From Clostridiaceae bacterium (lineage in GTDB: Bacteria; Bacillota; Clostridia; Acetivibrionales; DTU013): a DNA stretch of 46,874 nt. How positions within the stretch are numbered: position 1 is the stretch's first letter; each line of letters opens with the position of its first letter. The position numbers were made by a program, and so were the translations under genes. Below, piece after piece: positions 1-46,874 of the stretch. The notes under the pieces were generated by a model that ran no database searches, was not told the origin of the DNA, and worked only from the letters and a program-made list of their open reading frames with translations. The stretch is taken from contig JAAYPO010000122.1 of the NCBI GenBank assembly GCA_012519745.1, positions 1-46,874 on the forward strand, given 5' to 3'.

Positions 1-794
1 CCATCCTGATATTCCAATGGCAGGTAATCTTTGCTGAACGCCACATCATCATTTGCTATATGCTGAAGATATACATATACGATAGTTTTATCGGCGTCAT
101 TGCACAGAGCATACTCAAACATGCCAAAGCTTCCATAAGCGGTGATGTAAGCAGGGCTGCTGAACTTCGTATCAGAATACTCCACAGTATGGACTATTGG
201 CCCGTCTTTTAGCGGGATCTCACATTTTATGCCCTTTAGCCTGTTGATCTCCTCGTTATACTCTTGTTCAGTGTACGTGCATTTTAAAAACTGCTGATAC
301 GAATTATCAAATCCTCCGCCATGACACGAATAAAAATAGTATATATCCGAAGCATTTTCAGATATGCGTTGAGGGAAGATGTAAAGTCCGCTGAACAGAT
401 CCTGCCTTTCAGCTTCTATGTGGCCTTCATATATCCCATAGTTGTCCGTATCGATAGTCGCATATCCCTCACTTCCAAGTGAGAATATACCTAATACGAA
501 AAGGCCTAATATCAACGTACCGGTAATACTGGCAGCTACCGCTCCCAGAACTATAAACACTGCCTTGAGCCTGCTTTTCCTTTTGACCTTCAGTGCCAGT
601 TCTTTGAATTCCCTTTCATTACTGGTCTTGATTTCATCGGTCATAGCCGGATTTTGGCATGATTCCATGAGATCCCTGCAAGCCGGGCACTCTTTTATAT
701 GATCTTCAACCATCTGCATGGAATTTTTACTGCATACTCCGTCGATATACAGCGGTATAATGTCTTTTATTATATCGCAATTGATTTTATCCAT
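1..794 (-). CDS. Zinc-finger anti-sigma factor, cut by left window edge
   Basis: I translated the minus strand from ATG at 794; 264 codons are visible before the window ends, so the C-terminus is missing. The first 45 residues hold an anti-sigma zinc-finger pattern: an early Cys (INC), then H-x3-C-x2-C in DHIKECPAC. A single membrane helix of about 25 hydrophobic residues follows a KRKSRLK stretch near residue 75. The rest is an extracytoplasmic domain that I do not recognise. The ATG lies inside the last codons of the sigma factor gene (8-bp overlap), so the two are translationally coupled. By family knowledge the zinc-finger domain would hold the ECF sigma factor at the membrane until a signal reaches the outer domain. 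Certain as an anti-sigma type; the signal is unknown. Confidence 0.85.
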   Translation of the reverse strand, partial: MDKINCDIIKDIIPLYIDGVCSKNSMQMVEDHIKECPACRDLMESCQNPAMTDEIKTSNEREFKELALKVKRKSRLKAVFIVLGAVAASITGTLILGLFVLGIFSLGSEGYATIDTDNYGIYEGHIEAERQDLFSGLYIFPQRISENASDIYYFYSCHGGGFDNSYQQFLKCTYTEQEYNEEINRLKGIKCEIPLKDGPIVHTVEYSDTKFSSPAYITAYGSFGMFEYALCNDADKTIVYVYLQHIANDDVAFSKDYLPLEYQD

Positions 795-1275
795 TATATC
801 CCTCCATTCCTTCCTGTATCTGAGATTTTGCTCTGTAATAGGTTACTCTTGCCCAATTCTCTGATTTGCTGAAAATACAGCCAATTTCCTTGTACGAAAG
901 TTCTCCAAAGACACGCAGCATGAACACCTCTTTGTAAGGCTCGCTCATCCTGTGCAGGCATTCGTGGATCTTAAGTATCTGCTCCTTGCGGCAGTACTCA
1001 TTTTCCAGACTTCTTTCATCGATTATGTCTTCTATATTTTCCAACGATCTGATTCGTTTCTCTTTACGAATGTAGTCGATATATGTATTTTTAGCGATCT
1101 GGCAAAGCCAGGAAAACACATTTGCGTTATCCTTGAGATCTCTCACTTTCTCCAGGGCTTTGAAAAATGTTTGCTGTGTTATTTCCCTTGCAATGGTTTC
1201 GCTGGAGCTCAGCCTTATTACAAAGGAGTAGACTCTGGAGAAGTACCTGTTGTACAGCAGTTCTATTTCGAGCAA
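787..1275 (-). CDS. ECF-type RNA polymerase sigma factor
   Basis: A 162-residue protein with the sigma-70 region 2 signature near residues 8-75 (LYNRYFSRVYSFV, then VFSWLCQIAKNTYIDYIRKE) and region 4 near 105-155 (YKEVFMLRVFGELSYKEIG, then a recognition helix SENWARVTYYRAK). Length is normal for the ECF family. The start is TTG at 1275, supported by AGGAGGTG at 1281-1288 five bases upstream; no ATG fits. It overlaps the anti-sigma gene by 8 bp. A promoter of ECF form lies just upstream (1295-1323), which suggests that it transcribes its own operon. The regulon is not visible in this window. Confidence 0.93.
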   Translation of the reverse strand: MLEIELLYNRYFSRVYSFVIRLSSSETIAREITQQTFFKALEKVRDLKDNANVFSWLCQIAKNTYIDYIRKEKRIRSLENIEDIIDERSLENEYCRKEQILKIHECLHRMSEPYKEVFMLRVFGELSYKEIGCIFSKSENWARVTYYRAKSQIQEGMEGYNG

Positions 1276-1294
1276 TTTTTCACCTCCTCATATG

Positions 1295-1323
1295 TATAAC
1301 GAGGAATCTCTCATTTCGTTACA
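1295..1323 (-). promoter_or_regulatory. Putative autoregulatory ECF promoter
   Basis: On the minus strand TGTAAC (1323-1318) and CGTTATA (1301-1295) are separated by 16 bases, the layout of ECF sigma promoters (AAC-containing -35, CGT-containing -10). Transcription would begin close to the ribosome binding site, leaving a leader of only about 13 bases, which is a little tight. Assignment is by pattern only. Confidence 0.5.
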
Positions 1324-1355
1324 AACTTTTTATGCTTCACAGTCAAATTATATAA

Positions 1356-1535
1356 AAAGAGGATAGCCCCTGTGGGATTCCCGTGGCTAAAGATATCAGA
1401 AAATGCTTCATAATAAGAAGCGCTAATCTGTATAATTCAACCACTGCTTATAAAATAATATCAAATTCTTCGCTTATGAGCAGTACAATAGAATACTTTA
1501 TTGATAACAATGAAGAATTTGAAGTGAAAATGTAA
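1356..1535 (+). pseudogene. Possible gene remnant (59 codons, C-terminal end)
   Basis: The 358-bp gap between the sigma factor and the DUF4256 gene holds an open frame on the plus strand with no good start: stop-free from 1356 to TAA at 1533-1535, with GTG at 1383 and ATG at 1476 as the only start candidates. The translated end (SSTIEYFIDNNEEFEVKM) has a protein-like composition and looks like the C-terminus of a lost gene. No ribosome binding site precedes either start. It may equally be chance, as the stretch is short. I do not recognise a family. Confidence 0.25.
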
Positions 1536-1590
1536 TTTTTCATTATAAAGATAAAGCACGGCAGGTTTGATTTCATAAAGAGAAAATAGA

Positions 1591-1626
1591 ATCAGCGGAG
1601 CAAACTCTTTAGACTGCTCCGCCGAT
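1591..1626 (-). terminator. Hairpin terminator after the DUF4256 gene
   Basis: A 12-base stem (ATCAGCGGAGCA against TGCTCCGCCGAT, one mismatch) begins 8 bases past the minus-strand stop codon. It is followed by a T-rich stretch (TCTATTTTCTCTTT) rather than a clean T run, so it is probably a moderate terminator. Confidence 0.6.
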
Positions 1627-1633
1627 TATTGAT

Positions 1634-2179
1634 TCATACCCTCAGTAAGCCTCGAAAGCCTCTGGCGGCGTAATATGATTCAGCGCCATTGTGGTACACA
1701 AAGACAGTGTTATAGCGGCGGTCACAAAAGATAGCACCGCCAAGCCGGCGTATCTCCGGAGGTGTTTTCACCCAGCTTGATGTTTTTGTATCAAAATCGC
1801 CATGTTTCTGCAGTTCACGATATTGCTCCTCCGTCAGCAGTTCGATACCCATGGCGGCAGCCATTTCAACAGCGCTGCTTGCCGGCCTGTGTGCCTTCCT
1901 GGACTCTAGCGCTTCACGGTCATAGCACACACTTCTGCGGCCTTTGGGACTCTCTGCAGAACAATCGCAAAAAACGTATTCGCCGGTCTCCTTGTCATGA
2001 TCGACAACATCCGGCTCGCCGCCGGTCCTTTCCATCTCGTACAGCGACCATGCCTTTGCAGGATTCGCCTCGAGCCTTGCCTGCACATCTTCCCAAACGA
2101 TCCCGCTATGACGGTCCATATTTTCCCCAAAGCGGTCTTTCAGAACAGCAAGCAGTTCATCCCGCTGCTCCGGCGGCAA
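1634..2179 (-). CDS. DUF4256 family protein, 5' end uncertain
   Basis: The 181-residue product matches my memory of the DUF4256 family throughout: an N-terminal PEQRDELL segment, GGEPDVV, CDCSAESPKGRRS, GIELLTEEQYRELQKHG, and a C-terminal end with GGAIFCDRRYNTVFVYHNGAESYYAARGF split over two blocks. Function is unknown. The first usable start is TTG at 2179, without a clear ribosome binding site. A well-placed ATG at 2290 (behind GGGAGAGGG, 6 bases past the wrbA-like stop) is in the same frame but runs into an in-frame TAG at 2209-2207 after 27 codons. Either translation begins at the TTG or the gene has an amber mutation in a 5' extension. It would be co-transcribed with the flavodoxin gene upstream. 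Confidence 0.8.
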   Translation of the reverse strand: MPPEQRDELLAVLKDRFGENMDRHSGIVWEDVQARLEANPAKAWSLYEMERTGGEPDVVDHDKETGEYVFCDCSAESPKGRRSVCYDREALESRKAHRPASSAVEMAAAMGIELLTEEQYRELQKHGDFDTKTSSWVKTPPEIRRLGGAIFCDRRYNTVFVYHNGAESYYAARGFRGLLRV

Positions 2180-2296
2180 TTCAGGAAATCCCGGTCTTTC
2201 TGCCGACTACGGCGCCTCTTTCGACTCGTGCGGTTTCATTTCCCCCGGCAAATCCTGCGGATCTTCTCCTTTACCGACTGCATTCCTCATTCCCGG

Positions 2297-2911
2297 TCAG
2301 CCCTCTCCCGCATTTTTGACCCACTGTGCAACAGTAACGGTCCGTTTTGCCTGATGCTTCACTGCAGCCTGTACATCCTCGATCATATTGCCGTTCTGAT
2401 CGACCGTCACGCTTGTTCCGTAAGGATTCCCTCCGGCTCCGAACAGCACCGGATCAGTATAGCCGGGAGCCGCGATGATCGCCCCCCAGTGATGCATTGA
2501 AGTATAAATCGATAAAATGGTTGCTTCCTGTCCGCCATGCGGATTTTGAGCGGAGGACATAGCGCTCACAACCTTGTTCACGGTCTTTCCCTGTGCCCAA
2601 AGCCCGCCCTGCATATCAAGAAACTGTTTCATCTGCGATGTCATGCCTCCGAAACGGGTCGGTGAACTGAAAATAATCGCATCAGCCCACTCCAGATCAG
2701 CAGACTGAGCCTCAGGTACGTCCCTGGTTGCCTCCACATGAGCCTTCCATGCCGGACTGCTGTCGATCACGGATTGGGGCGCAAGCTCATGCACCTTCAG
2801 GATCCTCACTTCAGCCCCGGCTTCCATTGCGCCTTCAGCGGCCCACTTGGCCAGCTGGTAGTTGGTGCCGCCCATACTATAATAGATTATTGCTAATTTA
2901 ACCTTACTCAT
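2297..2911 (-). CDS. wrbA: WrbA-like flavodoxin / NAD(P)H:quinone oxidoreductase
   Basis: The 204-residue protein has the flavodoxin fold pattern: an FMN phosphate loop near residue 10-16 (YYSMGGTNYQ), FSSPTRFGGM near 80-90 and the WrbA hallmark GYTDPVLFGAGGNPYG near 150-165. WrbA proteins are cytoplasmic, tetrameric FMN enzymes that reduce quinones by two electrons using NAD(P)H. AAGGAGAG sits 8 bases before the ATG. The gene is followed directly by the DUF4256 gene on the same strand. The symbol follows the family; whether the enzyme is NADH:quinone active here is inferred. Confidence 0.9.
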   Translation of the reverse strand: MSKVKLAIIYYSMGGTNYQLAKWAAEGAMEAGAEVRILKVHELAPQSVIDSSPAWKAHVEATRDVPEAQSADLEWADAIIFSSPTRFGGMTSQMKQFLDMQGGLWAQGKTVNKVVSAMSSAQNPHGGQEATILSIYTSMHHWGAIIAAPGYTDPVLFGAGGNPYGTSVTVDQNGNMIEDVQAAVKHQAKRTVTVAQWVKNAGEG

Positions 2912-2990
2912 TGATATCTCTCCTTTTCAAAAAAATCGTTTATGGTTTCAAGTTTATTCTGCCCAATTAAGAAATAAGTTTTATATATAA

Positions 2991-3002
2991 CGGTTTCAAC
3001 CG
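2991..3002. promoter_or_regulatory. Palindrome CGGTT-N2-AACCG upstream of the wrbA-like gene
   Basis: A 12-base inverted repeat (CGGTTTCAACCG) lies about 80 bases before the flavodoxin start, next to an AT-rich TATATA that could serve as its -10. It may be an operator for a redox- or quinone-sensing repressor. This is inferred from symmetry and position only. Confidence 0.3.
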
Positions 3003-3175
3003 AGAATTAAGCTCAGTAAGTTGTTACTAATCAATTACCCGATATTTGAGTTTGGAAACCGAATTTTTCCTTTTTCCCGCGGCATTGGAATGCAAATCCC
3101 TTGATAACCCTCGATCGTCAATCACATAGATGTGAAAGTGACAGTAATAAGAATCCAGAAATATTATTAAAACTA

Positions 3176-3204
3176 TTGACATATTCCTTATTATTACCTA
3201 TAAT
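3176..3204 (+). promoter_or_regulatory. Consensus sigma-A promoter
   Basis: A perfect TTGACA (3176-3181) and perfect TATAAT (3199-3204) stand 17 bases apart, 32 bases before the HTH gene start. A constitutive-strength promoter like this ahead of a regulator gene suggests that repression or autoregulation may act on it, but no clear operator was seen. Confidence 0.92.
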
Positions 3205-3235
3205 GACTTTACAAGAAACGATAAGGAGCATTATT

Positions 3236-3679
3236 ATGACTAAAGATTATTATACAGTAGAACAAATTTCAGAAATACTGAACATCCATCCAAAAACCAT
3301 TCAGCGTTACATCCGTGAGGGAAGACTGCCCGCGGTGAAGATCGGCAAGAGCTGGCGCATAACCGGCCATGATCTGAGCGTTTTTATCGAGGGTGAAGGC
3401 AGCATGGGATCGGCATCGAAAAAACGGACAACTCAAAGCACCATCGCATCTTCGGTTGTTGACATCAATGTAAACAGAAAACAGGATGCCATCCGTATCA
3501 TGAATACGCTTACAGCCTCATTGAATACCAAGCCGCCGGAATATGGGCGCTCATCCATGCAGACCCAATATATCGAGCGTGAAAACATGGTACGGGTCAC
3601 ATTGTGGGGCGACGTTCGCTTCATGGCAATAATGATGGACACGATTGCAGCATTAACAGAGCAAAATAATGAGGAGTGA
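3236..3679 (+). CDS. Excisionase/MerR-like HTH DNA-binding protein
   Basis: A 147-residue protein whose first 52 residues form an HTH_17-type winged helix (YYTVEQISEILNIHPKTIQR, YIREGRLPAVKIGKSWRIT, DLSVFIEG). A short linker leads to a roughly 70-residue C-terminal domain (INVNRKQDAIRIMNTL to FMAIMMDTIAAL) that I do not recognise and that may bind a ligand or dimerise. ATG at 3236 is chosen because AAGGAG precedes it and because it lies downstream of the consensus promoter; longer in-frame readings start before the promoter. It is coupled to the hydrolase gene four bases downstream, and probably regulates it. Confidence 0.87.
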   Translation: MTKDYYTVEQISEILNIHPKTIQRYIREGRLPAVKIGKSWRITGHDLSVFIEGEGSMGSASKKRTTQSTIASSVVDINVNRKQDAIRIMNTLTASLNTKPPEYGRSSMQTQYIERENMVRVTLWGDVRFMAIMMDTIAALTEQNNEE

Positions 3680-3683
3680 TCGC

Positions 3684-4514
3684 ATGAAAATCAGTGTATT
3701 CAAGACCGAAGCCGGGCGAGACAAAGTCCGGGCGTATTATAGCCAGGTGCTCGGTCAGTTCCCCTTTGGACAGCAATATGCAGATACAACATATGGTAAG
3801 ACATTCATGCTTACAGCCGGGCAGGAGTCAAATCCGCCCATCATCCTGCTGCATGGCTCATGCAGCAACAGTGCGTTCTGGTTCCCCGAGATCATGGTAC
3901 TATCAAGTAATTACAGGGTCTATGCCGTCGACATCATCGGCGAAGCCGGTAACAGCGAAGAGTACAGACCTGATCTTAACTCAGATGCCTTTGCGCTCTG
4001 GATGAAGGAGGTCCTTGATGCCCTGAAGCTTGAAAAGACCGCTTTAGCCGGCAACTCGCTGGGCGGCTGGATGGCTCTGAAATTTGCCACAGCTTACCCC
4101 GAAAGGGTTTCCAGGCTTATTCTGACAGCATCCGCCGGTCTTTCTCAGGTCAGTCCGCAATTTACTGCCAAAGTTGAACAGGAGCTTCAGCCGGATAAAA
4201 CTGTATCTATGGATCCGGCCCTTTTAGGGGATCAAGACATTCCGAAGGAAGCACTGTATTTTATGGATCTGATTCTGGAAAACTTCAATCCGATAAAGGA
4301 ATTGCCTGTTTTCACAGATGAAGACCTGCAGCGGCTTGACATGCCCCTTCTTTTTATAGGAGGAGAAGATGATTCGATCATTGATACACAAGCTTCAGCA
4401 CAAAGACTCTCCCACCTTCTGCCATCAGCCAGGATTCATATGCTGCCTGACTGCGGGCATGCAGTATTCAACTCCATCGAATACATCCTTCCATTCTTGG
4501 CGGATACCCAATGA
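3684..4514 (+). CDS. Alpha/beta-fold hydrolase
   Basis: A 276-residue alpha/beta hydrolase. The oxyanion-side motif LLHGSC is near residue 56, the nucleophile elbow GNSLGG places Ser at 125, the acid is Asp 229/230 (GGEDDS) and the base is His 259 (DCGHA), so the catalytic triad is complete. Likely an intracellular esterase or C-C bond hydrolase; the substrate is unknown. I chose ATG at 3684 because GAGGAGTGA lies just ahead; an ATG 15 bases upstream is less well placed. It forms a two-gene operon with the HTH gene, ending at the hairpin at 4564-4592. Confidence 0.9.
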   Translation: MKISVFKTEAGRDKVRAYYSQVLGQFPFGQQYADTTYGKTFMLTAGQESNPPIILLHGSCSNSAFWFPEIMVLSSNYRVYAVDIIGEAGNSEEYRPDLNSDAFALWMKEVLDALKLEKTALAGNSLGGWMALKFATAYPERVSRLILTASAGLSQVSPQFTAKVEQELQPDKTVSMDPALLGDQDIPKEALYFMDLILENFNPIKELPVFTDEDLQRLDMPLLFIGGEDDSIIDTQASAQRLSHLLPSARIHMLPDCGHAVFNSIEYILPFLADTQ

Positions 4515-4563
4515 ACGCCCAACTTGCATAAGCAAGTCGGCCTGTTTGAAAAAACCGACATGT

Positions 4564-4592
4564 AAAAAAGGCGTCATATCTGACGCCTTTTT
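4564..4592. terminator. Bidirectional Rho-independent terminator
   Basis: Stem GGCGTCA / TGACGCC with a 4-base loop, A6 on the left and T5 on the right, sits between the convergent hydrolase gene (ends 4514) and the 431-residue protein gene (ends 4627). It can serve both strands. Confidence 0.92.
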
Positions 4593-4626
4593 GCATGCAC
4601 TAGTGAAGGTAATGGCGCTAGACACA

Positions 4627-5922
4627 TCAGTCAGACAGGTCGTGCCTGGCGCCCAGCTTATCCAAAAGGGACTTTTTCCAGCTTTCCACAGAGCGGTGGA
4701 TCACTCTGCCAATGAACCGCTTGCGCAGCTCCTGGATAGCAGGTGTCCTCATTTTCAGCATGCGCTGGTCCGAGTTTGCTTCTTCTTTTAATGCTTCATC
4801 CGAAAGAGAGAATATCTCCCGCCGCATTTGAGTCGCTTCCATTCCACGGTTCAGGAGCATCAGGAAGCCATCCCACCCAGGGCCCGCCCGGAACAGATAT
4901 GTTGCCGCATCCTCACCTGGTATAGAAAACTCCACCACTGCTGTCTTGCCATCTTTGGACGGGATCGCCATCCAGATAGCCCAGCGCAGTGCATCTTCCT
5001 GTTCAGCCGTCAATTCTGCAGCCCCGCCGTCATTCTCGCCCGTGCCCGCGCTCAGATTTGCATCTGCATTTTCATTGAGCTTTTCGATCTCAGCCTGTTT
5101 CAATGCTTCAAACTCCTCATCCGGCAGACATTTGATGCCAACTGCAAGATGCTCGTGATCACATATCTCTTTTAACTGCTCATATGTCGGAGCCGCCTTG
5201 CTGTTCCTTGCCTTTTTTTCTATAGCTCCTGTCAGCGTCACAGGCAGCTGCTTCAACTGGACAGCGATCCCCTCCCGCAGCAATGCTCCGGCTTTGGTGA
5301 CTTCCGAAAACCCAAGGGATGGTACCAGCTTTTTTACAAAGGCAATATCATTGTTCCTTAGCTCTCGTACTCGTTGAGTGATCGCTCCTTCCAGCAGATC
5401 AGAATCAGATCCCAGCATTGAGAAAGAATAGGCTTCATCAGCGTTCAACATGATCGTCAGCGTGTAATTTTCTCTTTTTATACCGTTTATGAACGCAAAA
5501 GGTATACGCCTTGCTCTCAGATTCGGCGACAGGATACAAAGGCAGTCCGAAAACACACCGATTTTCCCATTCCCGTTCAAAACCCCGTAAGAGTATTGTC
5601 CCTCGGTTTCCAGCACCGGCGCTCCGGTTACATAAAATGCAGACAAAACCTTTCTGTTGTATGCGTCCAGCAGATCGCGGTGAAACCACCGGCAGGTCTG
5701 GCCCATTTGTGAAATGACTATGGTTTCACCATTCGTTCTTATTTGTACGGCATGATTCTCAAATGTGATAAAATCCATATCGGCATAGGCGACAGAAACC
5801 CGGTCAAACAAACCGTCAAGGGTAAGTCCGTCAGCACAGATCAGCAGCTTTGCCTCACCCGATAATCGTGAGGAAGAAACCATTGCGTTATAATCAAAAT
5901 CCACGACAGTCTCGTTATCCAT
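4627..5922 (-). CDS. Conserved-looking protein of unknown function
   Basis: A 431-residue soluble protein that I do not recognise. It has no signal peptide or membrane helix. The first 200 residues are beta-rich with two similar halves (a strand-rich block near 20-75 and another near 110-165, each with short polar turns), reminiscent of paired PH-like domains. A Glu/Lys-rich helical linker follows (about 240-300), and a C-terminal block near 300-380 has TAEQEDALRWAIWMA and GRVIHRSVESW. AGAAGGAGG seven bases before the ATG supports the start. It is a single gene that shares the terminator at 4564-4592; the gene upstream is cheB on the same strand, 148 bp away. Confidence 0.8.
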   Translation of the reverse strand: MDNETVVDFDYNAMVSSSRLSGEAKLLICADGLTLDGLFDRVSVAYADMDFITFENHAVQIRTNGETIVISQMGQTCRWFHRDLLDAYNRKVLSAFYVTGAPVLETEGQYSYGVLNGNGKIGVFSDCLCILSPNLRARRIPFAFINGIKRENYTLTIMLNADEAYSFSMLGSDSDLLEGAITQRVRELRNNDIAFVKKLVPSLGFSEVTKAGALLREGIAVQLKQLPVTLTGAIEKKARNSKAAPTYEQLKEICDHEHLAVGIKCLPDEEFEALKQAEIEKLNENADANLSAGTGENDGGAAELTAEQEDALRWAIWMAIPSKDGKTAVVEFSIPGEDAATYLFRAGPGWDGFLMLLNRGMEATQMRREIFSLSDEALKEEANSDQRMLKMRTPAIQELRKRFIGRVIHRSVESWKKSLLDKLGARHDLSD

Positions 5923-6070
5923 TGTCTGCCTCCTTCTACGGTGACCGGCACGTCAGTCAGACACCAATTTTTTAGTTCATCCGTTCAGGAAAATCTATAC
6001 AACAATATTTTACCAGAAATTTGCCTGAATTACTCTATCCCAATGCACTTTCGTACATCCCCTAATAAAA

Positions 6071-7141
6071 TCAGCTCTTTTTAAGCATAAAAAGTAATGT
6101 TCTTTGAATATCTGCTAATGGAACCTGTTTTTCAACCGCACCTATGTTGTATGCCACCTTAGGCATACCATAAACAACACACGACTCTTCATCCTGCCCG
6201 ATAGTCCTGGCGCCACTCCTTCTCATTGACAAAAGTCCTTTAGCCCCATCATAACCCATACCGGTAAGAATGATACCTACAGCTTTACTGCCGCATTCTC
6301 TTGCCACCGATTCAAAAAGCACATCAACAGAGGGACAGTGTCCACTAACCCTTTCACTGCGAAAAACCTGGATCTTGAACCGTCCGCCTGTCTTTTTGAT
6401 CCTCATATGAGCATCACCCGGAGCTACAAACACGCATCCGTTTTCAATATAGTCACCATCCTGTGCTTCCTTCACCCTTAATTGTGTCGATTTATTTAAC
6501 CTCTCGGCAAACATCCGTGAAAAAACAGGCGGAATGTGCTGTACTATGGCAATGCCGGGAATGCTGGGAGGCAAGTATTTTAATATATTATGTATAGCCT
6601 CCGTACCGCCTGTAGAAGCTCCGACAGCAATAATCCGGCAGTCAGTCCCAGTATCTGCAGAAATACCGGCTTCAGCTGCATATCTGCCATCCTTATCAAC
6701 TGCAGCCCCGTAATAATGGTTTTTATTTTTTGTATTTGAAACATTAGCAGCAACTGCGATTTTTACTTTTTTAATAAGCTCGATTATGAACGCTGCAACA
6801 CCTTCTACCGAGTTTGCATCAGGTTTTTCAACAAAATCCACTGCTCCGGAGTTCATAGTTGCAAATACAGCATCGCTAACCGAACTGACGACAACAATGG
6901 GAATAGGATACTGGGGCATAAGCCTGCGAACAAACTCTATCCCGTTCATCCCGGGCATTTCAACATCACATGTAACAACATCCGGCTCATATTCCAGTAT
7001 CCTGTCCCGGGCTTCAAAAGCATCTCTCGCAGTTGCGATTACTTCAATTCCCGGATCAGAGGATATCCCTCTTGAAATAACTTCCCGAAACACAATGCTG
7101 TCATCGACAACCAATACTCTTATCTTTTTTGGAGTATCCAT
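6071..7141 (-). CDS. cheB: CheB: chemotaxis protein-glutamate methylesterase/deamidase
   Basis: A 356-residue protein. An N-terminal receiver domain (about 1-125) has Asp13-Asp14, phosphoacceptor Asp59 (TCDVEMPGMNG) and Lys near 107. The C-terminal methylesterase domain (about 168-355) has catalytic Ser177 (GASTGGT), His202 (VQHIPP) and Asp298 (GMGYDG). By family knowledge it removes methyl groups from receptor glutamates when its receiver is phosphorylated. It is the last gene of the cheY operon, one base after the fusion gene's stop codon. Length and catalytic residues are complete, so it should be active although no receptor gene is nearby. Confidence 0.97.
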   Translation of the reverse strand: MDTPKKIRVLVVDDSIVFREVISRGISSDPGIEVIATARDAFEARDRILEYEPDVVTCDVEMPGMNGIEFVRRLMPQYPIPIVVVSSVSDAVFATMNSGAVDFVEKPDANSVEGVAAFIIELIKKVKIAVAANVSNTKNKNHYYGAAVDKDGRYAAEAGISADTGTDCRIIAVGASTGGTEAIHNILKYLPPSIPGIAIVQHIPPVFSRMFAERLNKSTQLRVKEAQDGDYIENGCVFVAPGDAHMRIKKTGGRFKIQVFRSERVSGHCPSVDVLFESVARECGSKAVGIILTGMGYDGAKGLLSMRRSGARTIGQDEESCVVYGMPKVAYNIGAVEKQVPLADIQRTLLFMLKKS

Positions 7142-7142
7142 A

Positions 7143-8786
7143 TCAATGCACCTTTCTATATACAGCCGGCATTATATATGTAAACCCGGTCCTATTCTTG
7201 TTCAGCGTTTCCGAGTGACCAATAAACAAATATCCGCCATATTCCATCATATCATAGAACTTATTGACCAATTCCCACCTGGTATCGGAGTCAAAATAAA
7301 TCATAACATTCCTGCAGAAAATTACATGGAATTTGTTACGGAAAGGGAAGCTGTTTTCCATGAGGTTGAACTTCCGGAAAATAACTTCATTTTTTATTTT
7401 ATTATCTATTATGTAATTAGTACTGTCATGTTTATTAAAGTATTCAAGCTTCCAGATACCAGGTACAGAAGCTATCGCCTCAGAGCTGTATATTCCCTTT
7501 TTCGCCTCTGCCAGAGCTCTGGTGGATATATCTGTAGCTAATATTTTAGTGTCCCACAACGGTTTTTCTTTTCCGAAAAACTCATCGATTATCATTGCAA
7601 GCGTATATGGCTCCTCACCTGTGGAACAGCCTGCGCTCCAAATCCTCAGATCCTTGTCGGCAGCAGTTTTTTTAAGATACGGAAGCACTGTATCCTTGAA
7701 AAACGAAAAATGCGCCGTCTCTCTCATGAAAAATGTATGATTTGTTGTGATTCTGTCTACCAGTGTCATTACTGCGTATCCGGTAGTATCGGACATAATA
7801 TGATCGAGATACTCGGAAAAGTCCTTGAAGTTATTCTGCATCAGTACGTTGTGAAGTCTTCCCATTTTCATTTCTACTGATTCAGATGTGTCTGGTATAA
7901 ATGTATCATCTGTCTTCGGATGCTCTGATTCGACGTGCTCATCAATTTCGAAAAGCTCGATACTTCTTAGGAAGATGGTTTGAGAAAAAAAGTTGTACAT
8001 CTCTTCATATGTATAGTCAGAACTAAACCATATTTGAAAACCGTCTCTTCTGATTATTTCTTCACCGGCGCCATCAGCGATATTTCCCGGGAGGTACCGG
8101 ATATCTGCAGCAATGTCCTGAAGGCTGTGAATCAGCATATATGACCTAACGCTTTCCATCTCACAACCCATCTCGAAAAAAATCACAGCTTTATATCTTT
8201 TTTTGTACTTCGTTACTTCAGGTAAGGTGTCTGTGAAACCACAAGCAGCTAAAGCTTTTTCTGCTCCAGCCATATCTCCCGATTTTTCATCGGCGTGTTC
8301 CTGCTTTTTTTCTGTGCTGTATGGTATTGCTTCATCCTCTTTTTGAAAATCGATCGATGCTTTGACCTGCCGCACATGATCCTTTATTTTATCAATAAGG
8401 GGTGCAGTATCAACATCATGATCCGGCGTTTCCCCAGCTGTTATTCTCTCAACCTCAGCCTTGATAACATCTATACTCGCCAGGATCAGGTCTGAAATCT
8501 CGGAAAAATCTATTTCATTTTTTTTCGATTTCAGCCTGCTTTCACCTTCCCGCAGCACCAGAAAAAGCTCCTCTGCCGAATGTGCGATCTCTGCAATACC
8601 ATCAAAGCGCATCATAGAAGAGGATCCCTTTATGGTATGCATGATCCTGAATATTTCATTTATCGTATCCTTACTGATTTGTTCTGATTGTTCACTCTCA
8701 ATGATAAGCTGTTCAAGCTGTTCGAGTAATTGCTCTGTCTCAAACACAAACATTTCCAGCATTGGTTCGTTGGTATAATCAAACAA
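7143..8786 (-). CDS. cheR: HPt - CheA-P2-like - CheR methyltransferase fusion
   Basis: A 547-residue fusion. Residues 1-110 are a histidine phosphotransfer (CheA P1-like) domain with His50 in MHTIKGSS. Residues about 196-282 resemble the CheA P2 response-regulator-binding domain (YKAVIFFEMGCEME through TIFLRSIELFEI). Residues 306-547 are a complete CheR methyltransferase: TTNHTFFMRE at 347-356, the SAM loop WSAGCSTGEEPYTLAM at 383-398, ATDIS at 417, FCRNVMIYF at 490-498. CheR methylates receptor glutamates. CheA's dimerisation, kinase and CheW-binding domains are absent, so His50 must receive phosphate from another kinase or from a receiver. The TTG start at 8786 follows GAGGTG by 8 bases, and cheY ends two bases upstream. 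Confidence 0.92.
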   Translation of the reverse strand: MFDYTNEPMLEMFVFETEQLLEQLEQLIIESEQSEQISKDTINEIFRIMHTIKGSSSMMRFDGIAEIAHSAEELFLVLREGESRLKSKKNEIDFSEISDLILASIDVIKAEVERITAGETPDHDVDTAPLIDKIKDHVRQVKASIDFQKEDEAIPYSTEKKQEHADEKSGDMAGAEKALAACGFTDTLPEVTKYKKRYKAVIFFEMGCEMESVRSYMLIHSLQDIAADIRYLPGNIADGAGEEIIRRDGFQIWFSSDYTYEEMYNFFSQTIFLRSIELFEIDEHVESEHPKTDDTFIPDTSESVEMKMGRLHNVLMQNNFKDFSEYLDHIMSDTTGYAVMTLVDRITTNHTFFMRETAHFSFFKDTVLPYLKKTAADKDLRIWSAGCSTGEEPYTLAMIIDEFFGKEKPLWDTKILATDISTRALAEAKKGIYSSEAIASVPGIWKLEYFNKHDSTNYIIDNKIKNEVIFRKFNLMENSFPFRNKFHVIFCRNVMIYFDSDTRWELVNKFYDMMEYGGYLFIGHSETLNKNRTGFTYIMPAVYRKVH

Positions 8787-8788
8787 TC

Positions 8789-9184
8789 CTAAATCACCTC
8801 TTTTTGAGCAGAACCATCCTGTGCATCAAATATTTTGTTCAGAATTAAAACCACATGCTCTTCTTTGAAAGGCTTTACTATGAAATACTTAGCTCCTGAT
8901 ACGATAGCTTCCTTGATGTATGCTTCCTGTCCCAATGCAGATGCCACGATCACATTTGCATTTTTATCAAAGGTCATAATTTGTTTAAGGGCTTCTATTC
9001 CGTTCATTTCAGGCATTGTAATATCCATTGTCACAAGGTCAGGACGATGCTCCATATATTTGTTTATACCTTCAAGCCCGTTCCTTGCTTCAGCAATTAC
9101 TTTGAACCCGTTCTTTTCCAGCATCGTTTTCAACGCCATTCTCATAAATGCTGCATCATCAACTACAAGTACTGTTTTCACCAC
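8789..9184 (-). CDS. cheY: CheY-like single-domain response regulator
   Basis: A 131-residue receiver domain with the acidic pair Asp9-Asp10, phosphoacceptor Asp54 (TMDITMPEMNG), Ser82 (VASALGQ) and Lys104 (VKPF), so all phosphorylation residues are present. There is no output domain. The GTG start at 9184 follows a GGGGGG ribosome binding site. It is the first gene of the operon, downstream of a c-di-GMP riboswitch and hairpin. The phosphate source and target are not encoded nearby; the P2-like and HPt domains of the next gene are likely partners. Confidence 0.95.
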   Translation of the reverse strand: MVKTVLVVDDAAFMRMALKTMLEKNGFKVIAEARNGLEGINKYMEHRPDLVTMDITMPEMNGIEALKQIMTFDKNANVIVASALGQEAYIKEAIVSGAKYFIVKPFKEEHVVLILNKIFDAQDGSAQKEVI

Positions 9185-9204
9185 TATTCCCCCCTTTATA
9201 AATA

Positions 9205-9232
9205 AAAACAGAAGACATCTGCCTTCTGTTTT
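9205..9232 (-). terminator. Riboswitch expression-platform hairpin ahead of cheY
   Basis: On the minus strand, stem AAAACAGAAG / CTTCTGTTTT with an 8-base loop runs into TTTTTATTTAT, the form of an intrinsic terminator. It stands between the c-di-GMP aptamer and the cheY ribosome binding site, so it can decide whether the operon is transcribed. It would also stop transcripts on the plus strand (T6). Confidence 0.85.
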
Positions 9233-9245
9233 TTATACAGTATTT

Positions 9246-9329
9246 ATCCGGCAGCCTGACAATCATAGCAATATTGCTTTAGACTCATAGCTTTGCGTCT
9301 TCACCTTTCGATGAATTTGCCTTTGTCTT
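9246..9329 (-). ncRNA. Cyclic-di-GMP-I riboswitch (GEMM-I)
   Basis: On the minus strand the leader contains the family's conserved elements in order: AAAGGCAAA, a helix UUCAUC / GGUGAA closed by a GAAA tetraloop, the invariant GACGCAAAGCUAUG block, a second hairpin around GUCUAAAGC and UGCUAUGAU, and the closing UCAGGCUGCCGG. This is the GEMM-I consensus, which binds cyclic-di-GMP. A terminator hairpin follows at 9205-9232 and then cheY. ON or OFF polarity cannot be read safely without folding the alternative states. No clear sigma-A promoter was found upstream of it. Confidence 0.93.
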
Positions 9330-9452
9330 GTATATTATTTCATTTTACAACTTTTTCGACATTTTTTGACCCTCAAGCTTAAATATAACATTTAAAATAA
9401 ATCTATTCAAGGATATAAATGGGCTATTTCTTTCAATAGCGCAATAATTTCC

Positions 9453-9478
9453 GGGATACTTTGCAGCTTTTCCTTCGT
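9453..9478 (+). promoter_or_regulatory. Possible ECF promoter for the second sigma gene
   Basis: GGGATAC (9453-9459) and CGTC (9475-9478) are 15 bases apart, 35 bases before the sigma factor start. CGTC is a frequent ECF -10 element, so this could be an autoregulated promoter. The -35 lacks the usual AAC, so confidence is low. Confidence 0.35.
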
Positions 9479-9512
9479 CTAAAGCGTATACAGGTTGGAG
9501 GGAGTTGAGTGA

Positions 9513-10004
9513 ATGGCGTACAAGTCCTGTCGGCGGTCGGACTTCGAGGCCTTTGTAACAAAGCATGAGAATAGGGTTTACCGCACTGCACTGGCTGTCA
9601 CCGGGGACGTATCCGATGCCGAGGACATTGTACAGGAAGTGTTCTGGCGTGCATTTGAGAAGTCTCCCGAATTTGAATCGGATGAACACGAAAAGGCATG
9701 GCTCATCAGAGTAACGGTAAACCTTTGTAAAAGTAAGCTGCGGTCCCCATGGCACAGGCGCATATCGCCGCTTCTCGATTCCTATCCTGCCGCTGAGCCT
9801 GAGCAGCATGAACTGTTGGATATGATCATGGCTCTGCCGCATAAATATAGGACTGTCATCCATTTGTTTTATTATGAGGGCTATTCCGTTAGGGATATAT
9901 CCGGGCTGACCGGGCAAAAGGAGTCAACCATACGAAGCCATCTTACCCGTGCCCGTCAGAAGCTTAGGTCCGTGTTGGAGGAGGACGAGTATGAAAGCAT
10001 ATAA
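9513..10004 (+). CDS. ECF-type RNA polymerase sigma factor
   Basis: A 163-residue ECF sigma factor. Region 2 spans about residues 9-75 (DFEAFVTKHENRVYRTAL, DAEDIVQEVFWRAFE, KAWLIRVTVNLCKS) and region 4 about 100-155 (LPHKYRTVIHLFYYEGYSV, RDISGLTGQKESTIRSHLTRARQKL). GGAGGGAG precedes the ATG at 9513. Its last 14 bases overlap the next gene, a membrane-anchored protein and likely partner. It is a different family member from the one at 787-1275: the sequences differ through most of their length. Confidence 0.94.
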   Translation: MAYKSCRRSDFEAFVTKHENRVYRTALAVTGDVSDAEDIVQEVFWRAFEKSPEFESDEHEKAWLIRVTVNLCKSKLRSPWHRRISPLLDSYPAAEPEQHELLDMIMALPHKYRTVIHLFYYEGYSVRDISGLTGQKESTIRSHLTRARQKLRSVLEEDEYESI

Positions 10005-11379
10005 AGAATACATGAGCAGAGTATCAGTTTCCGACACACTGCACCGAAAAATATTAGCCGGCCGCAAGAACAATGTATCTGCACGACCATCGATATTCGT
10101 CAAGCGATTTGCCACAGTCGCTTGCCTCTTTGCCCTGATCTTATTGAGTATTGCTGTTGTGCCGAAGCTGTTGCAGCGCAGCCCGGAGCCGATAGCAGGT
10201 GATAATGCTTCTGCATTACAGCCGGATACAGACAAATCACCAACAGACGGCAAATCCTCTGTACTGCAGTCGGATACAGACAAAACGGTACTTGATAGCA
10301 ATTCACCTGTATTACAGTCGGATAAAGACATCTCAGCATCCGTCCTTCCAAAGGATTTCACTCTCAATTTTAATAAAGCCGGCATGCAGTCCACAGCCAA
10401 AATATATATCCCGGGCCATTTCTGGCAAGAACTGACCAATGACGAACTTCAGGCGCTCTTTCCGGGATTGATGCAGAAATACAATGTTAGGGCCACCGCA
10501 AATTTCATGAGTGATGAAAACGGTGCATCACTATTCAGCATTGATGCTCATACAACAACTGTATCCGGCCTCAGAGCGTATATTCAGATCGCACCGGGCG
10601 AAACATCAGTCGACTATATAATCGTCGGAGACACCAAAACCACGGATGTCCTGGGTACGGAAGTCACTGCAGGATACTTTGAGAGCAGTCCGAACAGCAA
10701 GGGGGAAAGCAATGTCATCTGCTTTGCGAAGTTCAAACTTTCCGAAACAGCTTATTATGTTGAGATCGTCGGCAGAGATACCGAAAAAGAAACAGTCAGG
10801 GAAGAAATCACCGATCTCATTGGTCTGCTCATTAACGCAGGAGCAGCTGACCTTGACATATTTGATCCTGTCATACCCGAGCTGCGTAATGACCGGCTCG
10901 ATTTGGACGAGGCGCGTGCCGACCCCGATTTTGGCTCATATTTGCCGACAGCGCTCCCGGACGGCTTCGTATTTGAAGATGCCGTTCGCCTTATAAATCA
11001 GGAGCGCAATGGATTGACCGCCCATTGGGCAAAAGGCATGGGGTATATCGACTGGCATGTTACAAAGCTGACAGAGGGAGATAAAAAGCGGATAACCTCA
11101 GTTCAAGATGTGCACAATTACGATCTTTCACTCTATCCTATCCCCCGCGCCGATTCAGTTCCGGACGAACTTCGTGAGATCGTGGGCGATCCCATCTTCC
11201 TAAGTGAAGAGCTGACGCTGGAAGCAGTCCTGCGGCGGACCTATGAGGCCGCGGACTCCGGTGATATATCAGGTCCGAGGATGCAGTTCGGCATACTCTA
11301 CGGAGATATCCTGGTTGAGATCAACGTAAAAGGAGCCCAGCCTGAAGCGATATTCGAGATGGTATCAGGCGCTGGCTAA
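9991..11379 (+). CDS. Putative membrane-anchored anti-sigma/sensor protein
   Basis: A 462-residue protein. About 40 cytoplasmic residues are followed by one membrane helix (residues 38-60, FATVACLFALILLSIAVV). A tandem-repeat stalk comes next (about residues 75-120, three copies of a 16-residue unit with LQSDTDK), then two extracytoplasmic domains; the last third recalls DUF4367-type domains (SYLPTALPDGFVFEDA). I placed the start at ATG 9991, overlapping the sigma gene by 14 bp, because the reading from 9949 begins within the sigma coding region. Position and topology suggest an anti-sigma factor, but no zinc-finger motif is present. Its stop overlaps the stop of the convergent hydrolase gene by 3 bp with no terminator between them. 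Confidence 0.75.
   Translation: MKAYKEYMSRVSVSDTLHRKILAGRKNNVSARPSIFVKRFATVACLFALILLSIAVVPKLLQRSPEPIAGDNASALQPDTDKSPTDGKSSVLQSDTDKTVLDSNSPVLQSDKDISASVLPKDFTLNFNKAGMQSTAKIYIPGHFWQELTNDELQALFPGLMQKYNVRATANFMSDENGASLFSIDAHTTTVSGLRAYIQIAPGETSVDYIIVGDTKTTDVLGTEVTAGYFESSPNSKGESNVICFAKFKLSETAYYVEIVGRDTEKETVREEITDLIGLLINAGAADLDIFDPVIPELRNDRLDLDEARADPDFGSYLPTALPDGFVFEDAVRLINQERNGLTAHWAKGMGYIDWHVTKLTEGDKKRITSVQDVHNYDLSLYPIPRADSVPDELREIVGDPIFLSEELTLEAVLRRTYEAADSGDISGPRMQFGILYGDILVEINVKGAQPEAIFEMVSGAG
10213..10350 (+). repeat. In-frame 48-bp tandem repeat, three copies
   Basis: Three copies with a period of 48 bases, each containing TTACAG or CTGCAG, then CGGATA and AGACA, encode a 16-residue periodicity (S-x-LQ-SDTDK). 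They form the stalk of the putative anti-sigma protein just outside the membrane. Copy number could vary by slippage. Confidence 0.85.
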
Positions 11380-12797
11380 GTGTTGTGTCTGGAACGAAAT
11401 ATTTTCACTATCCCAACCAAAGCCAGTGACGCCATTATACAAAGCAGGCTGACATTCACTGCAGGATTGGACACAAGCAGCCATTCCAAACTGCTGTCGT
11501 ATATGAGAGGCACCAAAACGATCCAAAGTATTGGAATCACTAAGAAAATGAATAATGCAATTTTGCTTTTGATTTTTCGCCGGAGCATGAACACTGAAAA
11601 AAGAACAAGTCCCGCGAGCAGGCAAATCAGTAGGATCATGATGGAATAATCATATGTCACATCGGCCGCTTCAGGGAATTTACCCTCCGTCAGGTACTCC
11701 AGAATATCCTCCGCCATACTCCATGGAGTGGGAGCATTTTTTTGAAGATTCATTTGATTAAATGAATTTGTAAGCACTACAATACCATATCCGGAATCGG
11801 TATCCAACAGGATTGACGAAGAATACCCCGGCAGAGAACCGTTGTGAGTGAAGCGCATACCCGGCTTGCGATCGATTTTCGTCCAGTATATATCGTAATA
11901 CACATCAGATCCTGAAGACTGCCGGCCGGAACCTTCATTCCCGCTGATCAGCGAGACCTCGTCAGTTCGACCGCCCTGCTGATAACAGACCATAAAGCGG
12001 CAAAGATCCTCTGTCGTCGAAAGGAAACCTCCGGCAGGTGAATCTCCGGCAGAAATACGGTATGATACAGAAACTGCCGCCCCGTAAAACGGTATATGCC
12101 CTTTTATATGATTTCCGTCCTCAAGACCCGCGGCATTTGGGAAGGTGCGTTCCATGCGGAGCGGTTCAAGTATTTCTTCATTTACATAATCCTCAAACGA
12201 ACATCCTGACACGACCTCAGCAATCCTCCCAAGGAATATGTAATTCAGGTTGGAGTATTCATATGCAGTCCCGGGTCTGTGGTTCAGCTTCAGGTTCGCA
12301 GACTTTTTTACGATATCAGCCAGTGAGTATCCGGCTTTATAGATGTACGGCATACCGCCGTCGATCGCTGAAATGCCGCTTGTATGCCTGATCAGCTGTC
12401 CGATCGTAACAGAGGCATCATTACCCTGATAGCTGGCGTGGAAGTCCGGCAGATACTGGTCAACATGTGCATCTTCTTTCAGTTTGCCATCATTTATCAA
12501 TTGCCTGACAGCCAGTGCTGTAAACATCTTACTCAGCGAACCGATGGGATAAATACTCTCCCCGCTGTCCGGCGATCTTCCATAATCCTGCAGGTAAACT
12601 GCTTCTCCATGCCTGACTATTCCTATCGACACATTCGGGATTCCAGCCTGCTTCATTGAAGCTTCCAAATATGCGTCGATATCCCCGGTGTATCCATCGA
12701 TATCCCCGGTCTGCAGTCCGACTGCATACGAGTCGGCGCTGCCCGTCAGTAACAGTGCGCATACGAGCACTGCAAGAATATACTTTTTCATAATCAT
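11376..12797 (-). CDS. Beta-lactamase-fold serine hydrolase with C-terminal membrane domain
   Basis: A 473-residue class C beta-lactamase/DD-peptidase-like protein (Beta-lactamase Pfam family). A signal peptide ends near residue 25 (LLLTGSADSYA). Catalytic SxxK is Ser87-Lys90 (GSLSK) and YxN is Tyr181-Asn183 (YSN), with RHTSG near 137-141. The last 90 residues carry about three membrane helices and a basic tail. It probably acts on D-amino-acid peptides or esters outside the cell; true beta-lactamase action is doubtful. The ATG at 12797 is preceded by a weak AAAAGG; an ATG two codons on is equally possible. A 21-bp duplication near the N-terminus gives GDIDGYTGDIDAY. Confidence 0.88.
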   Translation of the reverse strand: MIMKKYILAVLVCALLLTGSADSYAVGLQTGDIDGYTGDIDAYLEASMKQAGIPNVSIGIVRHGEAVYLQDYGRSPDSGESIYPIGSLSKMFTALAVRQLINDGKLKEDAHVDQYLPDFHASYQGNDASVTIGQLIRHTSGISAIDGGMPYIYKAGYSLADIVKKSANLKLNHRPGTAYEYSNLNYIFLGRIAEVVSGCSFEDYVNEEILEPLRMERTFPNAAGLEDGNHIKGHIPFYGAAVSVSYRISAGDSPAGGFLSTTEDLCRFMVCYQQGGRTDEVSLISGNEGSGRQSSGSDVYYDIYWTKIDRKPGMRFTHNGSLPGYSSSILLDTDSGYGIVVLTNSFNQMNLQKNAPTPWSMAEDILEYLTEGKFPEAADVTYDYSIMILLICLLAGLVLFSVFMLRRKIKSKIALFIFLVIPILWIVLVPLIYDSSLEWLLVSNPAVNVSLLCIMASLALVGIVKIFRSRHNT

Positions 12798-12986
12798 TTC
12801 TGCCTTTTACACTATTTGCACGGATATACGATAATCCACATCAGAAGTCTTCATTATTTATTTATAAGTAAACCCTTTGCAACTCCCGGTACCTTGCATG
12901 ACATCAGACACCTGGACATTTATGTGCCAACAGGTGCCCAACTGACGCGTCTGGCTCCTCGTTATGATGCATCGTTATATCGTTCG

Positions 12987-13844
12987 CTATATTGTCCACT
13001 GGTTGTTTATCAGTCCGGTCAGCTTCCAACTGCCGTCGTGTTTCTGAAATACCAGTCTGAGGCTTCTCCAGTCCAATCCTTCGTATTGTGGATCGATTTG
13101 CGGAAAATAGTACTCAACAATTATTGCGCCCTTGTATATTTCAAATTGGTTCTCCAGCATGTTTCCAAAGCTCAAAACCTCATTATATCCAACCTCCGGA
13201 GCATTGACATAGTCCGCGGTGTATATGAATCTTTCGTAATATTCCTTAGTAGTTAACCTGATCTCTTCCCCCGAGCCGTCGTAATAACCCCAATGATAAA
13301 CATTCCCGTCATTCAGGAAGCTTTTTATCTCATTTTTGCTGAAGACAAGATCGCTTTCAACGTAAACAAAAGTGTATGGAGTGAATCTTACGCCCAAATC
13401 AGGGTGTGCATATTCCGATACTGTATCGAAGTCTTTCTCCGCTATTGCCCGAAGAACCAGGTCTGCGGTTTCTGCGATGATATTCTTCGCATCCTCAGGC
13501 GCGATAAGGCTATCCTCAGGTTCGGCCATATCCTCGTCCTGCGGATTATTTTCCTCAGATCCGGCCATGCCTTCGTCCTCTGAGCCGTTATCGTCAGGCG
13601 CATTCACATCGCTTCCATCAATGCCTCCCGACTGCTGTGAGCTGTTTCCGTCAGATGTTTTGGTACTGTCGCCTGCATTGTCTTGCGACAGCTTCGGACT
13701 GCTCTCACCGTCTTTGTCAGATGCCGTGACCTGCCCATCCGGCTCCTGCTCCTGTTTGTTTCTCATTACTACAGAAAAGGCAATTACTGATACACAAACT
13801 AATATTACAGCTAATGCAATGATCACTACTGATTTATTCTTCAA
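12987..13844 (-). CDS. Membrane-anchored protein with NTF2-like C-terminal domain
   Basis: A 285-residue protein that I do not recognise by name. Residues 5-27 are an uncleaved signal anchor. Residues about 30-115 are a low-complexity acidic, Ser/Gly/Asp-rich spacer (SEDEGMAGSEENNPQDEDMA). Residues about 118-285 form a compact domain with the look of NTF2/SnoaL-like proteins: a helix with ETADLVLRAIAEKDFDTVSEYAHPD in two parts, then strands ending LRLVFQKHDGSWKLTGLINNQWTI in two parts. Such domains often bind ligands or cell-wall parts extracellularly. It stands alone between the hydrolase gene and the ABC permease. Confidence 0.75.
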   Translation of the reverse strand: MKNKSVVIIALAVILVCVSVIAFSVVMRNKQEQEPDGQVTASDKDGESSPKLSQDNAGDSTKTSDGNSSQQSGGIDGSDVNAPDDNGSEDEGMAGSEENNPQDEDMAEPEDSLIAPEDAKNIIAETADLVLRAIAEKDFDTVSEYAHPDLGVRFTPYTFVYVESDLVFSKNEIKSFLNDGNVYHWGYYDGSGEEIRLTTKEYYERFIYTADYVNAPEVGYNEVLSFGNMLENQFEIYKGAIIVEYYFPQIDPQYEGLDWRSLRLVFQKHDGSWKLTGLINNQWTI

Positions 13845-13934
13845 TCGGCAGCCTCCCTGTACACATTTTCAATATATATAAATCTTATCCTGCATCGCTG
13901 CAAAAAACAATAGCAAAAAACCTGGGAGTCCCAC

Positions 13935-14651
13935 TCACTCAAGACGAATTCTCAGCAGCTTATATACATTGAGAAAAATCGATACCAGCAGAATAACAAT
14001 GAGCGGTATCAATAGCTTAATGTCAAACACCTCACCGGACATGAGTTTGAACCCCCATGTTGCAGGCAAAATCATTCCGGCATACTCTAGCATGCTGGGG
14101 AGCATGCTGACAGGAAACATGATCCCCGACAGCATTATAGAGGGCAGGAATAGTAATTGGGACATTATTGTAAGCTTTGATGAGCTTTTGACATACAGTC
14201 CGAATATCGTTCCCACCATCAAGCTGACTATGATGAAAATCGCCAGCGATATAAAATTAACAGCCGGGTTGGCAGGACTTTTTGCATCAAATGCCGCCGG
14301 TGATACAAAAAATATCACAAGGCTCATCATGAAAATATGGATGAAGGCAGCGCTGAAGTTGTTGATCAGCGCCGCCCATAGGGGTATTCCGCCAACACGA
14401 TATGCCTTTTTGATGTCACTTCCCAACAGCTCCACCAAGGGTGCAGGTGCTCCAAGAAAGGCTGCCATCGTCACGCCGAATACTGTCATGGTCTGGATCA
14501 GTGTATCCCTTGCCTCAGGGTTGATCGATGAGAAGATCCCGCCCATAAAGGCAAAGAACATGAGGGGCACGCCGTAATATGTCAAAAGTACACCTTTGTT
14601 TCTGATATCAAGCTTCCATTGCAGGGCTATCCCATATAAAAGCGCGCTCAT
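13935..14651 (-). CDS. ABC-2 type exporter permease
   Basis: A 238-residue integral membrane protein with about six hydrophobic helices (for example VPLMFFAFMGGIF, FIHIFMMSLVIFFV, FISLAIFIIVSLMVGTIF). The ABC-2 signature region is LLFLPSIMLSGIMFPVSMLP near 165-185. It pairs with the ATPase gene upstream, with which it overlaps by 4 bp (ATGA-type coupling). The pair resembles drug or peptide exporters of the ABC-2 class; the substrate is unknown. The permease looks intact although its ATPase gene is frameshifted. Confidence 0.9.
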   Translation of the reverse strand: MSALLYGIALQWKLDIRNKGVLLTYYGVPLMFFAFMGGIFSSINPEARDTLIQTMTVFGVTMAAFLGAPAPLVELLGSDIKKAYRVGGIPLWAALINNFSAAFIHIFMMSLVIFFVSPAAFDAKSPANPAVNFISLAIFIIVSLMVGTIFGLYVKSSSKLTIMSQLLFLPSIMLSGIMFPVSMLPSMLEYAGMILPATWGFKLMSGEVFDIKLLIPLIVILLVSIFLNVYKLLRIRLE

Positions 14652-15479
14652 AATACCGCCTCCCTTGCTATGTCGATAAATCTCTGTTCAAGTGTGGCCT
14701 TCTCGATCTTAACATCAAGAACGGTATTGCCTGACTCATTACAGATCTTAAGAAGCTCAAGCAATGTGTCCCCGATATTTGCAGAGGTGAATACCCAGTA
14801 TCCCTGCTCACAGTCAGCATTTTGTATCGGCCTCTCAGTTTTGATATGTATGCGGCTGTGCCCCGGCATTTTACTGGTCAGTTCGTCTACTGCCCCATTG
14901 AAAGCGATCTTTCCATCTCTGAGTATGGCGATCCTGTCGCACAGGCTCTCTACCTCGGCCATGTCATGGCTTGCCATGATGATCGTTTTCCCCCGGGCTT
15001 TCAGTTGGCGTATTTGTGTATGAAGGGAAATACGGCCTTCTACATCAAGCCCCGCAGTCGGTTCGTCCAGAAACAGCAGGTCTGGATCGCCAATAAGCGC
15101 CAGCGCCAGATGCAGACGCCTTTTCTGTCCTGTGGACATCTCCCTGTACTGCTTGTTTTTCAGATGCGCAAGGTCAAAAGCATTAAAAGACTTCTGTATC
15201 CTTCCACAGGCAAAACAGCTTATATGCCTCTATCGCCCTGATGTTTGAAGGAAGCGATGAAGATTGGAGCTGCACACCTATCCTGCCGTTTATTGTGATC
15301 TTCCCGCTGTCATACCTGCGGATGCCCTCGATGCATTCAAGGGTAGTAGTCTTGCCGGCTCCGTTAGTACCAAGCAAAGCAAATATTTCACCACATTTTA
15401 CAGAGAAGGAAATATTCTTTATCACTGTGTTCGTTCCGTAGCTTTTTGTCAGGTTTTCTATTCTAAGAGCCTCACTCAT
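14648..15479 (-). pseudogene. ABC-2 exporter ATPase, interrupted by a frameshift
   Basis: Two adjacent frames make one ABC ATPase. The first (15479-15183) has Walker A GTNGAGKTT and the Q-loop region (GVQLQSS). The second has the signature MSTGQKRR, Walker B LLFLDEPTAGLD and the switch His region (MASHDM), and runs to 14648. Removing one T from the TTTT run at 15185-15188 (AAAA on the plus strand) joins EVF to NAFDLAHLKNKQYREMSTGQ without a gap. The single-base insertion is therefore clear; it may be a true mutation, a sequencing error, or a slippage site, since UUU followed by UAA can slip +1 onto UUU. GGAGGG precedes the ATG at 15479. Confidence 0.85.
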
Positions 15480-15714
15480 CCCTCGGTCCCTCCTTGCCCG
15501 GAATTATAGTGCCCGTCTTTTGAACAATCTCACCTGCCGTCATTAGCTCTTTGTTTCGCATAATAACTCACCTCTGCTTTAAGTTTACTACATGACGAAG
15601 CGTAACAAGTAATATTTTCTTGTAGACGGTTTTTTATTTCCCGATGTCAAAGCACGAGCAAGTGAACGTAGAGAGGGAGGCAAAGGGACCATCCCCTGCT
15701 TCCCCTGTATTTGT

Positions 15715-16902
15715 CTATAGAAAGGCAACATCGATATAAAGCCTTTTTCCGGAGAATGTCTCATACACTTTTTTATCATGCTCAAAGTCAACGATATAGC
15801 AGCTGCTGTCATAATGGATGTGTCTGGTTTTTTCAAAATATGACCTGAGAGGATGACTTTCATGTAAACCGATCATAATAAAATCGAATTCCCTTGCGTC
15901 CTGTCTCATGAATTGCCACAGCCTGCGGGCAAGGATCGAGTCATCATTCTCCGCCCACAAACCTGCACATGCGCAGTTGGCGGCTTCATTTATGCGGGGG
16001 AAGGATGGGTAGCCCAGCAGCCTCGTAGGCAGCTTGCTTATCAGCTTGTATATACCGCTATAGTTTTTTATTACATACTGCTTATAATGCTGTTGATTCA
16101 ACACATATCCGCATGCCGCCAGGGCGTCATCTTTGTATAAGCCATAAAAAACAGCATTCTTCAGATCATATGCCGATACGCTTTCCAGAGAAAGGTCCAT
16201 TTCCGGCGCATGTCGGGCAAAAAAAGTCTCCGCTTCATCTCTGCTGCAGCGCCTGGCAAAATATTGGGACCCCGCCTTCGAGCTTTTGTATAGATTCATG
16301 CCGCCTCTGAAAATGCTGGCCTCCGATTTTCCGATTCCTAAAGCCTCGATATCTGATTTTCTTTTTCCTAAAGCCTCGATATCTGATCCTCCACTTCCGA
16401 AGGCCTTGATCCCTGATTTACAGAAAAAGACTCTATAATCCCCCAGATACTCATATAAGGGCATGAGCTTCCTTGGCTTTTCAAGCATCTTCTGCACGGC
16501 TGTGTTTTCCTTTAGAATGGTGGTGAAATAAAAGTCAACATGATCCCGGGTATGTTCATAAAGTTTTTGATATGCATAGGGAATCAACATCACCTTTTTC
16601 CGATACTCGGGCAATAGCTTGAGACCGGTCAAATACCCCATGTTTACGATTTTACCGTCTTTGAAAACCTTTTTGATGATGCAGGCGCCAAATCCGGCAG
16701 CCTTGTTGGTCTGCCTGTCCCTTAGCATAAGAATGACTGCCCTGTCACCTTCCCGCTCAAACGAAGCAATGGGGTCAGGATCCCTCAAATACTGCACAGC
16801 GATCCCTCCGTCAAATTCCCCGTTGTCATAGATCTCCTTAATATCCGGCCAGTCGCTGCGCCGCGCCGGAACAAGCTCAAATCTGTCATTTGGGGAGCTC
16901 AT
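15715..16902 (-). CDS. GNAT-like acyltransferase (two-domain)
   Basis: A 395-residue protein. The N-terminal third (about 8-150) fits a GNAT acetyltransferase: FELVPARRSDWPDIKEIYDN, AAGFGACIIKKV, MGYLTGLKLLPEYRKK, and an acyl-CoA loop region near 115. The C-terminal half, after a 10-residue tandem repeat, has a second degenerate GNAT-like look (LAACGYVLNQQ, FDFIMIGLHESHPLR). The start at 16902 is preceded by GGGAGGAAT and overlaps the radical SAM gene by 17 bp, which argues for coupled expression. The acyl donor and acceptor are unknown. It is the last gene of the radical SAM/GH3 cluster. Confidence 0.72.
   Translation of the reverse strand: MSSPNDRFELVPARRSDWPDIKEIYDNGEFDGGIAVQYLRDPDPIASFEREGDRAVILMLRDRQTNKAAGFGACIIKKVFKDGKIVNMGYLTGLKLLPEYRKKVMLIPYAYQKLYEHTRDHVDFYFTTILKENTAVQKMLEKPRKLMPLYEYLGDYRVFFCKSGIKAFGSGGSDIEALGKRKSDIEALGIGKSEASIFRGGMNLYKSSKAGSQYFARRCSRDEAETFFARHAPEMDLSLESVSAYDLKNAVFYGLYKDDALAACGYVLNQQHYKQYVIKNYSGIYKLISKLPTRLLGYPSFPRINEAANCACAGLWAENDDSILARRLWQFMRQDAREFDFIMIGLHESHPLRSYFEKTRHIHYDSSCYIVDFEHDKKVYETFSGKRLYIDVAFL
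16318..16420 (-). repeat. In-frame 30-bp tandem repeat in the GNAT-like gene
   Basis: Three to four copies with a 30-base period (common core CCTAAAGCCTCGATATCTGA on the plus strand) encode KSDIEALG-type 10-residue units between the two halves of the protein. The last copy has diverged. It lies in a linker and may vary in copy number. Confidence 0.85.
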
Positions 16903-18217
16903 CCAGATTCCTCCCAACAGGCACATTCATTTTTTCGTCCACTTCTCCGCCGATGCTCAGATTCATTGCCCAGAACAAAAACCACAGAAGCGGGCTCGTC
17001 CTTCCCATGGCCGAAAGCCCTCTCCGAAGTATGTTCTTGGCACCGGAAAACTCCTTCCTGGCATCCCGGCAAAGCCTGCTGAGCCTTTCCGGAGACATGT
17101 TCTTCGGCAGGAAGGCCAGCTGGCCATAGTTGTAATCCTCCGCAAGCCACCATTTCTCAGTCAGCAGCCTGTTTTCCTGCTTCAGGCGCTCATATAAGCC
17201 GGTTCCCGGGAAGGGCAGCAGATGGTTGAAGGCGGCGGTATAGAACCTGTGCTTCTCTGAAAAACGAAGTGCATTTTCAATGGTCTGCTCCGTATCATGA
17301 TCATACCCGAATATGAAGGTAGCATAAATGCCTATGCCCGCTGCATGGATGCGCTTTACCAGCTCATCCCTCTCCTTTATATTCAGATTTACCGCTTTAT
17401 TCATCTGTTTCAGATTTTCCTCTTCAAGGCTTTCAAAGCCAATCAGTATGATCTCGCAGCCGCTGTCCTTCATGGCCTTCAGCAGTACCTCATCCTTAGC
17501 CATGCTGAGGGTGCCCTGTCCCGCCCACTTTATCTTCAGCGGCCTGATTTTTTCAAAAAGCTCCATTGCATTCCGTTTGTCCGCTATCAGATTGTCATCC
17601 ACCAGGAAATGATACTTATGCTCGGAGCGCTGGATGTCCTTCAGAATGTGTTCATGGGGCCGGGCATGATATTTGCAGCCGTAATAGCCTGCTATGGAAC
17701 AAAAATCACAATGGTTACAGCAGCCCCTGCCTGTCTCGATCAAGGAAACAGGCATATATTTCTTCCCGGCATAAATGGACTTGTCAGGCAGCAATGGGCT
17801 GTATACAGCCTCGCCGTCGTAATGCTTCTTCAGTTCACCTCTTTGGAAATCCTTCAGCATGGTTTGCCAAACCGCTTCGGCATTACCTGTAACGATCGCA
17901 TCTGCATGCTGCAAAGCTTCATCAGGCATCATGGTCACATGATAACCTCCAAGGACGACCTTGGCTCCTCTTTCCCTGAAAGCCCTGCTTATCGCATAGC
18001 TGCGTGCTGCCGTATACGTTTCGACAACTATCGCCACAAGGTCTGTCGGAGCATCATAATCGATAAGCTCTATCCTGTCATCATAAAAAGCTGTCTCCAC
18101 ATCCTCCGGCGTCAGGCTTTTCAGCACAGCGATGGTCAACGGCTCCATTTTCCAAGTTCCTATATATTTCTGTCCCGGCTTCTTTCCTATTGCCGGCAAT
18201 ATAAATGTCAGTTTCAT
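16886..18217 (-). CDS. B12-binding-type radical SAM protein A
   Basis: A 443-residue protein. Residues 1-145 form a B12-binding-like Rossmann domain (LTFILPAIG, FYDDRIELID, VVLGGYHVTMMPDEAL, AIVTGNAEAVW) without the DxHxxG histidine. The radical SAM core follows, with the cluster motif C166-x3-C170-x2-C173 (GCCNHCDFC), FLVDDN and LIGFESL. The C-terminal part has FNHLLPFPGTGLYERL and a WWL segment, as in the class that includes HpnP-like proteins. Members use 5'-deoxyadenosyl radical chemistry, often with methylcobalamin, for methylation, ring formation or C-C coupling. The start is ATG 18217, behind AAGGAG. It lies 77 bp after paralogue B and overlaps the GNAT-like gene. Confidence 0.93.
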   Translation of the reverse strand: MKLTFILPAIGKKPGQKYIGTWKMEPLTIAVLKSLTPEDVETAFYDDRIELIDYDAPTDLVAIVVETYTAARSYAISRAFRERGAKVVLGGYHVTMMPDEALQHADAIVTGNAEAVWQTMLKDFQRGELKKHYDGEAVYSPLLPDKSIYAGKKYMPVSLIETGRGCCNHCDFCSIAGYYGCKYHARPHEHILKDIQRSEHKYHFLVDDNLIADKRNAMELFEKIRPLKIKWAGQGTLSMAKDEVLLKAMKDSGCEIILIGFESLEEENLKQMNKAVNLNIKERDELVKRIHAAGIGIYATFIFGYDHDTEQTIENALRFSEKHRFYTAAFNHLLPFPGTGLYERLKQENRLLTEKWWLAEDYNYGQLAFLPKNMSPERLSRLCRDARKEFSGAKNILRRGLSAMGRTSPLLWFLFWAMNLSIGGEVDEKMNVPVGRNLDELPK

Positions 18218-18294
18218 CGTATTTCTCCTTGTATGACACATCGTTTTTCACCAGCCTGTGAAGGCGCCGGTATCGTTTAGCCAGAAGCAGTTCC

Positions 18295-19638
18295 TTACCG
18301 GGCTGCAGCCGGCAGTGGAATGTCCGAGTCGTCGCACATAATGTCCCTTGTAAAGTGCAAAAACCTATCTGCGTATTTCTTGTACCCCATATTCAGAGGA
18401 ATCGACAGCCATGGGCTGTGAATAAAGGGTGCCAGCCTTGCTGCAATATCCTTCGCGCTATAGGTATGCTTCCATGCCCATACGATCCCCTCTTCCAGCT
18501 CCTCCACACTCATTTTGGCCGGTTTGAACACACAATGCTCAACATCATACATCGCCCAGTTGCGCTCAATGATCCGCCCTGCCTTATCCAACTCTCTATA
18601 TAGCTGGGTGTTGGGAAACGGAGTAAGGATACTGTATCTGGGCAAATCAATTTTTATTTTTGTGATCATCTCCGCGGTCTGCTCAAAAACCGACCTGTCC
18701 TCATCATCCCCTCCGAAGGCAAAGCACCCCTGCACCAGTATGCCATGTGCATGGAGCCTTTTCATCAGTTCTCCATAGCTCTCGACATGGTTTACTCCTT
18801 TATTGATATATTTCTGAGATGACTGCCAGATAGATTCGAAACCAATAAGAAGTCCTTTGCAGCCGCTCTTCTCAAATAGGGATATCAGTTCCTCGTCCAC
18901 CCCTATGTGCGAGGTGACAAGCCCGAGCCAAATTATTTTCAGCGGGATGAGCGCAGTAAAAAGCTCGATGGCATACGCCCTGTCCGCAATCAGATTAACA
19001 TCGGGAAATATAATAATTTTTGCATTAAGCGCCTCGATTTCCCTTACGACTTCATCAACAGGACGTTTGTACACCGTGCTGCCAAATGCCGCCGGATAGG
19101 CGCAAAAGGTGCACGGAAAGCTGCAGCCTCTAACTGCCTCGACTGTATTGACCGTAATGTAGCCTTTTTTATTGAGAAGCTCTCTTCTCGGGATCGGTCT
19201 GTTTGCTATCGTATAATCACAGCCCTGATGATAAAAGGGTTTCAGCTCTCCTTGCGCAAAATCCCTGAGCATCTGTGGGAATGTATGCTCCGAAAATCCG
19301 GTCATAACAGCATCCGCATGGCCGGCAGCCTCCTGAGGCATCAGCGTAGGGTGCACTCCCCCGAGAACCACCTTTATTCCCCTGCTGCGGAAATAGTCCG
19401 CATAGGCGTAGCACCTGGGAGCTGTACCTGTAATGCAGGTGATCCCTATTATATCCGCCTCCAGATCCAGTGGTATGTTTCCTGCAGTCTCATCATAAAT
19501 GACCACCTCCGCATTAAGCTCATCAGGCACAAGTGCAGCCAGGGTAGTCAATGTGAGCGGCGCGTAATGAAGAGATTTTCCGAAACTTCCGTTGTACCTG
19601 TGCATTGCTCCAGCCGGAGCCAATAATGCAATTTTCAT
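18295..19638 (-). CDS. B12-binding-type radical SAM protein B
   Basis: A 447-residue paralogue in the cluster. The B12-type domain has KIALLAPAGAMHRYNG, VIYDETAGNIP and VVLGGVHPTLMPQEAA; the cluster motif is GCSFPCTFC near residues 172-180 (CX3CX2C); FPDVNLIAD and LIGFESIWQ follow. It is the most divergent of the four: it has SFGKSLHYAPLTLTTLAAL at the N-terminus, where the others have a MEPL-type motif, and lacks the WWL segment, with NWAMYDVEH instead. The start is ATG 19638 behind AAGGCGGG. A 322-bp gap upstream suggests that B, A and the GNAT-like gene form their own transcription unit. Confidence 0.93.
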   Translation of the reverse strand: MKIALLAPAGAMHRYNGSFGKSLHYAPLTLTTLAALVPDELNAEVVIYDETAGNIPLDLEADIIGITCITGTAPRCYAYADYFRSRGIKVVLGGVHPTLMPQEAAGHADAVMTGFSEHTFPQMLRDFAQGELKPFYHQGCDYTIANRPIPRRELLNKKGYITVNTVEAVRGCSFPCTFCAYPAAFGSTVYKRPVDEVVREIEALNAKIIIFPDVNLIADRAYAIELFTALIPLKIIWLGLVTSHIGVDEELISLFEKSGCKGLLIGFESIWQSSQKYINKGVNHVESYGELMKRLHAHGILVQGCFAFGGDDEDRSVFEQTAEMITKIKIDLPRYSILTPFPNTQLYRELDKAGRIIERNWAMYDVEHCVFKPAKMSVEELEEGIVWAWKHTYSAKDIAARLAPFIHSPWLSIPLNMGYKKYADRFLHFTRDIMCDDSDIPLPAAAR

Positions 19639-19960
19639 ATGGATTTACCCGCCTTTACAGTATTGTGTCAGTCTTTGGTTACTTTCACGTCACTTCAGGA
19701 GACATTTGCCTACTTTCATGCTTCTTCTGGAGGCTGTCTGTTCAAAATTTCAACTTTGATATGTTATTTCCCAAATACCAGTTAACATATTACATTGAAG
19801 CGCCAAATTATGTTACCATTTTATGGTTAATTATCATATTTATTTCCCAAATTCATAACTTACTTGCATTTTTGCACACTGTACTGCCGAGTCGATGGCA
19901 GCCAGCCTGCTAATCGGACTGTCTGATTCGGGACAATGGCAGCTGGTGTGCATGAATTGC
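19639..19960. other. AT-rich intergenic region with a 13-bp direct repeat
   Basis: This 322-bp gap splits the radical SAM cluster into two parts. It has no gene. A 13-bp direct repeat (TTATTTCCCAAAT, at 19764-19776 and 19840-19852) lies in AT-rich DNA, and one copy is embedded in an imperfect palindrome with ATGTTA and TAACAT ends. These could be operator sites for the downstream unit. No clean sigma-A promoter was identified. Confidence 0.45.
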
Positions 19961-21514
19961 TTATTGCACTGCCTGATCAGCCAAACAGCCCGTGAAATAC
20001 TTGTCCCAGTCCTCCCTTGCCGAAAGCCATGCCGGCTTGATGTCTCCCAGCTTCTGACCCGCAGCCAGGCAGCCATCCACATATTCCTTCTTCGGATCAC
20101 CCGTCAGTACAAATATCTGCAGCTCCTTCAGCTGCCCCAGCTTTCTGCAGTAATCATAATGAAAGCTTTCTCTCAACGCATTGTCAATCTCTTCGCCGGA
20201 TGGAGGCGTATCGCTTTTTATATACAGAACATAACGGTCTTTACGGGGAGCAAGCAAATAAAACTCCGCTTCCGGGGCAAGCCTCTCCACAGTCTCCCTG
20301 ACAAAGGCTTCATGAAGCTTTTCACCGAACATGTCGCTGATCCTGTCATTCTTTCCTTTAAAAACAAGCAGCGGCAAACTCTTTCTCCACCCGACCACCT
20401 TAACTATATCATAAGTACGGCAGCGATAAAAACCCCCGCCTGTGGTCACCACCACCTCATATTCCTTCCCTGTTTCAAGTTCATTGACAAGACGAACATT
20501 CCTTGTATTGATATCAATGAATTCAAAAAAATGCGAGTAGACACTCAGGACCCCTCCGTCTTCCCCTGCCAAAGGGAAGGAAACAAAGCTTTCTGTAGAC
20601 AGCAGGCCCTTGGGCTGAATTATGCATTGCGGAAACAGGCTTGCCACTCTATCGGCATAAGCGGCTGCATATGCATCACACCAGCAGCTTATGACCTTAA
20701 GCCCCGGCCATATTTTGTCATAAGTCTTGCTGTAAACAGCCTGCCGGATCTCCTCACGCCTCTTTCGGATTAATTCATCAAGCAATCGTTCCTTGTGTCC
20801 ATCCAGATAATCCAAAAGGAGCAGCAGGTAGGTGGGATTCCACACAGAAATCAAAGTAAGCTCCTTTGTCTTCAGAAGTTCGACAACCGTCCTGGTATAA
20901 AACCTCTCCATGTCGGTTTCTTTGCCGATGTCACCAGGGCGGGCAAAAATCCTGTCCATCAGGTATTTTTCCAGTCTGCCGAAGTAGTCGGAATCCTCCT
21001 CAAAGCCGATCGGTATACCGCTTTTGGTATACTTCTTCCCGCTTGTTGCCGGTGTGATGGACCAATAGCTTTTTCCCCACCTGATTTCGGGATATGAAGT
21101 ATACAGATCATATATCCATGGCTTTATGCCCCTCTGGAATTCTTCCTTCAGGGATTTTGTATAAGGAATGAGCTTGGCTGCTTTCGTCGAACCGCTTGTG
21201 GGCTCGAAGGTGATGATTTTCTCCGCAGTCAGCAGACTTTCTTCCTTCTGCGCCAGTTGCTCTATATAAGGCCTGTAGGTTTCATAATCCGACAGCGGCA
21301 CCTTTTGCTGATAAGCTTTTATGCCGTCAATTCCTTCGAACCCATATTTTCTGCCGTAGGCCGTGTCCTTATTTTTGGACAAAATCTCCTTCAGCCTGTC
21401 CTCCTGTACCTCCATCGCGGACGTTACAGCGGCAAACTTCATGTATTCCTTCTTGTAAAGCTGACAGCATATTGTGTTGACAAGACAACAGAAAATTGCT
21501 TTTGGATCCCTCAT
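19961..21514 (-). CDS. GH3-family acyl-adenylating enzyme
   Basis: A 517-residue protein with the GH3 (auxin-responsive promoter family) pattern: N-terminal helix region with NKDTAYGRKYGF, the adenylate-binding loop EPTSGSTKAAKLIPYT near residue 108-123, AVYSKTYDKIWPGLKVISCW, and TTGGGFYRCRTYDIVKVVGW near 355. GH3 enzymes adenylate carboxylic acids and transfer the acyl group to amino acids; bacterial members are poorly known. It sits in the middle of the radical SAM cluster, 36 bp after GNAT-like B. The likely role is to activate the acid made or modified by the radical SAM enzymes, or to attach it to an amine. The substrate is unknown. Confidence 0.92.
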   Translation of the reverse strand: MRDPKAIFCCLVNTICCQLYKKEYMKFAAVTSAMEVQEDRLKEILSKNKDTAYGRKYGFEGIDGIKAYQQKVPLSDYETYRPYIEQLAQKEESLLTAEKIITFEPTSGSTKAAKLIPYTKSLKEEFQRGIKPWIYDLYTSYPEIRWGKSYWSITPATSGKKYTKSGIPIGFEEDSDYFGRLEKYLMDRIFARPGDIGKETDMERFYTRTVVELLKTKELTLISVWNPTYLLLLLDYLDGHKERLLDELIRKRREEIRQAVYSKTYDKIWPGLKVISCWCDAYAAAYADRVASLFPQCIIQPKGLLSTESFVSFPLAGEDGGVLSVYSHFFEFIDINTRNVRLVNELETGKEYEVVVTTGGGFYRCRTYDIVKVVGWRKSLPLLVFKGKNDRISDMFGEKLHEAFVRETVERLAPEAEFYLLAPRKDRYVLYIKSDTPPSGEEIDNALRESFHYDYCRKLGQLKELQIFVLTGDPKKEYVDGCLAAGQKLGDIKPAWLSAREDWDKYFTGCLADQAVQ

Positions 21515-21550
21515 AACAGCACCGGCCTTTACCTTAGCTTTCGGGCGGCT

Positions 21551-22255
21551 TCATTCAAATAAAAGCCTCCGCATCCTGGCAGACAGATTCGACATGCTGA
21601 GCTTTGTGACGCATACCAGATCGTTGCCTTTTATGTATCCTGGATTTCTTTCCACAAAGAAGGCGATATTTTTATCCTTCAGCCGCTCCTTGCTCACATC
21701 CGCCACATTTTCCTTCAGCTTGTCCTTGACTCCCCTGTAACAAAGGACCCCCGTCCTTTCATCGTACTCCTCCGGGCTGTAGAATCTGCCGAAGGCATCG
21801 ATTATATCCTTGATCCTCCCGGGAGTTTCTTCCTTATAGTTTGGATAAAAGGATTTGTAGAAGGTCGGCAGTATCCTGTAGGTTTTGTAGCCCTTGCAGA
21901 TTAGGAACCAGTAAAAATCCCCGTATTGCTCCTCATATTTGAAAAAGGACCTCGCAAAAATCTTGAATAGCTCCGCACTGCCCCAATAGTCCTTATGGAT
22001 GATCGTATCTCCTGAAAAAACTCCATGGATAAGCTCGCCGCCCAACGGTATGTGCATGATGTGCTGTGTGGAAAAACCCCGTATTATGCCGTCGTCATCA
22101 CGCAGCACGATGGAAAAGTCCTTCTTGTTCAGATCATTCAGGAAGTTTTCCCGCGTCATATTGTCATAAAAGGTATCCATCAGCTCATACATCGTCTCTA
22201 TATCTTCATGTCTCAGCGCATTAATCTCTTCCAGGCTTCCCGTCAGCTTTACCAT
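21551..22255 (-). CDS. GNAT-like protein
   Basis: A 234-residue protein with a weak acetyltransferase look: INALRHEDIETMYELMDTFY at the start, FSIVLRDDDGIIRGFSTQH, HGVFSGDTIIHKDYWGS near 85-100 and FKIFARSFFKYEEQ. The glycine-rich acyl-CoA loop is not obvious, so enzyme action is uncertain. ATG 22255 is preferred because GGAGGG lies eight bases ahead; an ATG 12 codons upstream lacks such a site. It lies between radical SAM C and the GH3 gene, so it is probably part of the same pathway. Confidence 0.65.
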   Translation of the reverse strand: MVKLTGSLEEINALRHEDIETMYELMDTFYDNMTRENFLNDLNKKDFSIVLRDDDGIIRGFSTQHIMHIPLGGELIHGVFSGDTIIHKDYWGSAELFKIFARSFFKYEEQYGDFYWFLICKGYKTYRILPTFYKSFYPNYKEETPGRIKDIIDAFGRFYSPEEYDERTGVLCYRGVKDKLKENVADVSKERLKDKNIAFFVERNPGYIKGNDLVCVTKLSMSNLSARMRRLLFE

Positions 22256-22285
22256 TGATGCAATCCCTCCATATTCAAAATGAGG

Positions 22286-22357
22286 CTTCACGCACTCAGT
22301 CTATCCACACATGAATCATGTCTTCGCGCACTCGGTCTGTCCTCACATATCACTGCT
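22286..22357. repeat. 36-bp imperfect tandem duplication between genes
   Basis: Two copies, starting at 22286 and 22322, share CTTC-CGCACTC-GTCT-TCC-CACAT with a few substitutions. They fill part of the 155-bp gap between radical SAM C and the GNAT-like gene. No function can be assigned. Confidence 0.7.
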
Positions 22358-22410
22358 GTCGGCACCGACATCAGGCATTCTCCGGCTTCCCTCCGATGCG
22401 AATCAGACAC

Positions 22411-23781
22411 TTACCGGCACTGGACGTCCTCCGTCTCCTTGCTCTTCTCTGTCAATCCAAAGCGCATCCCCTGCTTCTTGAATACTTCCTTCCTGAAAAG
22501 CGGATTGTACAACAGGTATGTGAAGAAGCGATACAGGCTGCGCATGTTGGTCCTCGGCTCCAACGCCCTGGAAAAAACGGACCATGGCGAGTTGAATGTC
22601 TTCCGGCACCAGAAGGACACCTCCGTCAGCTCTTCAGGCGACATGTTCCTGGGGACAAAAGCCGCATGATTGAAGCGGTACTCCTCATGGAGCCACCATT
22701 TGCCCCCATACAGCAGCCGCCCCTCCTTTTCCAGCTTGTCATACAATGGTGTGCCCGGATAAGGCATGAGTATGTTGAATGCTGCAAAGCAGAACTTGTT
22801 CCGGATGGCGAACCGGCAGGTTTCGATGATGCTCTCTTTGGTATCCCCGTCATATCCCAGGGTAAAGGCAGCCCAGGTCTGAAGCCCCCATTCCCGCAGT
22901 TCCCTTATTTCTTTCTCATAGTGATCCAGGGCCTTCCTCCTGTTTGCGCCCTTTGCCGCAGCCGTCAGATTCTCCTCATTTATGGATTCAAACCCAATGA
23001 CCAGCCCCAGACACCCGCTCCTGACCATAAGCTCCATCAGTTCCCTGTCCTCGAGCATATCCATGCATCCCTGACTGACCCACTTCACCTTCAGGGGAAT
23101 AAGTGCCCGAAAAAGCTCTTTGGCTTTGTCAAAATCCGAAACTATGTTATCATCTACAAAAAACAGCAGCTTCCGCTTTTGGCTCCTGATCTCCTCAACG
23201 ACCTCATCGACCTCCCTGCAATATTGCCTCCCCTTGAAGTATGCGCTGGAAGCACAGAAATTACAGTGGTATTTGCAGCCTCTCGAAAACTGCAGCAAAG
23301 TTATCGGCAGATAACCTTTCCCTTCGAATACATCCCTTCTGGTGATAACTCCCTTTTGCGGCACCAGAGGCTGTACAGCCCGGTACTCCCGCTTCAGTTC
23401 ATTGCACGAAAAATCCAGCAGCATCTCCTGCCATACATCCTCCGCGTCCCCGATCAAAACAGCATCCGCATGCTCCTTTATCTCATCAGGTATCAGCATC
23501 GCATGCATACCGCCCATCACAACAGGCACGCCCCGTTTTCTATATTCCCCGCCGATCTCATAGGCCCGCCTTGCCGTAAAGGTCTCCACCGTGATGGCAA
23601 CCAGATCGGCAGGCTCATCATATGGTATTTTTTCCATGCGGTCATCATACATGACCACCTCGATATCCTTCGGGGTCAATGCTGCCAGGATGCCAAGCTG
23701 CAAAGGCTCCATACGGCCCTCGTCAACGTACAGGCTATGCTCTCTCCTGCCTATATTGGGTTTTATCAAAACCAGCTTCAT
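22411..23781 (-). CDS. B12-binding-type radical SAM protein C
   Basis: A 456-residue protein of the same family as A and D. The B12-type domain has LVLIKPNIGRREHS, GRMEPLQLGILAALTP and MYDDRMEKI; VVMGGMHAMLIPDEI follows. The radical SAM motif is GCKYHCNFC (CX3CX2C) near residue 170, with FFVDDNIV and LVIGFESI. The C-terminal domain has FNILMPYPGTPLYDKL and KWWLHEEYRFNHAAFVPRNM. The start is ATG 23781 behind AGGAGATATG; the first 47 bases overlap the end of gene D, so the two are translationally linked. The reaction is unknown. Confidence 0.94.
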   Translation of the reverse strand: MKLVLIKPNIGRREHSLYVDEGRMEPLQLGILAALTPKDIEVVMYDDRMEKIPYDEPADLVAITVETFTARRAYEIGGEYRKRGVPVVMGGMHAMLIPDEIKEHADAVLIGDAEDVWQEMLLDFSCNELKREYRAVQPLVPQKGVITRRDVFEGKGYLPITLLQFSRGCKYHCNFCASSAYFKGRQYCREVDEVVEEIRSQKRKLLFFVDDNIVSDFDKAKELFRALIPLKVKWVSQGCMDMLEDRELMELMVRSGCLGLVIGFESINEENLTAAAKGANRRKALDHYEKEIRELREWGLQTWAAFTLGYDGDTKESIIETCRFAIRNKFCFAAFNILMPYPGTPLYDKLEKEGRLLYGGKWWLHEEYRFNHAAFVPRNMSPEELTEVSFWCRKTFNSPWSVFSRALEPRTNMRSLYRFFTYLLYNPLFRKEVFKKQGMRFGLTEKSKETEDVQCR

Positions 23782-25087
23782 TCGACATATCTCCTAAAGG
23801 TCTTCCCTGTTTTCTGTGAATCTCTCTGTTGGATATAATGTTCATCGCCATAAACAGAAAAAAGCTGTAGGGCTTCAGATGTATACCACCGGTAAATAGA
23901 CGCTTCAATATGCTGCGTGCCCCGTAAAATCTGTAACGGATCGACCTGCAGCCGTCCCTCAATTCCTCGGGGGACAGCTGTCTGGGGCGGAAGACGGCAT
24001 CTCCATAGCGGTAGACCTCACTCAGCCACCATTTATCATAAATCAACCGGCCCTCCTGCTCAAGTCTTTTATAAAGAGGCGTTCCCGGCATGGGAGTCAG
24101 CGGATTGAAATTTGCGACAGTGAAATTATGCTTCATTGCAAAACTCAAAACCTCATCAAAGCTCTCTTTAGTATCCTGGTCATAGCCCAGTACGAAGGCG
24201 GCATAAATAAGCAGACCATGCTTGTAAACATTATCAATTGCTCTGTCATATCCGCCCACAGCGATGTTTGCAGATTTGTTCATCTGCTCCAGGTTCTTTT
24301 TGTTAAGGGATTCGAAACCCATCATGACCATAATGCAGCCGCTTTCCTTCATCATCGCCAGGAGCCTGTCGTTCAGGGCAGCATCCATACTGATCTGGCA
24401 GCCCCATTTTTTCTTCAGCGGCTTCAGCTCCCTGCAAAGGCTTATGGCAGCCTCTTCGTCCGTCAGCAGATTATCATCTATGAATAATATTGTCTTCTCT
24501 TTTGCCGCCTTCACCTCTTCGATGACCCGGCCGATTTCCGCCCGGCGGACCTTTCCGGGATACATGGCCCTGATCGAGCAGAAATCGCAGCAGAACCTGC
24601 AGCCCCGCGAAAACTGTACCTGTCCGATGCGCTTGTACCTCTTTCCCCTGAAGGCTGGATGCTCCATATCGATCGGTGCAAAATCCGAACTCTGCTCTGA
24701 AGTATACAACGAACTGACCCTGCCGTTTATGGCATCCTCTATGAATCTGGGCCAGGTATCCTCCGCATCCCCTGCGATGATCACATCCCCGTATGCCATG
24801 GCTTCTTCCGGAAGCAGGCTTACATGAAAGCCTCCCAGCGCAATGATGTTATCCTCCGTTTTATGCTTTTTTGCAAGCTGATATGCCCTTCTTGCAGCAT
24901 ATGTATCGAATGAAAGCGCTATGATATCTGATGTCAGTGTCTGCGGCAGCTTCTCGACACGGTCGTCCAGAAACTCCATCTCTATCCCTTCAGGAGTCAA
25001 ATGGGCCAATATAGGAAAAATAAGAGGTTTCAAAGCATCATTGCACTTGCCTTCAGACATGTTTACTTTAATGACTGTTACTTTCAT
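23735..25087 (-). CDS. B12-binding-type radical SAM protein D
   Basis: A 450-residue paralogue and first gene of the cluster. The N-terminal domain has VTVIKVNMSEGKCND and EFLDDRVEKLPQTL; IIALGGFHVSLLPEEAM and AGDAEDTWPRF follow. The radical SAM motif is GCRFCCDFC near residue 170 (CX3CX2C), then LFIDDNLLTD and MMGFESLNKKN. The C-terminus has FNPLTPMPGTPLYKRL and KWWLSEVYRYGDAVFRP. The start ATG 25087 follows GGGAG. Upstream lie two 18-bp direct repeats and a hairpin (25149-25240) that may control the whole cluster. Confidence 0.94.
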   Translation of the reverse strand: MKVTVIKVNMSEGKCNDALKPLIFPILAHLTPEGIEMEFLDDRVEKLPQTLTSDIIALSFDTYAARRAYQLAKKHKTEDNIIALGGFHVSLLPEEAMAYGDVIIAGDAEDTWPRFIEDAINGRVSSLYTSEQSSDFAPIDMEHPAFRGKRYKRIGQVQFSRGCRFCCDFCSIRAMYPGKVRRAEIGRVIEEVKAAKEKTILFIDDNLLTDEEAAISLCRELKPLKKKWGCQISMDAALNDRLLAMMKESGCIMVMMGFESLNKKNLEQMNKSANIAVGGYDRAIDNVYKHGLLIYAAFVLGYDQDTKESFDEVLSFAMKHNFTVANFNPLTPMPGTPLYKRLEQEGRLIYDKWWLSEVYRYGDAVFRPRQLSPEELRDGCRSIRYRFYGARSILKRLFTGGIHLKPYSFFLFMAMNIISNREIHRKQGRPLGDMSNEAGFDKTQYRQERA

Positions 25088-25148
25088 TCGCTGCTCCCTT
25101 CATCCTATGCCGCCGGATAAGCCATAACAATGGTTTCTGCCGCATACA

Positions 25149-25188
25149 CTAAACCCTCGGATGGTTAATGCTAAACGACCCGATGGTT
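25149..25188. promoter_or_regulatory. Paired 18-bp direct repeats upstream of the radical SAM cluster
   Basis: Two sites of the form CTAAAC-N5-GATGGTT (25149-25166 and 25171-25188) are spaced exactly 22 bp, two helical turns, apart and lie 62 bp before gene D. Such spacing is typical of dimer-binding regulators. The regulator is unknown. Confidence 0.55.
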
Positions 25189-25215
25189 CAAAAAGCTGAA
25201 CGCCCGGTGACATAA

Positions 25216-25240
25216 AAGATACCTTACGATGAGGTATCTT
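25216..25240. other. Hairpin in the divergent intergenic region
   Basis: A perfect 9-bp inverted repeat, AAGATACCT / AGGTATCTT with a 7-base loop, lies between radical SAM D and the alpha-galactosidase gene. On the minus strand it is followed by TTATG rather than a T run, so it may be an operator or leader structure rather than a terminator. Confidence 0.6.
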
Positions 25241-25320
25241 CATTGTCTATATTATCAGATTCTCTTTATGCAATCTACTATTGATACAATGGCGCCTGCC
25301 CCCTCTGTTTTTTTGCCGGA

Positions 25321-25331
25321 TATGGTATAAT
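25321..25331 (+). promoter_or_regulatory. Extended -10 promoter of the alpha-galactosidase gene
   Basis: TATGGTATAAT combines an extended -10 (TATGG) with a consensus TATAAT at 25326-25331. No good -35 is present, as usual for this class. The start codon is 33 bases downstream. Confidence 0.75.
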
Positions 25332-25363
25332 ATGTACATATTGCAGATAACAGGAGGAAGGGT

Positions 25364-27556
25364 ATGGGGATACAGTATTTCGAGAAGCAAAAGATATTCA
25401 AGCTGGACGCCGGCAATACATCATACATAATAGGGATCGTCGATGAAGAGCGATTCCTGGGACATGTATATTACGGAAGGCGGCTCAGCGATGACGGCAT
25501 CCCGGCTGAAAGCTTGATGCGGATAAATGAGAGGCCCTTTGTCCCCTCAGACAACAACCGGGATAGGATCTCATTCTACGAAACTTTTCCTTTTGAGTAT
25601 CCGACCCACGGCATAGGGGACTATCGTGAGACATGTCTGGAGATCCTAGACAGCAGCGGCCACTCGACATGCAGGCTGCAATACGTCTCTCACAGCATAT
25701 TCAGAGGAAAGCGCCCGCTGGATGGTCTTCCTGCCACCTTCGCCGATGAAGCGGACTGTACGACGCTCGAAATCGTCTGTTCGGACGATTTACTGGGTCT
25801 TGAGGCGGTACTGGTCTATACTGCATTTGAAAACCTTGATGTCATAACCCGAAGCATAAGACTCATAAATAACAGCAAGGCCCCTATATACCTGGAAAAG
25901 GTCCTTTCCTGCTGCACAGACCTTGATGGGGACAACTTCGATATCATCTCACTACACGGGGCCTGGGGCAGAGAAAGGCATGTCCAAAGGCTGCCTGCAG
26001 GACTGGGAAGGAGCGTATTCTCCTCCGGCCGCGGCGAATCAAGCCATCAGTGCAATCCCTTTGTCGCAGTGGCAGCGTCCGATGCTACTGAAGATTTCGG
26101 TGAAGTCTACGGTTTCAATTTCGTGTATTCCGGAAATTTCTATGCATGCTGCGAGAGAAGCCAGTTTGAGACCAATAGGGTGGTGATGGGTATAAACCCG
26201 ACCGGTTTCAGGTGGCTGCTTGAGCCAGGGCAGGTATTTACCGCCCCCGAGGTCGTCATGGTCTATTCCTGTGAGGGCATAGGCGGCATGACGCGCACCT
26301 TCCACGACCTATATCGCGGCCATCTGATCCGGGGCCGTTACAGGGATAAAAAACGGCCGATCCTGATAAACAACTGGGAAGGGACCTATTTCGACTTCGA
26401 TACGGAAAAGCTGTTGTCCATCGCCAGAGAAGCTTCATCCCTCGGCATCGAGATGCTGGTAATGGATGACGGCTGGTTCGGCAAACGCAACAATGATGAA
26501 TGCTCCCTGGGAGACTGGGTAGTAAATGAGGATAAGCTCAAGGGAGGCATGAAACACCTGGTCGATGAAGTCAATAAGCTGGGCATGGGCTTTGGAGTAT
26601 GGTTCGAGCCCGAGATGGTCTCGCCCGATTCAGACCTGTATCGCGCCCACCCCGACTGGTGCATACATGTACCTGGCCGTACGCCTGCTCTTTCCAGAAA
26701 CCAGTGCGTGCTTGATATGACGAACCCGGAAGTGGTGGAAGCTGTTTACGGCATGATGAAAAAAATATTGTCGGAAGCCAATATCACCTACGTCAAGTGG
26801 GATATGAACAGGGCTCTCAGCGACCTTGGCAGCAACTGGCTGCCTGCTGAAAGGCAGGGTGAGATAAGCCATCGTTACATGCTGGCTGTCTATGGGATGA
26901 TGGACCGCCTTACCACCGATTTCCCCCATATACTTCTTGAGAACTGCTCAAGCGGCGGCGCAAGGTATGACCCCGGAATTCTGTACTACAGCCCTCAGAT
27001 ATGGTGTTCCGATGTAACTGACGCTGTCGGACGGCTTGAAATACAGCGCGGCACCGCCATGGTATACCCCCTTTCGACGATGGGCGCCCACGTAAGCGAC
27101 TGCCCCAACCACGCAGTCGGCAGGGTCACTCCTTTTGAGACCCGGGGATATGTGGCCCTGTCGGGCACCTTTGGATATGAGCTTGACGTGACGCGTATCC
27201 CGGAGGAAGACAGAAAACTGATCCCTGAGCAGATCCGGCTCTACCACAAATACAACGACCTCATCCGCCGCGGCGATTATTATCGTCTGGCAGCCTACAG
27301 CGAAAACAACATCGACGATGCATGGGCTGTTGTGTCAAAGGATAAAAGCGAGGTCCTTTTGACCTATATCCAGGTCCTTCAGAGACCGAACTACCGCAGC
27401 CGAAGGCTTCGCTTGAAGGGCCTCGACGAAAACGCCGTCTACACTGACATGCAGACAGGAGAAACCTACAGCGGCAGTGCGCTGATGTACGCAGGTCTCA
27501 ATATAACCGAACTGCATGGGGACTTCAAAGGAAAGCTGATCCATCTTAAAAAATAA
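25364..27556 (+). CDS. GH36 alpha-galactosidase
   Basis: A 730-residue cytoplasmic GH36 enzyme of the usual length. After the N-terminal beta-sandwich (1-325) the barrel starts at INNWEGTYFDF. Catalytic nucleophile Asp480 lies in YVKWDMNR and the acid/base Asp550 in CSDVTDAVGR; MDDGWFG at 367 and FEPEMV near 414 are substrate-binding motifs. It cleaves terminal alpha-1,6-galactose from raffinose-type sugars or galactomannan fragments. There is no signal peptide, so the substrate must be imported. GGAGGAAGG precedes the ATG. It is transcribed alone, with a hairpin terminator at 27570-27617. Confidence 0.96.
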   Translation: MGIQYFEKQKIFKLDAGNTSYIIGIVDEERFLGHVYYGRRLSDDGIPAESLMRINERPFVPSDNNRDRISFYETFPFEYPTHGIGDYRETCLEILDSSGHSTCRLQYVSHSIFRGKRPLDGLPATFADEADCTTLEIVCSDDLLGLEAVLVYTAFENLDVITRSIRLINNSKAPIYLEKVLSCCTDLDGDNFDIISLHGAWGRERHVQRLPAGLGRSVFSSGRGESSHQCNPFVAVAASDATEDFGEVYGFNFVYSGNFYACCERSQFETNRVVMGINPTGFRWLLEPGQVFTAPEVVMVYSCEGIGGMTRTFHDLYRGHLIRGRYRDKKRPILINNWEGTYFDFDTEKLLSIAREASSLGIEMLVMDDGWFGKRNNDECSLGDWVVNEDKLKGGMKHLVDEVNKLGMGFGVWFEPEMVSPDSDLYRAHPDWCIHVPGRTPALSRNQCVLDMTNPEVVEAVYGMMKKILSEANITYVKWDMNRALSDLGSNWLPAERQGEISHRYMLAVYGMMDRLTTDFPHILLENCSSGGARYDPGILYYSPQIWCSDVTDAVGRLEIQRGTAMVYPLSTMGAHVSDCPNHAVGRVTPFETRGYVALSGTFGYELDVTRIPEEDRKLIPEQIRLYHKYNDLIRRGDYYRLAAYSENNIDDAWAVVSKDKSEVLLTYIQVLQRPNYRSRRLRLKGLDENAVYTDMQTGETYSGSALMYAGLNITELHGDFKGKLIHLKK

Positions 27557-27569
27557 AGAATATAAATAG

Positions 27570-27617
27570 GGACTGTCTCAAAAGAAGGTGAAAATCTGAT
27601 TTTAAGCAGTCCTTTTT
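27570..27617 (+). terminator. Terminator-like hairpin after the alpha-galactosidase gene
   Basis: GGACTG (27570-27575) can pair with CAGTCC (27607-27612), followed by T5; an inner AAAATC/GATTTT pairing extends it. The left part (GGGACTGTCTCAAAAG) also resembles IS1182-like terminal repeats, so it may be an insertion-sequence relic put to use as a terminator. Confidence 0.55.
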
Positions 27618-27926
27618 ATCGTTCGGCAAAGGCTTAGTCTCCAATCAAAGCTCGCCATTTCAATGGTGATGCAGTTCGCATCTTTATTTCTCTGGGAAAT
27701 AAAGCATCGGGCTGTACAAATTTGCAAGTAAAGGCTTGGCAATAGAGCTGTTATGAGAAGACTGGCGAAATAACGCAATAATCTACTATATTATGTTAAT
27801 GAAATAAAATATTTACATATTCATTCGGACATTAGTTGATATTTTGTACACACCAAAGCGGCGGGGCTTTTGGCAGAAAGAACTGCCTCGAAGTTCATTC
27901 GACACCTTCCTGCTTTTTCCAATATA
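27618..27926. other. Non-coding stretch with stem-loops
   Basis: No gene seen. A perfect 9-bp stem-loop CTTTATTTC-TCTGG-GAAATAAAG lies at 27682-27704, directly after a 5-bp hairpin GATGC/GCATC at 27668-27682. An AT-rich part follows (about 27780-27850). These may be parts of a decayed element or an RNA; nothing recognisable. Confidence 0.4.
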
Positions 27927-27955
27927 TTGACATTATTGCTGTAAAATGCTATATT
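27927..27955 (+). promoter_or_regulatory. Sigma-A promoter of the aldo/keto reductase gene
   Basis: TTGACA (27927-27932) and TATATT (27950-27955) stand exactly 17 bases apart, 88 bases before the start codon. The LacI-type operator at 27963-27976 covers the expected transcription start. Confidence 0.9.
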
Positions 27956-27962
27956 ATTGTAA

Positions 27963-27976
27963 GTAAAACGTTTTAC
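27963..27976. promoter_or_regulatory. LacI-family-type operator
   Basis: A perfect 14-bp palindrome, GTAAAACGTTTTAC, with the central CG typical of LacI/GalR-family and CcpA-like sites. It starts eight bases after the -10 of the aldo/keto reductase promoter, a position for repression. No LacI-type gene is present in the window, so the regulator is elsewhere. Confidence 0.8.
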
Positions 27977-28043
27977 CTATGCAATTATTCCTGAACACAA
28001 GGTTTCTGTGACCACACTATCATCTGTACAGAAAGGTTACCTT

Positions 28044-29078
28044 ATGCAGCATCAACTGTTCAAGATCACAGACGAGGGGATATCTCCCCATCTGGTTCCC
28101 CATAGAACACTTTATACAGGAGCAAAGATGCCCGGCATCGGTCTGGGCACATTCGGATCGGATCACTACGGTGCAGACGATATAGCAAATGCCGTGAAAG
28201 AAGCGATTTCCCTTGGTTACCGCCACATCGACTGTGCATCGGTCTATGGGAACGAGCACCTGATAGGAGTCTCCCTGCACGAAGCAATGGAGCATGGGAT
28301 AAAGCGCGAGGAATTGTTCATCACATCCAAGCTGTGGAACGATATGCACGGTGACGGCGATGTGCTTGTTTCCTGCGCCAGGACACTCAAGGACCTGCGG
28401 CTGGAATACCTTGATCTTTATCTGGTCCACTGGCCTTTCCCAAATCATCATCCCCCCATGTCTGGAGTCGATTCCAGGGATCCGAATGCGGTCCCGTACA
28501 TACACGAGAATTACATGAAGGTATGGCGCCAGATGGAGCGGCTGGTGCAGGCGGGACTCGTCAGACACATCGGCACTTCCAACATGACGGTCCCAAAACT
28601 CAGGCTGCTCCTTGGTGATGCAGCAATACGGCCGGCTGTGAACCAAATGGAGCTCCATCCTCATTTCCAGCAGCCGGAGCTGTTCAGGTACTGCCTGGAT
28701 CACGATATCGTCCCCGTTGGCTATTGCCCGCTGGGATCACCGAGAAGGCCCGAACGCGACAGGACTCCCGAAGATACGGCTGATATGGAGGATCCTGTTA
28801 TCCTGGGGATCGCAGAACGTTTGAACATCCACCCGGCAGCCGTATGTATCAAATGGGCGGTCCAGAGGGGTCAGGTCCCGATCCCCTTCTCCACATCAAG
28901 AAACCATATACTCAGCAATATTCTTTGTACTGTTACAGAGCCCTTGACTGATGAAGAAATGCGTGCCATCGAAAAAATCGACCGGAATTGCCGGCTGATA
29001 AAGGGGCAGGTGTTTTTGTGGAGGACTGCGAAGGATTGGACCGACTTATGGGATATAAACGGCTTCATCGAAGGATGA
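28044..29078 (+). CDS. Aldo/keto reductase
   Basis: A 344-residue aldo/keto reductase with the full catalytic tetrad: Asp63, Tyr68 (HIDCASVYGNE), Lys97 (TSKLWND) and His129 (LVHWPFP). GIGLGTFG marks the first strand, and PIPFSTSRNHI near 285 is the NADPH-phosphate region. It reduces a sugar or keto-acid carbonyl. I chose ATG 28044 with AGAAAGG upstream; an in-frame GTG 36 bases earlier gives a poorer start. With the dehydrogenase 101 bp downstream it likely forms an operon under the LacI-type operator, perhaps for an alditol or aldose pathway. Confidence 0.93.
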   Translation: MQHQLFKITDEGISPHLVPHRTLYTGAKMPGIGLGTFGSDHYGADDIANAVKEAISLGYRHIDCASVYGNEHLIGVSLHEAMEHGIKREELFITSKLWNDMHGDGDVLVSCARTLKDLRLEYLDLYLVHWPFPNHHPPMSGVDSRDPNAVPYIHENYMKVWRQMERLVQAGLVRHIGTSNMTVPKLRLLLGDAAIRPAVNQMELHPHFQQPELFRYCLDHDIVPVGYCPLGSPRRPERDRTPEDTADMEDPVILGIAERLNIHPAAVCIKWAVQRGQVPIPFSTSRNHILSNILCTVTEPLTDEEMRAIEKIDRNCRLIKGQVFLWRTAKDWTDLWDINGFIEG

Positions 29079-29179
29079 AACATGTCAGTCTTTTTGCCTG
29101 AGAGCCACGCACGCTGATCGAAGGTGTGTTAAATCCGTTAAGCGTTTGTATTACAGAGATATAGGGAAGGAGCATTATT

Positions 29180-30244
29180 ATGAGCAATATAATGAAGGGC
29201 GCCTATTTACCCGGAAACAGCACGGTGGTGCTCCAGGATGTGGAGATCCCCGAGCCCGGGCACGGTCAGGTACTGATCCGCACAAAATCCTCAACGATCT
29301 GCGGCAGTGATATACGCGCCATTTATCACCAGCATCTGGGGAAGGGGCCTGAGGGCTATCAGAATAAAATAGCAGGCCATGAACCGGCCGGACAGATCAT
29401 AAAGTGCGGACCGGGAATGAGAAGGTTCAAGGAAGGTGACCGGGTCATACTGTATCATATTTCCGGATGCGGTTTGTGTATCGACTGCCGCAGAGGGTAC
29501 ATGATAAGCTGTACAAGCCCCCTTCGCGCTGCCTATGGCTGGCAGAGGGACGGCGGTATGGCGCCCTATATCCTTGCTGATGAAAAGGACTGCGTCCCTC
29601 TTCCCGATGGATTGACATATACAGACGGAGCCCAGGTGGCATGCGGTTTCGGCACGGTGTACGAAGGTCTGGACAGGATCGGTATCTCAGGAAACGATGT
29701 GGTACTGGTCACGGGTCTGGGTCCTGTTGGTCTTGCAGCCCTTATGCTGGCCAGGGCAATGGGTGCCCAATTGCTCATAGGTGTCGATGTGACAGAGGAA
29801 AGATGCAGGCTGGCCCTTGACAAGAAGCTGGCTGATTATGTATTCATAAATAGCGCTGAGGCGCTGGAAAATATACGCGAACTGACAGGGGGCCGCGGCG
29901 TGGAACGTGCCGTCGACTGTTCGGGACATACTTCCGGCCGTCAGCTTGCCATCAGGGCAACCGCTAAATGGGGCCGGATCGTCTTCATCGGGGAGGGTGG
30001 ATCGGTGGAATTCAACCCCAGTCCTGATATCATCCACGATCAAAAGACCATATACGGCTCATGGGTGACAAGCATTTGGATGATGGAAGAGCTTACCCAT
30101 AAGCTCGTCCAGTGGGGTATCCATCCTGAGGATCTGGTGACTCACCGCTTTACACTGAACAACATCTCAGAGGCTTACAGGCTGATGGCTGAGGGTAAAT
30201 GCGGCAAGGTAGCTGTCGTTTTTGACGAGGAAATCAAAATATAG
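29180..30244 (+). CDS. Zinc-dependent medium-chain alcohol/polyol dehydrogenase
   Basis: A 354-residue MDR-family enzyme. Catalytic-zinc ligands are Cys41 (TICGSD) and His67-Glu68 (AGHEPAG). Four structural-zinc cysteines lie in CGLCIDCRRGYMISC near 97-111, and the cofactor fold is VLVTGLGPVGLAAL near 174-187, then GVDVTEER with Asp selecting NAD. It resembles sorbitol/threonine dehydrogenase-type enzymes. GGAAGGAG precedes the ATG. It follows the aldo/keto reductase, and the two could interconvert a sugar and its alcohol. The actual substrate is not clear. Confidence 0.93.
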   Translation: MSNIMKGAYLPGNSTVVLQDVEIPEPGHGQVLIRTKSSTICGSDIRAIYHQHLGKGPEGYQNKIAGHEPAGQIIKCGPGMRRFKEGDRVILYHISGCGLCIDCRRGYMISCTSPLRAAYGWQRDGGMAPYILADEKDCVPLPDGLTYTDGAQVACGFGTVYEGLDRIGISGNDVVLVTGLGPVGLAALMLARAMGAQLLIGVDVTEERCRLALDKKLADYVFINSAEALENIRELTGGRGVERAVDCSGHTSGRQLAIRATAKWGRIVFIGEGGSVEFNPSPDIIHDQKTIYGSWVTSIWMMEELTHKLVQWGIHPEDLVTHRFTLNNISEAYRLMAEGKCGKVAVVFDEEIKI

Positions 30245-30276
30245 ATTGCATGACACTGTATATAGATTTGGTGCCG

Positions 30277-31704
30277 CTATAACTCATCACCACACATCTG
30301 TCGGGCGGATATCTCACAAACAGCTGTTTTCAGCCGTTTGGCCCCTTCGGGGATGACATCTTCCCTCAGGTTGCCAAAGCCTAATATCAGCGTGTCACAA
30401 GCTGCCTGCTTCTCAATCATATAATCCGTTAAAAGCTCGGCTGATACTCCATACTTCAGAAAGATCCCGGTACTGCCGGCATTAAATAACGGCTCAGGAA
30501 AAGCAACGGCAACATGCAGTCCGGAGTTGGTCCCAAAAATCCTTATACTGTCGCCAAACTCATTATACAGTGCACTTGTAATACAACGCATCTTTCTTTT
30601 ATAGCGTTTGCGCATCATCATTACATGCCTGCTGTAGATATTTCGTTCAAAAAGAAGATGCAATGCTATCTGAGCATGCATGCCAACACGGCGGTACATA
30701 TTAGATTGAAGCTCTCTGAACCCGTCCGACATTTTCTTTGGCACGACCATATATCCAAGCCGTAAAAACGGGGCAAGGGTTTTACTGAAGGTCCCCAAAT
30801 GGATAGTGTTTTCAGGTGCCAATTGATAGATGGAGTTGACCGGTGCTCCGGCGTACCTGAATTCACTGTCGTAATCATCCTCGATGATGTAATGCCGGCG
30901 CTCTCTTGCATAATGGACCAGTTGAAGCCTTCTTTCAACGGACAGCGTTCCTCCAAGCGGAAACTGGTGTGAGGGAGAGCAAAAAATCAAACCGTCGGCA
31001 GCCTCAGGCAGATTATCCGTACATAAGCCCTGCCAGTCGGTCTCCAAAGGCCTTATGCTATAGCCAAAAGTCCTGAAAATATCCGGAACAAAGCTGACGA
31101 CAGCCGATTCGACCATCAGTTCTCCTGACGGTTTCTGAAACATCAATGCAATAAGACTCAGGGCATCAGATGTACCGTTAACGATGATCACCTGCTCGGG
31201 GGAGCAATGTATCCCTTTATTTTTCATCAGATATTGCGACAGCACTCCACGCAAGGGCAGGTACCCCAAAGCCGGCCCATATCCCAACAGATCATCCTCG
31301 GCCTCATGAAGGCTCTCCTTGATTGCCCGCATCCAGGCCTTTCGCGGGAACGCTTCAAGGTCGGGAACTCCTGTCATAAAGTCGATCCTGTTTCCGGTGC
31401 CCGCATGTCTGCCCTTTCCTCCCGGATACTGAACTGATAAAAGGCCGCTTTCCAAAGCACCTTCATTTCCGCCGGCAACAAAGGTTCCCCTTCCGTGGTC
31501 CGTTTCAAGATATCCCTCTGAAATCAACTGTTCATATATTTCGACAACAGTATTCCTGGCTATGCCAAGCTTCTCGGCAAGCTCCCTGGTGGAGGGCAGT
31601 TTTTCTCCCTCGACCAGCTCTCCCTTCAGGATTTTCATTGTTATGGCATCATACAATTGCTTCCTTACCGGTATACCGCTATTCCTGTCCAATATTACAA
31701 ACAC
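30277..31704 (-). CDS. MocR/PdxR-type regulator (GntR HTH fused to aminotransferase fold)
   Basis: A 475-residue protein. A GntR winged helix occupies residues 1-78 (VRKQLYDAITMKILKGELV, LPSTRELAEKLGIARNTVVEIYEQL, GYLETDHGRGTFVAG). A class-I aminotransferase-like domain follows from about 105, with the PLP lysine at 308 (GTFSKTLAP) and Asp277 (EDDYDSEF). MocR proteins sense PLP or an amino-acid adduct and regulate PLP or amine metabolism. The GTG start at 31704 has AGGGAGG three bases ahead, which is short spacing. That region is also the end of a truncated aldo/keto reductase frame. The regulatory target is not evident. Confidence 0.9.
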   Translation of the reverse strand: MFVILDRNSGIPVRKQLYDAITMKILKGELVEGEKLPSTRELAEKLGIARNTVVEIYEQLISEGYLETDHGRGTFVAGGNEGALESGLLSVQYPGGKGRHAGTGNRIDFMTGVPDLEAFPRKAWMRAIKESLHEAEDDLLGYGPALGYLPLRGVLSQYLMKNKGIHCSPEQVIIVNGTSDALSLIALMFQKPSGELMVESAVVSFVPDIFRTFGYSIRPLETDWQGLCTDNLPEAADGLIFCSPSHQFPLGGTLSVERRLQLVHYARERRHYIIEDDYDSEFRYAGAPVNSIYQLAPENTIHLGTFSKTLAPFLRLGYMVVPKKMSDGFRELQSNMYRRVGMHAQIALHLLFERNIYSRHVMMMRKRYKRKMRCITSALYNEFGDSIRIFGTNSGLHVAVAFPEPLFNAGSTGIFLKYGVSAELLTDYMIEKQAACDTLILGFGNLREDVIPEGAKRLKTAVCEISARQMCGDEL

Positions 31705-31942
31705 GGCCCTCCCTGTATCCGCCCTTTAGTGCCCTTCCCAGGACCTCCTCGCTCCCGGTATAAGCGTAAGCCGTATCGAAATAGTTGACTCCCATGTCAA
31801 TAGCATGCCTGATCATTCTGACCGACTCCGCATCATCGATGACACCCCTGCCCTGTTCATCTGTTTTATGCGGCAGCCGCATACACCCCATGCCAAACCG
31901 TGAAACCTTCTCACCGATTCTTCCAAAACCATTATATACCAT
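31679..31942 (-). pseudogene. Truncated aldo/keto reductase (N-terminal fragment)
   Basis: Only the first 87 residues of a ferredoxin-associated type aldo/keto reductase remain: FGRIGEKVSRFGMGCMRLP, VRMIRHAIDMGVNYFDTAYAYTG in two parts, EEVLGRALKGGYREG. It then ends in the start region of the MocR gene instead of continuing into the barrel (normal length over 300). The catalytic Asp and Tyr are present, but Lys and His are lost. AGAGAGG precedes ATG 31942. It is probably the remnant of a deletion that brought the MocR gene next to it. Confidence 0.8.
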
Positions 31943-32140
31943 GACCTCTCTTGCCTCCATAAAAAATCGTTCATCTATCCTGTCAAAATAAGTATACAGA
32001 AAGCATGAGGTCCTTAAAAGTACCACCTACAAAGCAATTTTTTAGAACCACTGTTGGTTTAATGCCGGCAGAACCACTTAACACTTACTATTTGTATGTC
32101 CAATAAGTGTCCGGGCGACATGCCAGGCACGATATTTTGC

Positions 32141-33397
32141 TTAATATGCTGCTTTGCGGTAGAAAACCGTCGTGGCCAGTATACCCAGCATCAGCAATAC
32201 AATAGTCAGGACAAAGGGCAGTACCCTTGAGATATCACTCAGCAGACCTCCTATATATCCAAAGGGCACACTCACCATCATTACCGTTGTCTGAAGTATG
32301 GCCATGATCCCCGATCTCTCCACGGGATCTACATGAATGGCGACAAGAGACTCCCTTAACGTGCCCAGAACGGCTCCCCCCAGAGCATCAAAGATCAGTG
32401 AAACAGATAGTACTACATATCCCCACACATCGGTATTTGTAATTGAGATCAGCAATAACCCGCTGATTATCAAACTGACAAATCCCCCATACAATGGCCA
32501 TTTCAGCTTTGCTTGTCTGATGCGGGAAATTACAGTGAAGAAAAGGACGATTGCCAGTACGCTTCGTACCATAGGAAAGATGGGCAGCAATGTATCCGGA
32601 ACACCGATACGGCGAGATGCGATTATCTGCCAGAAGGTCATTCCAAGCATGGCCACGATCTCTACAAGAATGCTTATGATGATGGCAAAAATAGTGCCCT
32701 GGGATCCTCTTATTTTATACAGTGCGCTTTTGTATCCGGACAGCATCTCACTCCATGACTTGCTGCGGGTTTCCTCCCGCCTGATTTTCCCTACGGCTGT
32801 TTCTGTGGAGAACCTGTTGAGTATGAGTATCTTTGCAGTCATGACGATAAATGCATTGATGTAGAGTATCCTTATAGCCGGTGCCATAGTCAGCTTTGCC
32901 ACCAGCACTGAGGATATCGGTGCAAACAGCGCAGACATGTTGCCGGCAATTATGACCCAGGAATAAATATGGGTGATCTTGTCCTTGGGAGCATCCTCCA
33001 CCAGCAGACAATCCCAGGACACCGTGGTTATCTTCATCATGCCGTTGAACAATGCGGCAACTACAAAGAACCAAAAGCCCTGGCTAAACGCCCATATGAG
33101 GCACGGTACGCTCCAGGCCAGAAAATCAAATATCGCAGTGCTCCTTCTGCGTCCCATTTTATCTATGATAGCCCCTGATAAAAATGCAAAGATCATCTGG
33201 GAAAACATATAGATCGAGGTCACGATCCCCACCTGTACATCGCCCATGCCAAAGGTAAGCATATACACAGTCGCATAAGGCAGACACAGGTTTATGGAAA
33301 GCCCCCACATGGGCTCCGTATAAACACAGGCCCGTGGATTGCCCCGCAGCTCAAACAGGGTGCGAAGCAGCGGGTGCTTCATCAGTATCTTTTTCAT
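32141..33397 (-). CDS. MFS transporter
   Basis: A 418-residue integral membrane protein with about 12 hydrophobic segments. The loop 2-3 motif is GAIIDKMGRRRS near 75-86, typical of the major facilitator superfamily. A cytoplasmic loop (about 190-230, SKSWSEMLSGYKSA) separates the two halves. The substrate is unknown; drug or sugar efflux is possible. ATG 33397 is preferred, behind AAAGG, over a start 19 codons upstream that lacks a ribosome binding site. A terminator (33517-33556) separates it from the exosortase gene upstream. Confidence 0.9.
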   Translation of the reverse strand: MKKILMKHPLLRTLFELRGNPRACVYTEPMWGLSINLCLPYATVYMLTFGMGDVQVGIVTSIYMFSQMIFAFLSGAIIDKMGRRRSTAIFDFLAWSVPCLIWAFSQGFWFFVVAALFNGMMKITTVSWDCLLVEDAPKDKITHIYSWVIIAGNMSALFAPISSVLVAKLTMAPAIRILYINAFIVMTAKILILNRFSTETAVGKIRREETRSKSWSEMLSGYKSALYKIRGSQGTIFAIIISILVEIVAMLGMTFWQIIASRRIGVPDTLLPIFPMVRSVLAIVLFFTVISRIRQAKLKWPLYGGFVSLIISGLLLISITNTDVWGYVVLSVSLIFDALGGAVLGTLRESLVAIHVDPVERSGIMAILQTTVMMVSVPFGYIGGLLSDISRVLPFVLTIVLLMLGILATTVFYRKAAY

Positions 33398-33516
33398 CCT
33401 TTGTTCCTTTCCAGTAAGTGCCGTTATTCGATACCAAGCACGTAAGTTAGTCAATTATTGCGTTATGTGAATTATTATATCATACAAAGGCAGAAACACG
33501 ACAGCCGCCAATTAAA

Positions 33517-33556
33517 GAAAAAACAGCCGTTGCCATGGCGGCAACAGCCGCTCTGG
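33517..33556 (-). terminator. Terminator after the exosortase gene
   Basis: On the minus strand GGCTGTTGCC and GGCAACGGCTG form a stem with a 5-base loop (GCCAT), followed by T6. It lies 45-84 bases after the exosortase stop codon. Confidence 0.85.
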
Positions 33557-33600
33557 TGACTGCTGTAATATCCTTGACCTGTCCTCCCTCCCCGGCAGGA

Positions 33601-34461
33601 TCATCCTCGGTTGCCGGCAGTTTTTTGCCTGACGTGTTTATTCAGCAGAGCTAAAAGACAGGTAACCGCTATGACAGAAAAGCACATAATGCACACCAAT
33701 ACTACATACTCAATGAATTGTCCGTTGTCGTTCCTGTATGCACCGTTGAGGAAAGGGATACCGAGTGTTATTGAAAAATAGAAGAATACCGGCAGAGACC
33801 ATTTGAGTACAGTGTTAAAAGCAGGCTTGCGCGAGTCTGCCGCCTCGGCTGTTTCCATCGATTGATGCTGTGAGGAGCTCGGCGAAAATCGTGGTGAAAA
33901 ATGCGTGGATAGCCGAGAAGATGAACTCTTGACTGCCTTATCTGCGATATGGTACAGAAACAGCAATGCCGTAAAATATACCAGCGTGCCTTCCATGGTA
34001 TGGACTCTTTCGGGAGTTACCAAACCCCCATAGAAATCCATCTGCAAAAGATAAATGGAGGGGATTATCCTCAAGCTGTTGACCAGTATCGTATAAGGGT
34101 AAATGCTCACAAGGCTCAAAATCAGCCATGCGATTCTGCTTCCAGTTGTTCTCATATGATGCATGAAGGAAAAGATCAATGTGGTAAAGGCAATTATCAT
34201 AAAATTGATCCCGGCACACACGGGAGCTATCACAAACTCGTAATTGTGGTTTATATATCCCACACCGGGCGCTTTCTTGAAGTTGATGCCGCTGAGGACC
34301 TGTACCCACCAAGTGGTGGGTGCCAGGATCCAGTCAAGCTCGTCAACGCCTGCCCGGCTGTAATAGAGCTTCAGTGCGAAGGCAGCGGCAAGTCCTATCG
34401 CGTAGAAAACGCCATATTTTTTGAGTATCGATCTCACCTTAGTCCAAAAATCGGATGACAT
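33601..34461 (-). CDS. Exosortase family protein
   Basis: A 286-residue polytopic membrane protein with the exosortase catalytic triad in order: Cys in APVCAGINF (near residue 83), Arg in NSLRIIPS (near 129) and His in ERVHTMEGTLV (near 151), each at a membrane boundary. Six or more helices. The family, mainly described in Gram-negative bacteria with PEP-CTERM proteins, cleaves C-terminal sorting signals. ATG 34461 lies two bases after the upstream gene's stop and follows GGACGG. Directly upstream is a VIT/VWA protein with a matching C-terminal signal, its probable sole substrate. The type resembles XrtK, but I am not sure of the subclass. Confidence 0.88.
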   Translation of the reverse strand: MSSDFWTKVRSILKKYGVFYAIGLAAAFALKLYYSRAGVDELDWILAPTTWWVQVLSGINFKKAPGVGYINHNYEFVIAPVCAGINFMIIAFTTLIFSFMHHMRTTGSRIAWLILSLVSIYPYTILVNSLRIIPSIYLLQMDFYGGLVTPERVHTMEGTLVYFTALLFLYHIADKAVKSSSSRLSTHFSPRFSPSSSQHQSMETAEAADSRKPAFNTVLKWSLPVFFYFSITLGIPFLNGAYRNDNGQFIEYVVLVCIMCFSVIAVTCLLALLNKHVRQKTAGNRG

Positions 34462-34463
34462 AA

Positions 34464-36482
34464 TCAACTCATTACCGTCCTTTTCTTTCTTTTCCTGGAG
34501 TAAATCAACAGCGCCATGGCAAGCGTACAAGCAGCAAGGATCAAAAGCTCCGGTTCGGCTCCGCTTGTATATGAGCCGCCTACGGCAAGATTGGACACAT
34601 TCAGGGGCAATGGCAGCGGCTGATCCACATCGGTGCTGTTTCCTTCGGTGTTTCTCACTTTTTCGATAACAGCGATAAAGGAAGTGTACGGAGTCAGCAT
34701 GCTGTATTCCAGCCCCAGCTCCGTGACCTCTTTCTTTACATCCGGATCGTTGTCACTGGCGAACCCATAATCCAAAAGCCGTTCAACTCTGGAGCGCGCC
34801 CAGAGATACCTTATCGCACTGTTTGTCTCTATCGGCACCATGTCGGCGACCTTGATTTCCTGTTTGTAACTCCCGCTTCCCGTCCTGCCTGTCAGGGCTA
34901 CTGTGCCTTCAGGCTTTCCGCGCCATTTCCCAAACATGACGATGGGCCTTTGTGCGAACAGATCAGGGATGACCGGCGGTTCGACATCGTAGACATCAAA
35001 GTCTTTGAAGTCCACTTCTATATCGGTAAGCACCGGTGACTGGATATACTCTCTGAATCGGCCGGCAACCTGTTCAGCCTCAGAGTCATCCGTCAGCACG
35101 AAGGGTTCTCCCAGCCCTGCCCTGGCCATGCCCTCTATCACATATCTGTTCACAGAGGACCCGATGCCGAAGGAGAAGAAGTTGGTGTTGCCCAGGTTCT
35201 TGCCTATCAGATCGAATACTTCTTTTTCACAATCCACATATCCGTCAGTTATGACCACGATACTCCTTGATATATTCTTTTCTGCGGGCAAAGCCACGGC
35301 AGTCTCAAGTGCAGGCACCAGCTCGGTACCGCCTCCGCCCTCCTGTTCGTCGATAAGGCTGATGGCCCTTTTGATATTGCTGTCTGTCGCGGCAACAGAC
35401 GATGAGGACATAAGGCTCGATGCTCCTGCAAACAGTATGACATTAAATTTGTCAGTGGTTTTCAGGTGCCCCACAAGATTTTTGATAAGGCTTTTTGCAG
35501 TGTCCAGAGGATATCCGTACATCGACCCCGATACATCCAATACGAAAATGTATTCCCTCGGGGGCAGGTTTTCCTGCCTGACCCGCTCCGGCGGCTGTAT
35601 CGTCAGCATGAAGAAGTTCTCCATCTCGCCTTCATAAAGCATCAGGCCGCATTGGACCTCCTTCCCGGTCATTTTGTAGTCGAGGACGAAGTCCCGGTTC
35701 CCTGCGAAATCATTCTTGTCCGCAAGCTCGATGGATGCTGCGGATCCGCTTTCCTTTGTCACGTTTATCTTATGTGAACTGCATTTTATGTCGCTGATCG
35801 GAACACCGGTGGACAGTCTGACCGCGATGTCATACTTTCCGGGAGGTATCTTTCCGTCTTTTATATAAGGGGTCTCTACCCATTTATCCGATTCGGCTGC
35901 ATCCGCTTTGGACTTGTTGGAATAGCGGGGCCCCACCACTGTCGGGAATACGAACTGGTATGTACCGTTGTCAGATGTGATTAGCTCCGTATAATGCAGT
36001 TCGATGGTGACGATATCCCCCGGCATTATGTTTGCGATATCCATGGAAAAAACATTAGGTCTTTGCTCTTCAAGCAGCGATGCGCTCTTGCCTTCTGATT
36101 TTGCCTGCTCGAATTCCTTCTTCGCCTCTTCCCGCTCCTGGATCTTTGCGGTAACGAGATTATCACCTATCTGCATTTTCATCCCGTGTACAGAAACCTT
36201 TGTGGAAGCGGGAAACAAATATTTGGCGTTTATGGGGACAGATCCGTTGTTTGAATAGGTCTGGGTCACAAAAATGTCCGCTATCGTACCGTTGATGTTG
36301 ACATCTACCGAAGTTTCCTTCAGTGGGAACTGATCAAAGGAGGCGTCATCCCCTTCCACTAAAAAGTATGGAGAAAGGGTCTTGTCCTCTTCCCGGTTTT
36401 CCGTTTCTCCATGGACGACAGATGTGCCTGACAGGATAAGAAAAGCTAATACCACACAGAGAAGTTTCTTTAGTTTACGCAT
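34464..36482 (-). CDS. VIT and VWA domain surface protein, probable exosortase substrate
   Basis: A 672-residue secreted protein. The signal peptide is residues 1-25. A VIT (inter-alpha-trypsin) domain lies about 40-165, where NAKYLFPAS and VNGMK-type strands precede EREEAKKEFEQAKSEGKSA. A VWA domain occupies about 305-480, with a complete MIDAS start (DVSGSM) and TELVPAL. A Pro-rich spacer ends at the C-terminal sorting signal: EPE, a membrane helix (LLILAACTLAMALLIY) and the basic tail SRKRKKR. ATG 36482 is six bases after GAGGTG. By family knowledge VIT/VWA proteins are adhesive or protein-binding; cell-surface attachment after exosortase cleavage is inferred. Confidence 0.9.
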   Translation of the reverse strand: MRKLKKLLCVVLAFLILSGTSVVHGETENREEDKTLSPYFLVEGDDASFDQFPLKETSVDVNINGTIADIFVTQTYSNNGSVPINAKYLFPASTKVSVHGMKMQIGDNLVTAKIQEREEAKKEFEQAKSEGKSASLLEEQRPNVFSMDIANIMPGDIVTIELHYTELITSDNGTYQFVFPTVVGPRYSNKSKADAAESDKWVETPYIKDGKIPPGKYDIAVRLSTGVPISDIKCSSHKINVTKESGSAASIELADKNDFAGNRDFVLDYKMTGKEVQCGLMLYEGEMENFFMLTIQPPERVRQENLPPREYIFVLDVSGSMYGYPLDTAKSLIKNLVGHLKTTDKFNVILFAGASSLMSSSSVAATDSNIKRAISLIDEQEGGGGTELVPALETAVALPAEKNISRSIVVITDGYVDCEKEVFDLIGKNLGNTNFFSFGIGSSVNRYVIEGMARAGLGEPFVLTDDSEAEQVAGRFREYIQSPVLTDIEVDFKDFDVYDVEPPVIPDLFAQRPIVMFGKWRGKPEGTVALTGRTGSGSYKQEIKVADMVPIETNSAIRYLWARSRVERLLDYGFASDNDPDVKKEVTELGLEYSMLTPYTSFIAVIEKVRNTEGNSTDVDQPLPLPLNVSNLAVGGSYTSGAEPELLILAACTLAMALLIYSRKRKKRTVMS

Positions 36483-36518
36483 TCCATACACCTCGCAAAA
36501 TATTCTTGACCGGTTTTT

Positions 36519-36548
36519 ATTATAACCTTTTCAGGTTATGTTTCCCAA
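36519..36548 (-). promoter_or_regulatory. Promoter of the VIT/VWA-exosortase operon
   Basis: On the minus strand TTGGGA (36548-36543) and a perfect TATAAT (36524-36519) are 18 bases apart, 36 bases before the start codon. Confidence 0.7.
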
Positions 36549-36633
36549 TCACTGACATTTGACTTATGTATGAAAAAAATGTTTCGCATGTTAAACATTT
36601 TTTAACTATTTTGGTTTTTGGACGGATCGATAC

Positions 36634-36664
36634 AAAAAAAACAGCGGATCATGTCGATCCGCTG
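36634..36664 (-). terminator. Terminator of the GH5-GH16 operon
   Basis: A perfect 9-bp stem CAGCGGATC / GATCCGCTG with a 5-base loop is followed on the minus strand by eight T residues, 12 bases after the GH16 stop codon. Confidence 0.95.
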
Positions 36665-36675
36665 CCCTCTTCATT

Positions 36676-38172
36676 TTATTCTATTACTTCCACTCTTACA
36701 TTCCTGATATAAATGTCTGCAGCAGAGCCTTTGTTGCCCATGTTATACTCCAGTCTGCCATTGTTGTCGTCCTTGCCTGTCATTTCAAATTCGAAGGTGT
36801 AGGTTTCCCATTCGGTGGACAATGTCATCAGTGTGTCCTCAAAATACCTGATCCATCCGTTTGTCGGTGCCGATATGCACACGATCATGTCCCTCTGCTC
36901 CGAAGCACGCGCATCAAAGGTTATGCGGTAATTTTTCCCCTTTATCATGGGAAGCTGTGGCTGTACAAGCTGGACTGAATAATCGACCTGTCCCTCCTTT
37001 TGGGTCCGGATGATCATCGTTTTGTCCTTTATCTCTGCAGAACCTTCGCCGCCCTGGAAAAGAAGGAACTTCCAATTGATATCATCCGTCAGATCCTCTG
37101 CTTCGGCAAAATCTCCGTTATAGATCAGATTACCGTCCTCCAGCGCATCCCGGAACAGCTTTGCCGGCTTTTTCACATTGGTGTCGTACTTGGGCTTCTG
37201 ATATACCCTTACATAATCGACCTCAAATTCAGCCTTGGAAAAATCAGTTGTATCATCCGGATCCCCCGGCCAGTTTCCTCCCACCGCAAGGTTCATCTGA
37301 ACAAAAAACGTCTGGTTGAACGGAGCCGGATACGGTTTCTCATCCTGTCCGTCTACCGCAGTGAACCAATCATTCACCTTGTTTATCAGCTCGCCGTCTA
37401 TGTAAAATCTCATTTCCCCCGGTTCCCACTCCACAGAATACTCATGGAAGCTTTCTGCAAAGGAACCGCTGCTCAGGACCTTAACACCCTGCTGCTCTGC
37501 ATGGGGCTCTCCATAATGCACTGTTGCATAAGCAGTATCCACTTGATTGCCCAGGACCTCCATGATGTCGATCTCACCGCATTTAGGCCACTGGCCGTAA
37601 TAGCTTTCATCCGTCGGCATCATCCAGATCGCCGGCCACAGTCCCTTACCTTCGGGAACCTTCGCGCTCACCACGACCTTCCCGTACATAAAGTCCCTTT
37701 TCTTCTGTGTGGTGACCTTTCCGGAGGTATAATAAGGCTTTCCGTTATTACCCTCCGTCTTGATGGCTTTGAGGACAAGCTTTCCATCCCTTACAAAGGA
37801 GTTCTCCTCCGATCCGGTATACTCCTGCAGTTCATTGTTTGTCCAGCCCGGCTCGCGGAGCTCCCGGTTCCATATGTCCGTGTTCAGGCTGTCGCCGTCG
37901 AATTCGTCATTCCACAAAAGGGTATAGCCGTTATATTCCGGTACTGCAGCTTCCTCAGGCTGGCTTTGAGGATCCTGCTGATTTTGATCTGTCGGCTGAT
38001 CATTGCCCTGCTGCATGTTTTCATCTCCCTGCTTATCTTCCTGCTGCTGTTCCCATGGACCTTTATCCGATACTATGACAGGCGGGCTTTCCCTGCTCGT
38101 GCATCCGGCTATCCCGGTAAAGACAAGTACAAAACTGCAAACCATGCCAATGGCCCTTTTGTAATTTTTCAT
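36676..38172 (-). CDS. GH16 endo-beta-glucanase lipoprotein
   Basis: A 498-residue lipoprotein: signal peptide with lipobox GIAGC (Cys24), a Gln/Asp-rich spacer (40-75), a GH16 domain (78-335) with the catalytic block Glu200-Ile-Asp202-Ile-Met-Glu205 (GEIDIMEV), and a C-terminal carbohydrate-binding-type module (355-498, NLIYNGDFAE, GKNYRITFDARAS). GH16 enzymes of this form split beta-1,3 or mixed-linkage glucans. It is exposed on the outer membrane face. ATG 38172 has GGGGG ahead. It is co-transcribed with the GH5 gene upstream. Confidence 0.95.
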   Translation of the reverse strand: MKNYKRAIGMVCSFVLVFTGIAGCTSRESPPVIVSDKGPWEQQQEDKQGDENMQQGNDQPTDQNQQDPQSQPEEAAVPEYNGYTLLWNDEFDGDSLNTDIWNRELREPGWTNNELQEYTGSEENSFVRDGKLVLKAIKTEGNNGKPYYTSGKVTTQKKRDFMYGKVVVSAKVPEGKGLWPAIWMMPTDESYYGQWPKCGEIDIMEVLGNQVDTAYATVHYGEPHAEQQGVKVLSSGSFAESFHEYSVEWEPGEMRFYIDGELINKVNDWFTAVDGQDEKPYPAPFNQTFFVQMNLAVGGNWPGDPDDTTDFSKAEFEVDYVRVYQKPKYDTNVKKPAKLFRDALEDGNLIYNGDFAEAEDLTDDINWKFLLFQGGEGSAEIKDKTMIIRTQKEGQVDYSVQLVQPQLPMIKGKNYRITFDARASEQRDMIVCISAPTNGWIRYFEDTLMTLSTEWETYTFEFEMTGKDDNNGRLEYNMGNKGSAADIYIRNVRVEVIE

Positions 38173-38274
38173 CCCACATTCCCCCTTGCATTTATTGATG
38201 GGGTAAAACAACCCCCTTACGAGTCAACATAACACCGAATGCAGCCTGGACTGACTTATTTGAGCAACAGGTGT

Positions 38275-39297
38275 CTAGCTGCCGAGACCGGCACGGATTA
38301 TTCCTTCTCTTATGCTGTCGTAGTGACTGTCTATCAGCCCAAAGTCCTTCTCTTTGTATGTCCAGATGGCCCAACCGATATCAAGTTCCCTGAATACCTT
38401 GAAAACATCCCTGAACCATCTGAGTGTGCCTTCGGCAGGCGCCTGATCGATGACGCCGAACTCACCGCAGTAGAGGCCGACTCCGGCATTCTTTGCGGCC
38501 TCAACAGCTTCCGCCATCATTTCCCGCATGAATCCCGGCCCCATGGTTTCAGATTTCGCCGAGCAGACTGCACCTCCCTGATATCCAAGGGCAGCCGACC
38601 GCATCCGGTGATTTTCCATACTATCCGGATAATCCATTTCAGCCGACTTGTCCATCTTCTCCATCCAGTGTGCTTTCTGATGGGTGAAAACCAACGGCTC
38701 ATAGAAATGGAAGGTAAATATGATGTTGTCATCCTCCGGTATCTCCAGATACTTCAGTGTGCCGGCGCTGTTCCACTGTATGCCGCCGTATATGATGGGT
38801 GTTTCCTTTGTGATGCTGCGGATCACTGGTACTGTTCTTCGTATGAGCTCGTTCCATGCTTCGGCATTTTCTTCTTCCACCACCTCATTGAGCAGCTCAA
38901 ATGCCACATTGCTGTACTTCCCATACTCATTTGCAATATTTGTCCAAAGCTTGATAAACCTCTGCTTCAGTTCCTCATTGGTAAACAGATTGTTCCTTGC
39001 CTTATCACCGGCATCGTTGAAATCATATCCATAGGCTTTATGAAGGTCCAGCACTATGTTCAGATCGTATTTTTCACACCATGATATGGCTTGGCTTACA
39101 TATCCATAGCCCTCCGTCTTCATCATGCCATCTTCTGTCTCCAGGACCTCGTAATCGATGGGAAGACGAACATGATCAAACCCCCAATCTCTGATCTGCT
39201 TTATGTCGCTCTCTCTGATAAAACCCTCGTAATGCTCATTGCTATGGCGGCACTGTGACAGGTATCCCCCAAGGTTTATCCCTTTTATAAGCTTCAT
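38275..39297 (-). CDS. GH5 family beta-glycanase
   Basis: A 340-residue GH5 enzyme (clan GH-A). Conserved FDHVRLPIDYEV (near 40), LNIVLDLHKAYGYD (79-92), acid/base Glu138 (FELLNEV), FHFYEPLVFTHQ (197) and nucleophile Glu279 (CGEFGV) are all present. There is no signal peptide, so it should act in the cytoplasm on imported beta-glucan oligosaccharides. It is the first gene of an operon with the GH16 lipoprotein and is divergent from an AraC regulator; direct repeats lie between them. Confidence 0.95.
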   Translation of the reverse strand: MKLIKGINLGGYLSQCRHSNEHYEGFIRESDIKQIRDWGFDHVRLPIDYEVLETEDGMMKTEGYGYVSQAISWCEKYDLNIVLDLHKAYGYDFNDAGDKARNNLFTNEELKQRFIKLWTNIANEYGKYSNVAFELLNEVVEEENAEAWNELIRRTVPVIRSITKETPIIYGGIQWNSAGTLKYLEIPEDDNIIFTFHFYEPLVFTHQKAHWMEKMDKSAEMDYPDSMENHRMRSAALGYQGGAVCSAKSETMGPGFMREMMAEAVEAAKNAGVGLYCGEFGVIDQAPAEGTLRWFRDVFKVFRELDIGWAIWTYKEKDFGLIDSHYDSIREGIIRAGLGS

Positions 39298-39415
39298 AGT
39301 TCTTCTCCTTTGTCATACTGTAATGCAGATTCTTGAACTGTTCATATCTGTTACCCAGTTCTCAGGCTTATATAGTACTGTATAGTATATTTTGACATGG
39401 ATCAAGGATTGAATA

Positions 39416-39447
39416 TATCGTTTTTATTACTTATCTATCGTTTTTAT
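39416..39447. promoter_or_regulatory. AraC-type direct repeats
   Basis: TATCGTTTTTAT occurs twice, at 39416-39427 and 39436-39447, 20 bp apart, between the divergent GH5 and AraC genes. A good -10 (TATACT, minus strand, 39389-39384) stands downstream with a poor -35 next to the repeats, as expected for an activator-dependent promoter. A TTGACA at 39457-39462 could serve the regulator's own promoter. Confidence 0.7.
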
Positions 39448-39524
39448 GATATAGTATTGACAGATGTTTTGATCAGATATACCACGAGATGATCCATAAA
39501 TAAAACTATGAAGGATGCACTTAT

Positions 39525-40283
39525 ATGAATGTAGATCGTGAGTTGTTTTATAAGGAATTTGTCCAACGCGAGAGCAATATACTGCGTGCCCCCTATGATC
39601 CCGAGCTGGAGTTCTATTCTGTCATCAAATCGGGAGACATAAAAAAAACGCGGGAGCTGTGCAGCCAGTCGCTGCTGGATAAAAACGGACTCGGCACTCT
39701 TTCGGAGGATCCTCTTCAGAATGTGAAATACCACCTGGTCATAACCGCTGCGCTGGTGGCAAGATACTGTATCCAGGGCGGCATGGGGGTTTCTGCGGCG
39801 TTCAGCCTGAGCGATTTCTATATCCAGAAGGCGGACAGGTGTAAGACACCGCAGGATGTAGCTGACCTGCATCAAATAATGTGCCTTGACTATGCTAAAA
39901 GGATGAAAAATCTAAGAAAAGAAAAAATCTGTTCCAGGCATGTGGCAAACTGCATCGACTATATCCACGATCATTTGCACACGCGTATCACTGCGGGCTT
40001 CCTTGCCGGATATGTGGGACTGGACCCATCCTATCTCTCCCGGCTGTTCAAAAAAGAAACGGGGCTGTCCATCAGCGAATATATCAGATTCAAGAAAATC
40101 GAGACAGCCAGAAATATGCTTGCCTACTCTGACTACAGCCCTTCGCTGATATCCTCCATATTGGCCTTCCCCAGCCAAAGCTATTTTACCGAGATCTTCC
40201 GCAGGCATACCGGCATGACCCCGCTTCGATACCGGTCACAGCATTTCAGAAATACTGAGTTTGATGACAGGCCTCACACATAG
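39525..40283 (+). CDS. AraC-family transcriptional regulator
   Basis: A 252-residue protein. The C-terminal 105 residues (from about 145) form the two-HTH AraC domain: ITAGFLAGYVGLDPSYLSRL, FKKETGLSISEYIRFKKIE, LISSILAFPSQSYFTEIFRRHTG in parts. The N-terminal 140 residues resemble those of regulators found beside clostridial glycan-use genes, with no cupin domain recognised. It likely activates the divergent GH5-GH16 operon in response to a sugar or phospho-sugar. Possible binding sites are at 39416-39447. AAGGATG precedes ATG 39525. Confidence 0.92.
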   Translation: MNVDRELFYKEFVQRESNILRAPYDPELEFYSVIKSGDIKKTRELCSQSLLDKNGLGTLSEDPLQNVKYHLVITAALVARYCIQGGMGVSAAFSLSDFYIQKADRCKTPQDVADLHQIMCLDYAKRMKNLRKEKICSRHVANCIDYIHDHLHTRITAGFLAGYVGLDPSYLSRLFKKETGLSISEYIRFKKIETARNMLAYSDYSPSLISSILAFPSQSYFTEIFRRHTGMTPLRYRSQHFRNTEFDDRPHT

Positions 40284-40316
40284 ACACTTGTTGGCTCTTG
40301 GATGCAAAATAAGCAC

Positions 40317-41438
40317 CTATATATCGTGTCTGGCATTGTTTTTGCTCCCGAGCCTCAGCCATTCCGGAAGCATCAGCTTGAAACCGCCTTTTTGGCTGGC
40401 ACTGACCAGTACGCTCTGAAGAACTACGAATGCAAACAGAAAAGCCGATGTGATGATCCTGGGCCAGGATGCTTCGACGATACCAAGCAGCGGTACCACG
40501 CGCTCTATGAGTGCATTGATCAGCACACCGAAGAGCGTGCCTATAGGAAGTCCGATACCGCCTGTCAGCATTACACCGCCTATTACGCTGGATGAAATAG
40601 CGTCTATCTCATAGCCATACCCGTTCCCGGGATTGCCGGACGGTGCAAACAGTGTATACAGCAGGCCTCCGATGCCGGCCAGCAAGCCGCAGAGCACATG
40701 GGCAAGAAACTTGGTCCTCTTTACATTTATACCCATCAACAGCGCACTTTGCGTGCTGCCTCCGATGGCATACAAGGAACGCCCGAACTTTGTCTTTTTA
40801 AGGACTATGATCATGACTATCAAAACAAGGATAGCCACGATAGCCGCCGGTGTAAGGTAAGCAATGTCGCGTGTGCCGTTCCTGCGCTCATTGAACAAAA
40901 ACGGGATATACAGCTTTGCGCTTGACCAGCTCATGAACAATTGGTCCGTTATCGGCACGGATTGAGTGTTGATCACACTTATCATGCCCCGGGCAAAGAA
41001 CATGCCTGAGAGTGTTACAATAAATGGCTGTATGTCCAGATAGGCTACCAGATATCCCTGGACAATACCAAAGGCAAGACCTATGCCCAGAGCCACAGGG
41101 ATCGTCCACATTGCACTGACTACACCGCCCATCAGCATCGCCGCGATGACCATACTGATCAGCCCTGTCACACCTCCGACGGAAATGTCTATACTGCCGG
41201 TTATCATGACAACGGTCAGCCCCAAAGCGAGCATCAGCAAATAGGCTTTATTGTTGAATAAATTAAAAAATACAGAGTATTTAGCGAAATTGCTGTCAGC
41301 AAACATGAATAATGAAATAACATACAAAAGGACAAACAGTGAGATGGTTATCAACAGCAATACCGCTGTATTACTCAGGTTTTTGCGCTTTTTGAAAGGC
41401 TCCGCATTCATCCTGTTGATTATCTTTTTGTCTTTCAT
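40317..41438 (-). CDS. yjfF: Sugar ABC transporter permease, YjfF-type
   Basis: A 373-residue permease of the RbsC/BPD_transp_2 family with about eight to ten hydrophobic segments. The family signature is the GGVTGLISMVIAAMLMGG region near 90 and, later, DAISSSVIGGVMLTGGIG with a Gly-rich EAA-like loop near 290. GGAGG is eight bases before the ATG. It is the last gene of a set of binding protein, ATPase and two permeases, in the same order as Escherichia coli ytfQ-ytfR-ytfT-yjfF (galactofuranose uptake). Substrate specificity is inferred from order only. Confidence 0.88.
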   Translation of the reverse strand: MKDKKIINRMNAEPFKKRKNLSNTAVLLLITISLFVLLYVISLFMFADSNFAKYSVFFNLFNNKAYLLMLALGLTVVMITGSIDISVGGVTGLISMVIAAMLMGGVVSAMWTIPVALGIGLAFGIVQGYLVAYLDIQPFIVTLSGMFFARGMISVINTQSVPITDQLFMSWSSAKLYIPFLFNERRNGTRDIAYLTPAAIVAILVLIVMIIVLKKTKFGRSLYAIGGSTQSALLMGINVKRTKFLAHVLCGLLAGIGGLLYTLFAPSGNPGNGYGYEIDAISSSVIGGVMLTGGIGLPIGTLFGVLINALIERVVPLLGIVEASWPRIITSAFLFAFVVLQSVLVSASQKGGFKLMLPEWLRLGSKNNARHDI

Positions 41439-41441
41439 TCG

Positions 41442-42503
41442 TTATCCTCCAATAGACACATTCTTGCCGAATACTCCGCGAGTCAGCTTCCTGATTTTTT
41501 CCTTGAACACATCACTGCTGGCAACTATGATAATAATAATGATAATTGCTTTAAAAACGTTCAATTGATCTGCTCGCACATTCATTGCGTACAGTGTGGT
41601 AGTTATTGCCTGGATGGTGTATGCCCCGATCACAGAGCCCGCTATGCTGAATTTGCCTCCGCCCAGCATATTGCCGCCCAAAGCTACCGCCAATATGGCG
41701 TCCATCTCCAGACCCAGTCCCAATTCTCCGGAATTCACACTACCCAGACTACTGGATCCGACAAGTCCGGCCACACCGGCCAAAACACCGCATATCACGA
41801 ATGCCATGAATTTCACCGCACGGGAGTTGAGCCCTACAAGACGTGAGGAAGAGCCGTTTATCCCCACACTCTGGACATAGAGCCCCAGGCTTGTCAGCCT
41901 AGTCAACAGCGCGACGATTATAACAATCACCGTGGATACGATGATAGTTGTCCTGATAGGTATGCCGGGTATTTGGACCCCAAGCCACTTGAATACAGGA
42001 TTCATTATGTAAATGGTTTGTCCGTGTGTGATCTGTTTAGCTATCGAACGTCCGGCAGTAAACAGGATGAGAGTGGCAATCATGGGCTGGATTTTCAGAC
42101 CCGATACGAGAAAGCCGTTGAATGCCCCGCAAAGCGCGCCTCCAAGCAGCCCCACCAACAACGCAAGCAGATATGGGCTGTGGAAGACATCGGTCCTGTA
42201 TTCCGGGCCGTTCAGCAGCAGACCACAGAAGCTGGCTGCAATTGCCATAATGGCACCGACACTGATATCCACACCACCTGTTGCAGCTATGACCAATGTC
42301 ATTCCCATTGTCACGATAACCAGCAGGCTGGCCTCATCCAAAATATCCGGTATATAGCCGGAAATCAGTCCGTTTGTTATTGAGATGTTGAAAAATGTCG
42401 GCGTCGTAATGATATTTTGAACAACCACTATAAGCAAAATCACAAGTGAGAATGTCAACCGGCTGTGCAGCAGACTTTTGGCCAGCGGCTTCAATTTATT
42501 CAT
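41442..42503 (-). CDS. ytfT: Sugar ABC transporter permease, YtfT-type
   Basis: A 353-residue permease of the RbsC-like family, with GGVDISVGAIMAIAAS near 65 and the conserved DAILAVALGGNMLGGGKFSI segment in parts near 275. I use ATG 42503, six bases after GGAGG, rather than the ATG two codons upstream. It overlaps the last 8 bp of ytfR. It pairs with yjfF, four bases downstream, as the two halves of the membrane channel. Confidence 0.88.
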   Translation of the reverse strand: MNKLKPLAKSLLHSRLTFSLVILLIVVVQNIITTPTFFNISITNGLISGYIPDILDEASLLVIVTMGMTLVIAATGGVDISVGAIMAIAASFCGLLLNGPEYRTDVFHSPYLLALLVGLLGGALCGAFNGFLVSGLKIQPMIATLILFTAGRSIAKQITHGQTIYIMNPVFKWLGVQIPGIPIRTTIIVSTVIVIIVALLTRLTSLGLYVQSVGINGSSSRLVGLNSRAVKFMAFVICGVLAGVAGLVGSSSLGSVNSGELGLGLEMDAILAVALGGNMLGGGKFSIAGSVIGAYTIQAITTTLYAMNVRADQLNVFKAIIIIIIIVASSDVFKEKIRKLTRGVFGKNVSIGG

Positions 42504-44037
42504 TGCCATCCTCCCTCCCTGCTATTGTCCTCATTATTGTACTCTGGTTCAGCCCTGCCCGGGTCAGCTCCCCTACCTTGCGGCGATCCCGCATGACCAC
42601 CATTCTGGAGCATGTCCGCAGCATTTCATCCAGTTCCGAAGAAATGAAGGCCACACTCTTGCCTTCGCCTGCAAGCTTCAGTATCAGCTTTTGGATCTCG
42701 GTCTTGGTACCGACATCGATCCCTCGGGTAGGTTCGTCCAATATCATGAACTCCGGATTGGTAAGCAGCCAGCGGGCCAGGATGACCTTTTGCTGATTTC
42801 CTCCGGAAAGGCTTTTTATCGGTGTTTCGATTCCCGGGGTCTTTATATTGAGCAGCTTGATATACTCATCTGCATATCTCTCCATATCCTTTCGGGACAA
42901 ACGCTTTAATATCCCGTGCTTCGCCTGAAGGGCGATGATTATGTTTTCTCTTACCGACAGGTCCGCAAAAATACCCTCGGCCTTTCTGTCCTCCGGAAGG
43001 TAAGCCATTCCCTTCTTCATAGCGTCCAGAGGATTTCTGATCCTTGACTTTTTTCCCATTATATACAGTTGGCCCTGTACAGCCTTGTCGGCGCCGTATA
43101 TTGCGCGTACCAGCTCGCTCCGGCCGGAGCCCAGCAGACCGCCGAGGCCGACGACTTCGCCCTTGTACATTTTCAGATCGAAGGGGGCGATCCTGGAAGC
43201 ACCGCTTGACAGCTCGATGGCTTCAACTACCGGCTGCTCCCCTTCAAACCTCGACTCATCCATATTTACATTGAGGTCCGAAAGATTCTCGATCTCCTTT
43301 CCCATCATCTTTGTCACAAGCTCCAGCCTCGGCAGATTTTCCACCTCGTACTCTCCTACCAGTTCTCCGTTTCTGAGCACTGTTATGCGATGGCATATCT
43401 CATAGACCTGTTCAAGAAAATGGGTGATGAAAACGATCCCCACACCGTTTTCGCTGAGCTGTCTCATCAGTGAAAACAGCTTTTTCACTTCATCTGCATC
43501 AAGAGATGAGGTGGGTTCATCGAGGATCAGGAATTCACAGTCAGTATTGACAGCACGCGCAATGGCGATCATTTGCTGTATAGCAATGGAATAGCTGTCC
43601 AGCTGCGCTGTCGGATCGGCGGAGATATTAAGCTCCTGCAATAACTCCGCAGCCATTCGGTTCATCTGCTTCCAGTCTATAAAACCCATTTTGCGCGGTT
43701 CACGTCCCAGGAAGAGATTCTCTGCCACAGTGAGGTTCCAGCATAGATTCACCTCCTGGTAAACAGTACTGATCCCAAGTTTTTGAGCATCCTGAGTCGA
43801 ACGTATCACCACCTGGTTCCCATCCAGGCTGACACTGCCCTCGTCCATGGGATAAACTCCGGTAAGCACCTTGACCAGAGTCGACTTCCCGGCTCCATTC
43901 TCTCCCATCAGCGCATGTATTTCGCCGCGGCGCAGCTTGAAATCCACATTGTTCAAGGCGCGGACCCCGGGAAACGATTTTCCGATGCCCCTCATCATCA
44001 GAGAGGGATTGTTTTGTTTTTGTTTTATCCTATCCAT
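42496..44037 (-). CDS. ytfR: Sugar ABC transporter ATPase, YtfR-type
   Basis: A 513-residue two-domain sugar ATPase (RbsA/MglA class). The first domain has Walker [10 protein letters not shown] near 43 and LDEPTSSLD; the second has the degenerate [17 protein letters not shown] and [12 protein letters not shown]. The family is known to use mainly the first site. The start is ATG 44037 with AAGGTGGG ahead. The long gap to the binding protein gene carries a strong hairpin (44097-44132). Confidence 0.93.
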
Positions 44038-44096
44038 AAAATAATGCCCACCTTAATAAAACTGCTGTTTCAGCCATGCTTCACTTCAGAGCATTA

Positions 44097-44132
44097 TCGG
44101 TCCGGGAAGGACAGGTGTCCTCCCCGAACCGA
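44097..44132 (-). other. Long intercistronic hairpin between ytfQ and ytfR
   Basis: On the minus strand TCGGTTCGGGGAGGACA pairs with TGTCCTTCCCGGACCGA (17 pairs, two of them G-U). There is no T run, so it is not a simple terminator. Such stem-loops after the binding-protein gene of an ABC operon usually protect that part of the transcript and so raise binding-protein output. Confidence 0.8.
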
Positions 44133-44182
44133 GATCCGTATCCTATTGGACTTTAAAATCCCGTTTGGACTTTCTTTTTACA

Positions 44183-45175
44183 TTAGTACGGACGGGCATC
44201 AATGATCTCCTGAGTTATGGTGTCCCAATAGAATGCTGTCTCATCGACAGATTCTTTCTTGTTAGGAGTCCCGCCGCCTTCGATCTTCTTGATGATCGCA
44301 GCAACTCCGGGACCAAGCAGAGGATTACACTCTACATTACAGTTGATCTTGCCTTCCAGCGTCATCTGGAGATATGCCCTGTTGGCATCGAAGGAAATAA
44401 TGGCTATACCGTCTTTGCCGCCAACCTTTTTGCCGGCCTCCTCGAGAGCCTGGATGGCGCCGTCTGCCATATTGTCGTTTTCAGCATAAACACAGTGGAT
44501 ATCATCACCGTACTGCTTGACCCATGAAGCCATGATCTCCTTTGCCTTGTCGGTGCTCCAATCACCTGTCTGCTGTGCAAGGAGCTTCCAGTTGCTGTTT
44601 TTGCCTATGGCATCCTCAAGAGCCTTGGTACGCCCGACCTGAGCAGATGCGCCCAGCTGACCCTGAAGATTTACGATGTTGACCTGCTGATCCTTTGTAA
44701 ATCTTGTTCCGATCCAGTCGGTAGCCTTAACGCCTTCCTCATAGAAGCCGCCGCCGAGCCAGCAGGTATAAAGGTCTTCGCTGGCATTGATGGTACGGTC
44801 CATCAATATAACGGGAATATTGGCCTTTTTGGCATTTCCAAGAACAGTGTCCCAGCCGTCGGCATTGACAGCGGCAACAATTATGTAGTCAACTTCCTGG
44901 TCGATAAATCCCTGAACATCGGCCACCTGCTTGGCAGCATCGTTGTTTGAGTCTGCAAGGATCAGTTTAAAGCCGTTGGCTTCGCTGAGTGCTTCCTGAA
45001 CAGACTTGGTGTTTGCCTTGCGCCAGTCGGATTCATCCGCTTTACACTGCGCAAAACCAACAGTGATGAGTTTGGAGGATCCTTTCGACGCGTTGGATGA
45101 CGGCGGTGCCTGCGTACATGCACACAGTCCAAGTACCAGTGCTGCAACAAGAAGGATGATAACGAATCTTTTCAT
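44183..45175 (-). CDS. ytfQ: Sugar-binding lipoprotein, YtfQ-type (first copy)
   Basis: A 330-residue periplasmic-binding-type lipoprotein (lipobox GLCAC near Cys19) of the Peripla_BP_4 class. It has ITVGFAQCKADESDWRKANT at the start, IVAAVNADGWDTVL near 100, MDRTINASEDLY near 125, and VYAENDNMADGAIQAL near 235. YtfQ in E. coli binds galactofuranose; the same order of genes here supports the same transporter type. GGGAGGGG precedes the ATG. A promoter lies at 45333-45361. Confidence 0.9.
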   Translation of the reverse strand: MKRFVIILLVAALVLGLCACTQAPPSSNASKGSSKLITVGFAQCKADESDWRKANTKSVQEALSEANGFKLILADSNNDAAKQVADVQGFIDQEVDYIIVAAVNADGWDTVLGNAKKANIPVILMDRTINASEDLYTCWLGGGFYEEGVKATDWIGTRFTKDQQVNIVNLQGQLGASAQVGRTKALEDAIGKNSNWKLLAQQTGDWSTDKAKEIMASWVKQYGDDIHCVYAENDNMADGAIQALEEAGKKVGGKDGIAIISFDANRAYLQMTLEGKINCNVECNPLLGPGVAAIIKKIEGGGTPNKKESVDETAFYWDTITQEIIDARPY

Positions 45176-45332
45176 ACTTTGCCCCTCCCAAATACAATAT
45201 ATTATGAAGATATGTCTTCACCATTTTTTATATCACAATAAAAAAAAGGAAAACAATACACATGGAGGAACCGCATAAAAATTTCAACCACTTGGATAAT
45301 ATTACACACTATAGTGATATATTTCATTATTA

Positions 45333-45361
45333 AGTATATATCAACAGTAATTTTTTAACAA
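45333..45361 (-). promoter_or_regulatory. Promoter of the ytfQ-ytfR-ytfT-yjfF operon
   Basis: On the minus strand TTGTTA (45361-45356) and TATACT (45338-45333) are 17 bases apart, which leaves a leader of about 150 bases before ytfQ. Confidence 0.7.
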
Positions 45362-45368
45362 CCATGAT

Positions 45369-45393
45369 AAAAAAACGAACCTTTTGAAATTCG
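45369..45393 (-). terminator. Terminator after the second binding-protein gene
   Basis: On the minus strand CGAATT and GGTTCG form a short stem (with G-U pairs), followed by seven T residues, 20 bases after the stop codon. It separates this gene from the transporter operon. Confidence 0.6.
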
Positions 45394-45412
45394 GATCCAC
45401 AAAGGCATGCCG

Positions 45413-46408
45413 CTAGTAATTTCTGCTGTCTATCATTTCCCGGGTGATAGTGAAGCAGTCAAACTGGGTCTCTTCGATATATTTAACCTGCTCTATTGGC
45501 TCACCCCGCTCCAGCTGCCTGATTATTTCATCTATATATGGTCCCTGCAGCGGGTTGCACTCCACATCCAGCCCGATTTTACCCTCAAGACAGTATTGCA
45601 GTGCCAGCTTTGTCGCATCGAAGGAAATGACTATCACTCCATCCGCCGCACTACATTTTAATCCCGCCTCCTCCATGGCATCGATAGCTCCCAGGGCCTC
45701 ACCATCGTTCTCACAGTAAACGACGTCAATGTCCTTTGTCTGCTTCAAAATCGCGGTCATTACCTCATAGGCCTTTGCTCTTGTAAAATCACCGCATTCC
45801 TGGGCAGCCATCTCCCAGTTGGCATGCTGCTGGACCGCCTGCTCAAGTGCGGCAGTCCGGCCTATCTGCGCAGCTGAACCCATTGTTCCCTGGATATGGA
45901 CGATCCGGACAGGGTCCGACTCTCTCCCCTGCATTTCAAGCAGACTCTCCAGCCACCGGACCGCTTTTTCTCCCTCATTGCGGAAATCCGAGCCGACAAA
46001 TGCCGTAACGAGTCCTCTGTCCTGCTCTTCAATATCACGGTCAATCATAATGACAGGTATGCCCGCCTCCCTTGCCTCCTGCAGGACTGTCTTCCAGCCT
46101 GTTGTAACCTTCGGTGAGAATACGATGTAGTCCACATCCTGCTGTATAAAGGTGCGTATCGCCCGGATCTGGTTTTCCTGCTCCTGACGGGCATCTTCAA
46201 ATATCAGGTCATATCCGTTTTCTTCGCTCAGGGCAGCCTTGACGCTCTCGGTATTGGCCACCCGCCACTCCGATTCCGCGCCCACCTGAGAAAACCCGAC
46301 CACGATGGGCTTATCCTTCGCCGGATCCACAGGAAGCTGCACTTCTCTTCCACATCCGGATAGCAGTACCGCAAGGCAAACAGCTATCGCCAGCTTTCCT
46401 TTCTTCAT
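45413..46408 (-). CDS. Sugar-binding lipoprotein, YtfQ-type (second copy)
   Basis: A 331-residue paralogue of the binding protein at 44183-45175, with lipobox LLSGCG (Cys near 20), IVVGFSQVGAESEWRVANT, FSPKVTTGWKTVL, MIDRDIEEQD and VYCENDGEALGAIDAM. The two have clearly the same fold and binding-site order but differ across much of the sequence. ATG 46408, behind GGAGATGGAGAT, is preferred over a GTG six codons upstream. It is transcribed separately and may bring a second sugar to the same permease, or act in signalling. Confidence 0.9.
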   Translation of the reverse strand: MKKGKLAIAVCLAVLLSGCGREVQLPVDPAKDKPIVVGFSQVGAESEWRVANTESVKAALSEENGYDLIFEDARQEQENQIRAIRTFIQQDVDYIVFSPKVTTGWKTVLQEAREAGIPVIMIDRDIEEQDRGLVTAFVGSDFRNEGEKAVRWLESLLEMQGRESDPVRIVHIQGTMGSAAQIGRTAALEQAVQQHANWEMAAQECGDFTRAKAYEVMTAILKQTKDIDVVYCENDGEALGAIDAMEEAGLKCSAADGVIVISFDATKLALQYCLEGKIGLDVECNPLQGPYIDEIIRQLERGEPIEQVKYIEETQFDCFTITREMIDSRNY

Positions 46409-46450
46409 ATCTCCATCTCCCACCACTGTAAAATGTACCTATTCAACACA

Positions 46451-46636
46451 CTGTGCCGGTTGGCTTTATAAGCAGCCCGGTGCTAAACTCTCAAGAGCCT
46501 GTTAATCCGACCGCTGTGCCGGTTGGCTTTATGACAGCACATGTGTTTAAACTCCTAGAGCCTGTTAATCCGACCGCTGTGCCGGTTGGCTTTATGACAG
46601 CACATGTGTTTAAACTCTTAGAGCCTGTTAATCCGG
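46451..46636 (+). repeat. Three direct repeats of 63 bp
   Basis: Copies start at 46451, 46514 and 46577, with shared blocks CTGTGCCGGTTGGCTTTAT, TTTAAACTC and GAGCCTGTTAATCCG. Copies 2 and 3 differ at one or two positions; copy 1 is more diverged. Each intact unit contains the palindromes CACATGTG and GTTTAAAC. An open frame runs through them because 63 is a multiple of three, but no gene-like start or context supports coding. Confidence 0.95.
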
Positions 46637-46718
46637 CAAAATCAAGGAAAAATCACCGTCCTGTTCGAGCAGACCCCGGCCCACAGGCGAGGCACGTTTG
46701 ATTTTTCATACCAAGGCT

Positions 46719-46874
46719 GGATTTACAGGGTCTTGAGTTTAAAAAACGTGCTGCCCATAAAGTCAACCGGCACAACATCTGTATCCAGAGGGCCTTGAGT
46801 TTAAAAAACGTGCTCTCATAAATCCAACCGACACAACAGCTGTATCTACAGGGTCTTGAGTCTAAAAAACGTGC
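46719..46874 (-). repeat. Inverted copies of the 63-bp repeat, cut by right edge
   Basis: Three units of 61-62 bp (46719-46780, 46781-46841, and 46842 to the end) carry CTTGAGT(T/C)TAAAAAACGTGC and CATAAA-TC-AACCG-CAC, the reverse complement of the direct repeats at 46451-46636. The array continues past the window. Between the two blocks (46637-46718) is a unique spacer with AAAATCAA and TTGATTTT at its ends. Confidence 0.93.

Follow-up and report, generated by a model that had tools for sequence, protein, structure and literature searches.

The window analysed here, a stretch of 46,874 nucleotides from the genome of a Clostridiaceae bacterium, contains a short chemosensory operon in which cheY, a fusion gene and cheB follow one another on one strand with hardly any gaps. 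The fusion gene joins the HPt (P1) and P2 domains of the kinase CheA to the receptor methyltransferase CheR, and its ribosome-binding site, GAGGTGA, overlaps the end of cheY. A riboswitch aptamer and a terminator-like hairpin precede the first gene. In the direction of reading of the operon, its features are:

9247..9331, minus strand: c-di-GMP-I riboswitch aptamer (RF01051) upstream of cheY, full length, 83.2 bits (gathering score 35)
9204..9233, minus strand: terminator-like hairpin behind the aptamer, an inverted repeat of -15.5 kcal/mol
8789..9184, minus strand: cheY, 131 aa, GTG start (Response_reg, 105 bits)
7143-8786, minus strand: HPt-P2-CheR fusion gene, 547 aa, TTG start
8499..8762, minus strand: HPt (CheA P1) domain, residues 9-96 (Pfam PF01627, AlphaFold model, PDB matches)
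7950..8195, minus strand: P2 CheY/CheB-docking domain, residues 198-279 (Pfam PF07194, model and PDB match)
7863..7925, minus strand: deletion junction, residues ~288-308, where similarity to CheA ends and similarity to CheR begins
7176..7742, minus strand: CheR SAM-binding domain, residues 349-537 (Pfam PF01739; 58 of 59 invariant residues)
6071..7141, minus strand: cheB, receiver plus methylesterase, 356 aa (Pfam/NCBIfam)

The aptamer has the features of the c-di-GMP-I class, an RF01051 match followed by an expression platform, which here consists of the predicted terminator and a predicted antiterminator (-7.2 kcal/mol) in which the 3' arm of the aptamer pairs with the 5' arm of the terminator. 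From this arrangement we infer a predicted OFF switch, in which binding of c-di-GMP would free the terminator and turn the operon off. No riboswitch was found at the relatives' operons that were examined. The same genome holds two further c-di-GMP-I aptamers in tandem (G000:C11:25913-26186; L079, L080), which precede a transglutaminase-like gene and then a GspE/PilB-like gene; this suggests a c-di-GMP regulon joining pili and the che operon. A promoter scan returned sites no more numerous than in shuffled sequence.

Domains and conserved residues of the fusion protein

An earlier note, made from the DNA letters, had placed an HPt domain with a phospho-accepting His50 and a P2-like domain in front of CheR, with no kinase, dimerisation or CheW-binding domain, and the profile searches bear this out. 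Pfam detects both Hpt (PF01627; 58.3 bits, E 9e-16, cut-off 24.6) and P2 (PF07194; 47.5 bits, E 2e-12, cut-off 23), and the phospho-accepting histidine that characterizes a CheA P1 domain is His50, in the motif MHTIKGS (about 8637-8639). AlphaFold predicts confident folds for Hpt (7-116) and P2 (196-281), and the best PDB matches of these models are a complex of CheA P1 with CheY and P2, CheA P1 domains, and the T. maritima CheA P2-CheY complex; confidence for the CheR half is too low for use. Sequence comparison with solved structures relates the C-terminal half to CheR and the N-terminal half to CheA P1. In NCBIfam, residues 9-276 match CheA and residues 304-543 match CheR, both below the full-length cut-offs. 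The P3 dimerisation, P4 kinase and P5 CheW-like domains have no Pfam match in the fusion, whereas all three were detected by the same approach in the CheA proteins of L037 and L054, which served as controls.

The SAM-binding catalytic domain of CheR is present with its conserved residues and scores 211 bits (PF01739; E 1e-62, cut-off 27). The CheR that the earlier note called complete nevertheless turned out to be truncated, since the all-alpha CheR_N domain is cut in half. What is left of CheR_N, at residues ~309-346, scores 15.5 bits, below the cut-off of 27, and covers profile positions 28-52 only, while the CheRs of relatives score 49-55 bits across the whole profile; ~33 N-terminal CheR residues are missing.

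Residues invariant among orthologues, as defined by 23-30 sequences per gene, are almost all retained: 27 of 27 in CheY, 89 of 89 in CheB, 58 of 59 in CheR and 25 of 28 in the N-terminal part of CheA. The lone CheR exception, K303, sits at the join, and the changes in the CheA part are conservative. His50, K53, H69 and E72 are all kept; these (His50, Lys53, His69, Glu72) correspond to the phosphorylation residues His48, Lys51, His67 and Glu70 of E. coli CheA P1. The HPt domain also carries a six-residue insertion in a loop at residues ~85-93 (~8508-8534), absent from all related CheAs aligned.

The CheR core and the shortened N-domain stand at average distances from their orthologues, and HPt and P2 are the fastest-evolving parts relative to CheR. 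Relaxed selection on HPt-P2 was considered as an explanation and rejected, as the rate relative to CheY lies within range and the CheA of G002, a genome of the same genus, behaves alike. Judged from these alignments, there is no fusion-specific relaxation and no sign of decay. A young deletion would leave the residues intact too, so they fit either function or a recent deletion.

Origin from a common chemosensory operon

When the fusion protein was searched against 60 related genomes, it gave two separate sets of matches. Residues 1 to ~290 align with CheA N-termini at about 38-47% identity, and residues ~301-545 with CheR at 62-69% (up to 67% in the 60 relatives and 69% in a class search). 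In about 30 related loci where both are readable, cheA and cheR are two genes of one cluster, with the usual order cheY-cheA-cheW-(mcp)-cheR-cheB; mcp is missing from one group of genomes. In the fusion genome, cheY and cheB stand at their usual places and the fusion replaces everything from cheA through cheW and mcp to cheR. The junction joins the linker between P2 and P3 of CheA (~codon 290) to ~codon 33 of cheR, inside CheR_N. The missing piece amounts to ~3.7 kb when measured on the mcp-containing operon of Anaerosacchariphilus (L037) and to ~2 kb on mcp-less operons. Comparison with these operons shows the fusion to derive, on the evidence of the alignments, from one in-frame deletion (about 2-3.7 kb) that removed CheA P3-P5, cheW, mcp if present, and the start of cheR, an origin that the earlier note did not contain. 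The fusion illustrates clearly how a one-step deletion within an operon can create a new domain combination, and its parent genes are still recognisable in relatives.

Compared with the CheA of such operons (L037; same-genus G002, L054), the fusion shares HPt, P2 and the place after cheY, with about 40-45% identity over residues 1-290, but it lacks P3, P4 and P5 and has gained the HPt insertion. Compared with their CheR, it likewise lies before cheB, but HPt-P2 stands in place of the first ~33 residues. A long open frame had suggested an mcp-cheR fusion at the cheR of G038, where the genes proved to be separate. In the one-contig genome of L081 (4874-6939; G034:C1), cheA is split after P2 into a 255-aa HPt-P2 ORF and a kinase part in another frame, either because the gene is disrupted or through an error in sequencing.

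The state of the assembly favours a true deletion over an artefact. The assembly comprises 3.07 Mb in 138 contigs and is 99.99% complete and 0.38% contaminated; the skipped genes lie on none of its contigs, which argues against misassembly. The one CheA kinase core that it encodes belongs to the flagellar-type cluster and is 36% identical to the CheA that goes with this operon type in the same genus, and its CheW-family genes are 29-37% identical to the CheW of this operon type, as against 63-81% among relatives. Nor does the fusion genome encode a receptor with the C-terminal ending F[GD]xKY that characterizes these operons. No N run, direct repeat or base-composition step is found at the junction. 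As a separate observation, the receptors in L037 (7730-7777), L054 (9760-9808) and L039 (9559-9596) share the terminal motif ...[DE/M]FGKY-stop, possibly a docking tail for CheR.

The fused form was absent from a GTDB r220 scan, the 60 relatives, the family, 58 genomes of the order and 391 genomes of the class, and the junction 30-mer was not found in viral contigs. Text searches of open-access papers found no HPt-CheR or CheA-CheR protein, in agreement with the earlier note, which knew of no characterised protein with this domain order. A survey of CheA architectures reports P1, P3, P4 and P5 in all CheAs, together with bipartite forms and some fusions, and mentions CheR a single time, in its introduction, without counting it among the fusion partners (PMC10782961). 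The CheR-TPR proteins, such as FrzF and WspC, form the described family of CheR fusions (PMC3447774). They resemble the present protein in that an interaction module has been added to CheR, but this module is TPR and not HPt-P2, and they act in other pathways and occur almost only in Gram-negative bacteria.

Possible function and competing explanations

The fusion is a real and rare chimera, and both a working regulator and the relic of a broken system fit it. We put at about even the chance that it is a working, kinase-less CheR with some activity, which docks CheY and CheB, exchanges phosphate and was born from the in-frame deletion. Its product would be a methyltransferase whose N-terminal domain is shortened and to which HPt and P2 are attached as an arm that lacks the kinase, encoded by an operon that c-di-GMP probably shuts off. 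P2 would dock the CheY and CheB of the operon next to CheR, the flagellar CheA would phosphorylate His50 in trans or His50 and CheY would pass phosphate between them, and any activity of the CheR part would be directed at the receptors that remain. We infer expression of the gene, and docking, phosphotransfer and methylation by its product. Such a protein is supported by the match of both halves to genes of one operon, by the usual places of cheY and cheB, by the absence of the missing parts from the rest of the assembly, by the retained phosphorylation residues, invariant residues and HPt and P2 folds, and by the intact riboswitch. A parallel is the CheA3/CheA4 pair of R. sphaeroides, where a P1 protein that has no working kinase obtains its phosphate in trans, from a different CheA (PMC10782961, PMC2829493). 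Because CheA domains work in trans in that system, the fusion could receive phosphate from the flagellar CheA. R. sphaeroides CheA3 differs in that it keeps a CheW-like P5, sits in the receptor array and carries no CheR.

A role for the fusion is opposed by its occurrence in one genome only, by the cut CheR_N and by the loss of the receptor, CheW and kinase that belonged to the operon; the shortened CheR_N and the lost receptor render the putative CheR activity doubtful. These same points favour the explanation that ranks next, a non-functional remnant of a second chemosensory system that is being lost in the genus, in which the deletion happened to be in frame by chance and the product has no selected role. 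Since a single in-frame deletion in a common operon is involved, this is a serious rival to a true regulator, although we consider it the less probable of the two. The other four genus genomes examined all carry less of the system: G002 has cheY-cheA-cheW-mcp with no cheR or cheB behind, G001 has only cheB and a cheR stub, and in G003 and G004 none of the system was found. The stub in G001 lies beside phage-terminase-like sequence and is possibly chimeric. The second system seems dispensable in the genus, which supports the remnant explanation. Yet the fusion, cheY and cheB contain no stop or frameshift, nearly all invariant residues are kept, the CheR core and shortened N-domain diverge at an average rate, and the riboswitch is intact, all of which speaks against a remnant.

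The phosphate-gated methyltransferase proposed in the earlier note, in which phosphate on His50, or phosphorylated CheY or CheB bound to P2, directly alters CheR activity, is a special case of the docking and phosphate-exchange explanation. His50 and its partner residues, P2, the CheR core, CheY and CheB are intact, and the R. sphaeroides precedent of a P1 protein phosphorylated by another CheA would suit such gating (PMC10782961, PMC2829493). The fused form is not conserved, however, and the same doubt about CheR activity applies, so that direct gating appears unlikely. An equally unlikely extension is that adaptation is gated by both phosphotransfer and c-di-GMP, the flagellar CheA being the source of the phosphate in trans, and the whole arising from one deletion.

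Least plausible is an artefact in which the central part of an intact operon was left out during assembly: the fusion is known from one draft genome only and another draft (L039) has exactly such an artefact in this operon, with NN at the join, but the missing genes, the clean junction and a join that is in frame and within an interdomain linker make this very improbable. The L039 case (9290-9330, UBA1434 assembly) had been considered as a second deletion fusion, cheA-mcp, and was rejected because NN and a duplicated stretch mark it as a scaffold artefact; its existence justifies caution about the present fusion.

If the docking, phosphate-exchanging CheR works, phosphotransfer and receptor methylation are linked in one chain, and one can ask whether adaptation can be steered by a P1-P2 unit that has no kinase. 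Otherwise, the locus offers a snapshot of a second chemosensory system being lost, and a warning against inferring function from a new domain order alone.

Surroundings of the operon

The che operon (~6000-9500) has a G+C content of 0.36-0.44, as against 0.47-0.52 in its flanks, and was possibly acquired from elsewhere. The ORF behind cheB (4627-5922, minus strand; 431 aa, no Pfam or NCBIfam match) was tried as a further operon member and rejected, because in G004, where it again lies near the same flavodoxin-like gene, no che gene accompanies it; the G004 copy is 71% identical, and a remote relative occurs in G026. Four B12-binding radical-SAM-like proteins, a GH3-family adenylase and GNAT-like proteins are encoded at 16886-25087 (minus strand), in what looks like a biosynthetic cluster. 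At 33601-36491 (minus strand), Exosortase K (TIGR04287) adjoins a VIT/VWA-domain protein.

Follow-up and report, generated by a model that had tools for sequence, protein, structure and literature searches.

An apparently undescribed gene cluster combining a GH3-family synthetase, two GNAT-fold proteins and four radical SAM proteins, with relatives in two bacterial phyla

In planctomycetes, the GH3 enzyme OlsH acts as an N-acyl-ornithine synthase, adenylating a fatty acid with ATP and joining it to ornithine in the OlsH/OlsI ornithine-lipid pathway (PMC12493201). In the ladderane and polyunsaturated-hydrocarbon clusters of anammox bacteria and Desulfotalea, which are FAS II gene clusters, B12-type radical SAM proteins are proposed to carry out the O2-free cyclisation or oxidative cascades of acyl chains, and GH3 or acetyltransferase partners are not mentioned (PMC2649909). 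The locus described here, from an anaerobic bacterium, lies on the minus strand (25087-15715) of the window (the whole analysed stretch of 46,874 nucleotides). It belongs to a cluster in which a ligase of the plant-hormone type occurs together with as many as five radical SAM enzymes. No account of the seven-gene set was found in the open-access papers searched on GH3 clusters with radical SAM, desaturase or GNAT genes, and the cluster is apparently undescribed. The preferred reading, with a probability of about 0.5, is that of a mobile, cross-phylum cluster for an amide-linked, probably lipidic, metabolite, which would be tailored by radical SAM enzymes in anaerobes and by O2 chemistry in aerobes.

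The gene order is rSAM_A, rSAM_B, GNAT1, GH3, rSAM_C, rSAM_D, GNAT2. All seven open reading frames of the first-pass annotation are present on the one strand, although its letters for the radical SAM proteins run the other way (rSAM_A is its D, rSAM_B its C, rSAM_C its B and rSAM_D its A). The overlap that it gave for the first two genes, rSAM_A (23735..25087, 450 aa) and rSAM_B (22411..23781, 456 aa), is indeed 47 bp (23735-23781). Its 17 bp overlap between rSAM_D and GNAT2 depends on the start codon: it holds from the second ATG of GNAT2 (16902), which homologues support, whereas the first ATG gives 41 bp. The divergent intergenic region upstream of rSAM_A (25088..25363) contains an 11-pair hairpin (25216-25240), has no Rfam match and shows no promoter-like signals above chance. 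A cobalamin riboswitch ahead of the operon was rejected, as Rfam reported none in the window or at five related loci (L034, L035, L069, L070, L086). Genes for an acyl carrier protein, a fatty-acid synthase or an aminotransferase are absent from the operon. The downstream ABC-2 transporter (15479-13935) was not retained as a member, since it was not observed beside the cluster at the other loci and its ATPase is split over two frames.

The GH3 protein (19961..21514, minus strand; 517 aa) is, by family profile and motifs, an adenylating acyl-acid amido synthetase. As first annotated, this assignment is unambiguous (PF03321, 155.7 bits against a cut-off of 23.6); PF23571 is also matched (58.5 against 23.6) and PF23572 falls marginally short (23.5 against 23.6). 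Nucleotide-binding motifs I-III, as defined in PMC12493201, were scored as present: motif I (TSGSTKAAKLIPYT) is intact, the motif II-like LLSTES is conserved with the KGLLSTE and FGEKL segments retained, and motif III has partly diverged, with YRCRTYD in place of YRYRLxD (YRCRTYDIV in the window protein). In the tree, the cluster GH3s separate from other Clostridia/Bacteroides-type GH3s at 100/99. The solved relatives are plant enzymes that couple auxin, jasmonate or benzoates to amino acids; plant GH3 proteins (JAR1, GH3.12, GH3.1) have the sequence family and ATP motif I in common with the cluster protein, but the similarity is remote by sequence alone and the cluster protein is encoded in a bacterial operon. 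Aromatic acids and plant hormones are also activated by GH3 enzymes. The plant relatives are a point for a product that is a small non-lipid amide, exported as a signal or antibiotic. GH3 would make it from an amine and, for instance, an acid of aromatic or amino-acid origin, and the part modified by the radical SAM proteins would be an amino acid, a ring or a sugar-like moiety. Against this, the sole functional bacterial model matched by the cluster GH3, though weakly, is that of a lipid enzyme: OlsH (NF052613), its nearest characterised relative and only NCBIfam match, at 64.3 bits against a cut-off of 620. Other cluster GH3s score 42-73 bits with this model and two give no match.

The OlsH match also raises an ornithine-lipid-type pathway, in which GH3 would be an OlsH and make an N-acyl amino acid, a GNAT would supply the second acyl chain, and ordinary C-methylation of the chain would be the task of the radical SAM proteins. 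Lyso-ornithine lipid is the product of OlsH (PMC12493201), and an OlsB-like role is possible for GNAT-fold proteins. However, the score lies far under the OlsH cut-off, two cluster GH3s lack the match, and instead of an OlsI-like alpha/beta hydrolase the operon contains two GNAT and four radical SAM genes. The radical SAM proteins, discussed below, also argue against this pathway, since the methylase models are far from reached (HpnR, 44-63 bits against 650) and four separate lines suggest more than one reaction; it is judged quite improbable.

All four radical SAM proteins, which include rSAM_C (18295..19638, 447 aa) and rSAM_D (16886..18217, start taken from homologues; the reading frame opens at 18241), exceed the PF04055 cut-off (51.9-59.2 bits against 29.5). 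They keep the CX3CX2C motif (RGCRFCCDFC, RGCKYHCNFC, RGCSFPCTFC and RGCCNHCDFC) and lack DxHxxG, in agreement with the first-pass annotation. The N-terminal B12-like domain that it saw in each is matched by PF02310 and contains a GGxHxxxxP motif in all four, but only A (34.4) and C (42.5) rise above the curated cut-off of 32.1, B (28.6) and D (27.3) remaining under it. This domain precedes the radical SAM domain, which is the arrangement of the B12-binding-domain radical SAM class, and in that class the absence of DxHxxG does not settle cobalamin use. For each of the four, HpnJ (88-106 bits, best 105.8, against a cut-off of 577.6) and BchE (75-90 against 481.35), whose domain order is identical, rank first or nearly so among the NCBIfam models; their cut-offs are not reached and the operon has no hopanoid or bacteriochlorophyll genes. 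TIGR04072, the likeness to the ladderane clusters, is matched weakly (51-74 bits against 360), and the FAS II genes of those clusters are missing here. No curated equivalog or subfamily cut-off (HpnJ, BchE, HpnR, TIGR04072, AprD4, PhpK) is reached by any of the four, all scores being far below. The nearest solved relative by sequence is AprD4, a radical SAM diol dehydratase (PDB 6fd2; E 1.4e-16 with rSAM_C and 4.8e-18 with the profile). It is an aminoglycoside-pathway enzyme, which is a point for the non-lipid amide, yet the cluster proteins score only 26-69 bits against its cut-off of 500. No chain of the tetraether synthase Tes (Tes/bMSS), a lipid-joining radical SAM enzyme, appeared among the PDB matches at E<=0.001.

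In the tree, A, B, C and D form separate clades, each an orthologous line with members from both phyla. One known methylase family repeated four times was therefore rejected, as no equivalog cut-off is reached and the proteins fall into four orthologous groups rather than one characterised family. An anti-phage defence system was also rejected: PADLOC gave only weak radical SAM matches to a candidate system, PDC-M51A (best 39.4 bits).

GNAT1 (21551..22255, minus strand) starts at the ATG at 22255, as in homologues, although its reading frame opens with a GTG at 22291; the frame of GNAT2 (15715..16902, minus strand) opens at 16926. No Pfam or NCBIfam family is matched by either of these proteins, first described as GNAT-like. 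The GNAT1 model is a single GNAT fold (pLDDT 89.6) with a best Z of 12.5 to GCN5 (rmsd 2.9, 156 aligned). That of GNAT2, of moderate confidence (pLDDT 66.7), is a tandem GNAT and aligns to tandem GNATs and N-myristoyltransferases (NMTs) with Z 18-20 across about 280-310 residues. In alignments of homologues the CoA-loop motifs are only partial in both; at the acyl-CoA loop position GNAT1 mostly has (H/Q)(K/R)(D/E)YWG(S/N/G)xEL, with a single invariant glycine, where the canonical motif is R/Q-x-x-G-x-G/A.

Operons with GNAT1, GH3 and radical SAM genes occur in seven further Bacillota genomes of several classes (L034, L035, L069/L002, L070, L071, L072, L086), and the full seven-gene set, in permuted order, is found on an IncF plasmid of Citrobacter portucalensis (NZ_CP134684.1), where a PAP2 phosphatase, a fifth radical SAM protein and a fatty-acid desaturase adjoin it; from GNAT1 to the desaturase, the plasmid operon covers positions 12004-24108 of locus L089. 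The rSAM_B protein is 59.5% identical to its plasmid counterpart; rSAM_A has orthologues there and in genomes G697 and G369, and rSAM_C has a clear orthologue or close counterpart at every radical SAM-bearing locus found. No near match to the Citrobacter cluster was seen in E. coli genomes. Aerobic Burkholderia has GNAT1, GNAT2 and GH3 with fatty-acid desaturases, a PAP2-desaturase fusion and a Rieske oxygenase, and its core has no radical SAM match; aerobic Acinetobacter has HlyD/EmrA, EmrB, GNAT1, GH3, TolC and GNAT2 and no radical SAM genes. GNAT2 gave no match by plain tblastn against plasmids, and a profile search found it in L087-L089. GNAT1, which may form a complex with GH3, accompanies it in all close homologues; among 391 class genomes it is matched in three, all with the cluster, and in the phylum sample 5/398 genomes carry it with the cluster, besides one fragmentary marginal match. 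The comparison shows that a core of GNAT1, GH3 and GNAT2 recurs across Bacillota and Pseudomonadota, and that orthologues of rSAM_C and rSAM_D, often with those of rSAM_A and rSAM_B, join it in anaerobic lineages and on one enterobacterial plasmid. Identities between G000 and G697 (rSAM_C 87.5%, rSAM_B 85.6%, rSAM_D 84.1%, GH3 77%) exceed that of RpoB (73.0%), which indicates that the cluster is transferred between classes.

Neither of the two outcomes that the first-pass annotation named as refuting it was seen: the homologues do occur together, and the four radical SAM proteins do not fall in one characterised family. That the seven genes are grouped by chance is ruled out by an operon structure conserved between phyla. 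A loose accessory group that shares no common pathway would fit the facts that not every relative has all seven genes together and that GNAT1 relatives stand without GH3 at L085 and in Azospirillum, but the short overlaps within the operons, a gene content conserved over classes and phyla and the joint transfer of the genes make it highly improbable.

The aerobic versions also bear on the product. EmrAB-TolC-like efflux genes accompany the Acinetobacter version, and on a Streptomyces plasmid a GH3 is found within a polyketide cluster, both of which would suit a non-lipid amide; the fatty-acid desaturase and PAP2 genes beside the core in Citrobacter and Burkholderia speak against it, and it is considered somewhat unlikely. 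The resemblance of GH3 to OlsH and the presence of these desaturase and PAP2 genes make it more likely that the product is a lipid or an amide. The interpretation first given for the locus is thus supported in part: the genes form a coherent set, with GH3 for acid activation, two proteins of acyltransferase fold and four radical SAM enzymes distinct from one another, and the lipid or amide product has gained in likelihood.

For the preferred amide-linked, probably lipidic, metabolite, we infer from the genes the substrate, the product and the reactions as well as the binding of cobalamin. GH3 would form the adenylate of a carboxylic acid, for which a fatty or fatty-derived acyl chain is the likeliest candidate, and couple the activated acid to an amine, for example an amino acid. 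Further acyl groups may be transferred or added by the two GNAT-fold proteins. The attached acid, most likely a fatty acid, would probably be remodelled by the four oxygen-sensitive radical enzymes, acting on unactivated C-H positions of the chain by desaturation, C-C bond formation, hydroxyl removal or methylation. In anaerobes this chemistry would correspond to that of the desaturase and Rieske enzymes adjoining the core in Burkholderia, an exchange read from a single locus in Burkholderia and a single Citrobacter plasmid. Points against the preferred reading are the missing acyl carrier protein, fatty-acid synthase and aminotransferase genes, the partial CoA-loop motifs of both GNAT proteins, the diverged motif III of GH3, the activation of aromatic acids and plant hormones by other GH3 enzymes and the GNAT1 relatives that stand without GH3. 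A more specific proposal, tentative and rather unlikely, is that rSAM_A to rSAM_D desaturate an acyl chain or functionalise its C-H bonds without oxygen, taking over the function of the membrane desaturases and Rieske oxygenase found with the core in aerobes. The N-acyl amides so made under anoxia, polyunsaturated or remodelled in some other way, would be a new class.

If the preferred reading is right, a widespread, horizontally mobile pathway has been overlooked so far, because it lacks PKS, NRPS and RiPP signatures. Its aerobic and anaerobic versions would then offer a natural comparison for the role of each radical SAM enzyme. Whether O2-independent desaturation of acyl chains is among these roles, a point that the ladderane studies did not settle, could be learned in this way. 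The Citrobacter plasmid copy is a possible route to the product in an ordinary laboratory host. Phage matches of GNAT1 were rejected as phage genes; the single record examined has housekeeping genes of bacteria on either side of the match.

The cluster comprises seven minus-strand genes (window 25087-15715), transcribed in the order rSAM_A, rSAM_B, GNAT1, GH3, rSAM_C, rSAM_D and GNAT2. The radical SAM letters run opposite to those of the first-pass annotation, whose D, C, B and A are rSAM_A, rSAM_B, rSAM_C and rSAM_D (A-D below). The overlaps it proposed, 47 bp for A/B and 17 bp for D/GNAT2, are right, the latter provided that translation of GNAT2 begins at its second ATG (16902), a start that homologues support. 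Homologues also place the likely starts of GNAT1 and rSAM_D at 22255 and 18217, respectively. In agreement with the same annotation, the operon showed no gene for a precursor peptide, a PKS or an NRPS; it showed none for an acyl carrier protein either, and Rfam gave no cobalamin riboswitch match. Downstream lies an ABC-2 transporter (15479-13935, minus strand), whose ATPase occupies two frames (15479-15183 and 15139-14648), reflecting either a frameshift or a sequencing error.

The CX3CX2C motif is present in all four radical SAM proteins and DxHxxG in none, as had been noticed from the sequence, and the N-terminal domain of each includes a GGxHxxxxP motif. Their pairwise identity is 30-40%. 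Matches to the HpnJ, BchE, PhpK, TIGR04072 and AprD4 models are weak and pass no cut-off; the nearest solved structures by sequence are AprD4 (6fd2) and 9ccb, with Trp C2-methyltransferase, TokK and CysS more remote. In the tree, A, B, C and D each fall in clades spanning genera. Those of A and B contain Citrobacter proteins and G369, G503_2 and Citro_2 are loosely associated with D (support 88/88), and C, together with its counterparts from Citrobacter and G503, is set apart from the other three. The division of labour therefore predates the spread of the cluster, in keeping with four different reactions or sites and not with recent duplication.

The GH3 assignment is clear from Pfam, and the sole NCBIfam match of the protein is OlsH, an N-acyl-ornithine synthase, at a score of 64 bits where the cut-off is 620. 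Cluster GH3s and two Omnitrophota relatives split from other Clostridia/Bacteroides-type GH3s (100/99); the 11 core GH3s by themselves form one side of a weakly supported branch (71/89). The Omnitrophota relatives are two genes of one MAG (L003, 466-2232 and 3745-5520), separated by one gene, PhzF-like by eye, on a short contig with no GNAT1 or rSAM homologues. A further GH3-bearing biosynthetic cluster is found on a plasmid of Streptomyces sp. SGAir0924 (L099), where the gene (9767-11437) lies within a type I polyketide cluster beside a P450, an aminotransferase and an F420 oxidoreductase.

No family model matches GNAT1 or GNAT2. AlphaFold predicts a single GNAT fold for GNAT1 with confidence (pLDDT 89.6, Z 12.5 to GCN5) and, with moderate confidence, a tandem-GNAT fold for GNAT2 (pLDDT 66.7, Z ~18-20 to tandem GNATs and N-myristoyltransferases). 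Alignments show the acyl-CoA loop motif only partly retained in both, so that their acyl donor is uncertain. A 30-bp tandem repeat within GNAT2 (3.2 copies, 16325-16419) encodes an additional linker (SDIEALG...) joining the two GNAT halves, which homologues lack.

All three GNAT1 matches among 391 genomes of the class lie within the cluster, as do five of six among 398 of the phylum, the remaining one being fragmentary and marginal; a search of G547's order added one locus (G786). Gene order is A-B-GNAT1-GH3-C-D to the contig end in G697 (L069/L002), GNAT1-GH3-C-D-GNAT2 in G136 (L034) and G623 (L070), the same preceded by a rSAM_C-like gene in G786 (L086), A-B-GNAT1-GH3-C in G369 (L035), two rSAMs-GNAT2-GNAT1-GH3 in G503 (L072), and a SPASM radical SAM, a rSAM_C-like gene and GNAT1-GH3-C close to the contig end in G547 (L071). 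Within the genus of the window, four further genomes have no GH3, and a GNAT1 at 33% in G780 (L085) has no GH3. About 4 kb upstream of the G623 cluster, a FecCD-type uptake system (L070 580-4246; two permeases, ATPase and binding protein) may serve cobalamin or siderophore.

G697 belongs to a different class, yet it shares 84-88% identity with the window in rSAM_B, C and D and 77% in GH3, against 73.0% for RpoB. Since these accessory enzymes are closer than RpoB, the comparison points to operon transfer between classes. Outside Bacillota, profile comparison (probabilities of 99.2% and 98.1%) and hmmsearch both confirmed the remote GNAT2s. The IncFIB/IncFII plasmid NZ_CP134684.1 of Citrobacter portucalensis has the full set in the order GNAT1, GH3, C, D, GNAT2, A, B; a PAP2 phosphatase and a small protein come next, and beyond them a radical SAM gene, the fifth of this locus, and a fatty-acid desaturase are oriented divergently. 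A Burkholderia arboris replicon has GNAT1 adjoining GNAT2, then a fatty-acid desaturase, GH3 and a Rieske oxygenase, with a PAP2-desaturase fusion and a PF10118 protein on the opposite strand; a tblastn search of this 24.7-kb stretch with the seven cluster proteins detected no radical SAM gene. The Acinetobacter baumannii locus (HlyD/EmrA, EmrB, GNAT1, GH3, TolC, GNAT2) likewise has no radical SAM match. As only this locus and one Burkholderia replicon represent the version that lacks radical SAM genes, the replacement of radical SAM by O2-dependent enzymes is a lead that may not be general. Distant GNAT1 relatives (~23-25% identity) in Azospirillum (L090, L091, L092) have no GH3 or radical SAM match nearby.

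GH3 enzymes use ATP to activate a carboxylate, which they then hand over to an amine. OlsH applies this chemistry to fatty acids and ornithine (PMC12493201), and B12-type radical SAM enzymes have been proposed to tailor ladderane lipid chains without oxygen (PMC2649909). The comparisons show which genes make up the set, the families they belong to, their conserved co-occurrence and their transfer; the substrates, step order, reactions, cobalamin use, product class and export are inferred. The cluster GH3 would pass an ATP-activated acid to an amine; the desaturases and PAP2 proteins adjoining the core in Citrobacter and Burkholderia suggest that this acid is an acyl chain. In that case the radical SAM enzymes would be the likeliest to tailor the chain where oxygen is absent, and the GNAT proteins probably act as acyltransferases. 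No description of the cluster was found in the open-access papers searched, and 'undescribed' applies within that scope.

Elsewhere in the window, at 36491-33601 on the minus strand, an exosortase K (TIGR04287, 122.9 bits against 55) directly adjoins a VIT/VWA-like protein that resembles marine sortase targets, scoring 450 bits with TIGR03788, under the cut-off of 551.65. A c-di-GMP-I riboswitch (9331-9247, minus strand; 83.2 bits) precedes a Hpt/CheR-like gene and a CheB-like protein, identified by eye (8786-6071).
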